In this document: piece by piece, positions 1 to 56,712 of the stretch
Numbering within the stretch: position 1 is the first letter of the stretch
How the letters are laid out: every line of letters starts with the position of its first letter
Origin: Borborobacter arsenicus
GTDB lineage: Bacteria; Pseudomonadota; Alphaproteobacteria; Rhizobiales; Rhizobiaceae
DNA length: 56,712 bases
Assembly: GCF_003934165.1 (NCBI RefSeq)
Contig: NZ_RKST01000028.1
Coordinates: 1-56,712, forward strand
Direction: 5' to 3'
Notes under the pieces: generated by a model
Seen by the model: only the letters and a program-made list of their open reading frames with translations
Told to the model about the DNA's origin: nothing
Database searches by the model: none
Made by a program: the position numbers and the translations under genes

Positions 1-2
1 CA

Positions 3-95
3 CACGCCTGGCTCGCCCAGACCCTCGAGCGCATTGCCCAGGGCTGGCCGATCTCCCGGATCGACGATCTCATGCCCTGGAACTTCAAAGCCTGA
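3..95 (+). pseudogene. IS66-family transposase (TnpC), C-terminal end only
   Basis: The first 30 codons of the window read HAWLAQTLERIAQGWP and then RIDDLMPWNF, ending at a TGA. This matches the conserved C-terminal tail of IS66 TnpC transposases, which typically end with a His-Ala-(Tyr/Trp)-Leu helix and a (L/M)PWN motif. The gene begins outside the window, so it cannot be judged whether the element is intact. It is followed within about 20 bases by an apparent element terminus. The family call is from memory of the motif. Confidence 0.75.
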
Positions 96-117
96 ACGGC
101 CGCGGCTACCCGCTTAC
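96..117 (+). repeat. Right terminus of IS66-type element
   Basis: The stretch directly after the TnpC stop ends in CGCTTAC. IS66 elements normally begin with GTAAGCG and end with its complement CGCTTAC, so base 117 is the likely outer end of the element. The left inverted repeat and the 8-bp target duplication lie outside the window and cannot be checked here. Confidence 0.6.
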
Positions 118-118
118 G

Positions 119-181
119 ATGCGTCTGGACCATTCACAGCTGATGGCGCTTCTGGCCGGGTTGGACTGGAAGAAGATCCGC
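119..181 (+). pseudogene. Fragment of IS66 Orf2/TnpB, C-terminal
   Basis: Beginning two bases after the proposed IS66 terminus, the frame reads MRLDHSQLMALLAGLDWKKI, which is the characteristic C-terminal block of IS66 TnpB proteins (V-M-R-L-x-x-x-Q-L-x-x-L-L-x-G-L-D-W). The rest of TnpB is absent on the left, where the first element intervenes, and similarity is lost after Lys-Ile-Arg. I read it as an older IS66 copy interrupted by the element ending at 117. The continuing open frame to 685 has no recognisable protein character. Confidence 0.55.
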
Positions 182-818
182 CTGGCCAAGGACGGCACCG
201 ATCGCCGCGCCGAACGATCGCACAGCGGACAACTCGAACTGCTGCGGGCTCTTGGCCCCGATAGCATCCTGGGCAAAATCGCCACCCTCGAGCGAGGGAT
301 GTGCGCGCCACCGGATCGGCCGTTGCTTTCTCATCTGGTGATGCCTGCGCCCGCGAAGTTCATGAGAGCGACGTTATCATGCCGGCTGCACGGGAACTTG
401 GCGGCTGCTGCGGCCAAATGCAGCCCTCCAACTTCCCCCAGCTTCTGCTCACGCCCGGCGTCGGTCCCCGTTCGGGCACTCGCCCTCATCGCCGAGGTCG
501 GTTATGGTGTGCCATGTAGTTTCGCAGATCCGGGGCGTTTTTCGCTGGCACATGGCGGCGAGGACAGACATCCGTTTCCAGTTCCCTTGAACGTCTATGA
601 CGAGACGACCCCAGCGGCAGCTTCCGATTCGCTGCCTGTGCTCTTACTGGCAAGATTGGTGCCCGTCTCACGTCGTTTGAGTTGAGAATGCGCCGGCAAA
701 CTGTCTTGATCCGGGGATATAACCCCGTTTTGGAACCGCCTTGCGCGTTGCGAGTTCATGGACCGTTGGGGGCACTATTTGACCTAGGCTGAAGCTAACG
801 AGGGAAGGAGAACATGGG
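182..818. other. Intergenic stretch with no convincing gene
   Basis: Long open frames exist on both strands, as expected for this base composition, but none has a plausible start site, ribosome-binding site or recognisable fold. It may hold further decayed IS66 sequence next to the tnpB fragment. The 3' end carries a good ribosome-binding site (GGAAGGAG at about 804-811) for the gene starting at 819, so its promoter is likely within the last 100-150 bases. Confidence 0.4.
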
Positions 819-1511
819 ATGACAAAATTATTCTTAGCCGGTATCTTCGCCCTCTCCGTTTCAACTTCACTCGCACAGACACATACGGCGCCGACAGCTC
901 CAGCAGCGCCAGCCAACGCTGGCGCCGGGTCGGCCACCGCCGGAGAGCCGGCAAATCTCTGCCAGGAACTTCTTGCTTTCATGAAGGCGCCACCGGAACC
1001 GGAAGCCCCTATCAGTCCGGCAAAACCCGCCGCCACCCAATCTGCACCGCAAACTTCTGCGCCTTCTGACCAGCAAGCCGGAACTGCAAAACAGGACTCG
1101 AAGGCGGCTTCAGGAGAAGCCGTACCGCCGAAAGCTGCCGGAGGGACACAATCGGCACAGCAGCAGTCCGGGCAAAGCGGTCCCGCCCACACATCACCGG
1201 AACCGAATCCCGCTACTGCCAAGCAAGGCACGGCGCAAGGCGCGCCACAGTCTTCCGGTCTGAGCGCCCCCGTTCCCACCGAGCCGACCCCGATCGCGAA
1301 GGAATCTCAATTGAGCATCGCCGAGGCCGAGAAACTAGCCGAAGCCAATGACATTGCTGCATGCCGGGACGCATCGCGCAAACTAAGGCTTGCCGGCGTT
1401 GCCGTGCCACCACCGCTGCTTGCACTGACGGCGCTGGATCTGCAATATCAACAGAATGCGAAGCCGCCAAGTCAGAAGCCTGAAACTGGGGCACCAACAA
1501 CGGCTCAGTGA
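819..1511 (+). CDS. Pro/Ala/Gln-rich exported protein of unknown function
   Basis: 230 residues. A Sec signal peptide is visible at residues 1-20 (MTKLFLAGIFALSVSTSLAQ), with likely cleavage after SLA or AQ. The middle, about residues 21-165, is low-complexity and rich in Ala, Pro, Gln, Ser and Thr, as in cell-wall or periplasm-spanning linkers. The end, about 170-215, is more ordered, with a predicted helix around IAEAEKLAEA and a conserved-looking Cys-Arg-Asp-Ala turn. The start at 819 is chosen because GGAAGGAG precedes it; an ATG at 814 is closed at once by a stop. Function is not recognised. It is followed by a small membrane protein on the same strand and converges on the formate dehydrogenase operon. 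Confidence 0.7.
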   Translation: MTKLFLAGIFALSVSTSLAQTHTAPTAPAAPANAGAGSATAGEPANLCQELLAFMKAPPEPEAPISPAKPAATQSAPQTSAPSDQQAGTAKQDSKAASGEAVPPKAAGGTQSAQQQSGQSGPAHTSPEPNPATAKQGTAQGAPQSSGLSAPVPTEPTPIAKESQLSIAEAEKLAEANDIAACRDASRKLRLAGVAVPPPLLALTALDLQYQQNAKPPSQKPETGAPTTAQ

Positions 1512-1610
1512 GACGGCGCAGACGACTTGTAGGCTTTACTGCGGCGGCAGTACATCAACGCGGTGACCGCATGGCCGCATTGCGTGATATCCGAAGAAGG
1601 GAGTAGCGGG

Positions 1611-1820
1611 ATGGCTGTGATCATAATGAGTATTGTGGTTACCCTAATTATTGCATTTGGCGCAAGCTACTTCCTGAGCGCAGAGCACACGCCGGCATGG
1701 GAAGTGTATAGTACTTCCAGCACCCGTGTGGGCGATCCGGGAGAAAACTTGGTTGGCCCAGCCTGGACAGGAAGCTCCAGCGTCGCTTCTGCAACGGAAC
1801 CCGAAGCACCGCCATCCTGA
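1611..1820 (+). CDS. Small single-pass membrane protein
   Basis: 69 residues when started at the ATG at 1611, which follows GAAGAAGGGAG with workable spacing; an upstream in-frame ATG at 1563 lacks such a site. Residues 1-24 form one hydrophobic helix (MAVIIMSIVVTLIIAFGASYF), followed by a polar, Gly/Ser/Pro-rich tail of about 45 residues. The layout suggests an N-terminal anchor with a soluble tail. It lies about 100 bases after the exported protein and about 100 bases from the convergent end of the formate dehydrogenase gamma gene. No family is recognised. Similar small proteins are sometimes found beside membrane formate dehydrogenases, but that link is inference. Confidence 0.55.
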   Translation: MAVIIMSIVVTLIIAFGASYFLSAEHTPAWEVYSTSSTRVGDPGENLVGPAWTGSSSVASATEPEAPPS

Positions 1821-1926
1821 GGTCTGACTTCGCAGCCCGACGCTGGATGATTTCATTCGGCCACAGGGGTTCAGATTTCTTGCGAGGCTGGCAGACCAGA
1901 CCAGTCTCTCTCGGTGGTGAGCGACG

Positions 1927-2943
1927 CTATTCGGCCGGCGTTGCCGCTGTCCTGGACGGTGTTGCCTTGGCTTCTTGCCTTTCCACCCAGACGCTGTGGT
2001 GCTGCTTGGCCCAATTGAGGTCGACGGTGCCCGAGCCCATCGCCTCATAGGCGCCTTCCATGCCAAGGGTGCCGATATAGATGTGCCCCAAGATCACGGC
2101 GATCATCAGCACGCCAACGACGGCATGGATGGTTTGGGCGAGCTGCATACCATTCACATCTGTGTAGGCGAAGGGGAACAGCATGAAGATACCGGATACG
2201 GAAAGGGTGGCCCCGCCCAGGATCACCGACCAGAAGATAAGCTTCTGCCCTGCATTGAATCGCGCCGCCGGCGGATGAGTCCGGTTTGACTTGTCGAACA
2301 GACCGCCGCCCACTTTCAGCCAGTGCGCGTCATAGCGATCGGGAAGGTTTCCCCACACCCACATGACCAGGATGGCGAGAACCCCGAGCATGAACGCCCA
2401 GGACAAGAAGTCATGTGCATATTTGGCCCATTGCGACCATGAGGAGAAGGCGTCGGCTCCTATCAGCGGCATGAGAATGCGTTTGCCGAACACGAAATTC
2501 AGCCCGGTGATTGCAAGTACGATGAAAGCCGTGGCCGTCGTCCAGTGGGCCAGACGCTCAATGACATTGAAGCGCAAAAGCTTGACGCCCGATTCCGGTA
2601 TCAGCATGCGGACACGGCCCCGGATAAAATAAAACAGCGCAAGCACGACCAGCATGCCAAGGACAGCGATTGCGCCGATCCACGGCAGGACGCCTTCATG
2701 AAAGCCGCGGAAGTCCCTGCCCTGTGGCTGCTGCAGGGTTGCCGCCTTCTTGTCCGGTATGGTGATGCGGCCCTGGATCTTGCTGAGCTCGTCGAGAAGC
2801 TGCTGTTCGTTGACTGCCTGCGCAGTCGGGTTGATCCCTGACGGAGCCTGCGCACCGACTGGTGCGATGGCGAGCAGACCGACAATCAGAATGATCGCCG
2901 CAACAACCCGCGAGCCAGGACGGCTAAGCTTGAAGACCCGCAT
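1927..2943 (-). CDS. fdoI: Formate dehydrogenase gamma subunit (cytochrome b)
   Basis: 338 residues. It anchors the enzyme in the cytoplasmic membrane and passes electrons through b-type haem to quinone. After an N-terminal signal or anchor (residues about 10-32) come a periplasmic stretch and a membrane segment at about 85-105. The FdnI/FdoI-type four-helix core follows, starting with RFNVIERLAHWTTA, where the His is a candidate haem ligand. Later histidines in KYAHDFLSW, QTIHAVVG and ILGHIYIG fit the remaining ligands. The N-terminal extension makes it longer than E. coli FdnI (about 217 residues) but is common in alpha- and betaproteobacterial homologues. It is the last gene of the operon, 51 bases after the iron-sulfur subunit gene. 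Confidence 0.92.
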   Translation of the reverse strand: MRVFKLSRPGSRVVAAIILIVGLLAIAPVGAQAPSGINPTAQAVNEQQLLDELSKIQGRITIPDKKAATLQQPQGRDFRGFHEGVLPWIGAIAVLGMLVVLALFYFIRGRVRMLIPESGVKLLRFNVIERLAHWTTATAFIVLAITGLNFVFGKRILMPLIGADAFSSWSQWAKYAHDFLSWAFMLGVLAILVMWVWGNLPDRYDAHWLKVGGGLFDKSNRTHPPAARFNAGQKLIFWSVILGGATLSVSGIFMLFPFAYTDVNGMQLAQTIHAVVGVLMIAVILGHIYIGTLGMEGAYEAMGSGTVDLNWAKQHHSVWVERQEAKATPSRTAATPAE

Positions 2944-2994
2944 TCCACTGTCCTCCTGTTCGCTCCGCTCTGCGTGCGTTTGACTCCGCCTTCG

Positions 2995-3591
2995 TCAGAC
3001 GGTGATCGTCTCCCGATAGGCCGTCTGCCAGCCCCAGGCGCCCGAGCCGTAGCCACGCTGGATCACGCGTTCCTTGTAGATTGCGGCGATGATTTCGCCA
3101 TCGCCGGCAAGCAGCGACTTGGTCGAACACATCTCTGCGCAAAGCGGCAGTTTGCCTTCGGCCAGCCGATTGGCGCCGTATTTGGCATATTCCACCTCAG
3201 TGGAATCCTGCTCCGGGCCGCCAGCACAGAACGTGCACTTGTCCATCTTGCCGCGCGAGCCGAAATTACCGACGCGCGGATATTGCGGCGCGCCGAACGG
3301 ACAGGCGTAAAAGCAATAGCCGCAGCCGATGCACAAATCCTTAGAATGGAGCACCACCGCATCGGCGGTCGTATAGAAGCAGTCGACCGGGCAGACCGCC
3401 GCACAAGGCGCGTCCGTGCAGTGCATACAGGCCATAGAGACGGAACGCTCGCCCGGCTTGCCATCGTTGATGGTGACGACACGGCGGCGGTTTATGCCCC
3501 ACGGTACGTCGTGTTCGTTCTTGCAGGCGGTGACGCAAGCATTGCACTCGATGCAGCGGTCCGCATCGCAAAGAAACTTCATACGGGCCAT
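2995..3591 (-). CDS. fdoH: Formate dehydrogenase beta subunit, 4 x [4Fe-4S]
   Basis: 198 residues. Electron-transfer subunit between the catalytic and cytochrome b subunits. Four cysteine groups are visible: CIECNACVTACK near the N-terminus, CTDAPCAAVCP, CIGCGYCFYACP, and CTFC followed by a late Cys (LCAEMC). This is the DMSO-reductase-type ferredoxin layout. It lacks the C-terminal membrane helix of E. coli FdnH (about 294 residues), so anchoring must come from the gamma subunit. It lies 16 bases after fdoG and 51 bases before fdoI, in the same transcription unit. Confidence 0.92.
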   Translation of the reverse strand: MARMKFLCDADRCIECNACVTACKNEHDVPWGINRRRVVTINDGKPGERSVSMACMHCTDAPCAAVCPVDCFYTTADAVVLHSKDLCIGCGYCFYACPFGAPQYPRVGNFGSRGKMDKCTFCAGGPEQDSTEVEYAKYGANRLAEGKLPLCAEMCSTKSLLAGDGEIIAAIYKERVIQRGYGSGAWGWQTAYRETITV

Positions 3592-3607
3592 TTCTTGCTC
3601 CTCCTGC

Positions 3608-6520
3608 TCACGCCGCCATCACCTGGCAGAGTGTGACCTTTGGTTCCTGCATGTTGGTGACGGGATCGTAGCCATAGGTGGTGATCGAATTGGCACTTTC
3701 GCCGAGGACGATGGGGTCGGTGCCCTGCGGATAATTTTGCCGCAGGTCCTCACCCTGGAACCAGCCGCCGAAGTGGAAGGGCATGAAGGTGACGCCCTTG
3801 CCTACACGCTGCGTGACCAGTGCCCTCACCTTCGCCTTGGAATTGCTTTCCGCGCCAGTCACCCACACCCAGGCGCCATCGCTGATGCCACGCTCGGCAG
3901 CATCAGCTGGATTGATCTCAACGAACATTTCCTGCTGCAGTTCTGCGAGCCACCTGTTCGAGCGGGTTTCCTCGCCGCCGCCTTCATATTCCACGAGCCG
4001 GCCAGATGTGAGAATCAACGGGAAGGCCTTTGCGACGCCCTTGTCCACCGCGGCCTTCTGTACGCTGAAGCCGATATTCGGCAGCCGGAACTGTATGGCA
4101 TCGGGAAGGGTCGGATATTTCTCGACCAGATCCACCCTCGGCGTGTAGATCGGCTCGCGATGGACGGGGATGGGATCGGGCAGGTTCCATGCCACCGCAC
4201 GCGCCTTGCCGTTGCCGTAGGGGTGGCAGCCATGGCTGAGCACGACGCGCTGAATGCCGCCTGACAGATCAGTCGACCATGAAACCTTGTCGATGTCACT
4301 GCCGATCTTCTGGATGACGCCGAGCTCCTCGGCGGTCAGATCCTTGTCCCAGCCGAGCTTCTTCAGCACGGCCATGGTGAACTCGGGATAGCCGTCGGTG
4401 AGTTCGGAGCCCTCGGTGTAGGACCCTTCCGCGAGAAGCGTCTGGCCGTTCCTCTCCACGCCGAAGCGCGCGCGGAAAGGACTGCCGCCGTCCATGACGT
4501 GGAGGCCGGTGTTGTAGAGGTTGGCTGTGCCCGGATGGCGAAGCTCCGGCTTGCCCCAGCACGGCCAGGGCAGGCCGTAATAGTCGCCTCCGACCTCCGG
4601 GTCGTCCTTCGGCGCACGCAAGGTGACCAGATCAAATTTACGCTGGTTCTTCATGTGCGCCTTCAGCCGTTCCGGCGATTGGCCGCAATAGCCGGTCGAC
4701 CAGCTGCCGCGGTTCATTTCGCGCAGCACATCCTCCGGCACCGGCCGGTCGCCTTCGACAGCGATATTCTTGAACATGCGCTCGGCAAGTCCAAGCTTCT
4801 GCGCCAAACGGTAGATGACCTGATAGTCGTCCTTCTGCTCGAAGGACGGCTTCACGATCTGCTCGCCCCATTGGATCGAGCGGTTGGAAGCCACTCGCGA
4901 ACCCGATGTCTCGAATTGGGTGCAGACGGGCAGAAGAAAGGTGTTGTCCTTGCGCCCGCCCTGCACCGCCAGCGACGCCCATGTAGTCGGATGCGGATCG
5001 GCAATGACTAGCAGGTCGAGCTTTGCCAGCCCTTTCACGGATTCAGGAATACGGGTGATGCTGTTGCTGGCGTGCCCCTGCACAAACATGGCGCGCAGAT
5101 TGTCGCGTTGAGCAATCTGTTCCTTCGGCAGCGACACGGCATCGAACCACCGTGTCAGCGGAATTCCCGGCGCCTCCATGATCTCCTTGGAATCGAAGCG
5201 CGAAAGCAGATAGTCGTACTCGACCTCCCAAACGCGGGCCCAATGGTTCCAGGCCCCTTCCGTCAGACCGTAGTAGAACGGCAGTGTCGTGACATCGAGG
5301 CCGATGTCGGTCGCTCCCTGCACATTATCATGGCCGCGAAAGATGTTAGCTCCGGTACCTGGCTTGCCGACATTTCCGGTGGCAAGGCAAAGGATGCAGC
5401 TTGCGCGCACATTGGCAGTGCCGACCGTGTGCTGGGTCTGCCCCATGCACCAGATGAGCGTCGCCGGCTTCTGGGTGGCGAACATTTCGGCGACCCGCTT
5501 CAACTGCTCTCCTGGCACGCCGGAGATGCGCTCCACCTCCTCCGGAGGGTATTTCGCCATCTCCTTGCGGATCTCATCCATGCCGTAGACACGCTGCGCG
5601 ATGAATTCCTTGTCTTCCCAGCCGTTCTCGAAGATGTGCCAAAGCATGCCCCAGAGCACGGCGATATCGGTCCCGGACCGGATGCGCACATAATCAGTCG
5701 CATGCGCGGCCGTGCGCGTGAAGCGTGGGTCGATTACGATGAAATTCGCGTGGTTGAGTTCTTTACCTTCCAACAGGTGCTGCAGCGAGATGGGGTGCGC
5801 CTCCGCAGGATTGCCACCCATGATGATCATGGTCTTGGCATTGCGGATGTCGTTGAAGGAGTTGGTCATTGCGCCGTAGCCCCAGGTATTGGCCACGCCC
5901 GACACCGTCGTCGAATGGCAAATGCGCGCCTGATGATCCTGGTTGTTGGTTCCCCAGAAAGCAGCCAACTTGCGGAACAGGTAAGTCCCTTCGTTGGAGA
6001 ATTTCGCCGATCCCATCCAGTAGACAGAGTCCGGCCCGGACTTCTCGCGAATCTCCCGCAGCTTGTCGCCGATGCCGTTTATGGCGTCATCCCAGGAAAT
6101 GCGTTCCCATTGACCAGAGACCAGCTTCATCGGGTATTTCAGCCGGCGGTCGCTATGCACCAGTTCACGTACGCTTGCTCCCTTGGCGCAATGGGAACCG
6201 CGGTTGATCGGGCTGTCCCATGAGGGCTCCTGGCCGGTCCAGACCCCGTTCTGAACTTCAGCAGTGACAGTGCAACCGACCGCGCAATGGGTGCAGATGC
6301 TTTTCCTGAGCTCAATTGGAACGCCAGGTTGCGGTGGGCTGATAGCCTCAGCCTTCTTGATGGTGCCGAGATGGAAAGCGCCAACCGCAGCCATTCCACC
6401 GACAGCGAGGCCGGAGCGACGCAGAAAGGTTCGCCGGTCAAGGGGAACCGATGAAACCGCTCCCATAAGGGTTTGCAATCTTGTGCGGCCCGCCTGGCCG
6501 GACTTGCGTTTCGTCAGCAT
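3608..6520 (-). CDS. fdoG: Formate dehydrogenase catalytic subunit (Mo/W-bis-MGD, Cys type, Tat-exported)
   Basis: 970 residues. Oxidises formate to CO2 at a molybdopterin (Mo or W) centre. A twin-arginine signal (DRRTFLRRSGLAVGG) lies at residues 29-43, so the enzyme should be exported folded to the periplasm. One [4Fe-4S] cluster is bound by Cys76, Cys79, Cys83 (CTHCAVGC) and Cys111. The active site is Cys201-His202 in QARICHS; E. coli FdnG has selenocysteine here, and this one encodes ordinary Cys. YGAMTNSFNDI and the GGNPAEAHP block are typical of the family. It is preceded by a 71-residue Tat-signal protein (7-base gap) and a TorD-like chaperone, consistent with supervised cofactor insertion before export. 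Confidence 0.95.
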   Translation of the reverse strand: MLTKRKSGQAGRTRLQTLMGAVSSVPLDRRTFLRRSGLAVGGMAAVGAFHLGTIKKAEAISPPQPGVPIELRKSICTHCAVGCTVTAEVQNGVWTGQEPSWDSPINRGSHCAKGASVRELVHSDRRLKYPMKLVSGQWERISWDDAINGIGDKLREIREKSGPDSVYWMGSAKFSNEGTYLFRKLAAFWGTNNQDHQARICHSTTVSGVANTWGYGAMTNSFNDIRNAKTMIIMGGNPAEAHPISLQHLLEGKELNHANFIVIDPRFTRTAAHATDYVRIRSGTDIAVLWGMLWHIFENGWEDKEFIAQRVYGMDEIRKEMAKYPPEEVERISGVPGEQLKRVAEMFATQKPATLIWCMGQTQHTVGTANVRASCILCLATGNVGKPGTGANIFRGHDNVQGATDIGLDVTTLPFYYGLTEGAWNHWARVWEVEYDYLLSRFDSKEIMEAPGIPLTRWFDAVSLPKEQIAQRDNLRAMFVQGHASNSITRIPESVKGLAKLDLLVIADPHPTTWASLAVQGGRKDNTFLLPVCTQFETSGSRVASNRSIQWGEQIVKPSFEQKDDYQVIYRLAQKLGLAERMFKNIAVEGDRPVPEDVLREMNRGSWSTGYCGQSPERLKAHMKNQRKFDLVTLRAPKDDPEVGGDYYGLPWPCWGKPELRHPGTANLYNTGLHVMDGGSPFRARFGVERNGQTLLAEGSYTEGSELTDGYPEFTMAVLKKLGWDKDLTAEELGVIQKIGSDIDKVSWSTDLSGGIQRVVLSHGCHPYGNGKARAVAWNLPDPIPVHREPIYTPRVDLVEKYPTLPDAIQFRLPNIGFSVQKAAVDKGVAKAFPLILTSGRLVEYEGGGEETRSNRWLAELQQEMFVEINPADAAERGISDGAWVWVTGAESNSKAKVRALVTQRVGKGVTFMPFHFGGWFQGEDLRQNYPQGTDPIVLGESANSITTYGYDPVTNMQEPKVTLCQVMAA

Positions 6521-6527
6521 GGCGCCC

Positions 6528-6743
6528 TCACTTCTTCAGCGTCTGGTAGCCGTTCACACGATAGAAGGCTTTGACGTGATCCGTTTCCCGATAACGGGCC
6601 TTCGTTTCATCCTTGCCGGGATCATAGGCTTGCGCCTCGCCGGGGCGAAGCGTCGCGGCAGCTGCGACGGCCGCGGTGGATGCGCCTCCCAGCGCGCGGA
6701 AGAAGTTGCGGCGGCTTATCGCCTTCTGCTGCCTGTCATGCAT
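6528..6743 (-). CDS. Small Tat-signal protein linked to formate dehydrogenase
   Basis: 71 residues, starting at the ATG at 6743 because GGGAGG lies six bases upstream; an in-frame ATG at 6758 has no such site. Residues 1-37 are a twin-arginine signal (SRRNFFRALGG followed by an Ala-rich hydrophobic run and AQA). The remaining 35 residues are charged, with YRETDHVKAFYRVNGY. Small proteins of this kind sit just upstream of fdhA/fdoG in many proteobacteria and are annotated only as Tat-signal formate dehydrogenase region proteins. It may be a small periplasmic subunit or an export helper; the role is inferred from position. Confidence 0.8.
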   Translation of the reverse strand: MHDRQQKAISRRNFFRALGGASTAAVAAAATLRPGEAQAYDPGKDETKARYRETDHVKAFYRVNGYQTLKK

Positions 6744-6791
6744 CGTCGATCCTCCCATACTACCGGGCAGCCGATGCTGCTGTGCCGGCGA

Positions 6792-7454
6792 TCACCCGCT
6801 CGGGCGCGCCTCCATGGCAAAGCCTTCGGCTTCGATATCGATGAATATTCGCCCGACCGCACCGACCGCCCGGTAGAACCTCGCAGATTGCGCTTTTTCG
6901 AGATCGGCGAAGAAGCGCCCCGCCCAGGAGGCGATGTGCCGCGTAAAGAAGTCGTATTCGTCATCAGCGGCGATCTCGAAACGATTGCCGGCGAAGCCGC
7001 TCATGATTTCGCACAGGCTTCCGAGATGATCTTCCGGGTCCGTGTGTGCCTCCGCTCGTTCGAGGCCAAGGCGGCGCATGTCGCCGCGCAGCCGGGCAAG
7101 CGGCCGTTCATTGAGGAAGCCGGTCAGATAATAGGACGCATAGGGGATGAGTTCGCCGCGCCCTATTCCGATAAAGAGTTCGAAGTATTCGCGATCAACG
7201 GCCTCGGCGGACCTCGCGGCCTGTCCAAGCGCATCATGCGCGAGGCCGAGCGGCGTCGCCGCGCCTTGCAGGCCGCCGAGCCGCGCCAGGAACCCGGCAT
7301 CCGGGGCACGCAGGAGAAGCGAGGCGATCAGCGCGTACTCATCCGCACGCGCGCTGTTGATGTCGTCGAATTCGGCCACACGTGCACCGGAGGGCGAAGC
7401 GCCTGCTCCGACCGATAGTCCGGTTGCCTCCTCCAAGCTCAAGTCTGGGTTCAT
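6792..7454 (-). CDS. TorD/DmsD-family chaperone for formate dehydrogenase
   Basis: 220 residues, cytoplasmic, predicted all-helical. TorD-family chaperones hold the Tat signal and the apo-form of a molybdoenzyme until its cofactor is inserted. The family signature is visible around residues 110-135 (PYASYYLTGFLNERPLARLR), with downstream EDHLGSLCEIM and FFTRHIASWAGRFF helices that match the usual E-x-x-D-H and (H/W)-x-x-x-W-(A/M)-x-x-F-F motifs. It lies 48 bases upstream of the small Tat protein and is the first gene after a 105-base gap with its own likely promoter, so chaperone and enzyme genes can be transcribed together without the upstream accessory genes. Confidence 0.88.
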   Translation of the reverse strand: MNPDLSLEEATGLSVGAGASPSGARVAEFDDINSARADEYALIASLLLRAPDAGFLARLGGLQGAATPLGLAHDALGQAARSAEAVDREYFELFIGIGRGELIPYASYYLTGFLNERPLARLRGDMRRLGLERAEAHTDPEDHLGSLCEIMSGFAGNRFEIAADDEYDFFTRHIASWAGRFFADLEKAQSARFYRAVGAVGRIFIDIEAEGFAMEARPSG

Positions 7455-7495
7455 CGCTGACCTCGACTGTGCCGCTCAATGAGTGGGTAAAGTAA

Positions 7496-7533
7496 ATACT
7501 AGTCTCCCATCAGGGGATTGCAACAGTTACTGT
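7496..7533 (-). promoter_or_regulatory. Candidate promoter and palindromic site upstream of the TorD-fdo genes
   Basis: Read on the minus strand, TTGCAA (7518-7523) and TAGTAT (7496-7501) are separated by 16 bases, close to a sigma-70-type -35/-10 pair. Just upstream and partly overlapping the -35 is the exact palindrome ACAGT-A-ACTGT (7523-7533), a plausible regulator site. It lies in the only sizeable gap (105 bases) inside the minus-strand operon. Seen in sequence; function is inferred. Confidence 0.4.
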
Positions 7534-7559
7534 ACGCAAAGGTTTCGCCGTGATTTGCA

Positions 7560-8258
7560 TCAGCGTGGCCTGGCACCGCCATGACGCCGCGGAGACTGGC
7601 GCGGTTGCTTGGCTTGCTCAGGCTTGGCTTGTTCAGGTTCGGCAGCGACCTTCGTGCGGACGGGCAGCGAGGGCTCGGAACTCTCCGGCTTCAATGCAGG
7701 CGCGGGCGGTTCAGCCGGAGAATCCGCATCGGTCGGGCTGTCCATCGCAGCGCCCGCGTCATGGCTTGGCCCAACTGCTATCGGCGGCGGCGGCCGATCT
7801 GCCGCAGGCCCGGCGGCTCCCGCCAAATCCGTCTGAACGCCGCCGTTGATTGTGGACAGGAATTCCACCACAGCCCTGCTCGCATCGAGCGGACCGAAAC
7901 CTGCCATCGACCCAGGCCGATTGAAGTCCCAGGCGTATTCCGAGGGACCGACGTAATCACGGATCGCCGGGTCGAGTGACCATATCTTGCGCAGCGCCGC
8001 GTTTTTTAACGGATTGGGCACGCCCTTGCGCAGGAACGCCGAGATGTCGCTCTCAGCGGTGAGGTTTTCAAGATCAGGGAGCGGCTCTCCTGCGTCAGGC
8101 TCCTCTGCGGCAGGCTGCTGACCGACAGGCTCGGCCTCCATCTCCGCTGGCGCTTCGGCCGCAGCCTGCTCCTCGTTCGGGGCCGCAGTCTCCTGGTGTC
8201 GCACTGTCTGCTTGCGGCGCGACCAACGGGCGAAGATATTGTCGTCGCCGACACTCAT
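7560..8258 (-). CDS. DUF3306-type formate dehydrogenase accessory protein
   Basis: 232 residues. An N-terminal NIFARWSRRK motif (residues 7-16) is followed by a long Glu/Ala/Pro-rich acidic stretch. A conserved core comes at about 65-145: LPDLENL, SDISAFLRKGVP, LKNAALRKIWSLDP, IRDYVGPSEYAWDFN. The tail is Pro/Ala/Lys-rich and disordered. The core matches what I know as DUF3306, a protein of unknown biochemistry that recurs in formate dehydrogenase loci. It overlaps the upstream DUF3305-type gene by 4 bases (translational coupling), so the two products probably work together. No enzyme motif or signal peptide is seen. Confidence 0.75.
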   Translation of the reverse strand: MSVGDDNIFARWSRRKQTVRHQETAAPNEEQAAAEAPAEMEAEPVGQQPAAEEPDAGEPLPDLENLTAESDISAFLRKGVPNPLKNAALRKIWSLDPAIRDYVGPSEYAWDFNRPGSMAGFGPLDASRAVVEFLSTINGGVQTDLAGAAGPAADRPPPPIAVGPSHDAGAAMDSPTDADSPAEPPAPALKPESSEPSLPVRTKVAAEPEQAKPEQAKQPRQSPRRHGGARPR

Positions 8259-8767
8259 TCCACGTCATCCTTCGAGTGAAGATGCCGGTCCCGTTTGGCC
8301 ATGGCCTCGGGATTTGCGCGGTCGCGTGTGCGCTTGATGAATGGACGCTCGACGTGATGGAGCTCGACGAAGGCGGCGAGGCGGCGCTGAATCTCGATTG
8401 GCATGGGAACGGCCTCGATAATATCGGTGCCTGGTTCCGTCAGCGTCTCAGCTTCGGACGGGTCGGCTGTCACCAATTGCAGCGCTACGCCGGGGGGTGC
8501 TTCGGTCGGACGGAGCAACACCCACAGGCGCGGTTGCCCCGATCGGAGATTGTCGCGGTACATGCCGGTCTCGGAACCGAAAAACTCCAGTTCGAAGCTT
8601 CCGGCATAAAAGCGTGTCACCTCGGGTGTTTGGGTCAGCATTGTCCAGGGCGCGGCGGCCGGCGCGCCGGCGAGCACAGCGACAGGCATCCATGCATGAT
8701 CGATCCAGGGATTCTTCAGGACTTGTCGTTCTGCGATCACGCCAACGTGTACTGTCTCGCGTATCAT
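8255..8767 (-). CDS. DUF3305-type formate dehydrogenase accessory protein
   Basis: 170 residues, soluble. Begins ETVHVGVIAERQVLKNPW, then the block DHAWMPVAVL with a later RFYAGSFELEFFGSETGMYRDNL and PRLWVLLRPTE; these fit the DUF3305 family. The second half has a conserved-looking EAVPMPIEIQRRLAAFVE helix and a basic C-terminus. No catalytic or metal motif stands out. It overlaps the next gene by 4 bases and lies 12 bases after the DUF6352-like gene. Function is unknown; the constant association with formate dehydrogenase genes suggests assembly or regulation. Confidence 0.75.
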   Translation of the reverse strand: MIRETVHVGVIAERQVLKNPWIDHAWMPVAVLAGAPAAAPWTMLTQTPEVTRFYAGSFELEFFGSETGMYRDNLRSGQPRLWVLLRPTEAPPGVALQLVTADPSEAETLTEPGTDIIEAVPMPIEIQRRLAAFVELHHVERPFIKRTRDRANPEAMAKRDRHLHSKDDVE

Positions 8768-8779
8768 AACGCGCTCCTG

Positions 8780-9793
8780 CTAATTCCTCGGTGCCGTGAC
8801 ACGTAACGGCAGGCCCGCGATCAGGTTCTGTGGCTTCATGCGTACCATCAGGTCGGGGGTCATGGCCATGATCAGCCAGACAGGCCTAGCTCCGACATCA
8901 GGATGGACCTCGCCGGTGTCACAGAAAGTGAGGCGGAATAGTGCAAGGATGCGTTCGGCTGCATCGGGGTCGAGTTCGTTGCCGGCCCAGAGCGCATTGC
9001 CGATACGGGTCGCTTCGGCATCAAGGCCGACAAACCACGCCCAATCCTCGTCCTCGATCCGCTCCACCGGCTCAATCTCCACGTCAACCGCCAGAAGATG
9101 GTGAATCCAGATCGCCATTGCGTCTGCAAGGCCGCGTCGAGCCGGGCTGTCAGCGCCGCCAAGGCTGAGCACTAGGTCGAAAGCATCGCTGCGGGCGAAA
9201 TAGCTCTCGGCGTTCGTCTCCTTCAAGATCTCCAGTTCTGTGACAGCGGGCCCACCAAGCATGTTGAATAGAGGCGAGGCGTGACGGTTCTGTTCGTGCA
9301 GTTCGATCGTTTCGGCATCCGCGAGAAGAACACTTCCCTCATGGAAGGTCACACGCTGTGGGCGATAGAACAATTCGGCGGCGCGCAGGAGCCATGGATC
9401 ATTCGTACCATTCACAGCATTACGCAGAACCAACTGCGTCAGCTGGTTCATGAAAAGTGGCGGAATGCTGGTGACACCGCGCACAAGCGAGAGATAGGCG
9501 GCCTCGAGCGAAGGCGTTGCCAGCACGTGATCGCGAAAGGCGATCATGTACTCCCAATTCTCACGCGCATCCGGGTCCTCCAAAGCGGCAATCTCCTGCT
9601 GGGTGACGGGCCTGCGCGGCTGATGTATCAAAAGCTCGTGATGCAGCAGCAACTCAGCTTCACAAGCGGTTTCGGGCGGCAACAGTTCCGGCCGGGCGAG
9701 ATATGCCTTCAAGAACGCGTCGGTCACGAGCAGGCGTCCCGCCTCGTCCCTGTCAAGGAGGTGATGACCTGACGAAACCCAAAAATCCTTCAT
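8780..9793 (-). CDS. DUF6352-like formate dehydrogenase accessory protein
   Basis: 337 residues, predicted soluble and mostly helical. Starts KDFWVSSGHHLLDRDEAGRL, then LVTDAFLKAYLARPELLPP and a series of amphipathic helices; VRGVTSIPPLFMNQL lies near the middle and an Asp/Glu-rich region (EPVERIEDEDWAWFVG) near residue 245. I associate this with the DUF6352 family of formate dehydrogenase neighbourhoods; the name is from memory. No Cys-rich or nucleotide-binding motif is visible, so it is unlikely to be a redox or energy-using factor by itself. It overlaps the upstream gene by 4 bases. Confidence 0.7.
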   Translation of the reverse strand: MKDFWVSSGHHLLDRDEAGRLLVTDAFLKAYLARPELLPPETACEAELLLHHELLIHQPRRPVTQQEIAALEDPDARENWEYMIAFRDHVLATPSLEAAYLSLVRGVTSIPPLFMNQLTQLVLRNAVNGTNDPWLLRAAELFYRPQRVTFHEGSVLLADAETIELHEQNRHASPLFNMLGGPAVTELEILKETNAESYFARSDAFDLVLSLGGADSPARRGLADAMAIWIHHLLAVDVEIEPVERIEDEDWAWFVGLDAEATRIGNALWAGNELDPDAAERILALFRLTFCDTGEVHPDVGARPVWLIMAMTPDLMVRMKPQNLIAGLPLRVTAPRN

Positions 9794-10332
9794 TTCTGCC
9801 CTGCGGCTAGTGTAAAAATATCGACTTCTTCTTCCGGCGTATCTTCCTCCTGGACCTCGACCAGGTGGAAGGCTCCGGCCGGTTCCAGCCGGGTTACGCG
9901 CCGGTGCAAGGTGCGAAAGGTCTCTCGAATGCCGTCACCCTCCATGGTGCGGCGCAGACCGATCAGTGTATTGAGCGGGTGGTCGCAAAGCGACTGCGCA
10001 AACGCAATCTCCTCCTCGGCAGCAGCATGCGCGGTTTTCATGTCGGGCGCCCCGCAGCGCGCTACAAGCTGCTCGGCAAGCCGATCGACAGCGGCGGCGC
10101 GCTCCGCTGCGGTCGCCTGGGCGACGACAACGAGAGTGGACCACCCAAAGCTGTCGATGCCGAGAAATCCGGCGCGGAAAACCTGTTGTTCCTTATTCGA
10201 AAGGGTAGCGGCATCGGCACCGAAGAACAGGAAAGTGCCGGTCACCGCCCATTCGCCCAGTTCGGCCGCGGACGGAAAAACAAAAGTATCAGACGGGTCA
10301 AGGCGGATCGTTCGTGGCAGTTTCAAAGCCAT
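9790..10332 (-). CDS. DUF6505-like formate dehydrogenase accessory protein
   Basis: 180 residues. Starts MALKLPRTIRLDPSDTFVF and continues with GEWAVTGTFLFFG, FRAGFLGIDSFGWSTLVVV and an Ala-rich helix ending in GAPDMKTAHAAAEEE. The C-terminus is acidic. It fits the small DUF6505 family known mainly from formate dehydrogenase clusters (from memory). It overlaps the upstream gene by 10 bases and the downstream gene by 4, so expression of the three is tightly coupled. The Phe-Gly-Trp-Ser-Thr segment is the most conserved-looking part. Biochemical role unknown. Confidence 0.7.
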   Translation of the reverse strand: MALKLPRTIRLDPSDTFVFPSAAELGEWAVTGTFLFFGADAATLSNKEQQVFRAGFLGIDSFGWSTLVVVAQATAAERAAAVDRLAEQLVARCGAPDMKTAHAAAEEEIAFAQSLCDHPLNTLIGLRRTMEGDGIRETFRTLHRRVTRLEPAGAFHLVEVQEEDTPEEEVDIFTLAAGQK

Positions 10333-11102
10333 GGCACTCCTGTCGCTGGATCGAGCCAGGACGGAAAGGTAAGAGTCGCCGACAGGTTTCGTCTTTCAGA
10401 GGGCTCACCTCCAACCGTCCTGGAGATCACCAGATCGCCGTTGTCAGCCAACTCAATCTCCCGTTCATCATATGCGTTCAGGCGGCTCAGCCAGGGTCTG
10501 GCAATTGACGCGAAGCCGGTTTGCGTCCAGTCGTGGAACCCGGCCATCAGATAGCGGGTGAAACTTGTGATGATCTCGCCTGGATCGATCGCTTCGAAGC
10601 CGAGTTCGTCGAGCGCGCCCAAAAGCGGCCGCAGACCCGGCTCACCGGCACGGACGACGCAAGTACGGATCATGCCGGAAAAGACCAGCCAAGGCGGGAT
10701 CTCGTCTTCCCCCACCTCTTGCGGCCAGGCCAGACGGCCGCCGCCGACGAGCACCCGATCGATGCGAATTGTATCGGGCCAGTCGAATGAGATCGGCCGC
10801 TCCGGCGGGGCATGGACGGCGAGGGCGTCGGCGAGGGCATTCATACAGGCAAAGATGGCACGACGCGCCTGTGCCAAAGATTCATCGGGCTCGAGGACAA
10901 CCGCGAATTCGGCCAGGTCGTAACGGCGAACCCAGACCAGTGTGCCAGCACCTTCCTCATCAGCGATAGCACAGGCATGCGCAAAGGCATCGCCAGCCTC
11001 TCGCAATGCGATGAGAGTATAAGGCGGCGGTAGATCAAGGGTTCGGTCGGTCACCGACTCTCGCAGGAACATGGCGCCAGTCCATATGTTGATGACGGCC
11101 AC
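10323..11102 (-). CDS. Biotin/lipoate-ligase-like protein (DUF4444-type)
   Basis: 259 residues if started at the GTG at 11102, which has GGAT nearby; an internal ATG at 11072 gives 249. Residues about 20-190 resemble the biotin/lipoate A/B ligase fold: LPPPYTLIALREAGDAFAHA, GAGTLVWVRRYDLAEFAVVLEP, ISFDWPDTIRIDRVLVGGGRLAWP. The C-terminus (TSFTRYLMAGFHDWTQTGF) matches the extra DUF4444 domain. True ligases carry a GRRxxGGG-type motif and a catalytic Lys; here only VGGGRLAWP is seen, so ligase activity is doubtful. It is the first gene of the minus-strand formate dehydrogenase operon and diverges from the polyferredoxin gene. Confidence 0.7.
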   Translation of the reverse strand: MAVINIWTGAMFLRESVTDRTLDLPPPYTLIALREAGDAFAHACAIADEEGAGTLVWVRRYDLAEFAVVLEPDESLAQARRAIFACMNALADALAVHAPPERPISFDWPDTIRIDRVLVGGGRLAWPQEVGEDEIPPWLVFSGMIRTCVVRAGEPGLRPLLGALDELGFEAIDPGEIITSFTRYLMAGFHDWTQTGFASIARPWLSRLNAYDEREIELADNGDLVISRTVGGEPSERRNLSATLTFPSWLDPATGVPWL

Positions 11103-11113
11103 TTCAATCCAAC

Positions 11114-11119
11114 TATAAT
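11114..11119 (+). promoter_or_regulatory. Candidate -10 box for the polyferredoxin gene
   Basis: TATAAT in the 71-base divergent gap, with TTGATG (11089-11094) 19 bases upstream as a possible -35. Transcription would begin near 11126, which supports the ATG at 11174 over an in-frame GTG at 11132. A minus-strand promoter for the accessory genes must share this gap but is not obvious. Confidence 0.35.
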
Positions 11120-11173
11120 ACGTTCAAACAGGTGGGGCTACCGAGTAGGTGCGATTGTGTCGCGGGAGCCGAA

Positions 11174-13213
11174 ATGACCTTGAGCAAGCGCCGGAAAGTT
11201 CTTGTCTGCTCCTGCGAGCGGAGCATGCCGGGCAGCTATGGCGAGGATGTCGCGCGCGGATGTCACAATGTGCAGGTCGAATCCGGGGATCAGTTCTGCG
11301 GCGTGGAACTCGACCGGGTGCGGACCATTCTAAACGGCGCTGATGCCGTGACGATCGGCTGTGTGCAACAGGCGCCGCTTTTCAGGGAGCTCGCTGAGGA
11401 ACTCGCCTATGAAGGCGAGCTTTCTTTCGCGAATATTCGCGAGACTGCAGGCTGGGCGGAGCGCGCCTCTGCTGCCGGTCCGAAAGCGGCCGCACTGCTG
11501 GCCATGGCTGCGGAGCCCAGCGTTGCGCCCGCCCAGGTGACACTTTCCAGCAATGGCGTGATCTTGATCTATGGCCGCGACGAGACGGCGATCGAGGCGG
11601 GCAGGCAACTCGCCGATAAGCTCGATGTCACCGTCCTTCTCGCCCGGCGAAGCGAAATCACGCCTCCCCGGGTCTGGGATTTCCCTGTGATGCAGGGCAC
11701 CGTCCGCAACGCACGCGGCCATCTCGGCGCCTTCGAGATGGTGATTGACGATTTCGCGGCACCAGTTCCCTCTTCACGCGATCGACTATGCTTCGGAACC
11801 CCGCGCGACGGTGCAATTTCGCAATCGGATATCGTGCTCGACCTTTCCGGTGAGACACCGCTTTTTCCTGCCCATGAATTGCGCGACGGCTATGTGAAGG
11901 CCGATCCGAGCGATCTGATATCTGTCGCCGGGGCAATCGGGAAGATGGCCGATTTCGTCGGCGAGTTCGATAAGCCGCGGTTTATCGATTTTTCCGAGGA
12001 TTTGTGTGCCCATTCACGATCCCAAATCATCGGCTGCAGGCGATGCCTTGATCTGTGCCCAACAGGCGCAATAGCGCCTGCCGGCGACCACGTCGCGGTC
12101 GATGCAAATATCTGCGCCGGCTGTGGCAACTGCGCTGCGGTTTGTCCAACCGGCGCGGCCGCATACGCCTTGCCAGATTCGGCGACACTCCTACGACGAT
12201 TGCGAACACTATTGCTCACTTATCGAGAAGCAGGAGGCAACGAGGCGATCGTGCTTTTTCACGATCTCGACCACGGCGTGCCATTGATCGATGCACTGGC
12301 GCGGTTCGGAACAGGTCTTCCTGCCAATGTCCTACCGGTCGCGGTGAATGCGGTTATGCAATTGGGCATAGAGGCGTGGGCTGCGCCGGTCGCCTGGGGT
12401 GCTATTGCCGTGAGAGCCTTGAGTTCGGCCAAGCCAAGGCATGATATCGCAGGAGTGGTCGCGAACATAAAGATCGCCAACCTCCTGACCGATTCCCTGG
12501 GTTATGGATCCGACGTCTGCGGCTTGGTCGAAACCGACGATCCGGACGTGCTCAAATCCAGACTGGATCTCATAAACCCAACCTTGACGTCACGGGAGCC
12601 GGCGACATTTCTGCCGGTCGGCAAGAAACGCAGCGTGCTGGATAGCACGATGATCGAGCTGCACCGCGTTGCACCCACCCCAGTCGATTTCGTCATGTTG
12701 CCCGCTGGGGCGCCGTTTGGGTCGCTGGAGGTCAATATCGACGGTTGTACGCTGTGCCTTTCATGCGTGGCAGCCTGTCCGACGGGTGCGCTTTCAGACA
12801 ATGAACAGCGGCCGGCCCTTTATTTCGCCGAGAGCGCATGCGTGCAATGCGGGCTCTGCGCTGCGACCTGCCCAGAGCAGGTTGTCACACTGGTCCCTCA
12901 ACTGGACTTCCGAGCCTGGAACACGCCACGCCGAGTCGTGAAGGAAGAGGAGCCGTACCTCTGCATCCACTGTGGCAAGCCATTCGGTACGAAGAGCACC
13001 ATTGAGCGCATCGTCGCCAAACTCGAGGGCAAGCACTGGATGTTCGCCGGAGAGAACGCGCGTCGGCTCGATGTGGTGCGGATGTGCGAGAATTGTCGGA
13101 TCGACGCGGTCATGAATCAAGGGTTCGACCCTTATGCCGGCCCGGCCCGTGCGGCGCCGCGCACGACCGAAGACTATCTTTGCAAACGCACCAAGCCAGG
13201 CAAGCCGGTCTAA
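11174..13213 (+). CDS. Polyferredoxin-like 4Fe-4S protein of the formate dehydrogenase locus
   Basis: 679 residues from the ATG at 11174 (GGGAG upstream). A probable cytoplasmic electron-transfer or assembly protein. After an N-terminal CSCER segment and a Rossmann-like region (about 110-270) come two ferredoxin pairs. CRRCLDLCPTG and CAGCGNCAAVCPTG lie near residues 285-330. CTLCLSCVAACPTG and CVQCGLCAATCPEQ lie near 525-575. Together they could bind about four [4Fe-4S] clusters. A further Cys pair occurs near the C-terminus (CIHCGK, CENCR). It diverges from the formate dehydrogenase operon across 71 bases and ends 2 bases from a convergent gene. Its partner is not known; a role in feeding or assembling the dehydrogenase is inferred. 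Confidence 0.8.
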   Translation: MTLSKRRKVLVCSCERSMPGSYGEDVARGCHNVQVESGDQFCGVELDRVRTILNGADAVTIGCVQQAPLFRELAEELAYEGELSFANIRETAGWAERASAAGPKAAALLAMAAEPSVAPAQVTLSSNGVILIYGRDETAIEAGRQLADKLDVTVLLARRSEITPPRVWDFPVMQGTVRNARGHLGAFEMVIDDFAAPVPSSRDRLCFGTPRDGAISQSDIVLDLSGETPLFPAHELRDGYVKADPSDLISVAGAIGKMADFVGEFDKPRFIDFSEDLCAHSRSQIIGCRRCLDLCPTGAIAPAGDHVAVDANICAGCGNCAAVCPTGAAAYALPDSATLLRRLRTLLLTYREAGGNEAIVLFHDLDHGVPLIDALARFGTGLPANVLPVAVNAVMQLGIEAWAAPVAWGAIAVRALSSAKPRHDIAGVVANIKIANLLTDSLGYGSDVCGLVETDDPDVLKSRLDLINPTLTSREPATFLPVGKKRSVLDSTMIELHRVAPTPVDFVMLPAGAPFGSLEVNIDGCTLCLSCVAACPTGALSDNEQRPALYFAESACVQCGLCAATCPEQVVTLVPQLDFRAWNTPRRVVKEEEPYLCIHCGKPFGTKSTIERIVAKLEGKHWMFAGENARRLDVVRMCENCRIDAVMNQGFDPYAGPARAAPRTTEDYLCKRTKPGKPV

Positions 13214-13215
13214 GT

Positions 13216-14496
13216 CTATTCGGTCGCGGTCGCCCGCTTGAGAAAGCGGATCAGAGCGGCGCGTCTGTCGGCGCTTTTAATCGTTTGTTCCGGCATTTTG
13301 GTGCCGGGCGTGTAAGTATTCGGTCCCAGTTCGAACAGCTTGGAGACCGTTTCCTCGGTCCAAACGATATCCATATCGCGAAGCGACGGCGAATAGCGAT
13401 AGCCCGGCACCGACGCAATCCTACGGCCAAAGAGACCGTGGAGAGTCGGGCCTGCACGTTGGCCGTCGTTCGGGTGGAGTGTGTGGCAGGCGACACAAGC
13501 GCGGAAAACTTCTGCGTCCGGAATTCCCGCAAATTCGGCCATGGGGTCGGATGAGCCAGTGACGGCCGCCCCAACATGATCACCTGTTTCGACGCTCCAA
13601 TCGCGCACGACATAATCTGCGCCGGCGCTAAGAAGCGCTTTGCTATCGGGCGTGAATGCGAGGGACCAAACCGGGTCGCCAGACGCTTCCACGATGCGAA
13701 CAGGCGCAAGATTTGCTGCATCGAGCAGATGTATTGCATCGCTCCCGCCGACAGCCAGGTATTTCCCGTCCGGCGAGGCGGCTAGGGTAAGCACGGGGCT
13801 TCCTACAGCCTGAGATTCGCCGCGAATTACCCTGCTGCGGTCGAGCAAGCGTACTTTGCCGTCCATTCCTCCCACGAACAGGCGATCGCCGGACGCTCTT
13901 GTCATTGTGCTCAGTGGACCAGGCAGGATGACACGCGCCGCTGCCACCTGGGCGGCGCGTGACCAGAAGATGATCCTGGCGTCGTAGCCTGCACTTACGA
14001 GTGTGCCATCAGCCAAGAAGGCAACCGCGTTGACATTGTCGCTATGGCCTTTGAATAGACGCGGCTCTCCATCCGACAACGGCCACAGCCGGACGCTTTT
14101 GTCCCAGGATGCGGAAGCCAGCATCAAACCATCGGGCGATATCGCAAGGGCAGCGACAGGTCCGGTGTGGCCTTCAAGAATGCGAATTGGCAGGCTTTGT
14201 CCGACTTGCCAAATGGCGATGCGGCCATCGGCGCCTGCGCTTGCAAAACGACCGTTCGGCAGCGCTACGAGCGCATTCACCTGGCTTTTGTGGAAGAGGC
14301 GCACGTCGCGTGCTTCTCCAGTCTTCAGCGACCAAATAATTATCCTGCTGTCAAAGCCTGCGGTAATCGCCCAGCCTCCACTCGCGACCAGGGCAATCGC
14401 TCGCACGACACCACCGTGACCGCGCAACTCCGTCCCGTGCGCCGTCGTGCCAAGGAGGAGGAATGTCGCTGCCAACAATTGGATAGGAAGTGTCAT
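13216..14496 (-). CDS. Exported WD40 beta-propeller fused to cytochrome c
   Basis: 426 residues from the ATG at 14496. A signal peptide (TLPIQLLAATFLLLGTTAHG) directs it to the periplasm. Residues about 25-320 hold roughly seven WD40 blades (for example GHGGVVRAIAL, GHTGPVAALAISPDG, GHSDNVNAVAF, DYVVRDWS). A class I cytochrome c domain follows, with haem motif CVACH at 334-338, a GPTLHGLFGRR block, a YSPSLRD stretch and the likely axial Met in GTKM. Both halves are intact. The architecture suggests a redox protein docked to a partner through the propeller. It is convergent with the polyferredoxin gene (2 bases apart). Confidence 0.88.
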   Translation of the reverse strand: MTLPIQLLAATFLLLGTTAHGTELRGHGGVVRAIALVASGGWAITAGFDSRIIIWSLKTGEARDVRLFHKSQVNALVALPNGRFASAGADGRIAIWQVGQSLPIRILEGHTGPVAALAISPDGLMLASASWDKSVRLWPLSDGEPRLFKGHSDNVNAVAFLADGTLVSAGYDARIIFWSRAAQVAAARVILPGPLSTMTRASGDRLFVGGMDGKVRLLDRSRVIRGESQAVGSPVLTLAASPDGKYLAVGGSDAIHLLDAANLAPVRIVEASGDPVWSLAFTPDSKALLSAGADYVVRDWSVETGDHVGAAVTGSSDPMAEFAGIPDAEVFRACVACHTLHPNDGQRAGPTLHGLFGRRIASVPGYRYSPSLRDMDIVWTEETVSKLFELGPNTYTPGTKMPEQTIKSADRRAALIRFLKRATATE

Positions 14497-14550
14497 TGCA
14501 TGAGCTCCAGCCATCAGTACGCCGTGAGCCGGTAGCGGTCGTAAACAGCA

Positions 14551-14883
14551 TCATTTGAGCCGGGCTATACCCTCGGCAGGTTCACCAGTTTCCACGCTAT
14601 TCGAGGCAATCGTATGATCCCACTCAGAGATAGGCGTTAATCTGTCACGCTTCGAAGACCAGGAACGCCTGCCATTGCCGTCATGTCTGATCGAATTGAA
14701 TTCCAGAACTCGCTTTCCAATTCCTGATTGTCGATCATCACTCGCCTTCAATTCATCAGCAAACGTCGGGGGAAGCCTCCCCGCGCCGATCCAAAGACGA
14801 CCGGTTGTCAGCGAAATGCTAAGGAACCAGTTTCTGTCGATCCGTCCGGAACTCCGGATACGAGCCGCGTAGACTGTCCCCAA
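14551..14883 (-). other. Doubtful open frame of 110 codons
   Basis: An uninterrupted minus-strand frame with only a TTG start (14883) and no clear ribosome-binding site. It contains NWFLSISLTTGRLWIG, which looks protein-like, but I recognise no family. It could be the remains of a gene whose 5' part is decayed, as an adjacent frame continues upstream to about 15073. Listed so that the 14497-15426 stretch is described; I would not annotate it as a gene on this evidence. Confidence 0.15.
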
Positions 14884-14941
14884 CAGAGGAGACTACCATG
14901 CGGCCTTGGAACATTGCGGGAAGATCAATGTTCTTTTCCAC

Positions 14942-15234
14942 ATGCGAAGGATCGAATTCGACCAGCCCGTGAAAATTGCTTTCGGGAAGCCGGGGTAATC
15001 TCGGATCGCGAGCACGGCGTTGGAAGCAGCCTCTGCTTGCAAAGCGAGAAGTGGCCGACAAGAAGCGGGCCATTTATGCAAATCGCAAAAGATGCATTGT
15101 ATGGAGCAAAAAGCGGTCACGTCACACCTGCTGAGGCGCGACGGGCCTTTGCCGATGCCGCAATGGAAGCACGTACCTTGTCCCGGGTGATGGAGTCCGC
15201 TGACATCATGGCATTCCCGCGCCACTGCGAATAA
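14942..15234 (+). pseudogene. Decayed DUF982 gene (internal stop and frameshift)
   Basis: The ATG at 14942 opens a frame reading MRRIEFDQPVKIAFGKPG, a good match to the start of DUF982 proteins (small, about 80-100 residues, multiplied in rhizobia). A TAA at 14996-14998 interrupts it. The same frame continues with RIASTALEAASAC, after which the family pattern moves to another frame: SEKWPTRSGPFMQIAKD, then HVTPAEARRAFADAAMEA, ending at 15234. The Trp-Pro, Gly-Pro and Ala-Arg-x-Ala-Phe positions are those expected. A single-base indel near 15035-15045 plus one stop would restore it. The downstream part could still be read as a 52-residue frame from 15076. Confidence 0.5.
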
Positions 15235-15426
15235 ATCAGCCCTATCTTCTCGATCAAGCATGAGCAGCGCGGTTTCACAGTGGTCCTTCTTGTCCTGGAC
15301 AAACGGCCATTACCGTCCGAGAGACAACGAAGGTTGATCTAGGTTCGGGAAGTCTCAAGATAAATCGATTTGAGGCCAATCAAACCATGTTACACTCTGT
15401 GACAACCGTGACGTTGGGACGTGACG

Positions 15427-17430
15427 ATGGTGATTCGGGTCCCCAGGCCTCGACTGCATCTGTCAGATGGATGGCTTCGCGATGCCAAGCCGCCGCCCCT
15501 TACGCCGGTTTCCTCGATGCGCCGCTTTTGGGGACTGATGCGAGCCTACTGGTTTTCAGACCGCTGGAAGGAAGCATGGGGACTGACGCTGGCAATCGGA
15601 CTGCTCACCGCCATGTCCAGCAAGGCAAGCGTATGGATCGCCGAAGCCTCCGGTGAACTCGTCAACTCGATAGCGTTCTTTCATGATCCGGCCAATTTGA
15701 CGCCCCTGGCGTCACTTCTCACCGGCGCTGGCACGCTTCTTCTTCTAGTGCTGCTCAAGGATGCGGGCTTCATCGGCATCCGGCATCTTTTTTCCACGAC
15801 ACTGCATCGCAAATGGCGAGGCTGGCTCAATGGCCGTTTCAACGAAGCGCTGCTTGACAACAATCATACGCATTTTCATCTCCAGCACGGCGCTCGGGCG
15901 GAGACAGATGCCTTCCCGACGCTCGACAATATTGACCAGCGCGTCCAGGAGTCGATCAAGGGACTGACTGGCGGCGCCATCGGCCTGGCCATGGGCATCC
16001 TGGGCGTCGTCATGTCGCTTTTCTTTGTCGGCCAAAAACTACTTGAAACATCCACGATGGTAAACGGGCTGGAATTTCTCGGCCACTATGGCAGCGCCGT
16101 GCTGGCATTTGCAGCTGTTACGGCCTATGTCCCAATCAATACCTATATTGCGATGAAGCTTGGTGGCCTCTTGGAGAGACTGACCGTCAAGATCCAGCAG
16201 GCGGAAGGCAGCTATCGCGGCGAATTGACGACCTTCTTGCGCCGCAGCTTCCATGTGGCAGCATCGCGTAGCGAAAGCGTTCACAAAGAAGTTCATAACC
16301 GGCTTTATCGCGATATCGACGAAACCTGGGCGCGCTTGAATAATATCCATGCGGGCTATTTGTCATTCGAACTGTTTTACAATTTTGTCGCGGCGCGGAT
16401 TGTTGCCTACACGCCCGCGCTCATTCCCTACATACATGGCAAGATTGGGTTGAAAGGCTATGTAACCGGTGCCGAATTGGTCGGCTCGCTGATCACCCAG
16501 TGCTCCTGGTTCATCCACGTCATGCCCGAAATCTCAGCGCTGAAAGCCAATGCCAGGCGGGTCGCGGATCTCGCGGAAGCGATCGAAAACGTGCAGCGGC
16601 CGAAGGAATTCTATCGACTGTCTGGCCATTGCGAGTTCTGTTACCGTACTCAGCACTCCGTATTCGGGCTGACTGTTCAGAACCTCGAACTGATGCATCA
16701 AGGCAGCGACGTCATGCCATTCCTGGTTGCGTCAAATCTTCACTTTCGCCGCGGTGAATGGATTTTCGTGCGTGGCGAAGCGGGCTGCGGTAAAACCTGT
16801 CTGCTCAAGGCAATCAACGGGCTTTGGCCATATGGCCGCGGCAATATCGTTCTACCCGAAAGCGTCAAATCCTTTTATGCCACCCAAGATGTAAAGCTGC
16901 CGCAAGTTTCACTGAAGCAACTCGTGTGCCTGCCTTGCGGTCGGGATACTTACTCGGATGCGCATGTGGCGGCGGCGCTTCACAAAGCCGGGCTCGGCGA
17001 GTTGATCGAACATCTCAACCACGAGGCTCGCGAAGGTGGTATCTGGGATCGGATTCTATCGGGCGGACAGAAACAGAAGCTTGTCCTTGCTCGAATCCTG
17101 CTTCACCAGCCTGGATTGCTGTTCCTGGACGAGGCCACCGGCGCGCTCGACCCGGAGGCAAAGATCGCCTTTCACCAAGCAATCAAGGACAATTGTCCGA
17201 ATGTCATCATGATTAGCGTCATGCACGAGATCAGCCCGCCAAAATCCGCAACGGGTGTCGAATTCTACGACAGTGTTCTGACCATCGCCAATGCAGTGGC
17301 GACAAAGAGACCTGTGGCTGCCTACCTTTCGGTTAAACCCGCGACCCTCATCGCGCAATCCGAGCCGGCGGGGCGAAAGCCGCGACAGCTCCCCAACATC
17401 AGTCTGAAACGGAGCTGGGGTGGAATGTGA
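15427..17430 (+). CDS. BacA/SbmA-like ABC transporter with fused ATPase
   Basis: 667 residues from the ATG at 15427; a GTG two codons earlier is also possible. Residues about 30-400 are a membrane domain of the ABC_membrane_2/SbmA-BacA type (RWKEAWGLTLAIGLLTA, KWRGWLNGRFNEALL, DNIDQRVQESIKGLTGG, the last typical of this family). The C-terminal ATPase has Walker A GEAGCGKT at 450-457, signature LSGGQKQ near 544 and Walker B LLFLDEA. The switch His lies in MISVMHE. Relatives include YddA, BclA and peroxisomal ABCD proteins; BclA and BacA import antimicrobial or nodule peptides. Substrate is unknown here, but peptide uptake or very-long-chain-lipid functions are reasonable guesses. Confidence 0.85.
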   Translation: MVIRVPRPRLHLSDGWLRDAKPPPLTPVSSMRRFWGLMRAYWFSDRWKEAWGLTLAIGLLTAMSSKASVWIAEASGELVNSIAFFHDPANLTPLASLLTGAGTLLLLVLLKDAGFIGIRHLFSTTLHRKWRGWLNGRFNEALLDNNHTHFHLQHGARAETDAFPTLDNIDQRVQESIKGLTGGAIGLAMGILGVVMSLFFVGQKLLETSTMVNGLEFLGHYGSAVLAFAAVTAYVPINTYIAMKLGGLLERLTVKIQQAEGSYRGELTTFLRRSFHVAASRSESVHKEVHNRLYRDIDETWARLNNIHAGYLSFELFYNFVAARIVAYTPALIPYIHGKIGLKGYVTGAELVGSLITQCSWFIHVMPEISALKANARRVADLAEAIENVQRPKEFYRLSGHCEFCYRTQHSVFGLTVQNLELMHQGSDVMPFLVASNLHFRRGEWIFVRGEAGCGKTCLLKAINGLWPYGRGNIVLPESVKSFYATQDVKLPQVSLKQLVCLPCGRDTYSDAHVAAALHKAGLGELIEHLNHEAREGGIWDRILSGGQKQKLVLARILLHQPGLLFLDEATGALDPEAKIAFHQAIKDNCPNVIMISVMHEISPPKSATGVEFYDSVLTIANAVATKRPVAAYLSVKPATLIAQSEPAGRKPRQLPNISLKRSWGGM

Positions 17431-17612
17431 GACGGACAAGCGCCTAGCCAAAAAACAAAGGCGACGATGGAACAGGCGTCGATAGGCGGAGTGGACGGAT
17501 CGCCGCACGTATTGAGTTTAATTCCTGACTTGAGCTTTGTCTGATTCATGAAGTGCCTACTGATTTGGAGGTCGGTAACCGCATCTCAATGTTGGGCGTG
17601 TAGCGTCAATCA

Positions 17613-19355
17613 ATGTTCTGGAATGATCTCCGAAAAGCGCTTGTGACGGCGGTGCTGAGCTTCGTAATGCTTGCATCACTGGATGCCGCCCCCCTGGGCG
17701 CGGCTGAATCTATGGACATTCGCAGTTCCTGCTGGGCGTCCGGCAGTTTGTCGGACGACTTGATCACTGTCGTCCACTTGCCCGGGCGCTGGACCTGCGG
17801 AGATCGGATCTATTCGCTCGAGGGCGAGCGGACGCTGCTGCGTTTTGAAATCGGTCCACACGATGTCCTTCCCCAATATCTCTTTTCAAGGCGAAGTGCG
17901 CTCGCGGCCGTACATCTGCTGACGATCGACCAAGACGGCGCAATGCGCCAGACCTCCTTATCGGCGGGTGAACTGCGCAGCGCTCTGCATGGCGGGTATT
18001 TCAAGGCCTCTCTGCCGGGTGTAACCCAAGACACGGTGCAGGTCGTTGTCGCGTTCGATTTGCCGAGCCACAAGATGACGCTGGAGAGAGCCTATCTGTC
18101 ACCGTCTGACATCGCTCTGGGCCCGGACCTTCTGCGGTCCCTGCTTCTCCTGGCTGTCCTTGCCGGAATGCTTTCCATGCCGCTTATTTTCAATGCGGCC
18201 TTCTACCGGATCCTGCGCGAGCCATTCGTGCTTTGGCATTCCCTGCTCACGATCTCCTTGCTGTTGACCATCCTGGTCTCGTCGGGTCTTGCGGTCGTTC
18301 TCTTCGATCCGACAGCAATGACGTTGAGCTGGATGACGACAGTGATCTTCGGCCTTACGGTCGCTTCCGCGTCGATGTTCACGCACAGCTTCATCGAACC
18401 CGACCGCCTGCATCCGCTCCTGCGGCGGGCGCTGCTCTTTAGCGCCGCATGGGCGATGTTTCTGAGCACGTCTCACGCGGCATTTCCGTTCGTGGGGCGC
18501 TCGATCCAGTCGACCGTATACACGGCGGCTTTTGCCCCCGTGCTCGTCATTTTCATATTGTCAGTTGCCGACGCACTGCGGCGCAGAAGTCGGGCCGCCA
18601 AGTTCCAGGCGGTCGGCTATATCCCCATCATTTTGGTCGGATTGGTGCGCCTGGTCACGGGCTTGGTTCCCTGGTTGCAGAGCAATGACGCCATGCCCCT
18701 GTTCTATGTGGGCTGCGTATGCGAAGTCCTGTTCACCACACTCGGCGTGGCAGACCGCTTTATGACGATCAAGCGCCAGCGAGACCACGCGCGCTTCGAA
18801 GCTGACGTACTTGAGCGCCTGTCCGAACGCGACGCACTGACGGGATTGCTCAACCGGCGGGCGATCGAGCAGAATTTCAAGAAGTTCCGCGCCGAGGGCT
18901 ACCGCACACTTGCCGTGCTCGACTTGGACCACTTCAAGGCAATCAATGATGTTCACGGCCACGTGGTCGGCGACGCCGTGCTGAAAGCCGTAGCCGAAGC
19001 GCTCCAGGCGGACCCGCAGGTTCATGCGTTCCGCCTCGGCGGAGAGGAATTCGTGCTGCTTGTGCGCGGAGAAGATGCCCAGGCTCAGGCGGAGCGTCGG
19101 CGCCAGGCGATCCCCACCATCGTCGCCAATGCCGTTCCAGCCCTCGGGCGACTCGTAACTGCCAGCATGGGCATAACGGATGCGTCGTCAAATGCCGATG
19201 CGGAGTTCGCAGAGCTCTACGAACAAGCCGACAGGCTACTTTACAACGCCAAACTTGCTGGCCGCAATCGAACCAAAATAGCCTCGGTGCAAGGATCGAA
19301 GAATGATGCAGATCCAGTCTATGATACTGTGACTAGCACCCTTCGCCGGCAATAG
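17613..19355 (+). CDS. Membrane diguanylate cyclase (7TM-type sensor + GGDEF)
   Basis: 580 residues. A signal peptide (residues 1-28) is followed by a periplasmic domain to about 170, seven or so membrane helices (about 175-390), then a short coiled linker and a GGDEF domain (about 400-560). The active site is GGEEF at 476-480, and the DLDHFKAINDVHGHVVGD metal/substrate block is intact. Cyclic-di-GMP synthesis is therefore expected. The RxxD inhibitory site that usually precedes GGDEF is absent (PQVHAFRL instead), so product inhibition is probably lacking. The layout recalls 7TM-DISM receptors for extracellular ligands. It stands alone between the ABC gene and the convergent sugar transporter operon. 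Confidence 0.9.
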   Translation: MFWNDLRKALVTAVLSFVMLASLDAAPLGAAESMDIRSSCWASGSLSDDLITVVHLPGRWTCGDRIYSLEGERTLLRFEIGPHDVLPQYLFSRRSALAAVHLLTIDQDGAMRQTSLSAGELRSALHGGYFKASLPGVTQDTVQVVVAFDLPSHKMTLERAYLSPSDIALGPDLLRSLLLLAVLAGMLSMPLIFNAAFYRILREPFVLWHSLLTISLLLTILVSSGLAVVLFDPTAMTLSWMTTVIFGLTVASASMFTHSFIEPDRLHPLLRRALLFSAAWAMFLSTSHAAFPFVGRSIQSTVYTAAFAPVLVIFILSVADALRRRSRAAKFQAVGYIPIILVGLVRLVTGLVPWLQSNDAMPLFYVGCVCEVLFTTLGVADRFMTIKRQRDHARFEADVLERLSERDALTGLLNRRAIEQNFKKFRAEGYRTLAVLDLDHFKAINDVHGHVVGDAVLKAVAEALQADPQVHAFRLGGEEFVLLVRGEDAQAQAERRRQAIPTIVANAVPALGRLVTASMGITDASSNADAEFAELYEQADRLLYNAKLAGRNRTKIASVQGSKNDADPVYDTVTSTLRRQ

Positions 19356-19380
19356 CCTCTATCGTATTTGTTGCAGCCAA

Positions 19381-19402
19381 TCATGGAGATGCTAATCCAT
19401 GA
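19381..19402. terminator. Short hairpin between convergent genes
   Basis: TCATGGA and its exact complement TCCATGA, separated by 8 bases, lie between the stop of the diguanylate cyclase gene and the end of the convergent permease gene. No T-run follows, so a Rho-independent terminator is only possible. Confidence 0.25.
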
Positions 19403-19519
19403 ACGTCCGCACACATTCTACCGAACGGCGAGCGTCTGCTGCTCCGCATGTGAGCGCAGCGGAGTCTGCGCAGATGGCTCCCCTGGTGACTACCTGCAGC
19501 ATTTGTGACTGAGCCGAAA

Positions 19520-20419
19520 TCATTCTTTCACCGCGCCGGTCATCGACGACACGTAATAATCGACAAAGAACGAATAGAGGATCACGACCGGAAGCGAGCC
19601 GAACAGCGCGCCCGCCATTAGTGATCCCCATTCAAAGACGTCGCCGCGCACCAACTCCGTCAGGACGCCAACGGGGATGGTCTTGTTTTCCGACGATTGG
19701 ATGAAGGTGAGCGCGTAGATGAATTCGTTCCACGAAAGTGTGAAAGCGAATATGCCGGCTGAGATAAGCCCCGGAACCGCCAGTGGCAGAATGATTTTCA
19801 CCAGTATCTGCCAGCGTGAGGCGCCGTCCACCAGCGCGCTTTCTTCCAGTTCAAACGGAATTGAGCGGAAATATCCCATCAGCAGCCATGTGCAGAACGG
19901 AATCAGGAACGTGGGATAGGTGAAAATCAAGGCCAGCTTGGAGTCGTAGATGCCAAACTTGAAGACGATGAAGGCCAGTGGAATGAACAGGATCGAGGGC
20001 GGCACCAGATAGGCCAGGAAAATCAGTAGACCGACTTGACGGGACCCTGTGAAGCGGACGCGCTCGATGGCGTAGGCCGCAAATATCGATGCGGCGAGCG
20101 ACAGCACTGTCGCACCGACTGCCACGACCATGGTGTTAACCAGCCACCCTGGGTAGGAGGTTTCGAAGAGAAGGTATTTGATATGGTCGAGAGTGGGGCC
20201 GACAACCCAGAACGGACTGTAGTTTTCATAGTCGGTCAGCTGCGAATTCGGCTTCACCGCGGTAATCGTCATCCAGTAGAATGGGAACAGCAGCACGAAG
20301 ACGAAAATCGCCAGCGGCAGATAGATCGTCACAATCCGCCGCGGCAGGTTGCTGACATAGCCCATGCCCTCGACATTGTCAGTTACCGGCGCAACATTTG
20401 CGGGGCTCGAGACGTTCAT
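19520..20419 (-). CDS. Carbohydrate ABC transporter permease (MalG type)
   Basis: 299 residues. The ATG at 20419 is preceded by GGAGTG at good spacing; the open frame extends further upstream but without a start site. Six membrane helices are expected. The cytoplasmic EAA loop is visible as ELEESALVDGASRWQILVKIILPLAVPG, which docks the ATPase. It is the last gene of a six-gene minus-strand unit (regulator, dehydrogenase, ATPase, binding protein, two permeases), 35 bases after the first permease gene. The substrate is inferred from the neighbouring dehydrogenase as a sugar acid or polyol of the erythronate class. Confidence 0.9.
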   Translation of the reverse strand: MNVSSPANVAPVTDNVEGMGYVSNLPRRIVTIYLPLAIFVFVLLFPFYWMTITAVKPNSQLTDYENYSPFWVVGPTLDHIKYLLFETSYPGWLVNTMVVAVGATVLSLAASIFAAYAIERVRFTGSRQVGLLIFLAYLVPPSILFIPLAFIVFKFGIYDSKLALIFTYPTFLIPFCTWLLMGYFRSIPFELEESALVDGASRWQILVKIILPLAVPGLISAGIFAFTLSWNEFIYALTFIQSSENKTIPVGVLTELVRGDVFEWGSLMAGALFGSLPVVILYSFFVDYYVSSMTGAVKE

Positions 20420-20454
20420 CTTTTCACTCCTGAATCCGGATCCCCAAAGACATC

Positions 20455-21384
20455 CTATTCCGACCCGCCCTGCTGCCACTTCCGGCGCTGGAGGCCGAAG
20501 AAGCTGAACAGGATGGACGCGAGCAGGAAGGGGATCATCGCGACAGCTATCGCCGCCCCCTCGCCCAGTTGCCCGCCAGGAATGCCACGCTGAAAAGACA
20601 GCGTCGCCATTAGATGGGTTGCGTTCACCGGTCCGCCCTTGGTCAGGACGTAGATGAGCTGGAAATCGGTGAAGGTGAACAGCACGGAAAAGGTCATGAC
20701 CACGGCTATGATTGGCGTGAGCATAGGCAAGGTGACATAGCGGAAGCGCTGCCAACTTGTGGCGCCGTCCAGCGACGCGGCTTCCTGGAGCGAGGGCGAG
20801 ATGGTTTGCAGCCCCGCAAGGAGGGAAATCGCCACAAATGGAATGCCACGCCAGACATTGGCCGCAATCACCGAAGCACGGGCATTATTCGAATCCCCGA
20901 GGAAGTTGATCGGTTGATCGATCAGGCCGAGCTGTATCAGCGACCATGAGAGGATCGAGAACTGGGAATCGAAAATCCACCAGAAGGCCAGAGCCGACAG
21001 GACCGTCGGAACCACCCAAGGCAAAAGGACGATGGCCCTGAAGAACGATTTGAGCGGTAGCTTCTCGTTCAGGATAAGCGCAAGCCACAGCCCAAGGCCG
21101 AACTTCAGTACTGAGGCAACGGATGTGTACAGAATTGTATTGAATACAGACAACCAGAACACGGAATCATCGAACAATAGCCGGTAGTTTTCCAATCCGA
21201 TAAAAACGCCATCGCGACCGATGCGTGTATCGGTAAATCCCAACCAGACACCAAGGCCGAGTGGATAAGTGAGGAAGCACAGAAGAAAGACACCTGCAGG
21301 CAGCATGAACATGACGCCGAGCGCGGTGTTGTTCTGTAGCAGCCCGGCAAAAGATCGGCGCTTCATTATCGATGTCGTGCTCAT
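20455..21384 (-). CDS. Carbohydrate ABC transporter permease (MalF type)
   Basis: 309 residues. An N-terminal cytoplasmic stretch precedes the first helix at about 22-45. The EAA loop reads LQEAASLDGATSWQRFRYVTLP. LLPWVVPTVLSALAFWWIFD and the C-terminal FSFFGLQRRKW are typical of MalF/UgpA-type partners. It pairs with the MalG-type permease 35 bases downstream. The 209-base gap before it holds two strong inverted repeats, which fits the common need for more binding protein than permease. Confidence 0.9.
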   Translation of the reverse strand: MSTTSIMKRRSFAGLLQNNTALGVMFMLPAGVFLLCFLTYPLGLGVWLGFTDTRIGRDGVFIGLENYRLLFDDSVFWLSVFNTILYTSVASVLKFGLGLWLALILNEKLPLKSFFRAIVLLPWVVPTVLSALAFWWIFDSQFSILSWSLIQLGLIDQPINFLGDSNNARASVIAANVWRGIPFVAISLLAGLQTISPSLQEAASLDGATSWQRFRYVTLPMLTPIIAVVMTFSVLFTFTDFQLIYVLTKGGPVNATHLMATLSFQRGIPGGQLGEGAAIAVAMIPFLLASILFSFFGLQRRKWQQGGSE

Positions 21385-21410
21385 CGGAAATCTCCGGTCG
21401 AAACAGGCCC

Positions 21411-21430
21411 ATGCGGACGATCGTCCGCAT
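21411..21430. repeat. Perfect 20-bp palindrome in the ABC operon
   Basis: ATGCGGACGA followed directly by its own complement TCGTCCGCAT, with no mismatch, 27 bases upstream of the MalF-type permease start. Having no loop, it is more like an operator or restriction-type site than an RNA hairpin, although a cruciform or cleavage site in the mRNA cannot be excluded. Confidence 0.6.
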
Positions 21431-21495
21431 CCTCAGCTGCCATTCCCTCAAGGCCCCTGCCGCCGCCATATGGGCAGCGAGAGGGATGGGCTTGA

Positions 21496-21540
21496 TGCAT
21501 TTCGCGTTCGCGACAGGTTCGTCCGAACAAGCGAAATGCA
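21496..21540 (-). promoter_or_regulatory. mRNA hairpin downstream of the binding-protein gene
   Basis: A perfect 10-bp outer stem (21496-21505 with 21531-21540, arm TGCATTTCGC) and an inner 5-bp stem (GTTCG at 21506-21510 with CGAAC at 21524-21528) with a two-base bulge. It starts about 54 bases after the binding-protein stop. Hairpins here commonly block 3' decay, so that the binding protein is made in excess of the permeases. Confidence 0.5.
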
Positions 21541-21593
21541 CCAACTCGATTTGCCCTCGCGTCCATTGCGCGACGGAAAGGACGCTCGGCGCG

Positions 21594-22907
21594 CTAGACG
21601 CTGTAATAGCGGTTGGCGCGCTTTTCGGCCTGTTCGGCAGCCTCTTCCGGCGTCATCTGCCCGGTGACGGCTGCAGCGAACATGTCAACAAGGACATAAT
21701 CCGCCATCGTGCCAGCCGAAGCGTAGCCGAGCGGTCCGGCATAGCCATTCGGGCGCAAGGTTTCCGATGCGCGGGCATAAGGCGCGTGGAGGGGATCAGC
21801 TGTCCAGACCGGGTTGGACGCGAAAGCTTTCAGCGCCTGGCAGCAATAGGCGCTGGATCCTCCGATCCAGGCGTTCATCTGCTCGGCCTCATACATGAAC
21901 TTCAAGTACGCTTTTGCCGCTTCGGGATATTTCGTGTGACTGAAGACAATTGCGGAGGTCGTCTGGCACAGCTCGACCGATTTGCCGACCGGTCCGACGG
22001 GGAAATTGGTCGTGCGCAGATCCGCCGTCAGTTCCGCCAGTGCGGGGTCTTTCTTCGCAGCATAGTAAAGGGATACGCCGTTTGCCGTCAGCGAGACCTG
22101 GCCGGCGAGAAAGGCGCGGTTGTTGTTGATGTCAAGCCAGCTCTCGGTTCCGGGAATGAACGTTTCGTAGAGGGCCTTGGCATAGTTGATGGCGGCGATT
22201 GTCTCGGGACTGTTGATGACCACCTTACTGCTCTCGTCGACCATCATGCCGCCATGGCTCCAGAGCAGCCAGTGGGCATAATTATTACCATCGCCGACAG
22301 CCTTGCCATGCGGGAAGCCGGCAGGCGTGCCCTTGGCCTTCAGCGCCTTGCAGAGTTCCAGGAACCCGGCCGTGTCCTTGGGGAATTCGCTGAAACCGGC
22401 AGCCTTCATGTGACTGTCGCGGTAGCAGATCGCGTTGCCGATAGCCGCGAGCGGCATCGCAATGAACTTGTCGTCGCGCGTCGCATATCCCTTAAGGCCA
22501 TCATACCAGCCGCCATACTTGCCACCGAGATAGTTGCCGAGCTCGGTCAAATCGACCAGCTTGTCGGGGTATTGGTGGGCGTCATCGAACCAGCACAGCA
22601 CCATGTCTGGACCCGAACCGACATTGGCAGCAACGGCGGCTTTTGGCCTTATGTCTTCCCAGCTTTCCTTGTCGACGCGGACCTCGACGCCCGTTGCCTC
22701 GGTGAATTTCTTGGTATTGGCGAGCCAGGCATCCTCGTCGCCCTGAACGAACGGCGCCCAGCGCAATAGCCTGAGGCTCGCGCCTGCCTCGGGTGTGTAG
22801 GTCGGCTCAGCCTGGGCAAAAGCTGGTCTGGTACCGAGTGCGCTCAGCCCGGTAGCTGCCACAAGGCCTGCGGAAGCGGCAAGAAGGTCACGTCTGTTGA
22901 TCGTCAC
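21594..22907 (-). CDS. Sugar-type ABC transporter periplasmic binding protein
   Basis: 437 residues, extracellular solute-binding family 1. A probable Tat signal (NRRDLLAASAGLVAATGL) ends at AFAQA near residue 32. SLRLLRWAPFVQGDE starts the mature lobe; the DMVLCWFDDAHQYPDKL and LPVGP-like (NFPVGPVGKS) segments are typical. The single-Cys run YCCQALKAF is unusual for a periplasmic protein and may form a disulfide. It is downstream of the ATPase gene by 78 bases and followed by hairpins that could raise its level over the permeases. Ligand is unknown; an aldonic acid is suggested by the linked dehydrogenase. Confidence 0.9.
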   Translation of the reverse strand: MTINRRDLLAASAGLVAATGLSALGTRPAFAQAEPTYTPEAGASLRLLRWAPFVQGDEDAWLANTKKFTEATGVEVRVDKESWEDIRPKAAVAANVGSGPDMVLCWFDDAHQYPDKLVDLTELGNYLGGKYGGWYDGLKGYATRDDKFIAMPLAAIGNAICYRDSHMKAAGFSEFPKDTAGFLELCKALKAKGTPAGFPHGKAVGDGNNYAHWLLWSHGGMMVDESSKVVINSPETIAAINYAKALYETFIPGTESWLDINNNRAFLAGQVSLTANGVSLYYAAKKDPALAELTADLRTTNFPVGPVGKSVELCQTTSAIVFSHTKYPEAAKAYLKFMYEAEQMNAWIGGSSAYCCQALKAFASNPVWTADPLHAPYARASETLRPNGYAGPLGYASAGTMADYVLVDMFAAAVTGQMTPEEAAEQAEKRANRYYSV

Positions 22908-22985
22908 TGTATTCCTCCATTGGCATTGCCGGGCTCCTCCTGGTTGCGGACATGCACCACCCGGCGCAATGCATGCCGTGTTCGG

Positions 22986-24047
22986 TCAGAGGCGGACACC
23001 GCTTTCGGCATCAAACAGATGCGTGGCCTGGGCGTTGATGGAAACATTGACGATCTCCCCCGGCCGGACGCTTACCCGCTCGTGAAAAACGCAGACCAGA
23101 TCCGAGCCCCCCAGCTTCGCGATCATTTGAGTTTCCGCACCGGTGGGCTCAACGACGCCGACCTTGACAGGAAGCCCCGCGCCGTCGAGGCGCATGCTTT
23201 CGGGTCGAAGGCCATAGATAAGGTCGCGGCCCTGGGCTGCTTCGACGGCGGCGACGACCGGTAGCACGGTTCCGCCCTCGGTTATGAAACGATGCGGATC
23301 GGCGGCATCGAGCCGGCCCTTGATCATGTTCATGGCCGGCGAGCCGATGAAGCCAGCCACGAACAGATTGGCCGGGCGATCATATAGATCAAGCGGCGAG
23401 CCTATCTGTTCGACCCTGCCATCATTCATGACGACAATCTTGTCGGCCATGGTCATCGCCTCGATCTGGTCGTGGGTGACGTAGACTGTCGTGGTGTTCA
23501 GCCTCTGGTGCAGTTCCTTGATTTCAGCGCGCATGGCGACGCGAAGTTTGGCATCAAGGTTCGACAACGGCTCGTCGAACAGAAACACCTGCGGATTGCG
23601 GACGATGGCGCGCCCCATGGCGACGCGCTGCCGCTGCCCCCCGGACAGTTGGCGTGGATAGCGCTCAAGCAGGTGGCTCAGCCCCAGAATTTCGGCGGCC
23701 GGTTTCACCAGGGTTTCGATGGCGGTCTTGTTGGCCCCTTTCAACTTCAGTGAAAAGGCCATGTTGTCAGCGACGGTCATATGCGGATACAGCGCATAAT
23801 TTTGGAACACCATGGCAATGTCCCGTTCCTTCGGCGCCAGCCCGTTGACAATCTTGTCCCCGATGCGGATTTCCCCGGCCGAGATGTTTTCCAGGCCGGC
23901 GAGCATGCGTAGCAGCGTAGATTTTCCGCAGCCCGAAGGCCCGACCAGGATGACAAATTCGCCATCGGTGATTTCGACGTTCACCCCCTTGATAACAGCG
24001 TGCGTGCCGAACGACTTCCTGACATTTATGAAGTCTACTGACGCCAT
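22986..24047 (-). CDS. ABC transporter ATPase, UgpC/MsmK type
   Basis: 353 residues from the ATG at 24047, preceded by GGGGAGGAAG. Walker A is GPSGCGKST, the signature is LSGGQRQRV, Walker B is [12 protein letters not shown], and the switch is THDQIE. A C-terminal TOBE-type regulatory domain (about residues 240-350) includes GLRPESM, typical of the MalK branch. It powers the adjacent MalF/MalG-type permeases. Order in the operon (regulator, dehydrogenase, ATPase, binding protein, permeases) is unusual only in that the ATPase precedes the binding protein. Confidence 0.92.
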
Positions 24048-24122
24048 CCTTCTTCCTCCCCGTCCATGGTGGTGGAGCATTCGCTCTTGTCTGTCTGTAA
24101 GCCCCTCCCGCAGGCCACTTTG

Positions 24123-25106
24123 TCAGATGCCACTCCCGAGTTCGGCATCGACATGTGCCTTGATGATCTCGTCGAAGGTGGTTTCCGCAACAAAGCCGAG
24201 GCCCACCGCCCGCCGCGGGTTGAAGTTGGTCGGCCAACCGGCGACGATCCGCGCGATCGCGGCGTCCGGCTGCCGGCGAATGAGGCGCACGGCCTTTTCG
24301 CCTGCCACACGCGCCAGCGCCGCGATTTCTTCTCCTACCGTCGCTGAAAGCCCTGGCATTGTCAGATTGCGCCGCGGACCGAGCGAGGCCAGATCAAGCC
24401 GTGCAGCGTGGACGAAAAAGCCAACGGCTGACCGTGGACTTGCAAACCAGTGTCGCACGCTCTCATCGACCGGAAGCACCGCCTCCTGGCCGGCCAGCGG
24501 CTCGCGCAGGATGTTGGAAAAGAACCCGGAGGCAGCCTTGTTTGGCTTACCCGGGCGAATGCAGATCGTCGGCAGGCGCAGGCCAATTCCATCAAAGAAG
24601 CCGCGGCGGCTGTAGTCAGCTAGCAACAGCTCACTGATCGCTTTCTGCGTGCCATAGCTGGTCAATGGTGTGGTGAAGAAGTCGTCACCGATCCGCTCGG
24701 GAAAAGGTGCACCAAAGACGGCAATGGACGAGGCAAAAACTAGCCGCGGACAGTAAGACGCTGTGTGGCTCTCCCGGCGTATCGCCTCGAAGACTGCACG
24801 CGTTCCGTCCAGATTGACCCGGTAGCCCCTGTCGAAATCGGTTTCGGCTTCACCTGACACGATCGCAGCGAGATGGAAAATAAGATCCGGCCGCTCGGCG
24901 ATCAGACGGGCGGCCGTGTCATCATCGGCGAAATCGATGGCATGCGCCTGCGTGATTCCGGCAAGCGCGGCAGGTGTGACCGGCTTCACGATGTCGACAA
25001 GGGTGAGCCGTTCTATCTCACAACCGAGCGCATCGACCTTTGCCGCTATCCGGTCTACCAACTTGCGGCCGATCATCCCCGCGGCGCCGATAATTAGCAC
25101 ATGCAT
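24123..25106 (-). CDS. denD: D-erythronate dehydrogenase-like NAD-dependent epimerase/dehydratase-family enzyme
   Basis: 327 residues, starting at the ATG at 25106. Short-chain (extended SDR) fold: MHVLIIGAAGMIGRKL gives the NAD-binding GxxGxxG at residues 7-13, DFADDDTAARLI follows, then HLAAIVSGEAE, and YGTQK gives the catalytic Tyr-x-x-x-Lys with VFASSIAVFG before it. The pattern IVSGEAETDFDRGYRVNLDGT is what I know from DenD, which oxidises D-erythronate at C4 to start its catabolism. The partner genes (isomerase, aldolase or kinase) are not in the window. Gene name is a family-level assignment. Confidence 0.75.
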   Translation of the reverse strand: MHVLIIGAAGMIGRKLVDRIAAKVDALGCEIERLTLVDIVKPVTPAALAGITQAHAIDFADDDTAARLIAERPDLIFHLAAIVSGEAETDFDRGYRVNLDGTRAVFEAIRRESHTASYCPRLVFASSIAVFGAPFPERIGDDFFTTPLTSYGTQKAISELLLADYSRRGFFDGIGLRLPTICIRPGKPNKAASGFFSNILREPLAGQEAVLPVDESVRHWFASPRSAVGFFVHAARLDLASLGPRRNLTMPGLSATVGEEIAALARVAGEKAVRLIRRQPDAAIARIVAGWPTNFNPRRAVGLGFVAETTFDEIIKAHVDAELGSGI

Positions 25107-25171
25107 GAAGCGACTATCCCCATGGCGGCGCACGACCCGAAGCCGATGGCGCATCCTGATTGATCAGTCCT

Positions 25172-25912
25172 CTAGTCGAACCGCGGATCCTTAGGCTCGA
25201 TCATTTCCTTTGTGGTGACGTAAATACGTTCCAGATGTTCCCTGAACGCAGCGACGACCGCCTGGCGATCATGAGCCTTCAAGGCCTTCACGATTTCCTC
25301 GTGATCGGCGTAGCTTGCGGCGATCGCCCCCGGCCGGGCCATGGAATATCGGCGATGCTCCATCATGTAGGTGTAGAGATCAGTGACGAAGTCGGCCAGG
25401 AGCGGATTCCCGCACGCGCGGTAGATCGTCACGTGGAATTCACGGTCGCAGATCAGAAACCGCACGGGATCCGCGTTTGCGATCTGCTGGGCGGCAAGGG
25501 AATTGTCGAGTCTTGCCAACGCATCCTCGTCAATGCGCTCGGCCGCCTCGCCGACGACCTTTAATTCGATAAGGAGGCGGGCAGCATGGACCGAGTCCAA
25601 ATCGTATCGGTCGATCGCGCTGGGGGCCGCAATGGTGACCGGCACCTGGGTAAGGTCGATGGAATGGACGCGGGTGCGGCTGCCTTGCGACACCTCCACA
25701 ATCCCGCGTGCGGCAAGAACTTGTATCGCGCCGCGAACCGTTTCCCGGCTCACGTCGAGCGCACTCGCCAGTTCTCGTTCGCTGGGCAGTTCGTCACCCG
25801 GAGCAAGCACGTTCGTCGCGATCAGTGACATCAGCTTGTCGGCGATAACGTCGCGCGCTGTCCGCCGCGTCAGGCTTTGCCTGACTTGGGCTAATATTGC
25901 GTTACCGACCAT
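25172..25912 (-). CDS. FadR-subfamily GntR transcription regulator
   Basis: 246 residues from the ATG at 25912; a TTG-initiated form beginning at 25978 is possible but less likely. The winged helix-turn-helix lies at about residues 15-80 (LAPGDELPSERELASALDVSRETVRGAIQVL). The C-terminal all-helical FCD ligand domain follows (about 95-225), with metal-ligand positions in REFHVTIY and YADHEEIVKALK. It is the first gene of the unit and probably controls its own operon in response to a sugar acid, the usual ligand class for this subfamily. The gap to denD is 65 bases. Confidence 0.88.
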   Translation of the reverse strand: MVGNAILAQVRQSLTRRTARDVIADKLMSLIATNVLAPGDELPSERELASALDVSRETVRGAIQVLAARGIVEVSQGSRTRVHSIDLTQVPVTIAAPSAIDRYDLDSVHAARLLIELKVVGEAAERIDEDALARLDNSLAAQQIANADPVRFLICDREFHVTIYRACGNPLLADFVTDLYTYMMEHRRYSMARPGAIAASYADHEEIVKALKAHDRQAVVAAFREHLERIYVTTKEMIEPKDPRFD

Positions 25913-25935
25913 CGGAAAGCTCACTGATATGCTGG

Positions 25936-25951
25936 TTGGTCCAGTAGACAA
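25936..25951. promoter_or_regulatory. Possible FadR/GntR-type operator
   Basis: On the minus strand TTGTCTACTGGACCAA, an imperfect TTGTC...GNCCAA inverted repeat about 24 bases upstream of the regulator start. GntR-family sites often follow T-x-GT...AC-x-A. Autoregulation is a guess. Confidence 0.25.
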
Positions 25952-25978
25952 GCTATGATAATTCACATTCCGACCCAA

Positions 25979-26564
25979 TGGTCAACAGAGGTCCTACAAG
26001 GCGATGGGTTTACGCTCAACGTCTGCCGCCTTGGGCTTTGAGGGAGGGCCGTCCGGATACTGACAGGTTAGCGCTGGGTGAGGATTGGTATCGGCGCCTG
26101 TGAGCCTGTTTGTTACAAACGCCGCGCCTGCCATTCCGCTACCGGGCGAAAGTATGGTCCGACAGAGAGGGATTTTTGGGTGTCGGGATCTGCCTGAACT
26201 CTCGCCGGGATGACCTCGCGCTCAATGTCTTGGTTTCCCGAAAGCAGCAGGCGATCCGCCTACCGAAAACATTCGACGGACTTGACGTGGTCGTCGATGT
26301 TGTTGGCGCTATCCGCGCCTACTGCCCCCACAGCAGGCGGCCGGCACCCGTGACTTCGTTGGACCGGAAGTAAAGACCGCTCGGCCCGCGCCACCCAAGG
26401 GACCATGCCGAGCGACCGGGGACACACCAACAAGGTTGTGATACCATTGGGAAAGTTCGCCGGAGTAGCGCGGGCTGCAGATTCCGCGTGGCCTGATAGT
26501 CGCCTGGCACTTTGGCCGAAGCCGGGGTTCGACTGCGTCGCCCTTGAATGCGTGGCTGCCGATC
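25979..26564. other. Gene-poor gap upstream of nuoH
   Basis: About 590 bases. On the plus strand, 26170-26310 reads GVGICLNSRRDDLALNVLV and then LPKTFDGLDVVVDVVG. This resembles the N-terminal 'GVGVG...(A)LVV(L/F)V' module that precedes some trypsin-like (Nal1-type) bacterial proteins, so a decayed or truncated gene is possible. No usable start or ribosome-binding site is evident. The promoter for the nuoH-nuoI unit should lie at the right end, but no clear -35/-10 pair is seen. Confidence 0.3.
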
Positions 26565-27551
26565 ATGGAACTCGTCGTCGCCCTTGGTCTGATCGTCTTC
26601 AAAGTCGCGCTGCTGATTGCGATCCTGCTACTCTTGCCCTTGCCGCTGACTTGGCTGGAACGCAAGATTGGGGGGCACATCCAGCAGCGGATGGGGCCGA
26701 TGCGCGTGGGGTGGCATGGGCTGCTGCAGCCGGTGGCCGACGGGATCAAGCTCTTGACCAAGGAAGACCATATCCCGGCCGAAGCCGATCGGTTCCTGTT
26801 CAAACTGGCGCCAATCCTCGCACTCGCCCCGCCATTCGTGGTGTTTGTCGCAATTCCTTTCGGGGAGAGCGTTTCGGTCCTAGGCACGGAGATCACGCTC
26901 TATGCCTCCAACATGAACGTAGCGCTCCTTTTCGTTTTTGCCGTGATCGGAATAGAGGTCTATGGCGTCATCTTTGGCGGCTGGGCCGCCAACAGCAAAT
27001 ACGCGGTCCTCGGTAGTCTCAGGACCTGCGCCCAGATGATCAGCTACGAAATTCCGATGGGCTTTGCTGTCATCGGCGTCGTCATGCTGGCGCAATCCAT
27101 GAGCCTGCTCGACATCGTGCGGGCGCAGGCCGATGTCTGGAACATTGTCTACCAGCCGATCGGGTTCTTCGTGTTCTTCGTGGCCGGACTGGCTAAGGCC
27201 CAGCGCATTCCCTTTGACCTGGCGGAAGCGGAAGGCGACCTGGGAGCGGGCTTCCATACCGAATACAGCGGCATCCGTTTTGCGTTCTTCATGGTCAGCG
27301 AATATGCCATCATGCTGCTGGTCTCGGTCCTTTCGGTGGTCCTGTTCTTCGGCGGCTGGAACGGCATCCTGATCCCACTGCCGCCATTCCTTTGGTTCCT
27401 GCTCAAGGTTGCGTTCTTCGTCTATCTGTTTATGTGGTTCCGCTTCACTTTCCCGCGCTACCGCTACGACCAACTGATGACGATCGGTTGGAAAGTCTTG
27501 CTTCCATTGTCGCTCGCGAACATAATTGTGACGGGTGTTGCCCTTCTTTAG
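26565..27551 (+). CDS. nuoH: NADH-quinone oxidoreductase subunit H (complex I)
   Basis: 328 residues from the ATG at 26565, which aligns with the usual start of rhizobial NuoH; an in-frame TTG at 26544 would add seven residues. Eight membrane helices are expected. NuoH forms the quinone chamber with NuoB and NuoD. Conserved blocks visible are LPLTWLERKIGGHIQQRMGP, GLLQPVADGIKLLTKED, YEIPMG and the quinone-loop region FDLAEAEGDLGAGFHTEYSG. The gene is on the plus strand with nuoI, away from the other nuo genes, an unusual separation since nuoG-H-I normally are neighbours. Confidence 0.95.
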   Translation: MELVVALGLIVFKVALLIAILLLLPLPLTWLERKIGGHIQQRMGPMRVGWHGLLQPVADGIKLLTKEDHIPAEADRFLFKLAPILALAPPFVVFVAIPFGESVSVLGTEITLYASNMNVALLFVFAVIGIEVYGVIFGGWAANSKYAVLGSLRTCAQMISYEIPMGFAVIGVVMLAQSMSLLDIVRAQADVWNIVYQPIGFFVFFVAGLAKAQRIPFDLAEAEGDLGAGFHTEYSGIRFAFFMVSEYAIMLLVSVLSVVLFFGGWNGILIPLPPFLWFLLKVAFFVYLFMWFRFTFPRYRYDQLMTIGWKVLLPLSLANIIVTGVALL

Positions 27552-27582
27552 AGGCCATGGCCACTCCCATGGCGAGACGGCG

Positions 27583-28149
27583 ATGTCACGCGTAACAGAC
27601 AGTAGCGGAAAATGGATCGGCTGGGCATTCTTCGCGGATCTCGGCAACGCCTTGGCGTTAACCTTCAGTTACATGTTCTCCAAATCCGTGACCATGCAGT
27701 ACCCGGACAAGGAAAAATGGTTGCCCTATTCACGCTACCGTGGACACCACTTCCTGAAACGCGACGAAGAAGGCGAAATCAAGTGTGTGGCCTGCGAGCT
27801 CTGTGCCCGGATTTGCCCCTGCTACTGCATCGAAGTCGTGCCCTACGAGGATGAGAAGGGCAATCGGCGCCCGGCAAAATTCGAGATCGACATGGCCCGA
27901 TGCCTCTTTTGCGGCTTATGCGAGGATGCTTGCCCGGCGGACGCGATTGCGCTTGGCCAGCAATATGAATTCTCGAGTTTTTCCTCGCATGACCTGGTCG
28001 TTGGGCGTGATGACCTGCTTGCCAAACCGGGCAAGGCAAATGCCGGCGGCGCCGTGGTCAGCGCCTGCTTGAACACCCAGGAAAATGTGCTCGTCAAGAC
28101 CAGCAAACAGCAGGGATACAACTGGTGGCGCAATATTCGACGGACGTGA
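27583..28149 (+). CDS. nuoI: NADH-quinone oxidoreductase subunit I, two [4Fe-4S]
   Basis: 188 residues from the ATG at 27583. It carries clusters N6a and N6b that pass electrons from NuoG to NuoB. The two ferredoxin motifs are CVACELCARICP and CLFCGLCEDACP. The first is followed by two extra Cys (CYC), which is not the usual pattern but leaves the cluster ligands intact. The N-terminal FSYMFSKSVTMQYPDK helix docks on the membrane arm. The C-terminal tail is longer than minimal NuoI. It starts 31 bases after nuoH and is followed by a CBS-domain gene 42 bases downstream. Confidence 0.95.
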   Translation: MSRVTDSSGKWIGWAFFADLGNALALTFSYMFSKSVTMQYPDKEKWLPYSRYRGHHFLKRDEEGEIKCVACELCARICPCYCIEVVPYEDEKGNRRPAKFEIDMARCLFCGLCEDACPADAIALGQQYEFSSFSSHDLVVGRDDLLAKPGKANAGGAVVSACLNTQENVLVKTSKQQGYNWWRNIRRT

Positions 28150-28191
28150 AGCCGCCTGGAGCCGGAGGGCACAAACGGGAGCGAGACTCAG

Positions 28192-28632
28192 ATGCTTATC
28201 GGCGAAATTTTGAACACAAAAGCTGCTGGGGTTATCTCGGTTACCCCAGACAAGATGATCGTGGAGGTCCTGCGGCTTTTTCGGGACAGGAACATCGGCT
28301 TCGTAGCCGTTAGCCGATCGCCTGGAGAGTATCTGGGTACACTGTCGGAACGGGATTGCTGCAATGCGGTGGCTGAATTTGGGGCTACCGCTCCTTCGAT
28401 GCTGGTTGCCGACGTCATGAACCGCCGTGTTGCGACCTGCTCGGCACTGGACGGGCTGCCCGTGGTGATGGCAATCATGACCAAGCGCCGCACGCGCCAT
28501 GTGGTGGTCATGAATGGCAAGGCAGTAGTCGGCGTGGTGAGCATCGGCGACGTAGTCAAGCACCGGCTCGATGAATTGCTGCGCAACGAGCAGGCCTTGT
28601 GCGACTATATTGACGGGATCGGCTATCACTGA
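28192..28632 (+). CDS. CBS-domain pair protein
   Basis: 146 residues, two CBS motifs. The first begins MLIGEILNTKAAGVISVTPD, the second runs from VADVMNRRVATCSALDGLPVVM to VVGVVSIGDVVKHRLDELL, the standard last strand and helix of a CBS unit. CBS pairs bind adenine nucleotides, SAM or similar effectors and often sense energy state. It lies 42 bases after nuoI on the same strand, so it is probably co-transcribed with nuoH-nuoI. Stand-alone CBS proteins of this kind are common in rhizobia. A regulatory link to complex I is only suggested by position. It converges on the next gene (18 bases). Confidence 0.88.
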   Translation: MLIGEILNTKAAGVISVTPDKMIVEVLRLFRDRNIGFVAVSRSPGEYLGTLSERDCCNAVAEFGATAPSMLVADVMNRRVATCSALDGLPVVMAIMTKRRTRHVVVMNGKAVVGVVSIGDVVKHRLDELLRNEQALCDYIDGIGYH

Positions 28633-28650
28633 GGGGCATCCGCACCCTAC

Positions 28651-29631
28651 CTAGAAGTGTTCCGCAAATTCCCGTCTGAGCTCAGCCTCTCGGCCTAGAT
28701 ATCGCGAGGAAAAATGCATCGGCACGGCGCGGGCCACGCCTGCAGCGCGGGCGATATCGCCTGCCTGTGCGGCGGTCAAATGGCGCTTCGATGCAGCCAA
28801 GGCTTGATCCTCATCCAGGTAGCCGGCCTCGATGAAGAGCTGCTTGGCACCCCGCGCCAGACGGGCGACGTTTGCCACATTTTGTGGGCTGTATATCAGA
28901 TCGGTTGCGTAGGCGATCCGCTGGCCAGGCCCCGTCGTCAATGCGTGCGAAACCAACAGCTCAGCCAGCAAAACCTGTCGGCTGCCGACAGCAATTTTCG
29001 TGTCGAGCGCATCGCCACTCCGCACCAGCCGCTTGGCCTCAGTCAGCCAGGCTCCAACCGGCAGGCCAAGCCGGTCCAGGCACGATTTGCGCACGTCGAC
29101 CCTAACTTTTTCCTGCAACGCAAAAGCAAGGCTCGGGATTCCGTGATCCAGCATCGCAGCTTCGACGCGGAACTCGGCGTCCTCCAGAAGCACACCGGAT
29201 GGCACCTGCGGCGGCTCGGCTTCCTCGCGCGCGAAGGCTGCCCGAGCCCTGAACTGGCTGCATCGAACGAACCCGGACGGCCCCCAATCGGCGACGGCGA
29301 GCACCAGATCGGCCGAATTCACGCCGAGGAGGTTCCAGCTATATGCCCTGAGCTTGGCTTCAACCGCGTCGCCGAGCCCCGGTGGGCCCATCAGATGCAG
29401 CTTGGTGGCTTGGTAGAGCTGCGACCGAAGCAGTCGATCAAATCCCACGAAATGATCCATATGCATGTGGGACACGAACACATGGCTCACGCGCACGATT
29501 TCGCGTGCAGAAAGCGGCGTAAGATACCCAAGGTCGAACAGAAGCGCACGACGCCGGAAACGGAAATCGAGAAACAGAACAGGATCGGAGAACGGCTCGT
29601 TTATGAGTTTCGGCTGAACGAGGTCGGCCAT
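28651..29631 (-). CDS. Ribonuclease Z-like metallo-beta-lactamase-fold hydrolase
   Basis: 326 residues starting at the ATG at 29631; the open frame extends far upstream but the protein-like sequence begins with ADLVQPKLINEPFSDPVLFL. The metal motif HxHxDH is present as HMHMDH in VFVSHMHMDHFVGFDRLLR, and further His residues occur in DHGIPSLAF and PMHFSSRY. The ELAC/RNase Z arrangement (GP then LEDAEFRVEAAMLDHGIPSLAF) is the best match, although the substrate could be another phosphodiester. It sits in the segment that splits the nuo genes. Confidence 0.8.
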   Translation of the reverse strand: MADLVQPKLINEPFSDPVLFLDFRFRRRALLFDLGYLTPLSAREIVRVSHVFVSHMHMDHFVGFDRLLRSQLYQATKLHLMGPPGLGDAVEAKLRAYSWNLLGVNSADLVLAVADWGPSGFVRCSQFRARAAFAREEAEPPQVPSGVLLEDAEFRVEAAMLDHGIPSLAFALQEKVRVDVRKSCLDRLGLPVGAWLTEAKRLVRSGDALDTKIAVGSRQVLLAELLVSHALTTGPGQRIAYATDLIYSPQNVANVARLARGAKQLFIEAGYLDEDQALAASKRHLTAAQAGDIARAAGVARAVPMHFSSRYLGREAELRREFAEHF

Positions 29632-29722
29632 GCGACGGATCCGGCTTGACGATGTACCCGGCAGTAATGTCGACCTTACAGCGCGGCACGTCCATCTGGA
29701 CGCGCAAGGACGGTATTGCTGG

Positions 29723-30061
29723 TTAGAGGCCAGCCAACCGGCTGACCTTGTCTGCCATGATGAAATCGTTCTCATGCAGTCCCCTGATCTTGTGGGTCTG
29801 CAGCGAGATAGTGGCGTAACCCCACCCGAAACAAATATCGGGATGATGGCCCTGTTCCTCGGCCAGGTGGCCGACGTTGTCGATAAAGGCTTGCGCTTCC
29901 CGAAAATCGATGAACTTGAAATTGCGGCGCAGCCAGTGCCCTTCATCATCAAGCTCCCAGCCCGGTGTCTGGGAAAGATAGGTTTCCGCTGCCTCCTTCG
30001 TCAGCGGTAGGACGCCGCCCAGGCAGGGTGTGCAGACCTTTTGAGCCAAGCTTTCAACCAT
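29723..30061 (-). CDS. phhB: Pterin-4a-carbinolamine dehydratase
   Basis: 112 residues from the ATG at 30061 (GGGAGG upstream). It dehydrates 4a-hydroxytetrahydrobiopterin, recycling the cofactor of phenylalanine hydroxylase. The signature GHHPDICFGWGYATISLQTHKIRGLHENDFIMA contains the expected HHP and C-terminal (T/N)HxxxGLxxxDF residues. The usual length is 95-115. No aromatic hydroxylase gene is present nearby, so this copy may have another role or serve a distant phhA. Located in the segment between the two nuo blocks. Confidence 0.9.
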   Translation of the reverse strand: MVESLAQKVCTPCLGGVLPLTKEAAETYLSQTPGWELDDEGHWLRRNFKFIDFREAQAFIDNVGHLAEEQGHHPDICFGWGYATISLQTHKIRGLHENDFIMADKVSRLAGL

Positions 30062-30294
30062 CACGTCCTCCCTTTCGCTTCCCGGCGTCGAGGTCGCAAC
30101 GCATTTCACCGCCGCCGGAACCTATTCATATAGTGCGTGCGAAGGAGCTTGCGTAGCTGCGCGGCAAGGGTCCTGTTGCCGGTAGGCGCTGCCAAATTGG
30201 CGACGCGCGGCGATGCTTGCCTCTCCGGCACCAGTCTCTGCTTCACGTGCTTTCCCATGCTACCATATACAATCTGTGGCGGCGCTGCTTGCGT

Positions 30295-31023
30295 TCAAGA
30301 GACGATATCAACCGGGCTGCCGATTGCGAGGCCGAGTTCGCGATCCGCTCGCCCTTGATTTACGGCGATTTCGACAAGGCCATTCGAGTTTTCGTACCAG
30401 AAGGCAGCCCCTGGTGGGCGGTCGCTGAAGGTCATCGCGCTGCCTAACACCCGGCCGCCCGCCGCCAGCCTTGCCCTGGGTGGCAGCAAGGCGGCCCTCA
30501 GCCCAGTCATGGCATTACCGAAATGGTCAATATAGACAATTTCAAGGAGGTCGTCCGGCCAATCTGGACGGCGGTCCTCCATGTCCTGACGCATCACGCC
30601 GGGCGGCGGCTCACCGCGTGCAATGAAGGCGGCAACAGGCGCGAAGAGGTCGCGACCGTGGAAGCTGGCCGACAGGTATTCGGGTCTCCAGTCGATGTCC
30701 CAGCAACGTGTCTTGATTGCCCGCCTCCGGACCTGTTCGAACAGGCCATTGCCTGGGCCGACATACCAGCGGCCATCGCCCTCGACCACGAGGGGCGGCC
30801 GGGTCCCGCCGACGCCTGGATCGACGACGCAGAGCAGGACGGTGCCAGCCGGAAACCATGCCGCATAGGCAGCCAGCAAATATGCCGATGCTCTCGGGTT
30901 GCCCACGGGCGCATCCGCGAAGAGATCGACGACAGCAATGTCCGGAGCCTCCCGATGAAGGACAGCCTTTACCTGGCCGACATAGGGACCGTGCAGCCCG
31001 AAATCGGTAAACAACACGATCAT
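30295..31023 (-). CDS. S-adenosyl-L-methionine hydrolase (adenosine-forming), DUF62 family
   Basis: 242 residues from the ATG at 31023. Family of the SAM hydroxide adenosyltransferases, related to fluorinase and chlorinase, which convert SAM and water to adenosine and methionine. IVLFTDFGLHGPYVGQVKAVL gives the N-terminal Asp, VVDPGVGG the central loop, FHGRDLFAPVAA the usual His/Asp region, and YIDHFGNAMT the strand leading to the C-terminal domain. It lies 56 bases after nuoG on the same strand, so it is likely the last gene of the nuoJ-to-nuoG unit. Why SAM hydrolysis should be linked to complex I is not known. Confidence 0.88.
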   Translation of the reverse strand: MIVLFTDFGLHGPYVGQVKAVLHREAPDIAVVDLFADAPVGNPRASAYLLAAYAAWFPAGTVLLCVVDPGVGGTRPPLVVEGDGRWYVGPGNGLFEQVRRRAIKTRCWDIDWRPEYLSASFHGRDLFAPVAAFIARGEPPPGVMRQDMEDRRPDWPDDLLEIVYIDHFGNAMTGLRAALLPPRARLAAGGRVLGSAMTFSDRPPGAAFWYENSNGLVEIAVNQGRADRELGLAIGSPVDIVS

Positions 31024-31079
31024 GGCATCAGCTCGCATTGAGATAAGCCGCACCTGGAGTCATTTCGGCGCCGGCAGCG

Positions 31080-33671
31080 TCAACCTCCCAGTTCCAGAGG
31101 TCGTGCCCCGGATTCGGTCGTGGTGGCCATGGCGATGATCTCATGCGCCGGCTGCACCTCGACCGGGCACGGATATTCGCCCCGTTGCATCAGGCTGTTG
31201 AGGCGCAAGGCCCTGTAGTTCTCCGGCACGAAAACCAGACCCTCTGGAAAGCGCCTGTTGATCCTCAGCTTGGCCGTCAGCTCGCCTTGGGTCGACCGCA
31301 CCGCCACAGGCTTGCCATCGGTCAAGCCGAGCCGCGCGGCATCGCTCGAACTCATCTCGACATACGGGTCGTCGGCCACCGTGTTCAGTATCTCCGAGCG
31401 CTCGGAAAGATATCCGTTGTGGAATAGGCAGTTGCCAGTGATCAACATGAGCTGATCGCCGATGCTGGAGGCAGGCATCGGAACGAAGCTACTCATTTCC
31501 AGCGACGCCGGGGTTGCCTTGGTGAACGCGCCATCCGCTCCGATGTCCTCCTGCGTGATCCCTTGATAGGCTGGAACCAGCCGGGTGATCTCGTCAAGGA
31601 TTTCGCCCGACATCGATGGTCGCAGAACCTTGCCGCGGAGTGCCGCGACGAAATCGAAAATCGCCAGATTGCCACGCGCCTCGAAGGGCGGCTCGCGGAA
31701 TCTGGAGACCTTCTGGACCCTGCCCTCGTTGTTGGTAAATGTTCCGGATTCCTCGCCAAAACCTGCCGCAGGCAGGACGACATCGGCCAGTCCGGCCGTG
31801 TCAGTGAGGTAGGCGTCCTGCACGATCAGAAGATTGGCAGAGCCGAGCGCCCTTTGCACAAATCGGCGGTCGGGATAGGTTGTCAGCGGATCGCTCCCTA
31901 CTATGTAGAGCGCCCCCATCCGACGCTGCTCGCAGAGATCCAGCATGGTGTCGAAATCCGCCCCCGGTTCTGCCGGGACTTCTGCACTCCATCCTTGTTC
32001 GAAGAGGGCGCGGGCCGCATCGTCGCCAACCGCGCGCCACCCAGGCAGGGCTGCCGGCAGAACCCCCATGTCCCAGGCGCCAAGCTGGTTGGCGCGGTCG
32101 AAGAGAAACTGCACCGCCGGATCCTTGCCGAGTGCTCGAAGCAGTTGCAGGAGGCTGTTGAGTTGTTGCAGCGTCGCGCGCGCTTCCGGCGATCTCAGTA
32201 TGTCGGCACTGACAAGCAACGTAGCATTGCGGCCCTCCACAAGTGCTGCGGCCAGATGCTGCGGGCCGTCACCACTGATGGTAGCGACCGGCCCTCCATC
32301 CGAAACGATGTGCGCGGGCGTCTCGCCCGGCGCGGCTTGACCAGCGATGGCTACCAGTTCGGCCACCACTGCGGCCAGGGCTGCCGCTTCGGCGCCTGGC
32401 CGGATCCGGACGACCACCCGGGCATCGGCGTCCAGACGTGACGGCCGCGCCGAAAGCATGAGCAATCCAGCCTGCCGCTGCCGCACGCTATCCCGCAGCA
32501 GATATTCGGTCACCGGATTTTCCTCCGTGACGTTGCCACCGATGACCAGCACCCGATCGTTGCCGACCACCTGCTCCAGCGGCGCGCGCGTGTAGAAGTG
32601 AGCCACCTGCGGCCCCATCGTGTCGAAAGGCGTGGACCAGCGCGACGAACAATCGATGCTGTTGGTGCGCAATACAGTCCGCATCAGCTTCTGGAATTGA
32701 TAAAGGACCTCGTTGGGCAGACGCGGCGAAGCAAGCCCGCCTGCAAGCTTGTTCTCGACCGCCGACAGGCGCCGGCGCAGGTAGTCGCCGGCTTCATCCC
32801 AAGAGACCGGAACCAGCGTGCTGTCGCGACGGATCATTGGCCGCCTGATCCGGTCTCGGCTCTCTACGAAGTCGAGGCCGAAGCGGCCGCGCACGCAGAG
32901 CGTTTCGCGATTGACCCCATGTTCCCCCTTGGAGCGGACCCGCATGAACTCGCCTTTGCGCGCGCCGACGGTGAGTTGGCAACCGGTCCCGCAATGCGGG
33001 CAGATCGTGTCCGTCTCGGCCAGGTCCCAGGGCCGTGCCTTGTAGCGATAGGGGAAGCTCATCAGCGCGCCGACCGGGCAGACCTCGACGCAATTGCCGC
33101 ACTGGTCGCAAGTGGCGAGACTACCTTCGAAGCCAGTGACGGCGGTATCCATACCCTTCTCGACCGTTCCCAGGGCAACCGCACCGACCACCTCCTCGCA
33201 CATGCGCACGCAACGCTGGCATTGGATGCAGCGGTTGACATTCATGATGATGACAGGGCTGAGGCGGATGTCCCTGGAATGGAACACGCGCTTGACGTCA
33301 TGGAACCCGCTTTTTCGCGGCCCATAGGCCATCACCATGTCCTGAAGCTCGCATTCGCCGCCCTTATCGCAGATCGGGCAATCGAGGGGATGATTGGCGA
33401 GCAGCATGTCGAGCATCGAAGAGCGCGTTTCCTCGATCAGCGGCGTGTTCGTATGCACCACCATGCCGTCGGTCACCACTGTGGCGCAGGAGGGCTGCAA
33501 CCGCCTCTGCCCTGCTATCTCCACCAGGCACATGCGGCAGGAAGCCAGCGCTGGTAGCCGCTTCAGATAGCAGAAGGTCGGAATCTCGATGCCTAGCGTC
33601 TGTGCCGCTTGCAGCACTGTAGAGCCGGCCTCCACTTCAAGCTCGTGCTCATCTATCGTGATGCGAACCAT
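31080..33671 (-). CDS. nuoG: NADH-quinone oxidoreductase subunit G, long (E. coli-type) form
   Basis: 863 residues. Carries the electron chain from NuoF to NuoI. N-terminal [2Fe-2S] Cys residues are in CYLKRLPALASCRMC. They are followed by the His-type cluster (CPICDKGGEC region) and two [4Fe-4S] sets (CIQCQRCVRMC, CDQCGNCVEVCPVG). A fourth motif, CPHCGTGC, begins the molybdopterin-oxidoreductase-like domain and fits the N7 cluster of E. coli NuoG. The housekeeping alphaproteobacterial (mitochondrial-type) NuoG is about 690 residues and lacks N7. The long form argues that this set belongs to a second, separately acquired complex I. Confidence 0.95.
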   Translation of the reverse strand: MVRITIDEHELEVEAGSTVLQAAQTLGIEIPTFCYLKRLPALASCRMCLVEIAGQRRLQPSCATVVTDGMVVHTNTPLIEETRSSMLDMLLANHPLDCPICDKGGECELQDMVMAYGPRKSGFHDVKRVFHSRDIRLSPVIIMNVNRCIQCQRCVRMCEEVVGAVALGTVEKGMDTAVTGFEGSLATCDQCGNCVEVCPVGALMSFPYRYKARPWDLAETDTICPHCGTGCQLTVGARKGEFMRVRSKGEHGVNRETLCVRGRFGLDFVESRDRIRRPMIRRDSTLVPVSWDEAGDYLRRRLSAVENKLAGGLASPRLPNEVLYQFQKLMRTVLRTNSIDCSSRWSTPFDTMGPQVAHFYTRAPLEQVVGNDRVLVIGGNVTEENPVTEYLLRDSVRQRQAGLLMLSARPSRLDADARVVVRIRPGAEAAALAAVVAELVAIAGQAAPGETPAHIVSDGGPVATISGDGPQHLAAALVEGRNATLLVSADILRSPEARATLQQLNSLLQLLRALGKDPAVQFLFDRANQLGAWDMGVLPAALPGWRAVGDDAARALFEQGWSAEVPAEPGADFDTMLDLCEQRRMGALYIVGSDPLTTYPDRRFVQRALGSANLLIVQDAYLTDTAGLADVVLPAAGFGEESGTFTNNEGRVQKVSRFREPPFEARGNLAIFDFVAALRGKVLRPSMSGEILDEITRLVPAYQGITQEDIGADGAFTKATPASLEMSSFVPMPASSIGDQLMLITGNCLFHNGYLSERSEILNTVADDPYVEMSSSDAARLGLTDGKPVAVRSTQGELTAKLRINRRFPEGLVFVPENYRALRLNSLMQRGEYPCPVEVQPAHEIIAMATTTESGARPLELGG

Positions 33672-33698
33672 GGCGTCCTCGCGGCCATTCCCTTCTTC

Positions 33699-34964
33699 CT
33701 AGTGGAAGGAACACCTCTGCTCCTCGATATGGGCGGCGAACTCATGTTCGAAATGTTCCAGGGCCGCCCGCAGGCCCATCGCAGCACCGTCACCCAAAGC
33801 GCAGAACGTGTTGCCGAAAATACCCTTGCAGAGAGCTTGAAGCTGGGCCACGTCGCCCGGCTCACCTTGCCCTGCCTCGACCCGGCGCAGCACCTTCACG
33901 ACCCAATTCAACCCCTCACGACACGGCGTGCACTTGCCGCAGGATTCATGATGGAAGAACTCGACGATGCGGGTAGCGACCTTGACCATGCAGGTCGTGT
34001 CATCGATCACGATCACCCCGGCCGAGCCGAGCATCGAGCCGGCTGCCGCGAGGGAATCGAAGTCCATTCCAACGTCAAACCCGCTCTCCGGTATGACCGG
34101 CGCCGACACGCCGCCTGGGATGATCGCCTTGATCTTGCGGCCCGGCAACGGCCCGCCGGCGTGGCCATCCACCAGTTCGCGCAACGGTATGCCCATCGGA
34201 AGCTCATAAAGGCCTGGCTTGCGCACCTGCCCGCTGAGGCAATAGAGCTTCGGGCCCGGGCTCTTTTCCGGGCCGATGCCGCGGAACCAATCAGCCCCGC
34301 GTATCACGATGTGCGGCACGCAAATCAGGGTTTCGACGTTGTTGATCACCGTAGGGCTGGCGTAGAGCCCCTCGACCGCGGGAAATGGCGGCTTGAGACG
34401 CGGCTGGGCGCGCTTGCCTTCCAGCGAGTCAAGCATGGCGGTCTCCTCGCCGCAGATATACGCGCCGGCGCCGCAATGGATGTGGACGATGAAATTGAAA
34501 TCCGACCCCAGGATGTGCGTTCCCAGATAGCCCTTGGCATGGGCTTCCGCGATCGCCTGCTCCAGCCGCCGGATTGCCAGCACGTACTCTCCACGAATGT
34601 AAACATAGGCGGTTTGCGCGCCGATCGCGTAACCGCTGATCGCCATTCCCTCGATCAACTGGTGCGGGTCACGCTCCATGATGATGCGGTCCTTGAATGT
34701 GCCCGGCTCGCCCTCGTCGGCGTTGCAGCACAAATATTTCGGTTTGCCGGCCTGCTTCGGCACGAAGCTCCATTTCATCCCCGTCGGGAAACCGGCCCCA
34801 CCGCGACCACGCAGGTTGGATTTCTTGACAAGCTCGATGATCTCGTCGGGTGTGTGCTTGCGCAGTGTGTGCGCCAACGCCCGGTAGCCACCTCCCGCCT
34901 CATACGCTGACAGCATATGACTGTCGGGCACATCCACGTTCCTGAGAAGCACCGGCTCGAACAC
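33699..34964 (-). CDS. nuoF: NADH-quinone oxidoreductase subunit F (NADH/FMN site)
   Basis: 421 residues from a GTG at 34964, four bases after the nuoE stop with GGGAG nine bases upstream; an ATG at 35000 would overlap nuoE by 32 bases and is less convincing. It binds NADH and FMN: GRGGAGFPTGMKW, the CCNADEGEPGTFKDR block and GAYICGEETAML are the expected nucleotide and flavin motifs. The N3 cluster uses SCGKCTPCREG and a late Cys in NTFCALGDGA. All visible key residues are present, so this complex should use NADH. Confidence 0.94.
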   Translation of the reverse strand: MFEPVLLRNVDVPDSHMLSAYEAGGGYRALAHTLRKHTPDEIIELVKKSNLRGRGGAGFPTGMKWSFVPKQAGKPKYLCCNADEGEPGTFKDRIIMERDPHQLIEGMAISGYAIGAQTAYVYIRGEYVLAIRRLEQAIAEAHAKGYLGTHILGSDFNFIVHIHCGAGAYICGEETAMLDSLEGKRAQPRLKPPFPAVEGLYASPTVINNVETLICVPHIVIRGADWFRGIGPEKSPGPKLYCLSGQVRKPGLYELPMGIPLRELVDGHAGGPLPGRKIKAIIPGGVSAPVIPESGFDVGMDFDSLAAAGSMLGSAGVIVIDDTTCMVKVATRIVEFFHHESCGKCTPCREGLNWVVKVLRRVEAGQGEPGDVAQLQALCKGIFGNTFCALGDGAAMGLRAALEHFEHEFAAHIEEQRCSFH

Positions 34965-34968
34965 GGCA

Positions 34969-35481
34969 CTACACTCCCGACAATCCTGCGGAGGCAACAT
35001 GGACGTCAGCCCCCTGCCCTGCGGCGGCGCGCAACCTGTCCAAGAGCGCGTCGATCCGCGCGATGTCCAGGTTGCCATGATAGTCGTCGCCGACCTGCAT
35101 CACCGGCGCCATCTCGCAGGCACCAAGGCATTCGACGGTCGACAAGGTGAACAGCCTATCCGACGTCGTGTCGCCGTTCCTGATGCCCAGCACCGCCTCC
35201 ATGTGGCTCAGCAAGACTTCCGATCCGCACAGTATGCAGGAGACGTTGTCGCACAGTTGCAGGTGGAACATGCCCACCGGCTCGGTGTGGAAGAGAGTGT
35301 AGAAGGTTGCCAGTTCGTATACCCAGATTCGCTCGACGCCGAGGACCTCGGCTACCTCTTCCAGCACCGGGCGAGGCAAATGACCATACTCCCTCTGCGC
35401 GATCAGGAGAGCGGGCATAATGGCGGACCGCCGGTCTGGATACCGTTCTGCCGCTGTCTCGATCTCTTCGCGCATGCCCAT
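34969..35481 (-). CDS. nuoE: NADH-quinone oxidoreductase subunit E, [2Fe-2S]
   Basis: 170 residues, thioredoxin-like fold carrying cluster N1a. The helical N-terminus (about 1-70) includes YGHLPRPVLEEVAEVLGV. The cluster ligands are in LCDNVSCILCG and ECLGACEMAP, matching the C-x4-C ... C-x3-C arrangement. Length is normal. The gene begins 15 bases after nuoD and is closely joined to nuoF (4-base gap with the preferred nuoF start). Confidence 0.94.
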   Translation of the reverse strand: MGMREEIETAAERYPDRRSAIMPALLIAQREYGHLPRPVLEEVAEVLGVERIWVYELATFYTLFHTEPVGMFHLQLCDNVSCILCGSEVLLSHMEAVLGIRNGDTTSDRLFTLSTVECLGACEMAPVMQVGDDYHGNLDIARIDALLDRLRAAAGQGADVHVASAGLSGV

Positions 35482-35496
35482 GGCCGCGCTCCCTTG

Positions 35497-36711
35497 CTAC
35501 TTGTCCACCTCGGCCATCACCGGGTCGAGGCTACCGAGAACAGCGATCATATCCGCCAGGTAGCGCGCATTGCTGACCCCGAAGAGCGCCTGGAGGTTGA
35601 CGAAGGACGGTGCCCTGACCTTCATCCGGAACGGTTTTTCCGATCCGTCGCTGATGATATAGAATCCGAGCTCGCCCTTTGGTGCCTCGATTGCCGAATA
35701 GACCTCGCCCTTCGGCACCTGGAAGCCATAGGCCGCGAGATCGAAATGCTGGATCAGTGCCTCCATTGAACAGTGCACCCTGTCCTTGTCGACCGGAAAG
35801 GCGATGGTCGGCATGTCGATCTGGAACGGCCCGTTGGGCATCTGGTCGAGGCATTGTTCGATGATTCGGATGCTCTCGCGCATTTCCTCGACCCGGCACT
35901 GCCAGCGCGCATAGCAGTCGCCTTCATCGCGCGTGATAACGTTGAACTCGAGCCGATCGTAGATTTCATAGGGCTCGTCGCGCCGGATGTCCCAATCGAC
36001 ACCCGAGGCGCGCAGGTTGGGCCCGCTCAGCCCGAGATCGATACCGTCCTGCGCCGAGATCATGCCGATCCCCTGCGTGCGCTTCAGGAACACACGATTG
36101 TTCTCGACCAGCCGCTCATAGTCGCGGATGCGGTTCGGAAAGATCTCGCAGAACTCCCTGATCTTGGGGAAGAAGCCGTCGGGGAGGTCTTCGCGCACGC
36201 CGCCGACACGACAGAAGGAGGTGTGCATGCGCGCCCCACTGATCATCTCCAGGAGGTCCATAATCATTTCGCGCTCACGCATGGCGTAAAGCAGCGCGGT
36301 CATGGCGCCCAGGTCCATGGGCAACGCACCTGTGATCAGGAGATGGCCGGAGATTCGAGCCAGTTCGGCCATCAGCACGCGTATATATTGCGCGCGGATC
36401 GGCGCTTCGATGCCCAGGAGCTTCTCCACGGCAAGCGCGAAAGCCAGATTGTTGGAAGGCGGGCACAGATAGTCGAGGCGGTCGGTCAGCGGAAAGATCT
36501 GGGTATAGGTGAAGCTCTCCGCCAGCTTTTCGGTGCCTCGGTGAAGATAGCCGATATGCGGATCGACACGCGCGACATACTCGCCCTCCAGCTCAAGCAC
36601 GAGCCGCAACACTCCATGCGTGCTGGGATGCTGCGGACCGAGGTTCAGCAGCACCTCCTTGATGGCGGTGGTCTCACCTTCCGGCCTGCTGAGTTCCGTG
36701 ACTTCGGTCAT
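35497..36711 (-). CDS. nuoD: NADH-quinone oxidoreductase subunit D (49-kDa type)
   Basis: 404 residues. Separate from NuoC, unlike the fused NuoCD of E. coli. Quinone-site blocks are present: LNLGPQHPSTHGVLRLVLELEGE with the catalytic His, and HIGYLHRGTEKLAE. DRLDYLCPPSNNLAFALAVEKL and the FNVITRDEGDCYAR segment are also typical. The C-terminus ends DMIAVLGSLDPVMAEVDK, the conserved final (D/E)xxD of the family. It starts 28 bases after nuoC. Confidence 0.95.
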   Translation of the reverse strand: MTEVTELSRPEGETTAIKEVLLNLGPQHPSTHGVLRLVLELEGEYVARVDPHIGYLHRGTEKLAESFTYTQIFPLTDRLDYLCPPSNNLAFALAVEKLLGIEAPIRAQYIRVLMAELARISGHLLITGALPMDLGAMTALLYAMREREMIMDLLEMISGARMHTSFCRVGGVREDLPDGFFPKIREFCEIFPNRIRDYERLVENNRVFLKRTQGIGMISAQDGIDLGLSGPNLRASGVDWDIRRDEPYEIYDRLEFNVITRDEGDCYARWQCRVEEMRESIRIIEQCLDQMPNGPFQIDMPTIAFPVDKDRVHCSMEALIQHFDLAAYGFQVPKGEVYSAIEAPKGELGFYIISDGSEKPFRMKVRAPSFVNLQALFGVSNARYLADMIAVLGSLDPVMAEVDK

Positions 36712-36739
36712 GTCGTGTCACCGCCGTGTAATGGTCTCC

Positions 36740-37276
36740 CTACGGAATGTCCCTGGTGGCGAGGTCCGGCTGCGTCGGCGGCTGGCCTTCGGCGCCAAAG
36801 GGATTAAGCTTGTCCCGGTAGCCCCGCAGCGGGAAATCCTTGCGCTGCGGGAAGCCCTCGAACCCTTCCCACATGTAGATCCGGCGAAGATCAGGGTGGC
36901 CCGTAAACCTGATCCCGTACATGTCCCAGGCCTCGCGCTCATGCCAGTTGGCGGTGCGCCACACGCTAGTCACGGAAGCGATGCGGGGCGGGTCGCCCAG
37001 GCGGCTTTTGATCCGAACACGCCATTTGTTCGGTAGTGAATAGAGATGGTACACCGCCTCATAGCGCGGTTTTTCGGGGTGATGGTCCACCCCGCAAATG
37101 TCGGACAGGAAATCAAAGCGCAGGGCCGGGTGCTCCTTCAGGAAGCGGCAAAGCTCGACGATTGCTTCCGGTGGCGCAGAGAAGGCATGGATGCCATGCG
37201 CGAAGCCGAGATTCTCCACTGCCCCGCCGAAGCGCTCGGCGATCAGGGAGGTGACAAGGGGCGTCTGGGAGCTCAT
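36740..37276 (-). CDS. nuoC: NADH-quinone oxidoreductase subunit C (30-kDa type)
   Basis: 178 residues from the ATG at 37276, which overlaps the nuoB stop by four bases. The family core is [20 protein letters not shown], then [50 protein letters not shown], the last part almost invariant in NuoC. Length is at the short end for the family. It links NuoB, NuoD and NuoI in the peripheral arm. Confidence 0.94.
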
Positions 37277-37776
37277 GGCGCTGCGACCCGCTCCAGCGGC
37301 GTCCCGGCCAGCGCCCGGGAATTCTTGATCTTCTCCTGCAGGATGAGGAAGCCGTGCATCAGCGCCTCGGGCCGTGGCGGGCAGCCGGGCACATGCACGT
37401 CCACCGGTACGAATGTCTCCGCCCCTTGCACGACGGCATAGGTGTTGTAGACCCCGCCCGAGATCGCGCAGGTGCCCATGGCGATGACCCAACGCGGCTC
37501 CGGCATCTGATCATAAAGCCGGCGCACGACCGGCGCGAACTTGCGTGTCACCGTGCCGGCAATGATCATAACGTCGGACTGGCGCGGCGAAGGCCGGAAC
37601 ACGACGCCGAACCGATCGAGATCGTAGCGCGCACAGCCGGCCGCGATCATCTCGATGGCGCAGCAGGCGATGCCGAAGGTTTCGGGCCACAGCGCTGACC
37701 TTCGGCTCCAGTTGATCACACTGTCTGCCGTGGTGAACAGCACGCTGTCGCGGAGGGTGTTGCCTACTTCTCCCAT
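37273..37776 (-). CDS. nuoB: NADH-quinone oxidoreductase subunit B (cluster N2)
   Basis: 167 residues from the ATG at 37776, overlapping nuoA by 13 bases. It holds the terminal [4Fe-4S] cluster N2 that reduces quinone: the tandem cysteines in [10 protein letters not shown], a third in MGTCAISGG and a fourth in [11 protein letters not shown] are all present. The [11 protein letters not shown] and [16 protein letters not shown] blocks are conserved. The C-terminal tail (LERVAAP) is short. Confidence 0.95.
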
Positions 37777-38129
37777 TCCAGCGCTCCCTTCAGCCAGGCG
37801 TAGGCGAAGCCCACGAGAAGCAGCAGCATGAAGACGAACATCTCGATATAGCCGACCAACCCAATCTCTTTCAGCACAACCGCCCACGGAAACAGGAACA
37901 TCGTCTCCACGTCGAAGACCACGAGCAGAATTGCGAGGATGAAGAACTGCACCCTGAAGCGGCCTCCGGCGGCTTCGCCTGCCGGGTCCATGCCGCATTC
38001 ATAGGGCATGTTCTTTGCCGGATAGGGATTTGCAGGACGCAACAGGGACGAAACAAACAGCGTCGCCACCGCCACCAGGACAATTCCGGCGGTCATAAAA
38101 AGAACCGGCAGGAACTCCATTCCAGCCAT
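37764..38129 (-). CDS. nuoA: NADH-quinone oxidoreductase subunit A
   Basis: 121 residues, three membrane helices (about 7-30, 60-83, 90-113). The loop between helices 1 and 2 carries the conserved Y-E-C-G motif in [10 protein letters not shown], whose Cys lies near the quinone pocket, and the second helix starts [23 protein letters not shown] with the conserved acidic Asp-Val-Glu. Start of the A-to-G block, 152 bases downstream of nuoN. Confidence 0.94.
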
Positions 38130-38281
38130 AGCGAGTTGCCCAAGTCAGTGCCGAGGCTTCTTGCATGGACCGACTGCCCCCTTAGGGGCCGATTATGCGG
38201 GCATCGAGGAAGCGACTTGGGCGTTCCTTTCATCCATCTTCCAGAATATTCGGTTGGTATTGGCATTGCAAACTCAATCGG
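38130..38281 (-). other. Gap between nuoN and nuoA
   Basis: 152 bases, the only sizeable gap inside the minus-strand nuo unit. A separate promoter for nuoA-G could sit here, but I see no clear -35/-10 pair and no strong inverted repeat. Confidence 0.3.
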
Positions 38282-39721
38282 TCAGCCGCCGAACACGGAA
38301 TTTTGCGCAAGCTTCAGAAACCACGCCGGAAACAGCCCTATGCCGATGGTCCCGGCAGCAGTGACGGCGAGCGTGGCGCGGACCGATGGCGTCAGCGCCG
38401 GATGGAACGGGCCTTCCGGCTCACGCATGTAGATCAACATGACGATGCGGATGTAGAAATAGGCGGCAACCGCACTCAGCAGCACCGCAATCACCGCCAA
38501 TGTGACAAAACCGCGCTCGACGAGCGCGACCAGAATGTAGAACTTGGCGAAGAAACCGGCCGTCGGGGGTATGCCGGCCAGCGAGAACAGATAGATCAGC
38601 ATCAGAAGCGCCAGCCCCGGATGCAATTTGGCGAATCCTTTGTAGTCTTCGATGATCTCGCCTGAGAAAGTGCCGTTCCGCATCATGATGATGGTGCTGA
38701 AGATGCCCAGGTTCATGAACGTGTAGATCAGCAAATAGAGCATGACGCTGGCGATGCCATCGGCCCCGCCGGCCACGACGCCGAGCATGGCGAAGCCGGC
38801 ATGGGCAATGCTGGAATATGCCAGGAGGCGCTTGAAGTTGTCCTGCACCAGCGCCACGAAGCTGCCGAGCGCCATCGTCACAATCGCGACAACGCCGATG
38901 ATGATCCATGCATCCGAGGCAACGACCAGTGGATTGAGGAACACCCGCAGGATCACCGCGAACCCCGCCGCCTTCGGGCCTACCGACATGAAGGCCGTGA
39001 TCGTTGTCGGCGCGCCTTCATAGACGTCCGGCAGCCACATGTGGAATGGCACAGCGCCGACTTTGAAAGCCAATCCCGCAACGATGAAGACCACAGCCAG
39101 AAGCAAGCCGGGATCGCCCGGATTGCCGGCTGCGGCAGCCGCTATCTGATCCAGTCGCGTTGTTCCGGTGAGCCCATAGACCAGCGAGACGCCGTAAAGG
39201 AAAATCGCCGTCGCGGCCCCACCGAGGATCACATATTTCAGCGCCGCTTCATTGGATCGCCGCTGCCATCGCAGGAAGCCGGTCAGCACATAGGTACAAA
39301 GAGCCATCAACTCGAGGCCTACGTAAATCGACAGCAGGTCTGTCGCAGAGGCCATGATCATCATTCCTGAAAGCGCGAAGAGCAGCAGCACATAGTATTC
39401 GCTGCTCTCGATCTCTTCGATTTCGGCATATTTTCGCGACAGCAGGAACGTCAGGATGGTCGCAAGGTAGAACAAGGCCTTGAAGAAGGCCGCGAAACGG
39501 TCGCCGATGAACATGCCCGCATAGGCCGGCCGCACTTCATTGGCGAGCATAAAAGTCGCTAAAGCGGCGGCCAGCACGATCGCGACCGAACCCCAGACCA
39601 GGAGGTGTCCTCGGCCCTGCGGCACAATTTGTCCCAGGATCAGCAGAGCGCAGGCCCCGATGACCACGACGATCTCGGGCAGGCTCGCAAGCGCCGATTG
39701 GAGAAGGGCGACGGCGCTCAT
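38282..39721 (-). CDS. nuoN: NADH-quinone oxidoreductase subunit N (antiporter-like)
   Basis: 479 residues, about 14 membrane helices. Proton-pump subunit nearest NuoK. The TM5 Glu is in DLLSIYVGLELMAL, the TM7 Lys in GLAFKVGAVPFHMWLPDVYEG and the TM12 region in LIYLFSLAGIPPTAGFFAKFY; all proposed proton-path residues appear present. It overlaps nuoM by four bases. Confidence 0.95.
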   Translation of the reverse strand: MSAVALLQSALASLPEIVVVIGACALLILGQIVPQGRGHLLVWGSVAIVLAAALATFMLANEVRPAYAGMFIGDRFAAFFKALFYLATILTFLLSRKYAEIEEIESSEYYVLLLFALSGMMIMASATDLLSIYVGLELMALCTYVLTGFLRWQRRSNEAALKYVILGGAATAIFLYGVSLVYGLTGTTRLDQIAAAAAGNPGDPGLLLAVVFIVAGLAFKVGAVPFHMWLPDVYEGAPTTITAFMSVGPKAAGFAVILRVFLNPLVVASDAWIIIGVVAIVTMALGSFVALVQDNFKRLLAYSSIAHAGFAMLGVVAGGADGIASVMLYLLIYTFMNLGIFSTIIMMRNGTFSGEIIEDYKGFAKLHPGLALLMLIYLFSLAGIPPTAGFFAKFYILVALVERGFVTLAVIAVLLSAVAAYFYIRIVMLIYMREPEGPFHPALTPSVRATLAVTAAGTIGIGLFPAWFLKLAQNSVFGG

Positions 39722-41187
39722 TGGCTGCCTCCGTGCACCTGCTCAAGGAGATAATTCACCGATGCGTCGATGATGCCGAGAAAGGGCTTCGGATAAAGTC
39801 CGACCCAAAGCACCAGGACGGCCAATGGCAGGATCGCCGTCAATTCGCGGAGGTTCACATCATAAACTTTGGACCGCGCGCCTAGCCGGAGCGGGCCAAG
39901 CGCGACTTTCCTGTACATGCCAAGCAGATATGCTGCGCCCAGCAAGGCTCCCAGAACAGCAACCGCGCCGACGGCGACATTGGCCGCAAACCCACCCGAC
40001 AGCACCAACAATTCGCCGATGAACGAATTCGTCCCTGGCAGCGCCATCGAAGACAGTGTGAAAAGCGCAAGAAAGGAGGTGTAGACCGGCGCCGCCTTCA
40101 TCAGCCCGCCATACTCGGCGATGCTGCGGGTATGGGTCCGCTCGTAGATCAGGCCCACGAACAGGAACAACGCGCCCGTCGTGACGCCATGATTGAACAT
40201 TTGCAGGATGCCACCTTCGAGCCCGCGCAGGTTCAGCGCGAAGATCCCAAGCGTGACGAAACCCATGTGGCTGATGCTGGAATAGGCCACTAGCTTCTTC
40301 AAGTCGTCCTGGGCGAGAGCAAGCAATCCTCCATAAACGATGGCAAGCGCGGAAAGGACAAGCATCAACGGCGAATAATGCACCGACGCCTCCGGGAGCA
40401 TCGGCAACGAAAACCTCAAGAATCCGTATGCGCCCATCTTCAGGAGCACGGCGGCAAGGATGATGCTGCCGGCCGTTGGCGCCTGTACATGGGCGTCCGG
40501 TAGCCAGGTATGAACCGGAACCATCGGCACCTTGACGGCAAACGCGATCAGGAACGCGAAAAACAACCAGGACTGGACCCGGAACGGCAGATCCTGCGCC
40601 GTCAGGGCAAGGATGTCGAAGGTGCCGCCGCCTTCGATATACAGAACAATGACGCCGATCAAAAACAGGAGGCTGCCCGCTAGCGTATAGAGGAAGAACT
40701 TGAACGCCGCATAGACCCGGCCGTCGCCGCCCCAGACACCAATGATGACATACATGGGGATCAGCATCGCCTCCCAGAAAACGTAGAACAGGAACAGGTC
40801 GAGCGCGCAAAACACCCCCAGCATCAGCGCCTGCATGGCAAGCAGGCTGATCATGAACTCCTTCATTTTGCGGTCGATCGCCACCCATGAGGCGAGCACG
40901 CAAATCCAGCCAAACAACGCCGTGAGGAATACGAAGAGAACGCTGATCCCGTCGACGCCAAGCGCGTAGGTAATCCCGAGTGCGGGCACCCACGGATGCA
41001 TCTCGGTGAACTGCATCTCGTGGGTGGTGGTGTCAAAGCCGGCCAGCACCGCGATGGCGAGAAGGAAGTCGAGAACGGTGACACCCAGTGCCGTCCACCG
41101 CACCGCACCGTCGTTGCGCAGAAACATCAGAACCACCGCTCCAGCGGCAGGTATGAACACGATGAGGCTGAGCAGCGGAAACGCCAT
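39718..41187 (-). CDS. nuoM: NADH-quinone oxidoreductase subunit M (antiporter-like)
   Basis: 489 residues from the ATG at 41187, eight bases after the upstream gene. Antiporter-like pump: TM5 Glu in FLFYVFWEAMLIPMYV, TM7 Lys in FAVKVPMVPVHTWLPDAHVQAPT with its His, and a TM8 Lys in LLKMGAYGFLRFS. The LVAYSSISHMGFVTLG block is highly conserved in NuoM. It overlaps nuoN by four bases, so translation is coupled. Confidence 0.95.
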   Translation of the reverse strand: MAFPLLSLIVFIPAAGAVVLMFLRNDGAVRWTALGVTVLDFLLAIAVLAGFDTTTHEMQFTEMHPWVPALGITYALGVDGISVLFVFLTALFGWICVLASWVAIDRKMKEFMISLLAMQALMLGVFCALDLFLFYVFWEAMLIPMYVIIGVWGGDGRVYAAFKFFLYTLAGSLLFLIGVIVLYIEGGGTFDILALTAQDLPFRVQSWLFFAFLIAFAVKVPMVPVHTWLPDAHVQAPTAGSIILAAVLLKMGAYGFLRFSLPMLPEASVHYSPLMLVLSALAIVYGGLLALAQDDLKKLVAYSSISHMGFVTLGIFALNLRGLEGGILQMFNHGVTTGALFLFVGLIYERTHTRSIAEYGGLMKAAPVYTSFLALFTLSSMALPGTNSFIGELLVLSGGFAANVAVGAVAVLGALLGAAYLLGMYRKVALGPLRLGARSKVYDVNLRELTAILPLAVLVLWVGLYPKPFLGIIDASVNYLLEQVHGGSQ

Positions 41188-41195
41188 CGCGCCCC

Positions 41196-42956
41196 CTACT
41201 GCCACGCTACGGCGAATATGGCGGCGCCCGCGATCAGTCCGGCGATCATCGCCAAGGCGTAGTGGGTCACGACGCCAGTCTGGAGCCGCCGCAACGCCCC
41301 GCCGCCGCGCAGGATCGCCCCAGCGATGCCATTCACGATGGCGTCGATGCGGTTGAGATCGATCCACAGGCCGACCCGCGCCGTCCCATGCAGGAAGGGC
41401 AGCGCCACCGTCTCGGACAGGTTGCTTACCGCCTTCTCGTAGCGCGCCAGCGGATTTTCGGCGAGCCACATGAAGCGTCGCGCGGCCTTGCGGTAGAACC
41501 AGTCGGTGTCAAGGCTGATCGTGTTTTCAGGGTCGAGCGCCCGCAGGAACAGCACAAACCCCAGTGCGGTGAACATCAGCACGCCAAGGCTTTCGGTGAT
41601 ATGGACACCCGTATAGGGTTCGAAGTCGACCGGATATGGCAGGAGCGCATAAAGCGGCTGGGGAAACACGCCGATCGCAATGCAAAGTGCTGCAGCCATT
41701 CCCATCGCAATCAGCATGTTGCGAGGCGGCTCCCGCGCCTCAAGCCCCCGGTCCGTACCGAAGAACATGTAGTAGGGAAGTTTGAGCCCGGTGTGCAGGA
41801 ACGTCCCCGACGAAGCCATCGTCAGCGCCAGCACGACCATGGCGCGGTGATCCTGTCCGGCGGCGGCCACCACCATCGACTTGGTGACGAAGCCGGAAAA
41901 GAACGGAAACGCCGAGATCGCGAAGGCGCCGACCATGTAGAGAGCCACAGTCAGCGGCATGGTCTTGTAGAGCCCGCCGAGCTCAGTGAGCTTGCGGCGC
42001 CCGGTGACATAAATTACCGCTCCCGCGCCCATGAACAGCAGGGCCTTGTAGAGGATATGCGCGAAGGCATGGCTGGTGGCTCCGTTCACCGCCATCTCGG
42101 TCCCAATGCCGACACCAGCCACCATGTAGCCCACCTGGCTCACGATGTGATAGGCGAGCAGCCGCCGGCAATCGTTTTCCAGCACCGCGTAGATGACGCC
42201 GTAGAGCGCCATTGCCGTCCCAAACCAGACCAGAAGCTCGGTCCCCGGAAACGCCCGCGCCAGCACATAGACGGCAGTCTTGGTGGTGAAGGCGCTCATG
42301 AACACGGCGCCGGTGACGGTCGCCTCCGGATAGGCGTCGGTCAGCCAGGCGTTGAGCGGCGGCACTGCGGCGTTGAGCATGAAGCCGGCAAGGATCAGGT
42401 AGGCGCCAATGCCCATCTCTGTCTCGATCGGACCAAAGAGCATCGAGCCCGAGGCGAGTCCGTGAATAATGATGCCGCCGAGCAGCACGACGCCACCCGT
42501 GATATGGACCATAAGATAGCGGAACCCGGCCCGGATCGCCTGCTCGCCGCGCTGGGCGAAGACCAGATAGGCAGAGGCGAACGCCATGCCCTCCCAAAAC
42601 AGGAACAGCGTAAGGTAGTCTCCGGCGAACACCACGCCGAGGGCGCTGCCGACATAGACGAATGCCGCCACATGCTGGCCGGCGCGGGTCAGGTGCAGCG
42701 CATAGACCATGCCGATCAGCGCCATGATCGTGAAAACGGTGGCGAAGACGATGCTTAGCCTGTCAACTTTCGCAAACAGGATTTCCTGGCCGATGAACGG
42801 CGCCGCGCCATAGCTGCCCGGTTGCATCGTGAATACGGCGAGGAGCGCCAGCGCCGGGATCAGCAGCAGATAGGCTTTACGGATCGGCCCGTTCAGCAAG
42901 GGGATCGGCAGGGCGCCGAGAATGAACAGCAGGGCAGGATGGATAAACTCAGTCAT
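41196..42956 (-). CDS. NuoL-position antiporter-like subunit with lateral helix (MrpD/NuoL type)
   Basis: 586 residues, about 14 membrane helices plus a C-terminal extension. The TM5 Glu is present in LTLFLFWEGMAFASAYL. The TM7 site reads LNAAVPPLNAWLTDA where pump subunits usually have GK...P(L/F)H(A)WLPDA, so the expected Lys and His are both Asn. A Lys remains in TTKTAVYVLARAF. The end (WIDLNRIDAIVNGIAG and ALRRLQTGVVTHYALAMI) matches the lateral helix and last membrane segment of NuoL, so it probably occupies the distal NuoL position. Databases often call such proteins Na+/H+ antiporter subunit D. Confidence 0.82.
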   Translation of the reverse strand: MTEFIHPALLFILGALPIPLLNGPIRKAYLLLIPALALLAVFTMQPGSYGAAPFIGQEILFAKVDRLSIVFATVFTIMALIGMVYALHLTRAGQHVAAFVYVGSALGVVFAGDYLTLFLFWEGMAFASAYLVFAQRGEQAIRAGFRYLMVHITGGVVLLGGIIIHGLASGSMLFGPIETEMGIGAYLILAGFMLNAAVPPLNAWLTDAYPEATVTGAVFMSAFTTKTAVYVLARAFPGTELLVWFGTAMALYGVIYAVLENDCRRLLAYHIVSQVGYMVAGVGIGTEMAVNGATSHAFAHILYKALLFMGAGAVIYVTGRRKLTELGGLYKTMPLTVALYMVGAFAISAFPFFSGFVTKSMVVAAAGQDHRAMVVLALTMASSGTFLHTGLKLPYYMFFGTDRGLEAREPPRNMLIAMGMAAALCIAIGVFPQPLYALLPYPVDFEPYTGVHITESLGVLMFTALGFVLFLRALDPENTISLDTDWFYRKAARRFMWLAENPLARYEKAVSNLSETVALPFLHGTARVGLWIDLNRIDAIVNGIAGAILRGGGALRRLQTGVVTHYALAMIAGLIAGAAIFAVAWQ

Positions 42957-43203
42957 AATAGTCCTCGCGCCGCATCAGCCCGCCCTGATGGCCGAGGAAC
43001 TTGGAAACGAAGATCAGCAGCACGCACGAGCCAAAGCCGTAGATAGCCGACCAGCCCGGCAGACGGTCCCACAAATATTCGGTGTGCTCGCGTAGAACCA
43101 ATATGTCGGCGATCACGATCAGGGCAAGCGCCAGATAGAACAGCCGGCGGCGCCGGCTCTCATATTTCGCGTCACCAAAGAAATCGACGACGCGCTTGAT
43201 CAT
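42949..43203 (-). CDS. Small two-helix membrane protein of the complex I membrane arm
   Basis: 84 residues from the ATG at 43203, overlapping the upstream pump gene by four bases (ATGA) and the downstream one by eight. Two membrane helices are visible, about residues 21-36 (LFYLALALIVIADILVL) and 52-68 (AIYGFGSCVLLIFVSKF). Flanking residues are charged, with a basic loop (KYESRRRR) and a Glu/Asp/Tyr tail. It has no match to any canonical Nuo subunit that I know. Its position between two antiporter subunit genes, and the tight overlaps, make it a likely structural partner in an extended pump module. Confidence 0.8.
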   Translation of the reverse strand: MIKRVVDFFGDAKYESRRRRLFYLALALIVIADILVLREHTEYLWDRLPGWSAIYGFGSCVLLIFVSKFLGHQGGLMRREDYYD

Positions 43204-44663
43204 CTGACCACTCCTTCCGCCAGGGCAAGGAAGTAGCCGGGGAAGATGCCCATTGCCACCGACAGGGCGGCGGTCGCGACCAGCGGGATCGTGACCAGCG
43301 GAATTTCGTGAACAGTCGCCGGGCTCTCCAACGCCTCCGTCCTGAAAAAGGCGACATAGCTGACCGGCAGGAAATAGGCGGCATTCAGGACCGAACTCAC
43401 CAATATGACGATCAGGAATGCGATTTCGCCCGCCTCCACCGAGCCCAGCGCCAGATACCACTTGCTGACGAAGCCCGCAGTCGGAGGTGTCCCTATCATG
43501 CTGAGTGAGGCGACAAAGAAGGCCCCCATCGTCCAGGGCAGCCTGCGGCCGATGCCGGCCATTTCGCTGATGTTGCGCTTGCCAGACGCGCAATAGATCG
43601 ACCCGGCGCAGAAAAAGAGTGTGATCTTGGAAAATGCATGCGCCGCAATGTGGATGATCCCCCCTACCATCGCGACTGGCGACAAAAGAACCGCGCCCAG
43701 CACGATGTAGGACAACTGGCTGACCGTCGAATAGGCGAGCCGTGCCTTAAGGTCGTCGCGCGTCAGCGCATAGATGGACGCCATCAGGATGGTGAACGAA
43801 ACCAGATAGGCCGTTGCGATACCGAGCCCCAGCCCGTTCATCAGGCCCGCACCGAAGATATGGAACACCACGCGTAGCACGCAAAATACGCCCATCTTGA
43901 CCACGGCCACTGCATGCAAGAGTGCGCTGACCGGTGTTGGTGCCACCATCGCCGCAGGCAGCCAGGCATGCATCGGCATGATCGCTGCCTTGGCAAAGCC
44001 GAAGAGATAGCAAAAATAGATAACGGTCAGCAGCGGGGCCGAGGCATCAACGGTCGCCAGCAGTCCCCCCTTCACAAAGTCGAGCGACCCGGCAAGCTGG
44101 TAAGTCAGCGCCAGCGCGGCAAGAAGCACGCTTTTCGACGCGCCCATCAAATAGACGAGGTACTTGCGGCTACCCGTCCACCCCTCTTCGTCCTCGTGGT
44201 GGTAGACGAGCGGATAGGTAACCAGGCTGAGCACCTCGTAGAAGATCACCAGCGTGAACAAATTGGCCGCGAAGGCGCCCCCAACCGCCGCTGCCAAGCT
44301 GGTGGCGAAGCAGGCGAAGAAGCGGGTCTGCGCGTGCTCGTTCAAGTGCCGCATGTAGCCGATCGAATAGATCGCCGCCACGACCCACAGCAGCGACGAG
44401 ACCGTGGCAAACACCATGCCGAGCGCATCGGCCCGCAAAGCGAACTCAACCCCCGGCAGGATCTCGAACAGGCGCAACTCAACCGTCCCGCCCGCCAGCA
44501 CCGTGGGCGCCATCGAGGCGACAATTGCGAGCATGGCCATCGCCGCCAATGGCGAGACGGCATCGCGGAGCTTGTGGCGGTTGTTCAGCAGGAGAACGGC
44601 AAGGGCCGCCAGGGCTGCGACCGCGACGGCAAGCAGTGGCCGGATCGATGTCACAGGCTCCAA
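43200..44663 (-). CDS. Extra antiporter-like subunit (NuoM/MrpD-like)
   Basis: 487 residues, about 14 membrane helices. TM5 Glu lies in NLFTLVIFYEVLSLVTYPLV and is followed by an unusual acidic stretch (HHEDEEGWTGS). TM7 keeps Lys and His in FGFAKAAIMPMHAWLPAAM, and TM8 keeps a Lys in AVVKMGVFCVLRVV. It lacks a NuoL-like lateral helix, so it resembles a second NuoM or MrpD. It lies four bases after nuoK. With NuoN, NuoM and the NuoL-position protein it makes four pump-like subunits in the set. Confidence 0.85.
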   Translation of the reverse strand: MEPVTSIRPLLAVAVAALAALAVLLLNNRHKLRDAVSPLAAMAMLAIVASMAPTVLAGGTVELRLFEILPGVEFALRADALGMVFATVSSLLWVVAAIYSIGYMRHLNEHAQTRFFACFATSLAAAVGGAFAANLFTLVIFYEVLSLVTYPLVYHHEDEEGWTGSRKYLVYLMGASKSVLLAALALTYQLAGSLDFVKGGLLATVDASAPLLTVIYFCYLFGFAKAAIMPMHAWLPAAMVAPTPVSALLHAVAVVKMGVFCVLRVVFHIFGAGLMNGLGLGIATAYLVSFTILMASIYALTRDDLKARLAYSTVSQLSYIVLGAVLLSPVAMVGGIIHIAAHAFSKITLFFCAGSIYCASGKRNISEMAGIGRRLPWTMGAFFVASLSMIGTPPTAGFVSKWYLALGSVEAGEIAFLIVILVSSVLNAAYFLPVSYVAFFRTEALESPATVHEIPLVTIPLVATAALSVAMGIFPGYFLALAEGVVR

Positions 44664-44667
44664 GCCG

Positions 44668-44970
44668 CTATCCTTTCATCATGGTGACGTCGTCGACCTT
44701 GAGGGTGGACTTGTTCCTCACGAGGGCGACCAGTATGCCGAGCGCGATGGCCACCTCCGCCGCAGTGATTGCAATGACGAAGATCGCGAATATCTGCCCG
44801 CGGAAGTCGCCGTAGTGGCGGCCGAAAGCGATGAAATTGATGTTGACCGAGTTGAGAAGCAACTCCAGCGACATCAGCACGACGAGGATGTTGCGCCTGA
44901 GCAGCACGCCCGCCGCCCCGATGACGAACAGGACCACTGCGAGAACGATGCTCCACCAGAGCGGCACCAT
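44668..44970 (-). CDS. nuoK: NADH-quinone oxidoreductase subunit K
   Basis: 100 residues, three membrane helices. The Glu residues of helices 2 and 3 that form the proton path are present ([20 protein letters not shown] and [16 protein letters not shown]). It begins on the last base of the nuoJ stop (1-base overlap) and is followed four bases later by the extra pump gene rather than by nuoL. Confidence 0.94.
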
Positions 44971-45470
44971 CAGCCCCGCTCCTTTCGCGCCAGCATTATG
45001 GCACCGACCAAGGCGGCCAGCAGGATAATGGAGGCGACTTCAAACGGCAGCAGATAGTCGGCGAAAAGCGTCGTGCCGAGTTGTCTGATCTCGCTGCCGT
45101 CGCTCTCGGCGAGGGAGCCCGTAGCTGAAAATTCGCTGCTCCAGTTGACCAGCACCAGCATCTCGACGCCGAGTAGGACGAGCAGCACCAGCGCCGGGAG
45201 ATTGCTGCCCGGCAAGAACCGCTGCAGCACCGCTTCGCGCACATCAACCATCATGATCACGAAAAGAAACAGGACCATGATCGCGCCGACATAGACGAAG
45301 ATCTGGATGACGGCGAGCAGTGGCGCCTCGAGCAGGACGAAGATTGCCGAGATTTGCAGGAAACACGCCATTAGCGCCAATGCGCTGTGAACGGGATTGC
45401 GCGCCAAGACCAAGGTCACGGCCGTGATCACGGACGCCATAGCGAACAGAAGAAACAGCCCCTGAACCAT
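44970..45470 (-). CDS. nuoJ: NADH-quinone oxidoreductase subunit J
   Basis: 166 residues, five membrane helices. Typical blocks are [52 protein letters not shown] split over helices 2 and 3, containing the pi-bulge region. First gene of the minus-strand nuo unit; no upstream nuo gene is present, so the operon promoter should lie in 45471-45946, shared with the divergent iol genes. An ATG-led start at 45470 is normal for the family. Confidence 0.94.
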
Positions 45471-45946
45471 TGACGCCCCCTCCGACGCGAACTGTCACTC
45501 GCTGTGAACCAGCCGAATTCGAGACAGTTGCGCACTTCAGATGCGTCTTTCGATTGTGCCCTAGTCTTGGGTTTTTCTCAAGATTGCCCAGTATAAGCGC
45601 AGCCTTTGAGCCGTTGGCAGTTTGACCTATGTCCGGTGTTCTCGCGGCGTAGACGGCTTCGCCCGCGCAGTATGCCGCCATGACCTTGTGCCGCATGATC
45701 GGTGTGGGTACGGCACCCGTCCTGTTTCGACGCGCAGTGGACGACATTCCGGCCGCTTTCCAGAAGGACAGGCCACCGGCGCTGGTTGTCGACCGCTTCG
45801 ATCGGCCGGCCCCGGCAGGGGCGGCCTCCCATCTCACACGCAGAAAGAACCTGTATTCCATATTGACTGTTGTTTGGAACTGAGAGTTCATAGTGATGGA
45901 TGAGCCGCCATAGTCACCCACAACAATGAGGTTGCGGGGAGTTCCC
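45471..45946. other. Divergent intergenic region between nuoJ and iolC
   Basis: About 475 bases that must hold promoters for both the nuo unit (minus) and the iol unit (plus). A 67-codon plus-strand frame (45680-45883) lacks a recognisable family. An imperfect inverted repeat GGAAC-TGAGA-GTTCA (about 45877-45891) recalls GGAA...TTCC-type IolR sites, but spacing and arms are imperfect. No clear sigma-70 pair is evident. Confidence 0.3.
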
Positions 45947-47899
45947 GTGAGCGAAGCCGTGGAAACGAAAGCTGCGCCGCTCGACGTCATCACGATCGGT
46001 CGTGCTTCGGTCGATCTCTACGGGCAGCAGATCGGCTCTCGCCTCGAGGACATAATCTCCTTCGCCAAGTCGGTCGGCGGCTGTCCCGCCAACATCGCCA
46101 TCGGCGCTGCGCGGCTCGGGCTGCGATCGGCGCTGCTCACCCGCGTGGGCGACGAGCAGATGGGCAACTTCATCCGCGAGCAATTGACGCGGGAGAATGT
46201 GTGCGTCGATGGCGTTAAAACCGATCCGGATCGTCTCACCGCGCTGGTGCTGCTGTCAGTCGAGGATGAGGGCGTATCGCCGATGATCTTCTACCGCGGC
46301 GATTGCGCCGATATGGCGCTGTCAGTTGAAGACATCGACGAGACCTTCATTCAATCGGCACGCGCCATCGTCGTAACCGGCACCCATTTTTCCCGTGAGA
46401 ACAGTGACGCCGCCCAGCGCAAGGCGATGCGGGCCATCAAGGTTAAGGGCGGCAAGGTCGTGTTCGACATCGACTACCGGCCGAACCTGTGGGGACTTGC
46501 CGGGCACGCGGAAGGATTTGGACGCTACATCAAATCCGATCGTGTCTCGGCGCGGCTGAAGACCGTCCTGCCCAATTGCGACCTTATCGTCGGCACCGAG
46601 GAAGAGGTGCTAATCGCTTCGGGTGAAAGCGACCTCCTGGAGGCGCTGAAGACAATCCGCTCATTGTCGGCAGCGACATTGGTGCTGAAACGGGGCGCGA
46701 TGGGGTGCATCGTCTATGATGGCGCAATCAGCAACGATCTCGAAGACGGCATCGTCGGTGACGGCTTTCCCATAGAAATCTACAACGTGCTCGGTGCGGG
46801 CGACGCCTTCATGTCTGGCTTTCTGCGTGGATGGCTCAAAGGTGAAAGCCTCACGGTGGCGGCGACATGGGCCAACGCCTGCGGCGCATTCGCGGTGTCG
46901 CGCCTGCTTTGCTCTCCGGAGTATCCTACGTTCGAAGAGTTGGAGTTCTTTCTGAAGAACGGCAGCCGGTATCATGCGCTGCGTAAGGACGAGGCGATCA
47001 GCCACATCCACTGGGCAACGACCCGGCGGCATGAGATACCCTCGCTGATGGCATTCGCTTGCGACGATAGCGTCCAGCTTGAGGACGCCGCCAGGAAAGC
47101 GGGAGTTGACCTCTCCCGGATCGAGGCGTTCAAGGTTCTGGCAGTGAAGGCGGCTGGTGAGGTTGCCAAGGGTCGACCCGGCTACGGCATGTTGATCGAT
47201 GAAAAATACGGCCGCGAGGCGATGTTCGAGTTCGCCCGCCATAGCTTCGCATGGCTCGGGCGGCCGGTCGAGCAGCCAAGTTCACGTCCGCTGCGCTTTG
47301 AATTCTCGCAGGATATCGGCTCGCAATTGATCGATTGGCCGGTCGAGCATTGCATCAAATGCCAGTGCTTCTACCATCCGGACGATCCGGAGGCACTCAA
47401 GACCGAACAACAGCAGAAACTGCGCAGCCTGTTCGAGGCGGCCCGCAAGGTTGGCCGGGAATTGTTGATCGAGATCATTGCCGGCAAGCATGGCGCTCTC
47501 GACGAGACGACGATTTCGCGCGCACTTGAAGAACTTTATGCACTGGGCATCAGGCCGGACTGGTGGAAGCTCGAGCCACAGGCTTCAGTAGCAGCATGGG
47601 CGAAGATCGAGGCCACGATCGTGAAGAACGACCCCTGGTGCCGCGGCGTCGTCCTGCTTGTGGCGGAAGGGCGGCGGGACGAACAGGAGGCTGCGTTTGC
47701 GGCAGCAGCGGATACATCAACCGTGAAGGGGTTCGCGGTGGGCCGCCCTATCTTCATCGATGCCGCCGAGCAATGGCTCGCAAGGCGCATGACGGATGAC
47801 GAAGCCATCGCCGTCATGGCCGCTCGTTTCGATCAACTTAGCGAAGCGTGGCTTGCAGCGCGCAGTCGCAAGGGAGCACGAGACAGCGGGAGGAAATGA
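45947..47899 (+). CDS. iolC: 5-Dehydro-2-deoxygluconokinase fused to DUF2090 (myo-inositol catabolism)
   Basis: 650 residues from a GTG at 45947 preceded by GGGGAG; an in-frame ATG at 45926 has no ribosome site. Residues about 15-330 are a PfkB-family sugar kinase: ITIGRASVDLYG at the start, GGCPANIAIGAARLG, and the anion-hole/catalytic NVLGAGDAFMSGF with the catalytic Asp. The C-terminal half (about 335-640) is the DUF2090, aldolase-like domain found fused to IolC in many proteobacteria. It phosphorylates 2-deoxy-5-keto-D-gluconate; the fused domain may perform the following aldol cleavage. First gene of iolC-D-E-B. Confidence 0.92.
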   Translation: MSEAVETKAAPLDVITIGRASVDLYGQQIGSRLEDIISFAKSVGGCPANIAIGAARLGLRSALLTRVGDEQMGNFIREQLTRENVCVDGVKTDPDRLTALVLLSVEDEGVSPMIFYRGDCADMALSVEDIDETFIQSARAIVVTGTHFSRENSDAAQRKAMRAIKVKGGKVVFDIDYRPNLWGLAGHAEGFGRYIKSDRVSARLKTVLPNCDLIVGTEEEVLIASGESDLLEALKTIRSLSAATLVLKRGAMGCIVYDGAISNDLEDGIVGDGFPIEIYNVLGAGDAFMSGFLRGWLKGESLTVAATWANACGAFAVSRLLCSPEYPTFEELEFFLKNGSRYHALRKDEAISHIHWATTRRHEIPSLMAFACDDSVQLEDAARKAGVDLSRIEAFKVLAVKAAGEVAKGRPGYGMLIDEKYGREAMFEFARHSFAWLGRPVEQPSSRPLRFEFSQDIGSQLIDWPVEHCIKCQCFYHPDDPEALKTEQQQKLRSLFEAARKVGRELLIEIIAGKHGALDETTISRALEELYALGIRPDWWKLEPQASVAAWAKIEATIVKNDPWCRGVVLLVAEGRRDEQEAAFAAAADTSTVKGFAVGRPIFIDAAEQWLARRMTDDEAIAVMAARFDQLSEAWLAARSRKGARDSGRK

Positions 47900-47901
47900 A
47901 C

Positions 47902-49752
47902 ATGGCAAGCAAAATCCGCCTGACGATGGCGCAGGCACTGACCCGCTTCCTATCCGTTCAGACGACCGAGGCCGAGGGTGCGAAGGTGCCGATTTTTGGG
48001 GGCGTGTGGGCGATCTTCGGCCATGGCAACGTCGCCGGTCTAGGCGAAGCGCTTTATTCTGTTAGGGACCAACTGCCGACCTTCCGTGGCCAAAACGAAC
48101 AGTCGATGGCACATGCGGCAATCGGCTTTGCCAAGGCGAATTTCCGTCGCCGCTTCATGGCAGCGACCAGTTCGATCGGACCTGGCGCGGTCAATATGGT
48201 GACGGCCGCCGCCCTCGCCCATGTCAATCGCTTGCCAGTCCTGCTTTTGCCGGGCGACGTGTTCGCCAACCGCATTCCCGATCCTGTCCTGCAACAGGTC
48301 GAGGATTTCGGCGACGCCACTGTATCGGTCAACGATTGCTTCCGCCCGGTCTCCCGCTATTTCGACCGGATCACGCGCCCAGAGCAGATCATTCCCGCGC
48401 TCAACCGCGCCATGCAGGTGTTGACCGATCCGGCCGAATGCGGGCCGGTCACCTTGGCGCTCTGCCAGGACGTCCAGACCGAAGCCTATGACTATCCGCA
48501 GAGTTTCTTTGCGGAACGGACCTGGGTTCCACGTAGGCCTCGCCCCGACCGCCTGGAACTGGCCAGGACAGCAGATGCGCTGAAGAAGGCGAAGAAGCCC
48601 CTGATCGTCGCCGGGGGCGGTGTGCTCTATTCGCAGGCATCGGATGAACTCGCAAAATTTGTCGAGGCAACCGGCATTCCGATCTGCGAGACGCAAGGCG
48701 GCAAGTCCTCGCTTCCCGACGACCACTCTCTCAACATGGCGGCCGTCGGCGTGACCGGCACCGAGGCGGCCAACCGGCTGGCGAAGGAAGCGGATGCGGT
48801 GCTGGCGATCGGCACGCGGCTCCAGGACTTCACCACAGGTTCCTGGGCGCTGTTCCAGAATGCGGCCAAGACGATCATCGGCCTCAACGTGCAGCCGTTC
48901 GATGCGGGCAAGCACCGTGCCCTGCCGCTGGTCGCAGACGCCGCCGAGGGATTGGCCGAGCTTGGCACAGCGCTCAAAGGCTGGAAGGCGCCAGCCAGTT
49001 GGACCCTGAACGCGCGCGAAGGCAAGGCAGCGTGGCAGGCGGAGGCCGCCAAGATGACCGCGACCACCAACGCCGCCTACCCTTCTGAGGCTCAAGTGAT
49101 CGGCGCAGTGCAACGCATCATGGGCGCCGGCTCTACGGTTCTCCATGCCGCCGGCGGATTGCCGGGTGAGTTGCACAAGCTTTGGCAAGCCGGCAAACCC
49201 GGATCGTTCCACGCCGAGTACGGCTTTTCGACGATGGGCTACGAGATCGCCGGTGGCCTCGGCGCCAAGATGGCGAAACCCGATAAGGAAATCGTCGTCA
49301 TGATCGGCGACGGCTCCTACCTCATGCTCAACTCTGAAATCGCCACGTCGGTGATGCTTGGACTGAAGCTCACCATTGTGCTTCTCGACAATCGCGGCTT
49401 CGGTTGCATCAACCGGTTGCAAATGGCGACGGGCGGCGCAAACTTCAACAATCTCTTGAAGGATGCGCGGCACGAGTCGCTGCCCCATATCGACTTCGCC
49501 GCGCATGCCGCCAGCATGGGCGCGATCTCCCAGAAGGTATCGTCCATCGCCGAACTGGAAACGGCTCTTGCCGCCGCGAAGATGAACACGCGCACGACGG
49601 TGATCGTCATCGAAACCGACCCGTTGGTTTCCACTCAGGCCGGTGGTTTCTGGTGGGATGTCGCCATACCCGAAGTGAGTTCGCGCGAGCAAGTCAAGGC
49701 AGCACGCAAGACCTATGAACAAAACCGGCGCCGGCAAAATGTCGGCGACTAG
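47902..49752 (+). CDS. iolD: 3D-(3,5/4)-trihydroxycyclohexane-1,2-dione hydrolase
   Basis: 616 residues, thiamine-diphosphate enzyme opening the cyclohexane-dione ring in inositol breakdown. The ATG at 47902 has GGGAGG eight bases upstream; an ATG at 47896 would leave only two bases. The catalytic Glu region GQNEQSMAHAAIGFAK is near residue 55, and the ThDP motif is GDGSYLMLNSEIATS in the C-terminal third, with the usual Gly-Asp-Gly...Asn spacing. Length is typical. It follows iolC by two bases. Confidence 0.93.
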   Translation: MASKIRLTMAQALTRFLSVQTTEAEGAKVPIFGGVWAIFGHGNVAGLGEALYSVRDQLPTFRGQNEQSMAHAAIGFAKANFRRRFMAATSSIGPGAVNMVTAAALAHVNRLPVLLLPGDVFANRIPDPVLQQVEDFGDATVSVNDCFRPVSRYFDRITRPEQIIPALNRAMQVLTDPAECGPVTLALCQDVQTEAYDYPQSFFAERTWVPRRPRPDRLELARTADALKKAKKPLIVAGGGVLYSQASDELAKFVEATGIPICETQGGKSSLPDDHSLNMAAVGVTGTEAANRLAKEADAVLAIGTRLQDFTTGSWALFQNAAKTIIGLNVQPFDAGKHRALPLVADAAEGLAELGTALKGWKAPASWTLNAREGKAAWQAEAAKMTATTNAAYPSEAQVIGAVQRIMGAGSTVLHAAGGLPGELHKLWQAGKPGSFHAEYGFSTMGYEIAGGLGAKMAKPDKEIVVMIGDGSYLMLNSEIATSVMLGLKLTIVLLDNRGFGCINRLQMATGGANFNNLLKDARHESLPHIDFAAHAASMGAISQKVSSIAELETALAAAKMNTRTTVIVIETDPLVSTQAGGFWWDVAIPEVSSREQVKAARKTYEQNRRRQNVGD

Positions 49753-49827
49753 CTTCTATCCCTCTCCTTTGTGGGGAGGGTCGGCGCCATCTTCAATTAC
49801 GGCGAGGTAGAACCTGGAGACGAAGCA

Positions 49828-50712
49828 ATGATCCGTATCGGGGCGAATCCCATCGGCTGGTCCAATGACGACATGCCGGAAATCGGCGGCGATATCGCGT
49901 TCGAAACCTGTCTCAGCGAGGCACAGGAAGCCGGCTTCGTCGGCATGGAACTTGGCAATAAGTTCCCGAGACAATCGGACAAACTCAGGCCAATTCTCGA
50001 AAAATTCGGCCATGTCTTGGTGGGCGGCTGGTATTCAACCGAGCTATTGGTGCGCAGCGCCAAGGATGAGCTCAAGGCAGCGCAAGGGCATGCCACTCTG
50101 CTGAAGGAAATGGGATCGACCGTTTTCATAGCGGCGGAAACATCGAATGCCATCCATGGCGCCAGGAAGGTGCCGCTATCGGCACGGCCGGTGCTGAAAA
50201 AGTCGGAGTGGAAGCGCTTTGGCGAACGCTACACGGCGCTTGCCCAAGCGGTGCGCGACGAATACGGCCTGCAACTCGTTTACCATCACCACATGGGAAC
50301 CTGTGTCCAGTCCGAGGCAGATATTGATCGCTTCATGGAGGCGACGGGCGAGGCTGTGCACCTGCTTCTCGACACCGGCCATGCCACCTGGGGCGGTGCC
50401 GATCCGGTCCGGCTGGCGCGGCATTACAAGCCTCGTATCAGCCATTTCCATGCCAAGGATGTGCGCGAAGATGTGATGTGGCAATCGAACCGTGAGGACT
50501 GGCCTTTTCTCGATTCGGTACTGGAGGGCATCTATACTGTACCTGGCGACGGCCTGATCGACTATGTTCGTATCCTCAAGGAATTGTCGGACTATTCTGG
50601 CTGGGTGGTCGTCGAGGCTGAACAGGACCCCAAGAAGGCCGAACCTTTGAAATATGCCAGACTCGGCTACAACAACATCAAGTGGTTTCTTGGCGAGGCA
50701 AGCCTGATCTGA
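49828..50712 (+). CDS. iolE: Inosose (2-keto-myo-inositol) dehydratase
   Basis: 294 residues starting at the ATG at 49828 (MIRIGANPIGW, the family's usual start). TIM-barrel, metal-dependent, xylose-isomerase-like. Conserved blocks include MELGNKFP, the LVYHHHMGTCVQ motif near residue 150, LLLDTGHATWGGADP and the FHAKDVREDV segment, which carry the metal-binding His, Asp and Glu. It lies 75 bases after iolD and converts 2-keto-myo-inositol to the diketone used by IolD. Confidence 0.93.
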   Translation: MIRIGANPIGWSNDDMPEIGGDIAFETCLSEAQEAGFVGMELGNKFPRQSDKLRPILEKFGHVLVGGWYSTELLVRSAKDELKAAQGHATLLKEMGSTVFIAAETSNAIHGARKVPLSARPVLKKSEWKRFGERYTALAQAVRDEYGLQLVYHHHMGTCVQSEADIDRFMEATGEAVHLLLDTGHATWGGADPVRLARHYKPRISHFHAKDVREDVMWQSNREDWPFLDSVLEGIYTVPGDGLIDYVRILKELSDYSGWVVVEAEQDPKKAEPLKYARLGYNNIKWFLGEASLI

Positions 50713-50727
50713 GCCGAGATTGGACAG

Positions 50728-50823
50728 ATGAAGGACTACGTGCTCGCGCTTGGTTTTGCCGCCTATGGCATCTGGCAGTTCTTCCACCTGAACAAGCCGG
50801 CGGATGCCCAGCCGAAGGGATAG
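50728..50823 (+). CDS. 31-residue small membrane peptide in the iol operon
   Basis: A complete short frame, too small for normal gene finders: MKDYVLALGFAAYGIWQF and then FHLNKPADAQPKG, 31 residues. The start is 15 bases after the iolE stop, with GATTGGACAG before the ATG; it ends seven bases before iolB. It has one hydrophobic helix (about residues 4-19, with Tyr/Trp at the interface) and a hydrophilic end. The tight spacing on both sides and sensible helix argue for expression. No family is recognised. It could be a regulator of an inositol transporter or enzyme, or a simple coupling peptide. Confidence 0.55.
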   Translation: MKDYVLALGFAAYGIWQFFHLNKPADAQPKG

Positions 50824-50830
50824 GCCCGAA

Positions 50831-51631
50831 ATGTCAAAGCTTCTCATCCGACCGGAAAAAGGCAAGCAAGGCCGCGTCATACAGGTGACGCCGCAAAGCG
50901 CAGGCTGGACCTATGTCGGGTTCGATCTCTATCGCCTGCAGCCCGGTGACACCGTATCGGCCGAGACAGGCGAGCGCGAAGTCTGCCTTGTCTTCGTCAC
51001 CGGAAGAGGCACGATACATGCGGCCGGCACGGACCTTGGCTCGCTCGGCGAGCGCATGTCGCCATTCGAGGGCAAGCCGTGGGCGGTCTATGCGCCTCAA
51101 AGCTTGGATTGGTCGGTGACAGCAGAAACCGATCTCGAACTTGCCGTCTGCTCGGCTCCCGGCCTTGGCAGTGGGTTGGCTGCACGTGTTATCAACCCTG
51201 GTGATATTGGGCAGGAAACGCGCGGCAAGGGCACCAACATGCGCCACGTGACAAACATACTGCCCGAGGGGCAGCCTGCCGACTCACTCCTGGTGGTCGA
51301 GGTCATCACACCGGGCGGGCATACATCGAGCTATCCCCCGCACAAGCACGACCAGGACAATCTGCCGGCCGAATCCTATCTCGAGGAAATCTATTATCAC
51401 CGGCTCAACCCCCCGCAGGGGTTTGCCTTCCAGCGGGTCTACACTGACGATCGCTCACTGGACGAGGCCATGGCCGTTGAAGATGGCGACGTGGTCCTGG
51501 TGCCGAAGGGCTACCATCCCTGCGCAGCCTGCCACGGTTACGACCTCTATTATCTCAACGTCATGGCAGGGCCGAAGCGGACATGGAAATTCCACAACGC
51601 AGCCGAGCACGAATGGCTAATGAAAGCCTGA
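50831..51631 (+). CDS. iolB: 5-Deoxy-glucuronate isomerase
   Basis: 266 residues from the ATG at 50831. Two-domain cupin (KduI/IolB type). Metal-binding residues are visible in the second cupin: SSYPPHKHDQDNLP..EEIYYHRL provides two His and a Glu, and DVVLVPKGYHPCAACHGYDLYYLNVMAG the third His. It isomerises 5-deoxy-D-glucuronate to 2-deoxy-5-keto-gluconate, the substrate of IolC. Last gene of iolC-D-E-(peptide)-B. iolA, iolG and an inositol transporter are not in the window. Confidence 0.93.
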   Translation: MSKLLIRPEKGKQGRVIQVTPQSAGWTYVGFDLYRLQPGDTVSAETGEREVCLVFVTGRGTIHAAGTDLGSLGERMSPFEGKPWAVYAPQSLDWSVTAETDLELAVCSAPGLGSGLAARVINPGDIGQETRGKGTNMRHVTNILPEGQPADSLLVVEVITPGGHTSSYPPHKHDQDNLPAESYLEEIYYHRLNPPQGFAFQRVYTDDRSLDEAMAVEDGDVVLVPKGYHPCAACHGYDLYYLNVMAGPKRTWKFHNAAEHEWLMKA

Positions 51632-51751
51632 AAGGCGCTGAACTCTCAAGGCCTATTCGATACGCAGCATGTACGACCGACTGCCTAAGCCGCGGATTGA
51701 GGCCACGTCGCCTCATCGCGAAAGCAGGCCTTCTCACACAGCCTTTAAATC

Positions 51752-51804
51752 TAGACCACGATGCCGAAAAGTGTGAAGCGGTTTTCGGACGACATCATGG
51801 TCTA
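51752..51804. repeat. Rhizobial-type palindromic intergenic repeat
   Basis: An imperfect 53-bp palindrome between iolB and the convergent propeller gene. The outer arms TAGACCA (51752-51758) and TGGTCTA (51798-51804) and the inner arms CCGAAAA (51764-51770) and TTTTCGG (51782-51788) are exact complements. The body (CCGAAAAGTGTGAAGCGGTTTTCGG region) closely resembles a dispersed intergenic repeat known from many rhizobial genomes. Copies elsewhere in the window were not found. Confidence 0.65.
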
Positions 51805-51864
51805 ACCAATTGATTTTGCCGCATGTGTGCGACGCCAAGTGATTCCACTTGGCTGCAACATGCT

Positions 51865-52875
51865 CTATGGGCGCGGTTTGACTGCATGTCTAAGAAAAAT
51901 CAACACGCCGTCGAGCTGCGACACGACGATTTCGGCGTCATTGCAGGCGAGGACAGCAACCGGGCGGGTCAACCCGCCTAGAAGTGTCTGTCTTTTACCG
52001 GTCGCAGGGTTCAACGAGATGAGCTTTCCGGTCCCGGAAGTCCATGAGCCAGCCTGATCGAAAGTGCCATGCTCAAGGACCAGCATCTCGCCCTTCTGAT
52101 CGAACGTGATGTCGACTGGAGCATTCAGATCGACCGCCTCGATACGGACGGTGTTCACTTTGCCCGCATCGAGAAGGGAGACGATACGGCCGCTACCCGC
52201 GACAAAAGGAAATCCGCCGAACAGGGAAACGTAAAGGCGGCCGTCATGGGCGGCAATGCCGGTCGGGACGGCATCGGTCTCGTAGTGCCGCTTGTCGCCG
52301 AACTCGGTCGGAGACAAGGCCGTCAGTTCCTGGCCGCTGACTGTCAACCGGGCGAAGGTAAAAAGCGATACCTTGGCGCCGTCGCCAGAAAGACGTTCGA
52401 TCGAATTCCGCGCAGCATCGACGACATAGATCATCTCGCCAAATAGGGCAAAATCGTAGGGGTTCCAGAAATCGTTGCTGACGGCCCTGACCACTGCACT
52501 TTCGTCGACTTCGAGAACCGCGTGGTCGTTCGGACCATCTTTTTGGTCGGCCGGTGTCCAGCCCTGGGCAACAAGGTAGTTGTCGCCGCGGCGTGCCACT
52601 CGGTAGGGACCGGTCGGGTCGCCGATCACATCCTTGCCATGAGGCAGGATTGGGCCGAAGGCGATAAAACGGCCATCCGGCGTGCGCCGATACAGCCGGC
52701 CGTCGGCAAGATCCGTAACAAGAAGCGCGCCGCCGTCATGCGCGAGCCCAGCGAAGATTGCCCCTGGCTTTCGAATGATTTCGACATCGTATCCGGGCGC
52801 CGCCCTTGGCTCGGCAAATCCGGGCGTTGCCATCGCCATGAATGCGAGGGCCATCAGTCCTGAGAGCGCACGCAT
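51865..52875 (-). CDS. Secreted ScyD/ScyE-like beta-propeller protein
   Basis: 336 residues from the ATG at 52875 (CCGGAGG upstream; overlaps the preceding gene by 22 bases). Signal peptide at residues 1-21 (ALSGLMALAFMAMATPGFA). The rest is a six-bladed propeller of NHL/SMP-30-like character: AGLAHDGGALLVTDLADGRLYRR, DPTGPYRVARRGDNYLVA, NDFWNPYDFALFGEMIYVVDAARNSI and APVDITFDQKGEMLVLEH. These match the ScyD/ScyE family, named after proteins near scytonemin genes, whose general role is unknown. The Asn/Asp pattern could bind a metal, as in lactonases. It is the end of an ABC operon. Confidence 0.75.
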   Translation of the reverse strand: MRALSGLMALAFMAMATPGFAEPRAAPGYDVEIIRKPGAIFAGLAHDGGALLVTDLADGRLYRRTPDGRFIAFGPILPHGKDVIGDPTGPYRVARRGDNYLVAQGWTPADQKDGPNDHAVLEVDESAVVRAVSNDFWNPYDFALFGEMIYVVDAARNSIERLSGDGAKVSLFTFARLTVSGQELTALSPTEFGDKRHYETDAVPTGIAAHDGRLYVSLFGGFPFVAGSGRIVSLLDAGKVNTVRIEAVDLNAPVDITFDQKGEMLVLEHGTFDQAGSWTSGTGKLISLNPATGKRQTLLGGLTRPVAVLACNDAEIVVSQLDGVLIFLRHAVKPRP

Positions 52876-53606
52876 CGAAAGCCTCCGGTGGCGGCAAAGC
52901 GGAAGTCGGGATCGTAGGCGAGCCGGTAGGTGGTGCTGAGGCGACTGGGATCGCTGTTCCAGGCGCCGCCGCGAAGCACGCGGTACTTGCCAGCAATATC
53001 GGGCGATGTCCCGCCGCTGTAGGGTGCATAAAAATCGCGGGTCCACTCCCACACATTGCCGACAAGGTTGAGCAGGTGTTCCTTGCTTGCACCTTTTGGA
53101 AACGAGCGGGCGGGCGCGGTCATGTCATAGCCGTCGCTGTTATCGGCGCGGCAACAGGGACTACCTCCGCCGTTGGCACGCATGGCATCAACCGGCAGAT
53201 TGCCCCAGGGAAAGAGAGCACCGCCCATGCCGCGCGCCGCGCGCTCATACTCCTGCTCGGATGGGAGCCGCAGGCCGTGATAGGCGCAAAATGCCTCGGC
53301 GTCCGAAAAGCTGACGCCGACGACAGGGCGGTCGGGCAGGCCGAGACTGGGATGCCCGCTGTAAAAGGGCGCACGATGCCCGGTTGCATCCACGAAGCGC
53401 TGATATTGCGCATTGGTGATCTCTATTTCGTTCATAGCGAAGGCCTTGCCTTCGACGATGCGTTGGGGCCTCTCGTTCTCCTTGCCTGCGTCGCTACCGA
53501 AGACGAATGGACCTGCCGTTATATCTATAAGCGGATTGCCAGGAATCGTCTCCCCGCCGGCTGTCGCGCTGGCGACCCATATGAGCGCTGCCACGGCGGA
53601 GAACAT
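52854..53606 (-). CDS. SUMF1/formylglycine-generating-enzyme-like exported protein
   Basis: 250 residues from the ATG at 53606, one base after the ATPase stop. Signal peptide at residues 1-18 (FSAVAALIWVASATAGG), so periplasmic. The fold is SUMF1-like: FVFGSDAGKENERPQ, the conserved NAQYQRFVDATG, FSDAEAFCAYHGLRLPSEQEYERAARG, then WEWTRDFY and LRGGAWNSDPSRL and a final GFRCV. True formylglycine enzymes have two catalytic Cys just after the RGG; here these are absent, so sulfatase activation is not expected. It may be a carbohydrate-binding or structural relative. Position in an ABC transporter operon is unusual. Confidence 0.8.
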   Translation of the reverse strand: MFSAVAALIWVASATAGGETIPGNPLIDITAGPFVFGSDAGKENERPQRIVEGKAFAMNEIEITNAQYQRFVDATGHRAPFYSGHPSLGLPDRPVVGVSFSDAEAFCAYHGLRLPSEQEYERAARGMGGALFPWGNLPVDAMRANGGGSPCCRADNSDGYDMTAPARSFPKGASKEHLLNLVGNVWEWTRDFYAPYSGGTSPDIAGKYRVLRGGAWNSDPSRLSTTYRLAYDPDFRFAATGGFRCVRSQD

Positions 53607-53607
53607 C

Positions 53608-54672
53608 TTAGAAATCGACGCGATTTTGACTCTTGCGATCAAAGAGAAACACCCGTTCCGGTGCGAAGCTGACATTCACCATTTGGTCGAAATCTCCAAC
53701 GAAGCTCTTGTCGGCGCGAAGCGTGAAAAGCGAGTCTCCTGCACGCACCGTGACGAGCGTGCTTTCGCCGGTCAGTTCGACCGAATAGATCGGGGCGGTG
53801 ACATTGGCCTTCCCACTTCCGCCAGGAAGCAAGTGGGCGTCCTCCGGGCGAACGCCGAGCACCGCATCCGCGACGTTCGAATGCCCAAGGCCACCGATCT
53901 TGATACCGCCAGCGCTTGTGAAGGCGCCGTCGCTGACTTCCCCGTCGATCAGATTCATCGGTGGTGAGCCGATGAACCCGGCCACGAAAAGGGTGCGTGG
54001 GTTATTATAGATCTCTTTCGGTGTACCAAGCTGCTCAATCACCCCCCTACTCATTACCGCCACCCGGTGGGCAAGCGTCATCGCCTCGATCTGGTCGTGG
54101 GTGACGTAGATCGTCGTCACCTGCAACTCGTGCTGAAGGTGCTTGAGTTCAGCCCGCATCTGCACGCGCAGCTTGGCATCCAGATTGGAGAGCGGTTCGT
54201 CCATGAGGAAGACCTTGGGGGTGCGGATAATGGCACGGGCGAGTGCGACGCGCTGGCGCTGTCCGCCGGAGAGTTCCTTCGGCAGCCTGTCAAGCAGGCG
54301 ATCGAGCTCGACCCGCCGTGCGACCTCCATGACCATCTGCCGCCGCTTCTCCTCTGGCACCTTACGGATCTTCAATGGGTATCCGATGTTGTCCGCGACG
54401 CTGAAATGCGGGTAAAGCGCATAGGACTGGAACACCATCGCGACGTCTCGATATTTCGGCAGCACGTCGTTGACCCGGTCACCGCCAATGAAGATGTCGC
54501 CAGCGCTGACCTCTTCCAGGCCGGCGACCATGCGCATCGTCGTGGTCTTGCCGCAGCCCGAAGGTCCGAGCAAAACAAGGAACTCCTTGTCGCGCACCTC
54601 GAGATTCAGGTCGTTTACGGCGATGAATTCGCCGAATTTCTTGACCACGCCCTGGAAAGTGACCGAGGTCAT
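53608..54672 (-). CDS. ABC transporter ATPase, UgpC/MalK type
   Basis: 354 residues. Walker A GPSGCGKTT at about 37-45, Q-loop in AMVFQSYALYPH, signature LSGGQRQRV, Walker [13 protein letters not shown] and switch THDQIE. The TOBE-type C-terminal domain (about 240-350) contains GVRPEDAHLL and EPVERVFLFD-like elements. It pairs with the two permease genes directly upstream (gap 3 bases). No periplasmic binding protein gene is present in this window. Confidence 0.92.
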   Translation of the reverse strand: MTSVTFQGVVKKFGEFIAVNDLNLEVRDKEFLVLLGPSGCGKTTTMRMVAGLEEVSAGDIFIGGDRVNDVLPKYRDVAMVFQSYALYPHFSVADNIGYPLKIRKVPEEKRRQMVMEVARRVELDRLLDRLPKELSGGQRQRVALARAIIRTPKVFLMDEPLSNLDAKLRVQMRAELKHLQHELQVTTIYVTHDQIEAMTLAHRVAVMSRGVIEQLGTPKEIYNNPRTLFVAGFIGSPPMNLIDGEVSDGAFTSAGGIKIGGLGHSNVADAVLGVRPEDAHLLPGGSGKANVTAPIYSVELTGESTLVTVRAGDSLFTLRADKSFVGDFDQMVNVSFAPERVFLFDRKSQNRVDF

Positions 54673-54675
54673 CGC

Positions 54676-55524
54676 TCAACCCTTGACCGCGCCGAAGGAG
54701 ATACCGCGCACGAGGTGCTTTTGGACGATAAAGGCGAAGATCATGATCGGGATGCAGGCGGTAAAACCAGCCGCACTGATCTCGCCCCAATAGGTACTGT
54801 ACTGCGTCACGCGCCCGGCGATGCCGATAGGCAGGGTTTGCGACCTTTCGGTCAGGGTCAGCACCAGGGCAAGCAGGAATTCGTTCCACGAAATGATCAG
54901 GCAGAAAATGGCGGTGGCTGCGAGACCGGGCCGAGCGAGCGGCAAGGCGACGTGCAGAAAGGCGCCCCACCGCGTGTCGCCGTCAACCATCGCCGCTTCC
55001 TCAAGTTCGACGGGCAGATCCTGGAAATAGCTTTTCATCATCCATGTGGCGAAAGGCAGGTTGAACGCCGTGTAGGCGATGATCACAGCCGGCTTGGTGT
55101 TCAGCATGCCGAGGTAATTGAACGCGATATAGAGCGGGATGATTGTGACGATGGGCGGCATCATGCGCGTCGAGAGAATCCAGAAGGAGATCTGGTAACG
55201 CCATCTGCCCGGATATTGGAACCGGGCGAGCGCATAGCCGGCCATGGAGCCGAAGACGACCGAGACGAGCGTGGTCGATGCAGCGATGATCAGGCTGTTC
55301 AGCGCATAGATGAGGAAAGGCCGCTCGATGAATGCGGCATGATAGTGCTTCAGGGTCGGGTTGGAAGGCAACCACTGCGGCGGAATCGAGAAGATGTCGA
55401 TGTCGTATTTGAACGAATTGGCCGCGATCCAATAGACCGGGAACAGGGTGATCACAAGCGCCACCGCGATCGTCACATAGGCGCCGATGCGTTGGATATC
55501 GATGCTCGTTCTGCCGCGCGGCAT
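54676..55524 (-). CDS. Carbohydrate ABC transporter permease (MalG type)
   Basis: 282 residues from the ATG at 55524, preceded by AGGAG; the longer open frame lacks such a start. Six membrane helices. EAA loop: LEEAAMVDGDTRWGAFLHVALPLARPG. The C-terminal half has FCLIISWNEFLLALVLT, a MalG hallmark. It overlaps in function with the following permease gene's product to form the channel; 10 bases separate the two genes. Confidence 0.9.
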   Translation of the reverse strand: MPRGRTSIDIQRIGAYVTIAVALVITLFPVYWIAANSFKYDIDIFSIPPQWLPSNPTLKHYHAAFIERPFLIYALNSLIIAASTTLVSVVFGSMAGYALARFQYPGRWRYQISFWILSTRMMPPIVTIIPLYIAFNYLGMLNTKPAVIIAYTAFNLPFATWMMKSYFQDLPVELEEAAMVDGDTRWGAFLHVALPLARPGLAATAIFCLIISWNEFLLALVLTLTERSQTLPIGIAGRVTQYSTYWGEISAAGFTACIPIMIFAFIVQKHLVRGISFGAVKG

Positions 55525-55534
55525 ATCCGGACTC

Positions 55535-56440
55535 CTAGTCAGCCAGCCGCATGCGCTTGATAAACCATGTGCTGAATGCGACCGTCGCGAACAGCACGAA
55601 AAGGGAAATGGCAGCCGCATAGCTTGGATCGGCAAAGCGGTAGGCCACCTGGTAGATGTAGAGGCTGAGTGTCTTGGTTCGGTCGGCAGGTCCGCCACCG
55701 GTCAGGATGAAGACAAGGTCGAAAAGCCTCAGCGCATCCATGATCCGCAACAACAGGGCGATAGCGATCACCGGCTTCAGAAACGGAAGTGTCAGGTCCC
55801 AGAACTGACGCCAGGCCGAGGCTCCGTCGATCGCCGCGGCCTCGTAAGGCTCGTTCGGCAGGCTGGCCAATCCGGCAAGCATCAGCAGGAAGACAAAGGG
55901 CGTCCACTGCCAGACGTCGGCGACGACAACCGAAAACATCGCGAGATTGACGTCACCCGCCCAGGCTTGGAGCGGCAGGCCGAGCTGGAACATGATCTCG
56001 TTGAGGACGCCGAACTGCGGTTCGTAGATGAGTTTCCAAGTGATCGCCACCGCGACCGGCGGCAGCATCATCGGTAGCATCAGGACCGTCTTCAGGAAGT
56101 TCATCCGGCGGATGTAGCGGTCGAGCAGCAGGGCAAGACCGAGGCCCAGGAGGAACTCGGTGCCCACCGCAAAGACAGTGAATATCAGCGTGTTCCACAG
56201 GCCGACATGGAATTGCTCGTCGGTCAACAACCTGAGAAAATTGTCGACCCCCGCAAATTGCCACGGCAAATTTGGATTGGGGCTGATCCGCGTCGTTGCG
56301 GCAAAGATCATGTAGATCGACGGGAAGATGGTAAGCGTTAGAAGCACGAGCATGGCTGGCGCAAGCATCAGCACGCGCAGATGGCGTTCACGCCACCGCT
56401 CGAACGAATTTCCGAACTTCACACCGACGGAGACGGTCAT
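55535..56440 (-). CDS. Carbohydrate ABC transporter permease (MalF type)
   Basis: 301 residues from the ATG at 56440. A cytoplasmic start then six helices, with VLMLPMMLPPVAVAITWKLIYEP and the EAA loop YEAAAIDGASAWRQFWDLTLPFLKP. First gene of the visible operon; the C-terminus (FSTWFIKRMRLAD) is family-typical. The binding protein gene that normally comes first is missing here, and the sequence directly upstream shows repeat-like features instead, so it may lie elsewhere. Confidence 0.9.
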   Translation of the reverse strand: MTVSVGVKFGNSFERWRERHLRVLMLAPAMLVLLTLTIFPSIYMIFAATTRISPNPNLPWQFAGVDNFLRLLTDEQFHVGLWNTLIFTVFAVGTEFLLGLGLALLLDRYIRRMNFLKTVLMLPMMLPPVAVAITWKLIYEPQFGVLNEIMFQLGLPLQAWAGDVNLAMFSVVVADVWQWTPFVFLLMLAGLASLPNEPYEAAAIDGASAWRQFWDLTLPFLKPVIAIALLLRIMDALRLFDLVFILTGGGPADRTKTLSLYIYQVAYRFADPSYAAAISLFVLFATVAFSTWFIKRMRLAD

Positions 56441-56532
56441 GGGAAGTTCTGTCGCCAAATCGAGCCTATCATAACACGGTAGCCCCCTACCCACACCAGC
56501 CCATGCCTGTTGCCAAGGAACCCCAGCTGGAT

Positions 56533-56557
56533 GGAGCGGGATCCTTGATCCCGCTCC
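56533..56557. repeat. Perfect 11-bp inverted repeat
   Basis: GGAGCGGGATC, loop CTT, then the exact complement GATCCCGCTCC. No T-run follows on either strand, so it is not a standard terminator; it could be a protein-binding site, a transposon-derived hairpin or part of the nearby repeat. Confidence 0.6.
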
Positions 56558-56704
56558 ACACTAGAGCGGTTCAGCGTTTATCGGAATCGAATAGGATTGA
56601 ACGAAGCCGCTGACGCGGCATTTGGCAGGTCGGTTTGCGGTTGAGGCTTCTGTTTTGAAGGATTGCGGCTGTTGAAGCGCAATCTTGAGGACAGGAGTAA
56701 TGAG

Positions 56705-56712
56705 ATGGCCGA
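56705..56712 (+). CDS. Possible 5' end of a gene cut by the window edge
   Basis: ATG GCC GA preceded at seven bases by AGGAG, the best-spaced start at the right edge; an ATG at 56700 is an alternative. Only two full codons are visible, so no identity can be given. Confidence 0.25.

Follow-up and report, generated by a model that had tools for sequence, protein, structure and literature searches.

How an additional antiporter-like pump might be built into respiratory complex I, and what the small membrane protein encoded beside it might do, are questions raised by a gene block of Borborobacter arsenicus (Rhizobiaceae) within a 56,712-nucleotide stretch of contig NZ_RKST01000028.1, here called the window. 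Published accounts present the green complex I of rhizobia as possibly pumping more, and those parts of its literature that we draw on do not state in what way the additional unit is incorporated. In the window, three genes lie on the reverse strand between nuoK and nuoM: P487 (43200..44663), encoding a 487-residue antiporter-like pump from a TTG start that has a TTG at the matching place in three relatives as well; P84 (42949..43203), encoding an 84-aa membrane protein of no described family; and P586 (41196..42956), encoding an antiporter-like protein that includes a lateral helix as well as a last membrane helix. Our main reading, to which we give a probability of roughly 70%, is that these genes specify a green complex I, its NuoL having been replaced by a P487-P84-P586 module from a free-standing Mrp-type operon, with P586 a chimera bearing a NuoL tail, its longer helix strapping a four-unit arm, and P84 joining P487 to P586. 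This reading draws on computed results for the identity of the module, its constant order, the nesting of P586, the likeness of its tail, the length of its helix, and the Asn at its LysTM7 site.

The layout between nuoK and nuoM, including overlaps of 4 bases (P487/P84) and 8 bases (P84/P586), held up when the coordinates of the preliminary description were re-checked. The trio is flanked on the same strand by nuoJ (44970..45470; 166 aa; PF00499, 135 bits) and nuoK (44668..44970; 100 aa; PF00420, 100 bits) on one side and by nuoM (39718..41187; 489 aa; TIGR01972, 636 bits; GluTM12 as usual) and nuoN (38282..39721; 479 aa; TIGR01770, 502 bits) on the other. Gene order is rearranged, such that nuoJ-N precede nuoA (37764..38129; PF00507), nuoB (37273..37998; PF01058), nuoC (36740..37492; PF00329), nuoD (35497..36711; PF00346), nuoE (34969..35481; PF01257), nuoF (33699..35078; PF01512, PF10589), and nuoG (31080..33671; PF00384, PF10588, and others), all on the reverse strand, with the true starts of nuoB and nuoC probably inside the open frames given. 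Apart from these, on the forward strand, are nuoH (26544..27551; PF00146, 398 bits) and nuoI (27535..28149), the latter without a Pfam match at the 1e-10 threshold and assigned from two 4Fe-4S motifs read in its translation and its place beside nuoH. All 14 classical subunits had been thought present, but classical NuoL is absent: no protein in the block scanned reaches the TIGR01974 cut-off of 407.5 bits, with P487 scoring 193 and P586 143. Elsewhere in this genome, contig C1 carries a canonical NuoL (874 bits), with NuoM and NuoN nearby. Nor is P487 a second NuoM; its family is NF006236 (825 bits, cut-off 663), and it keeps GluTM5, LysTM7, LysTM8, and LysTM12 (4/4 complex I forms), and has a NuoL-like His in TM8. 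P586 belongs to NF009310 (787 bits, cut-off 564).

Most homologues of the trio that we examined lie in Mrp operons, ruling out the idea that it is confined to complex I. Among 78 class loci, 72 are Mrp, 2 are complex I, and 4 are unassigned; the free-standing Mrp operons encode MrpE, F, G, MbhD/E, MnhB, MrpC, and MrpD by Pfam and carry the trio at the operon end. The preliminary description had named a grouping of the 487-residue protein with free-standing Mrp antiporters as one half of a finding that would speak against its reading, and this half is borne out by both loci and trees. Trees of P586 recover the complex I form as a single clade, sister to two Mrp forms, with support of 99 (92 of 98 loci plus the window), 99 (41 loci plus the window, after long or cut rows were dropped by name and the rest thinned by half), and 100/99 (31 chosen loci plus the window). 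Rooting on MrpD places the complex I form inside the Mrp forms with support of 100, in a tree where long branches may meet. The tree of P487 alone does not set the complex I form beside the two Mrp sisters of P586, a placement that is not rejected (AU p 0.207). As a separate observation, the P487 part of the MrpD-rooted tree does not decide the direction of transfer. In the scheme that we favor, green complex I would be an NADH:quinone oxidoreductase whose NuoL gave way to the three-gene module, the probable source being a free-standing Mrp-type antiporter operon where the module stands in place of the N-terminal half of MrpA.

P586 looks chimeric, with an Mrp-type body and a NuoL-like ending of about 55 residues. 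Compared with its Mrp sister L093 in blocks of 25 residues, it is 32-84% identical up to residue 500 and 0-12% thereafter; among 247 family genomes, 15 matches reach residue 586 and 15 end at 492-512. Four complete complex I bodies score 578-588 on an Mrp body model vs 91-113 on that of NuoL. Scoring of tails covered only five complex I forms. Against a non-alpha NuoL tail model (31 longest open frames, minus 13 without a NuoL ending, some of them from the wrong strand, plus 25 other tails), these reach 42-52 bits vs at most 9.1 for 161 Mrp forms, and on the Mrp tail model the same five score 1.7-3.5. The best outside matches of the tail are NuoL tails of those non-alpha Pseudomonadota whose NuoM is the nearest in our sample to the NuoM encoded here. 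In NCBIfam, the window and L091 tails match NF009310, the P586 model itself, best (40 and 37 bits) and NuoL-type models next (at most 27 and 30 bits). Foldseek returned MrpA and NuoL-type chains as top matches for P586, the AlphaFold model of which is weak in the tail. The NuoL-like segment (about residues 530-586; 41199..41369, reverse strand) covers the end of the lateral helix and the last membrane helix and is likely the chimeric part. The last subunit of the complex seems to have kept the original NuoL tail; with a tail derived from NuoL, P586 could still dock at the NuoL tail site.

The lateral helix, counted from Trp to TM16, is 74 residues in all five complex I forms of P586, compared with 54 in 34 of the 40 NuoL proteins measured (range 49-54; 43 sampled) and a median of 55 in the 118 of 161 Mrp forms measured (range 38-57). 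Left outside that Mrp count is L237, from an Mrp operon with the usual pump set, which has a helix of about 88 residues by our count, an Mrp-type last helix, and the only whole tail above 95 residues among 152 Mrp forms. By eye, L237 and the complex I form are alike in the stretch after the helix start, which in the window corresponds to residues of about 501-529 (41370..41456, reverse strand), part of the longer helix and unlike the nearest Mrp forms. The long helix of L237 means that a lengthened helix also occurs outside complex I, may predate the graft, and cannot alone be used to count the units spanned or to settle their order in the arm. We accordingly dropped two earlier ideas, that the complex I helix exceeds that of any Mrp form and that the graft join itself lengthened it. 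We also set aside the description "no helix insertion" (after PMC9040806): the reference in the part of that account used here is Ca. Manganitrophus, and the helix does exceed those of NuoL and of the Mrp forms measured.

Within the enlarged arm, quinone reduction would drive NuoN, then NuoM, and then the two new units, with the longer helix strapping all four; in the simplest arrangement P487 would sit between NuoM and P586. The comparison of TM sites included 29 NuoL rows, 8 of which have gaps or come from a wrong frame. In it, P586 keeps GluTM5 and has Asn in place of LysTM7 in 4/4 complex I forms; Mrp-form P586 has Asn at this site in 102 of 161 cases and Lys in 56. With Asn there, a fifth pumped proton is not assured, and the altered site opens the claim that five protons are pumped per NADH to direct test.

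P84 has hydrophobic stretches within about residues 18-44 and 47-77, carries a C-terminal R-R-E-D-Y-Y-D, and has no match in Pfam, NCBIfam, or PDB. Its dN/dS is 0.15 and 0.19 vs two close relatives, similar to that of P586 (0.13 and 0.13), and by this measure P84 behaves as a real gene. At loci picked by P586 alone, P84 lies immediately before P586 in 74/78 class loci and 79/80 named loci, and is not missing from most related clusters; a structural role linked with the extra pump, as was guessed, would agree with this constant place between both pump genes. Loci without a detected P84 are either cut or hold a small undetected frame: in the uncut L158, L164, and L166, a small open frame was read by eye in each gap, that of L164 lacking the C-terminal motif and perhaps unrelated to P84. 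Identity is about 29-48% in most lineages, and the C-terminal motif is present in 155/170. P84 may form a hairpin with both ends inside that holds P487 to P586. More broadly, and with slightly less than even confidence, we propose that P84 is an unrecognized obligatory subunit of a distal module common to a widespread Mrp class and green complex I; that green complex I arose a single time, when this module displaced the NuoL body while the tail was kept, giving a chimera able to strap a four-unit arm; and that, with P586 lacking the TM7 lysine, the added unit may transport a different ion or serve just to relay force, so that the larger arm would not have to pump a fifth proton.

Several other explanations bear on parts of this picture. 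That the trio works here as an antiporter of its own, outside complex I, seems very improbable: the same trio does occur in Mrp operons without nuo genes, but here it lies between nuoK and nuoM, the nuoJ-to-nuoA block has no room for MrpB, MrpE, MrpF, or MrpG genes and holds no other NuoL, and P586 bears a NuoL-like tail met only in the complex I setting. Green complex I is termed ancient in the portions of PMC7415380 and PMC5419562 available to us, and Mrp operons could instead have taken the trio from it; the nesting of complex I P586 within Mrp forms in the MrpD-rooted tree, with its long-branch warning, and the greater diversity and frequency of Mrp forms make this improbable. Slightly better placed, though still unlikely, is the idea that there was no graft and that the P586 tail changed fast in place, converging with NuoL on the same docking site. 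The likeness spans only about 45-58 residues, docking on neighboring subunits could select the same motif, and the first part of the longer helix is paralleled in L237; against convergence stand the identity with Mrp sisters, which drops at around residue 500, the separation of complex I from Mrp tails on the NuoL tail model, and the source of the best outside matches in bacteria with the nearest NuoM.

P84 could, instead of being a permanent subunit, help the P487/P586 pair to assemble or insert, which we find rather unlikely; its small size, modest identity across most lineages, and want of a solved relative suit a helper, and the constant position, conserved C-terminal motif, and overlapping genes of the window speak for a subunit, although a helper is still compatible with them. 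A stronger contender, which we nonetheless hold to be somewhat doubtful, has P586 adjoining NuoM in the place of NuoL, with P487 and P84 added farther out, at the distal end of the arm, where the strap does not reach. P586 has a lateral and a last membrane helix like NuoL, and its Foldseek matches agree; moreover, the gain of 20 residues is less than the 26 reported for one extra pump in the part of PMC9040806 consulted, and L237 combines a long helix with the usual pump set. The placement of P487 between NuoM and P586 is made less likely because the L237 helix is longer still. Conversely, spanning NuoN and NuoM would need just the 49-54 residues of NuoL, yet the helix measures 74 in 5/5 complex I forms.

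Should the chimera and the P84 module be borne out, this locus would offer a natural swap experiment on the complex I tail and lateral helix, and an antiporter tip that is portable and brings a small subunit of its own would come into view in Alpha-, Beta-, and Gammaproteobacteria.

Finally, our results can be set beside known systems, for which we rely on parts of the published accounts. Green complex I is described as having a pair of MrpD-like subunits where NuoL would be (PMC9040806, PMC7415380), and its expression is reported to be raised in symbiosis (PMC7415380). The guess that this is the enlarged complex I of rhizobia was right in substance: here, too, two MrpD-like subunits stand for NuoL between nuoK and nuoM, the genes are rearranged in order, a canonical complex I, judged from its NuoL, NuoM, and NuoN, is present as well, and the host belongs to Rhizobiaceae; we found no difference from the form as described in those parts. 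The green complex I of rhizobia is thus already in print; new here are the constancy of P84, the Mrp kin, the chimeric P586, the helix length, and the Asn at TM7, and the portions of the accounts used here make no mention of a small subunit, Mrp-operon kin, a NuoL-like tail, or a longer helix.

The 2M type, with a second NuoM and a lengthened NuoL, was considered and rejected for this block, in which a single protein exceeds the NuoM cut-off and none exceeds that of NuoL. As far as the available part of its description goes, the Nitrospira-type 2M complex I (Chadwick et al. 2018) resembles the complex proposed here in its elongated lateral helix and in having a fourth pump-like subunit, but its extra unit is a second NuoM and its long subunit is NuoL. 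In the Group 3 Mrp operon of Ca. Nitrospira alkalitolerans, two NuoM/L-like genes lie downstream of mrpD (PMC7784846, in part); a similar layout in proteobacteria carries P487-P84-P586, the Nitrospira genes being likened by layout alone. Group 3 Mrp differs in having no redox arm, and in the forms tested P586 has another tail and, bar one, a shorter helix. Judging from the relevant part of PMC9040806, the two MrpD-like subunits of Ca. Manganitrophus Complex_I_3 are nearest to the rhizobial ones, and that complex goes further, with five pump-like subunits and an additional 26-residue insertion in the lateral helix.

P487 and P586, two antiporter-like proteins standing in the place of NuoL, and P84, the 84-residue membrane protein between them, are encoded in a minus-strand block ordered nuoJ-nuoK-P487-P84-P586-nuoM-nuoN (45470-38282), with nuoA-G following nuoN on the same strand (38129-31080) and nuoH-I lying apart from the rest on the plus strand (26544-28149). 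The gene overlaps of 4 and 8 bases given in the preliminary description are correct. No protein in the block reached the cut-off of the NuoL model, and P487 and P586 fall in NCBIfam families NF006236 and NF009310, respectively, both labeled "antiporter subunit D". A separate stretch, 1927-11102, reads as a formate dehydrogenase operon, with a 970-aa alpha subunit, iron-sulfur and cytochrome subunits, and accessory genes, all named from reading translations. The same genome carries a further antiporter-like protein, with an open frame of 534 aa, at 6202-6858 of contig C46; it stands apart from both complex I and the antiporter genes of contig C2 and may be DabB-like.

Searches of Pfam (E-value limit 0.001), NCBIfam (1e-5), and the PDB sequences (10) gave no match for P84, and its homologue on the Sinorhizobium meliloti plasmid pSymA is annotated "hypothetical protein". 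It is under purifying selection (dN/dS 0.15 against one close relative and 0.19 against another; a further comparison was saturated, dS 3.05), and 155 of 170 P84 sequences end in [KR]-x-[DE]-x-Y-Y or close to it, the second Tyr position being Tyr in 97%. Its charges suggest that both ends lie inside the cell. A P84-based search matched 42 of 199 genomes of the order, and in all 30 loci obtained, our own included, P84 sits between P487 and P586 homologues. To avoid choosing loci by P84, we also searched with the P586 family, which exceeded the cut-off in 67 of 288 genomes of the class, at 69 places; 68 of these (the window's excluded) plus 10 below the cut-off gave 78 class loci, and P84 was detected in 74, flanked by P487 and P586 in that order. 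Of the other four, one locus, L163, is truncated at a contig end, and L158, L164, and L166 have a small undetected open frame in the P487-P586 gap, without the motif in L164. A second P586-based sample of 80 named loci, the best 80 of 581, had P84 in 79, the exception (L222) starting at a contig edge; hosts include Ca. Accumulibacter regalis, Magnetospirillum sp. SS-4, Haliea salexigens, Thiorhodococcus minor, and Terasakiella brassicae. Strict P487-P84-P586 order was found by script in 73 of these 80, failing through swapped labels (L174, L197, L241), split or doubled frames (L188, L224), or cut loci (L187, L222). The swaps, BLAST labels of MrpD and P487 in Mrp operons, probably reflect the labeling of divergent pumps.

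In settings other than complex I, the trio closes a free-standing operon encoding MrpE, MrpF, MrpG, an MbhD/MbhE protein resembling the MrpA C-terminal domain, MnhB, MrpC, MrpD, P487, P84, and P586 (named by Pfam on proteins of locus L057 and the MrpE of L055). By script, 72 of the 78 class loci have this Mrp setting, two are complex I (L091 and L163, both outside the window's family), and four could not be assigned. The 80 named loci comprise 70 Mrp, eight unassigned, and two labeled complex I; we rejected the latter, as the label is due only to upstream canonical nuoM/nuoN and the trio follows MrpC and MrpD. In these two gammaproteobacterial genomes (L196:950-11659 and L209:1254-11689), a gap of about 2.2-2.5 kb separates the upstream nuoM/nuoN from MrpC, MrpD, and the trio, and Mrp E-G genes were not detected in it. 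An otherwise ordinary Mrp operon, L131, has a NuoM-like frame after P586 on the same strand.

A joint tree of P487 and P586 unites the four complex I rows in a single clade (support 100), with two Mrp-form rows, L093 and L043, as sister (99). Rooted on MrpD, P586 of complex I was again nested with these Mrp forms (100, with a long-branch warning) and P487 placement was unresolved. Trees of the P586 body recover the complex I form with its Mrp sisters (99 in one, 100/99 in another), and the P487 tree neither recovered nor rejected the grouping with L093/L043 (AU p 0.207).

Judged from its sequence, P586 looks like a chimera of an Mrp-type body and a NuoL-like tail. In blocks of 25 residues, P586 is 32-84% identical to L093 as far as residue 500 and 0-12% identical beyond it, where one late block reaches 24% against L043 and 20% against L179. 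Four complete complex I bodies score 578-588 on an Mrp body model vs 91-113 on a NuoL body model. Two NuoL tail models were applied to the last 70 residues, one built from 25 non-alpha tails and the other from 18 alpha and E. coli tails. The five complex I forms scored 41.9-52.4 bits on the first and 29.7-39.4 on the second, but only 1.7-3.5 on an Mrp tail model; the highest scores among 161 Mrp forms were 9.1 and 9.0, respectively, on the two NuoL models. NCBIfam matched the window and L091 tails best to NF009310 (40 and 37 bits), then to NuoL-type models, none of which matched the tails of L057 and L093. A search of 299 genomes of the phylum placed the closest NuoM relatives, the complex I form itself aside, in non-alpha Pseudomonadota (54-58% identity in the loci obtained), with a canonical NuoL gene upstream in 25 of 26 of these loci (one was a wrong frame), and within this sample those NuoL tails are the best outside matches to the complex I P586 tails: 50% over 54 residues for L303 against L091 (55.5 bits; best Mrp 17.7), and 45.1 vs 20.0 bits for the window. 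As the NuoL alignment begins at about residue 529-541, the join may be nearer residue 530 than 500. A NuoL-like frame in another genome, G484 (contig C34:9486-11312), has five in-frame TGA and is either a pseudogene or read in a different genetic code.

The lateral helix, measured from its opening conserved Trp to the residue immediately N-terminal of the Gly that precedes the last membrane helix, is 74 residues in five of five complex I P586 proteins, 54 in 34 of 40 NuoL measured (range 49-54), and a median of 55 in Mrp P586 (range 38-57; 118 of 161 measured). AlphaFold gives a single helix in Mrp form L179 (482-526, mean pLDDT 91) and a broken one in the window's P586 (485-557, mean 87, <50 at 518-533 and 544-561), for which the top PDB matches by Foldseek are MrpA and NuoL-type chains. 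We lean toward the simplest reading, P586 at the tip with a strap spanning one unit more than NuoL's. This is a lean rather than a conclusion because of L237, an Mrp operon whose P586 (8424-10202, 593 aa, Mrp-type last helix) exceeds even the complex I form at about 88 residues by our own count. Its stretch after the helix start is much like that of the complex I form, while its tail scores 39 bits on the Mrp model but is negative on both NuoL ones, and its body falls outside the complex I group. L237 may represent either an intermediate or a parallel instance; in at least one case, then, the helix lengthened outside complex I, and NuoL need not be the source of the first part of the long helix.

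In an alignment to E. coli NuoL, NuoM, and NuoN, read at their key-residue numbers, the Glu and Lys sites are retained in P487, which also has a NuoL-type His in TM8. In P586, GluTM5, LysTM8, and LysTM12 are retained, but Asn stands at LysTM7 in four of four complex I forms; the 161 Mrp forms have Asn (102), Lys (56), Arg (2), or Ser (1) there. From these residues, P487 resembles a working pump that has NuoL traits, and P586 a strap-bearer whose core is altered. The hypothesis of five protons per NADH does not follow from gene number.

The full-length P586 form occurs in 15 of 247 family genomes, our own included, and in none of the three other same-genus genomes listed, so its distribution is patchy. 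In another 15 of the 247, the match to P586 ends at residue 492-512; these relatives are apparently of the Mrp form, and both forms thus seem to exist within one family. P84 homologues occur in 99 of 72,556 plasmid records (Sinorhizobium 67, Rhizobium 18, Ensifer 11, Phyllobacterium 2, Pararhizobium 1). The passages covered from the literature on extra-pump or green complex I, MrpD duplications, nuo2-type gene names, and lateral-helix insertions mention neither the small subunit nor a NuoL-like tail on an MrpD-like protein, which is weak evidence of absence given the few subscription papers covered. A group 3 Mrp operon is reported to have two NuoM/L-like genes after mrpD (PMC7784846), and Ca. 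Manganitrophus, with a fifth pump, a helix 26 residues longer (PMC9040806). The window's complex is another case of an already known kind of complex I and, by class descriptions taken second-hand, fits the rhizobial green complex I, in which two MrpD-like subunits replace NuoL.
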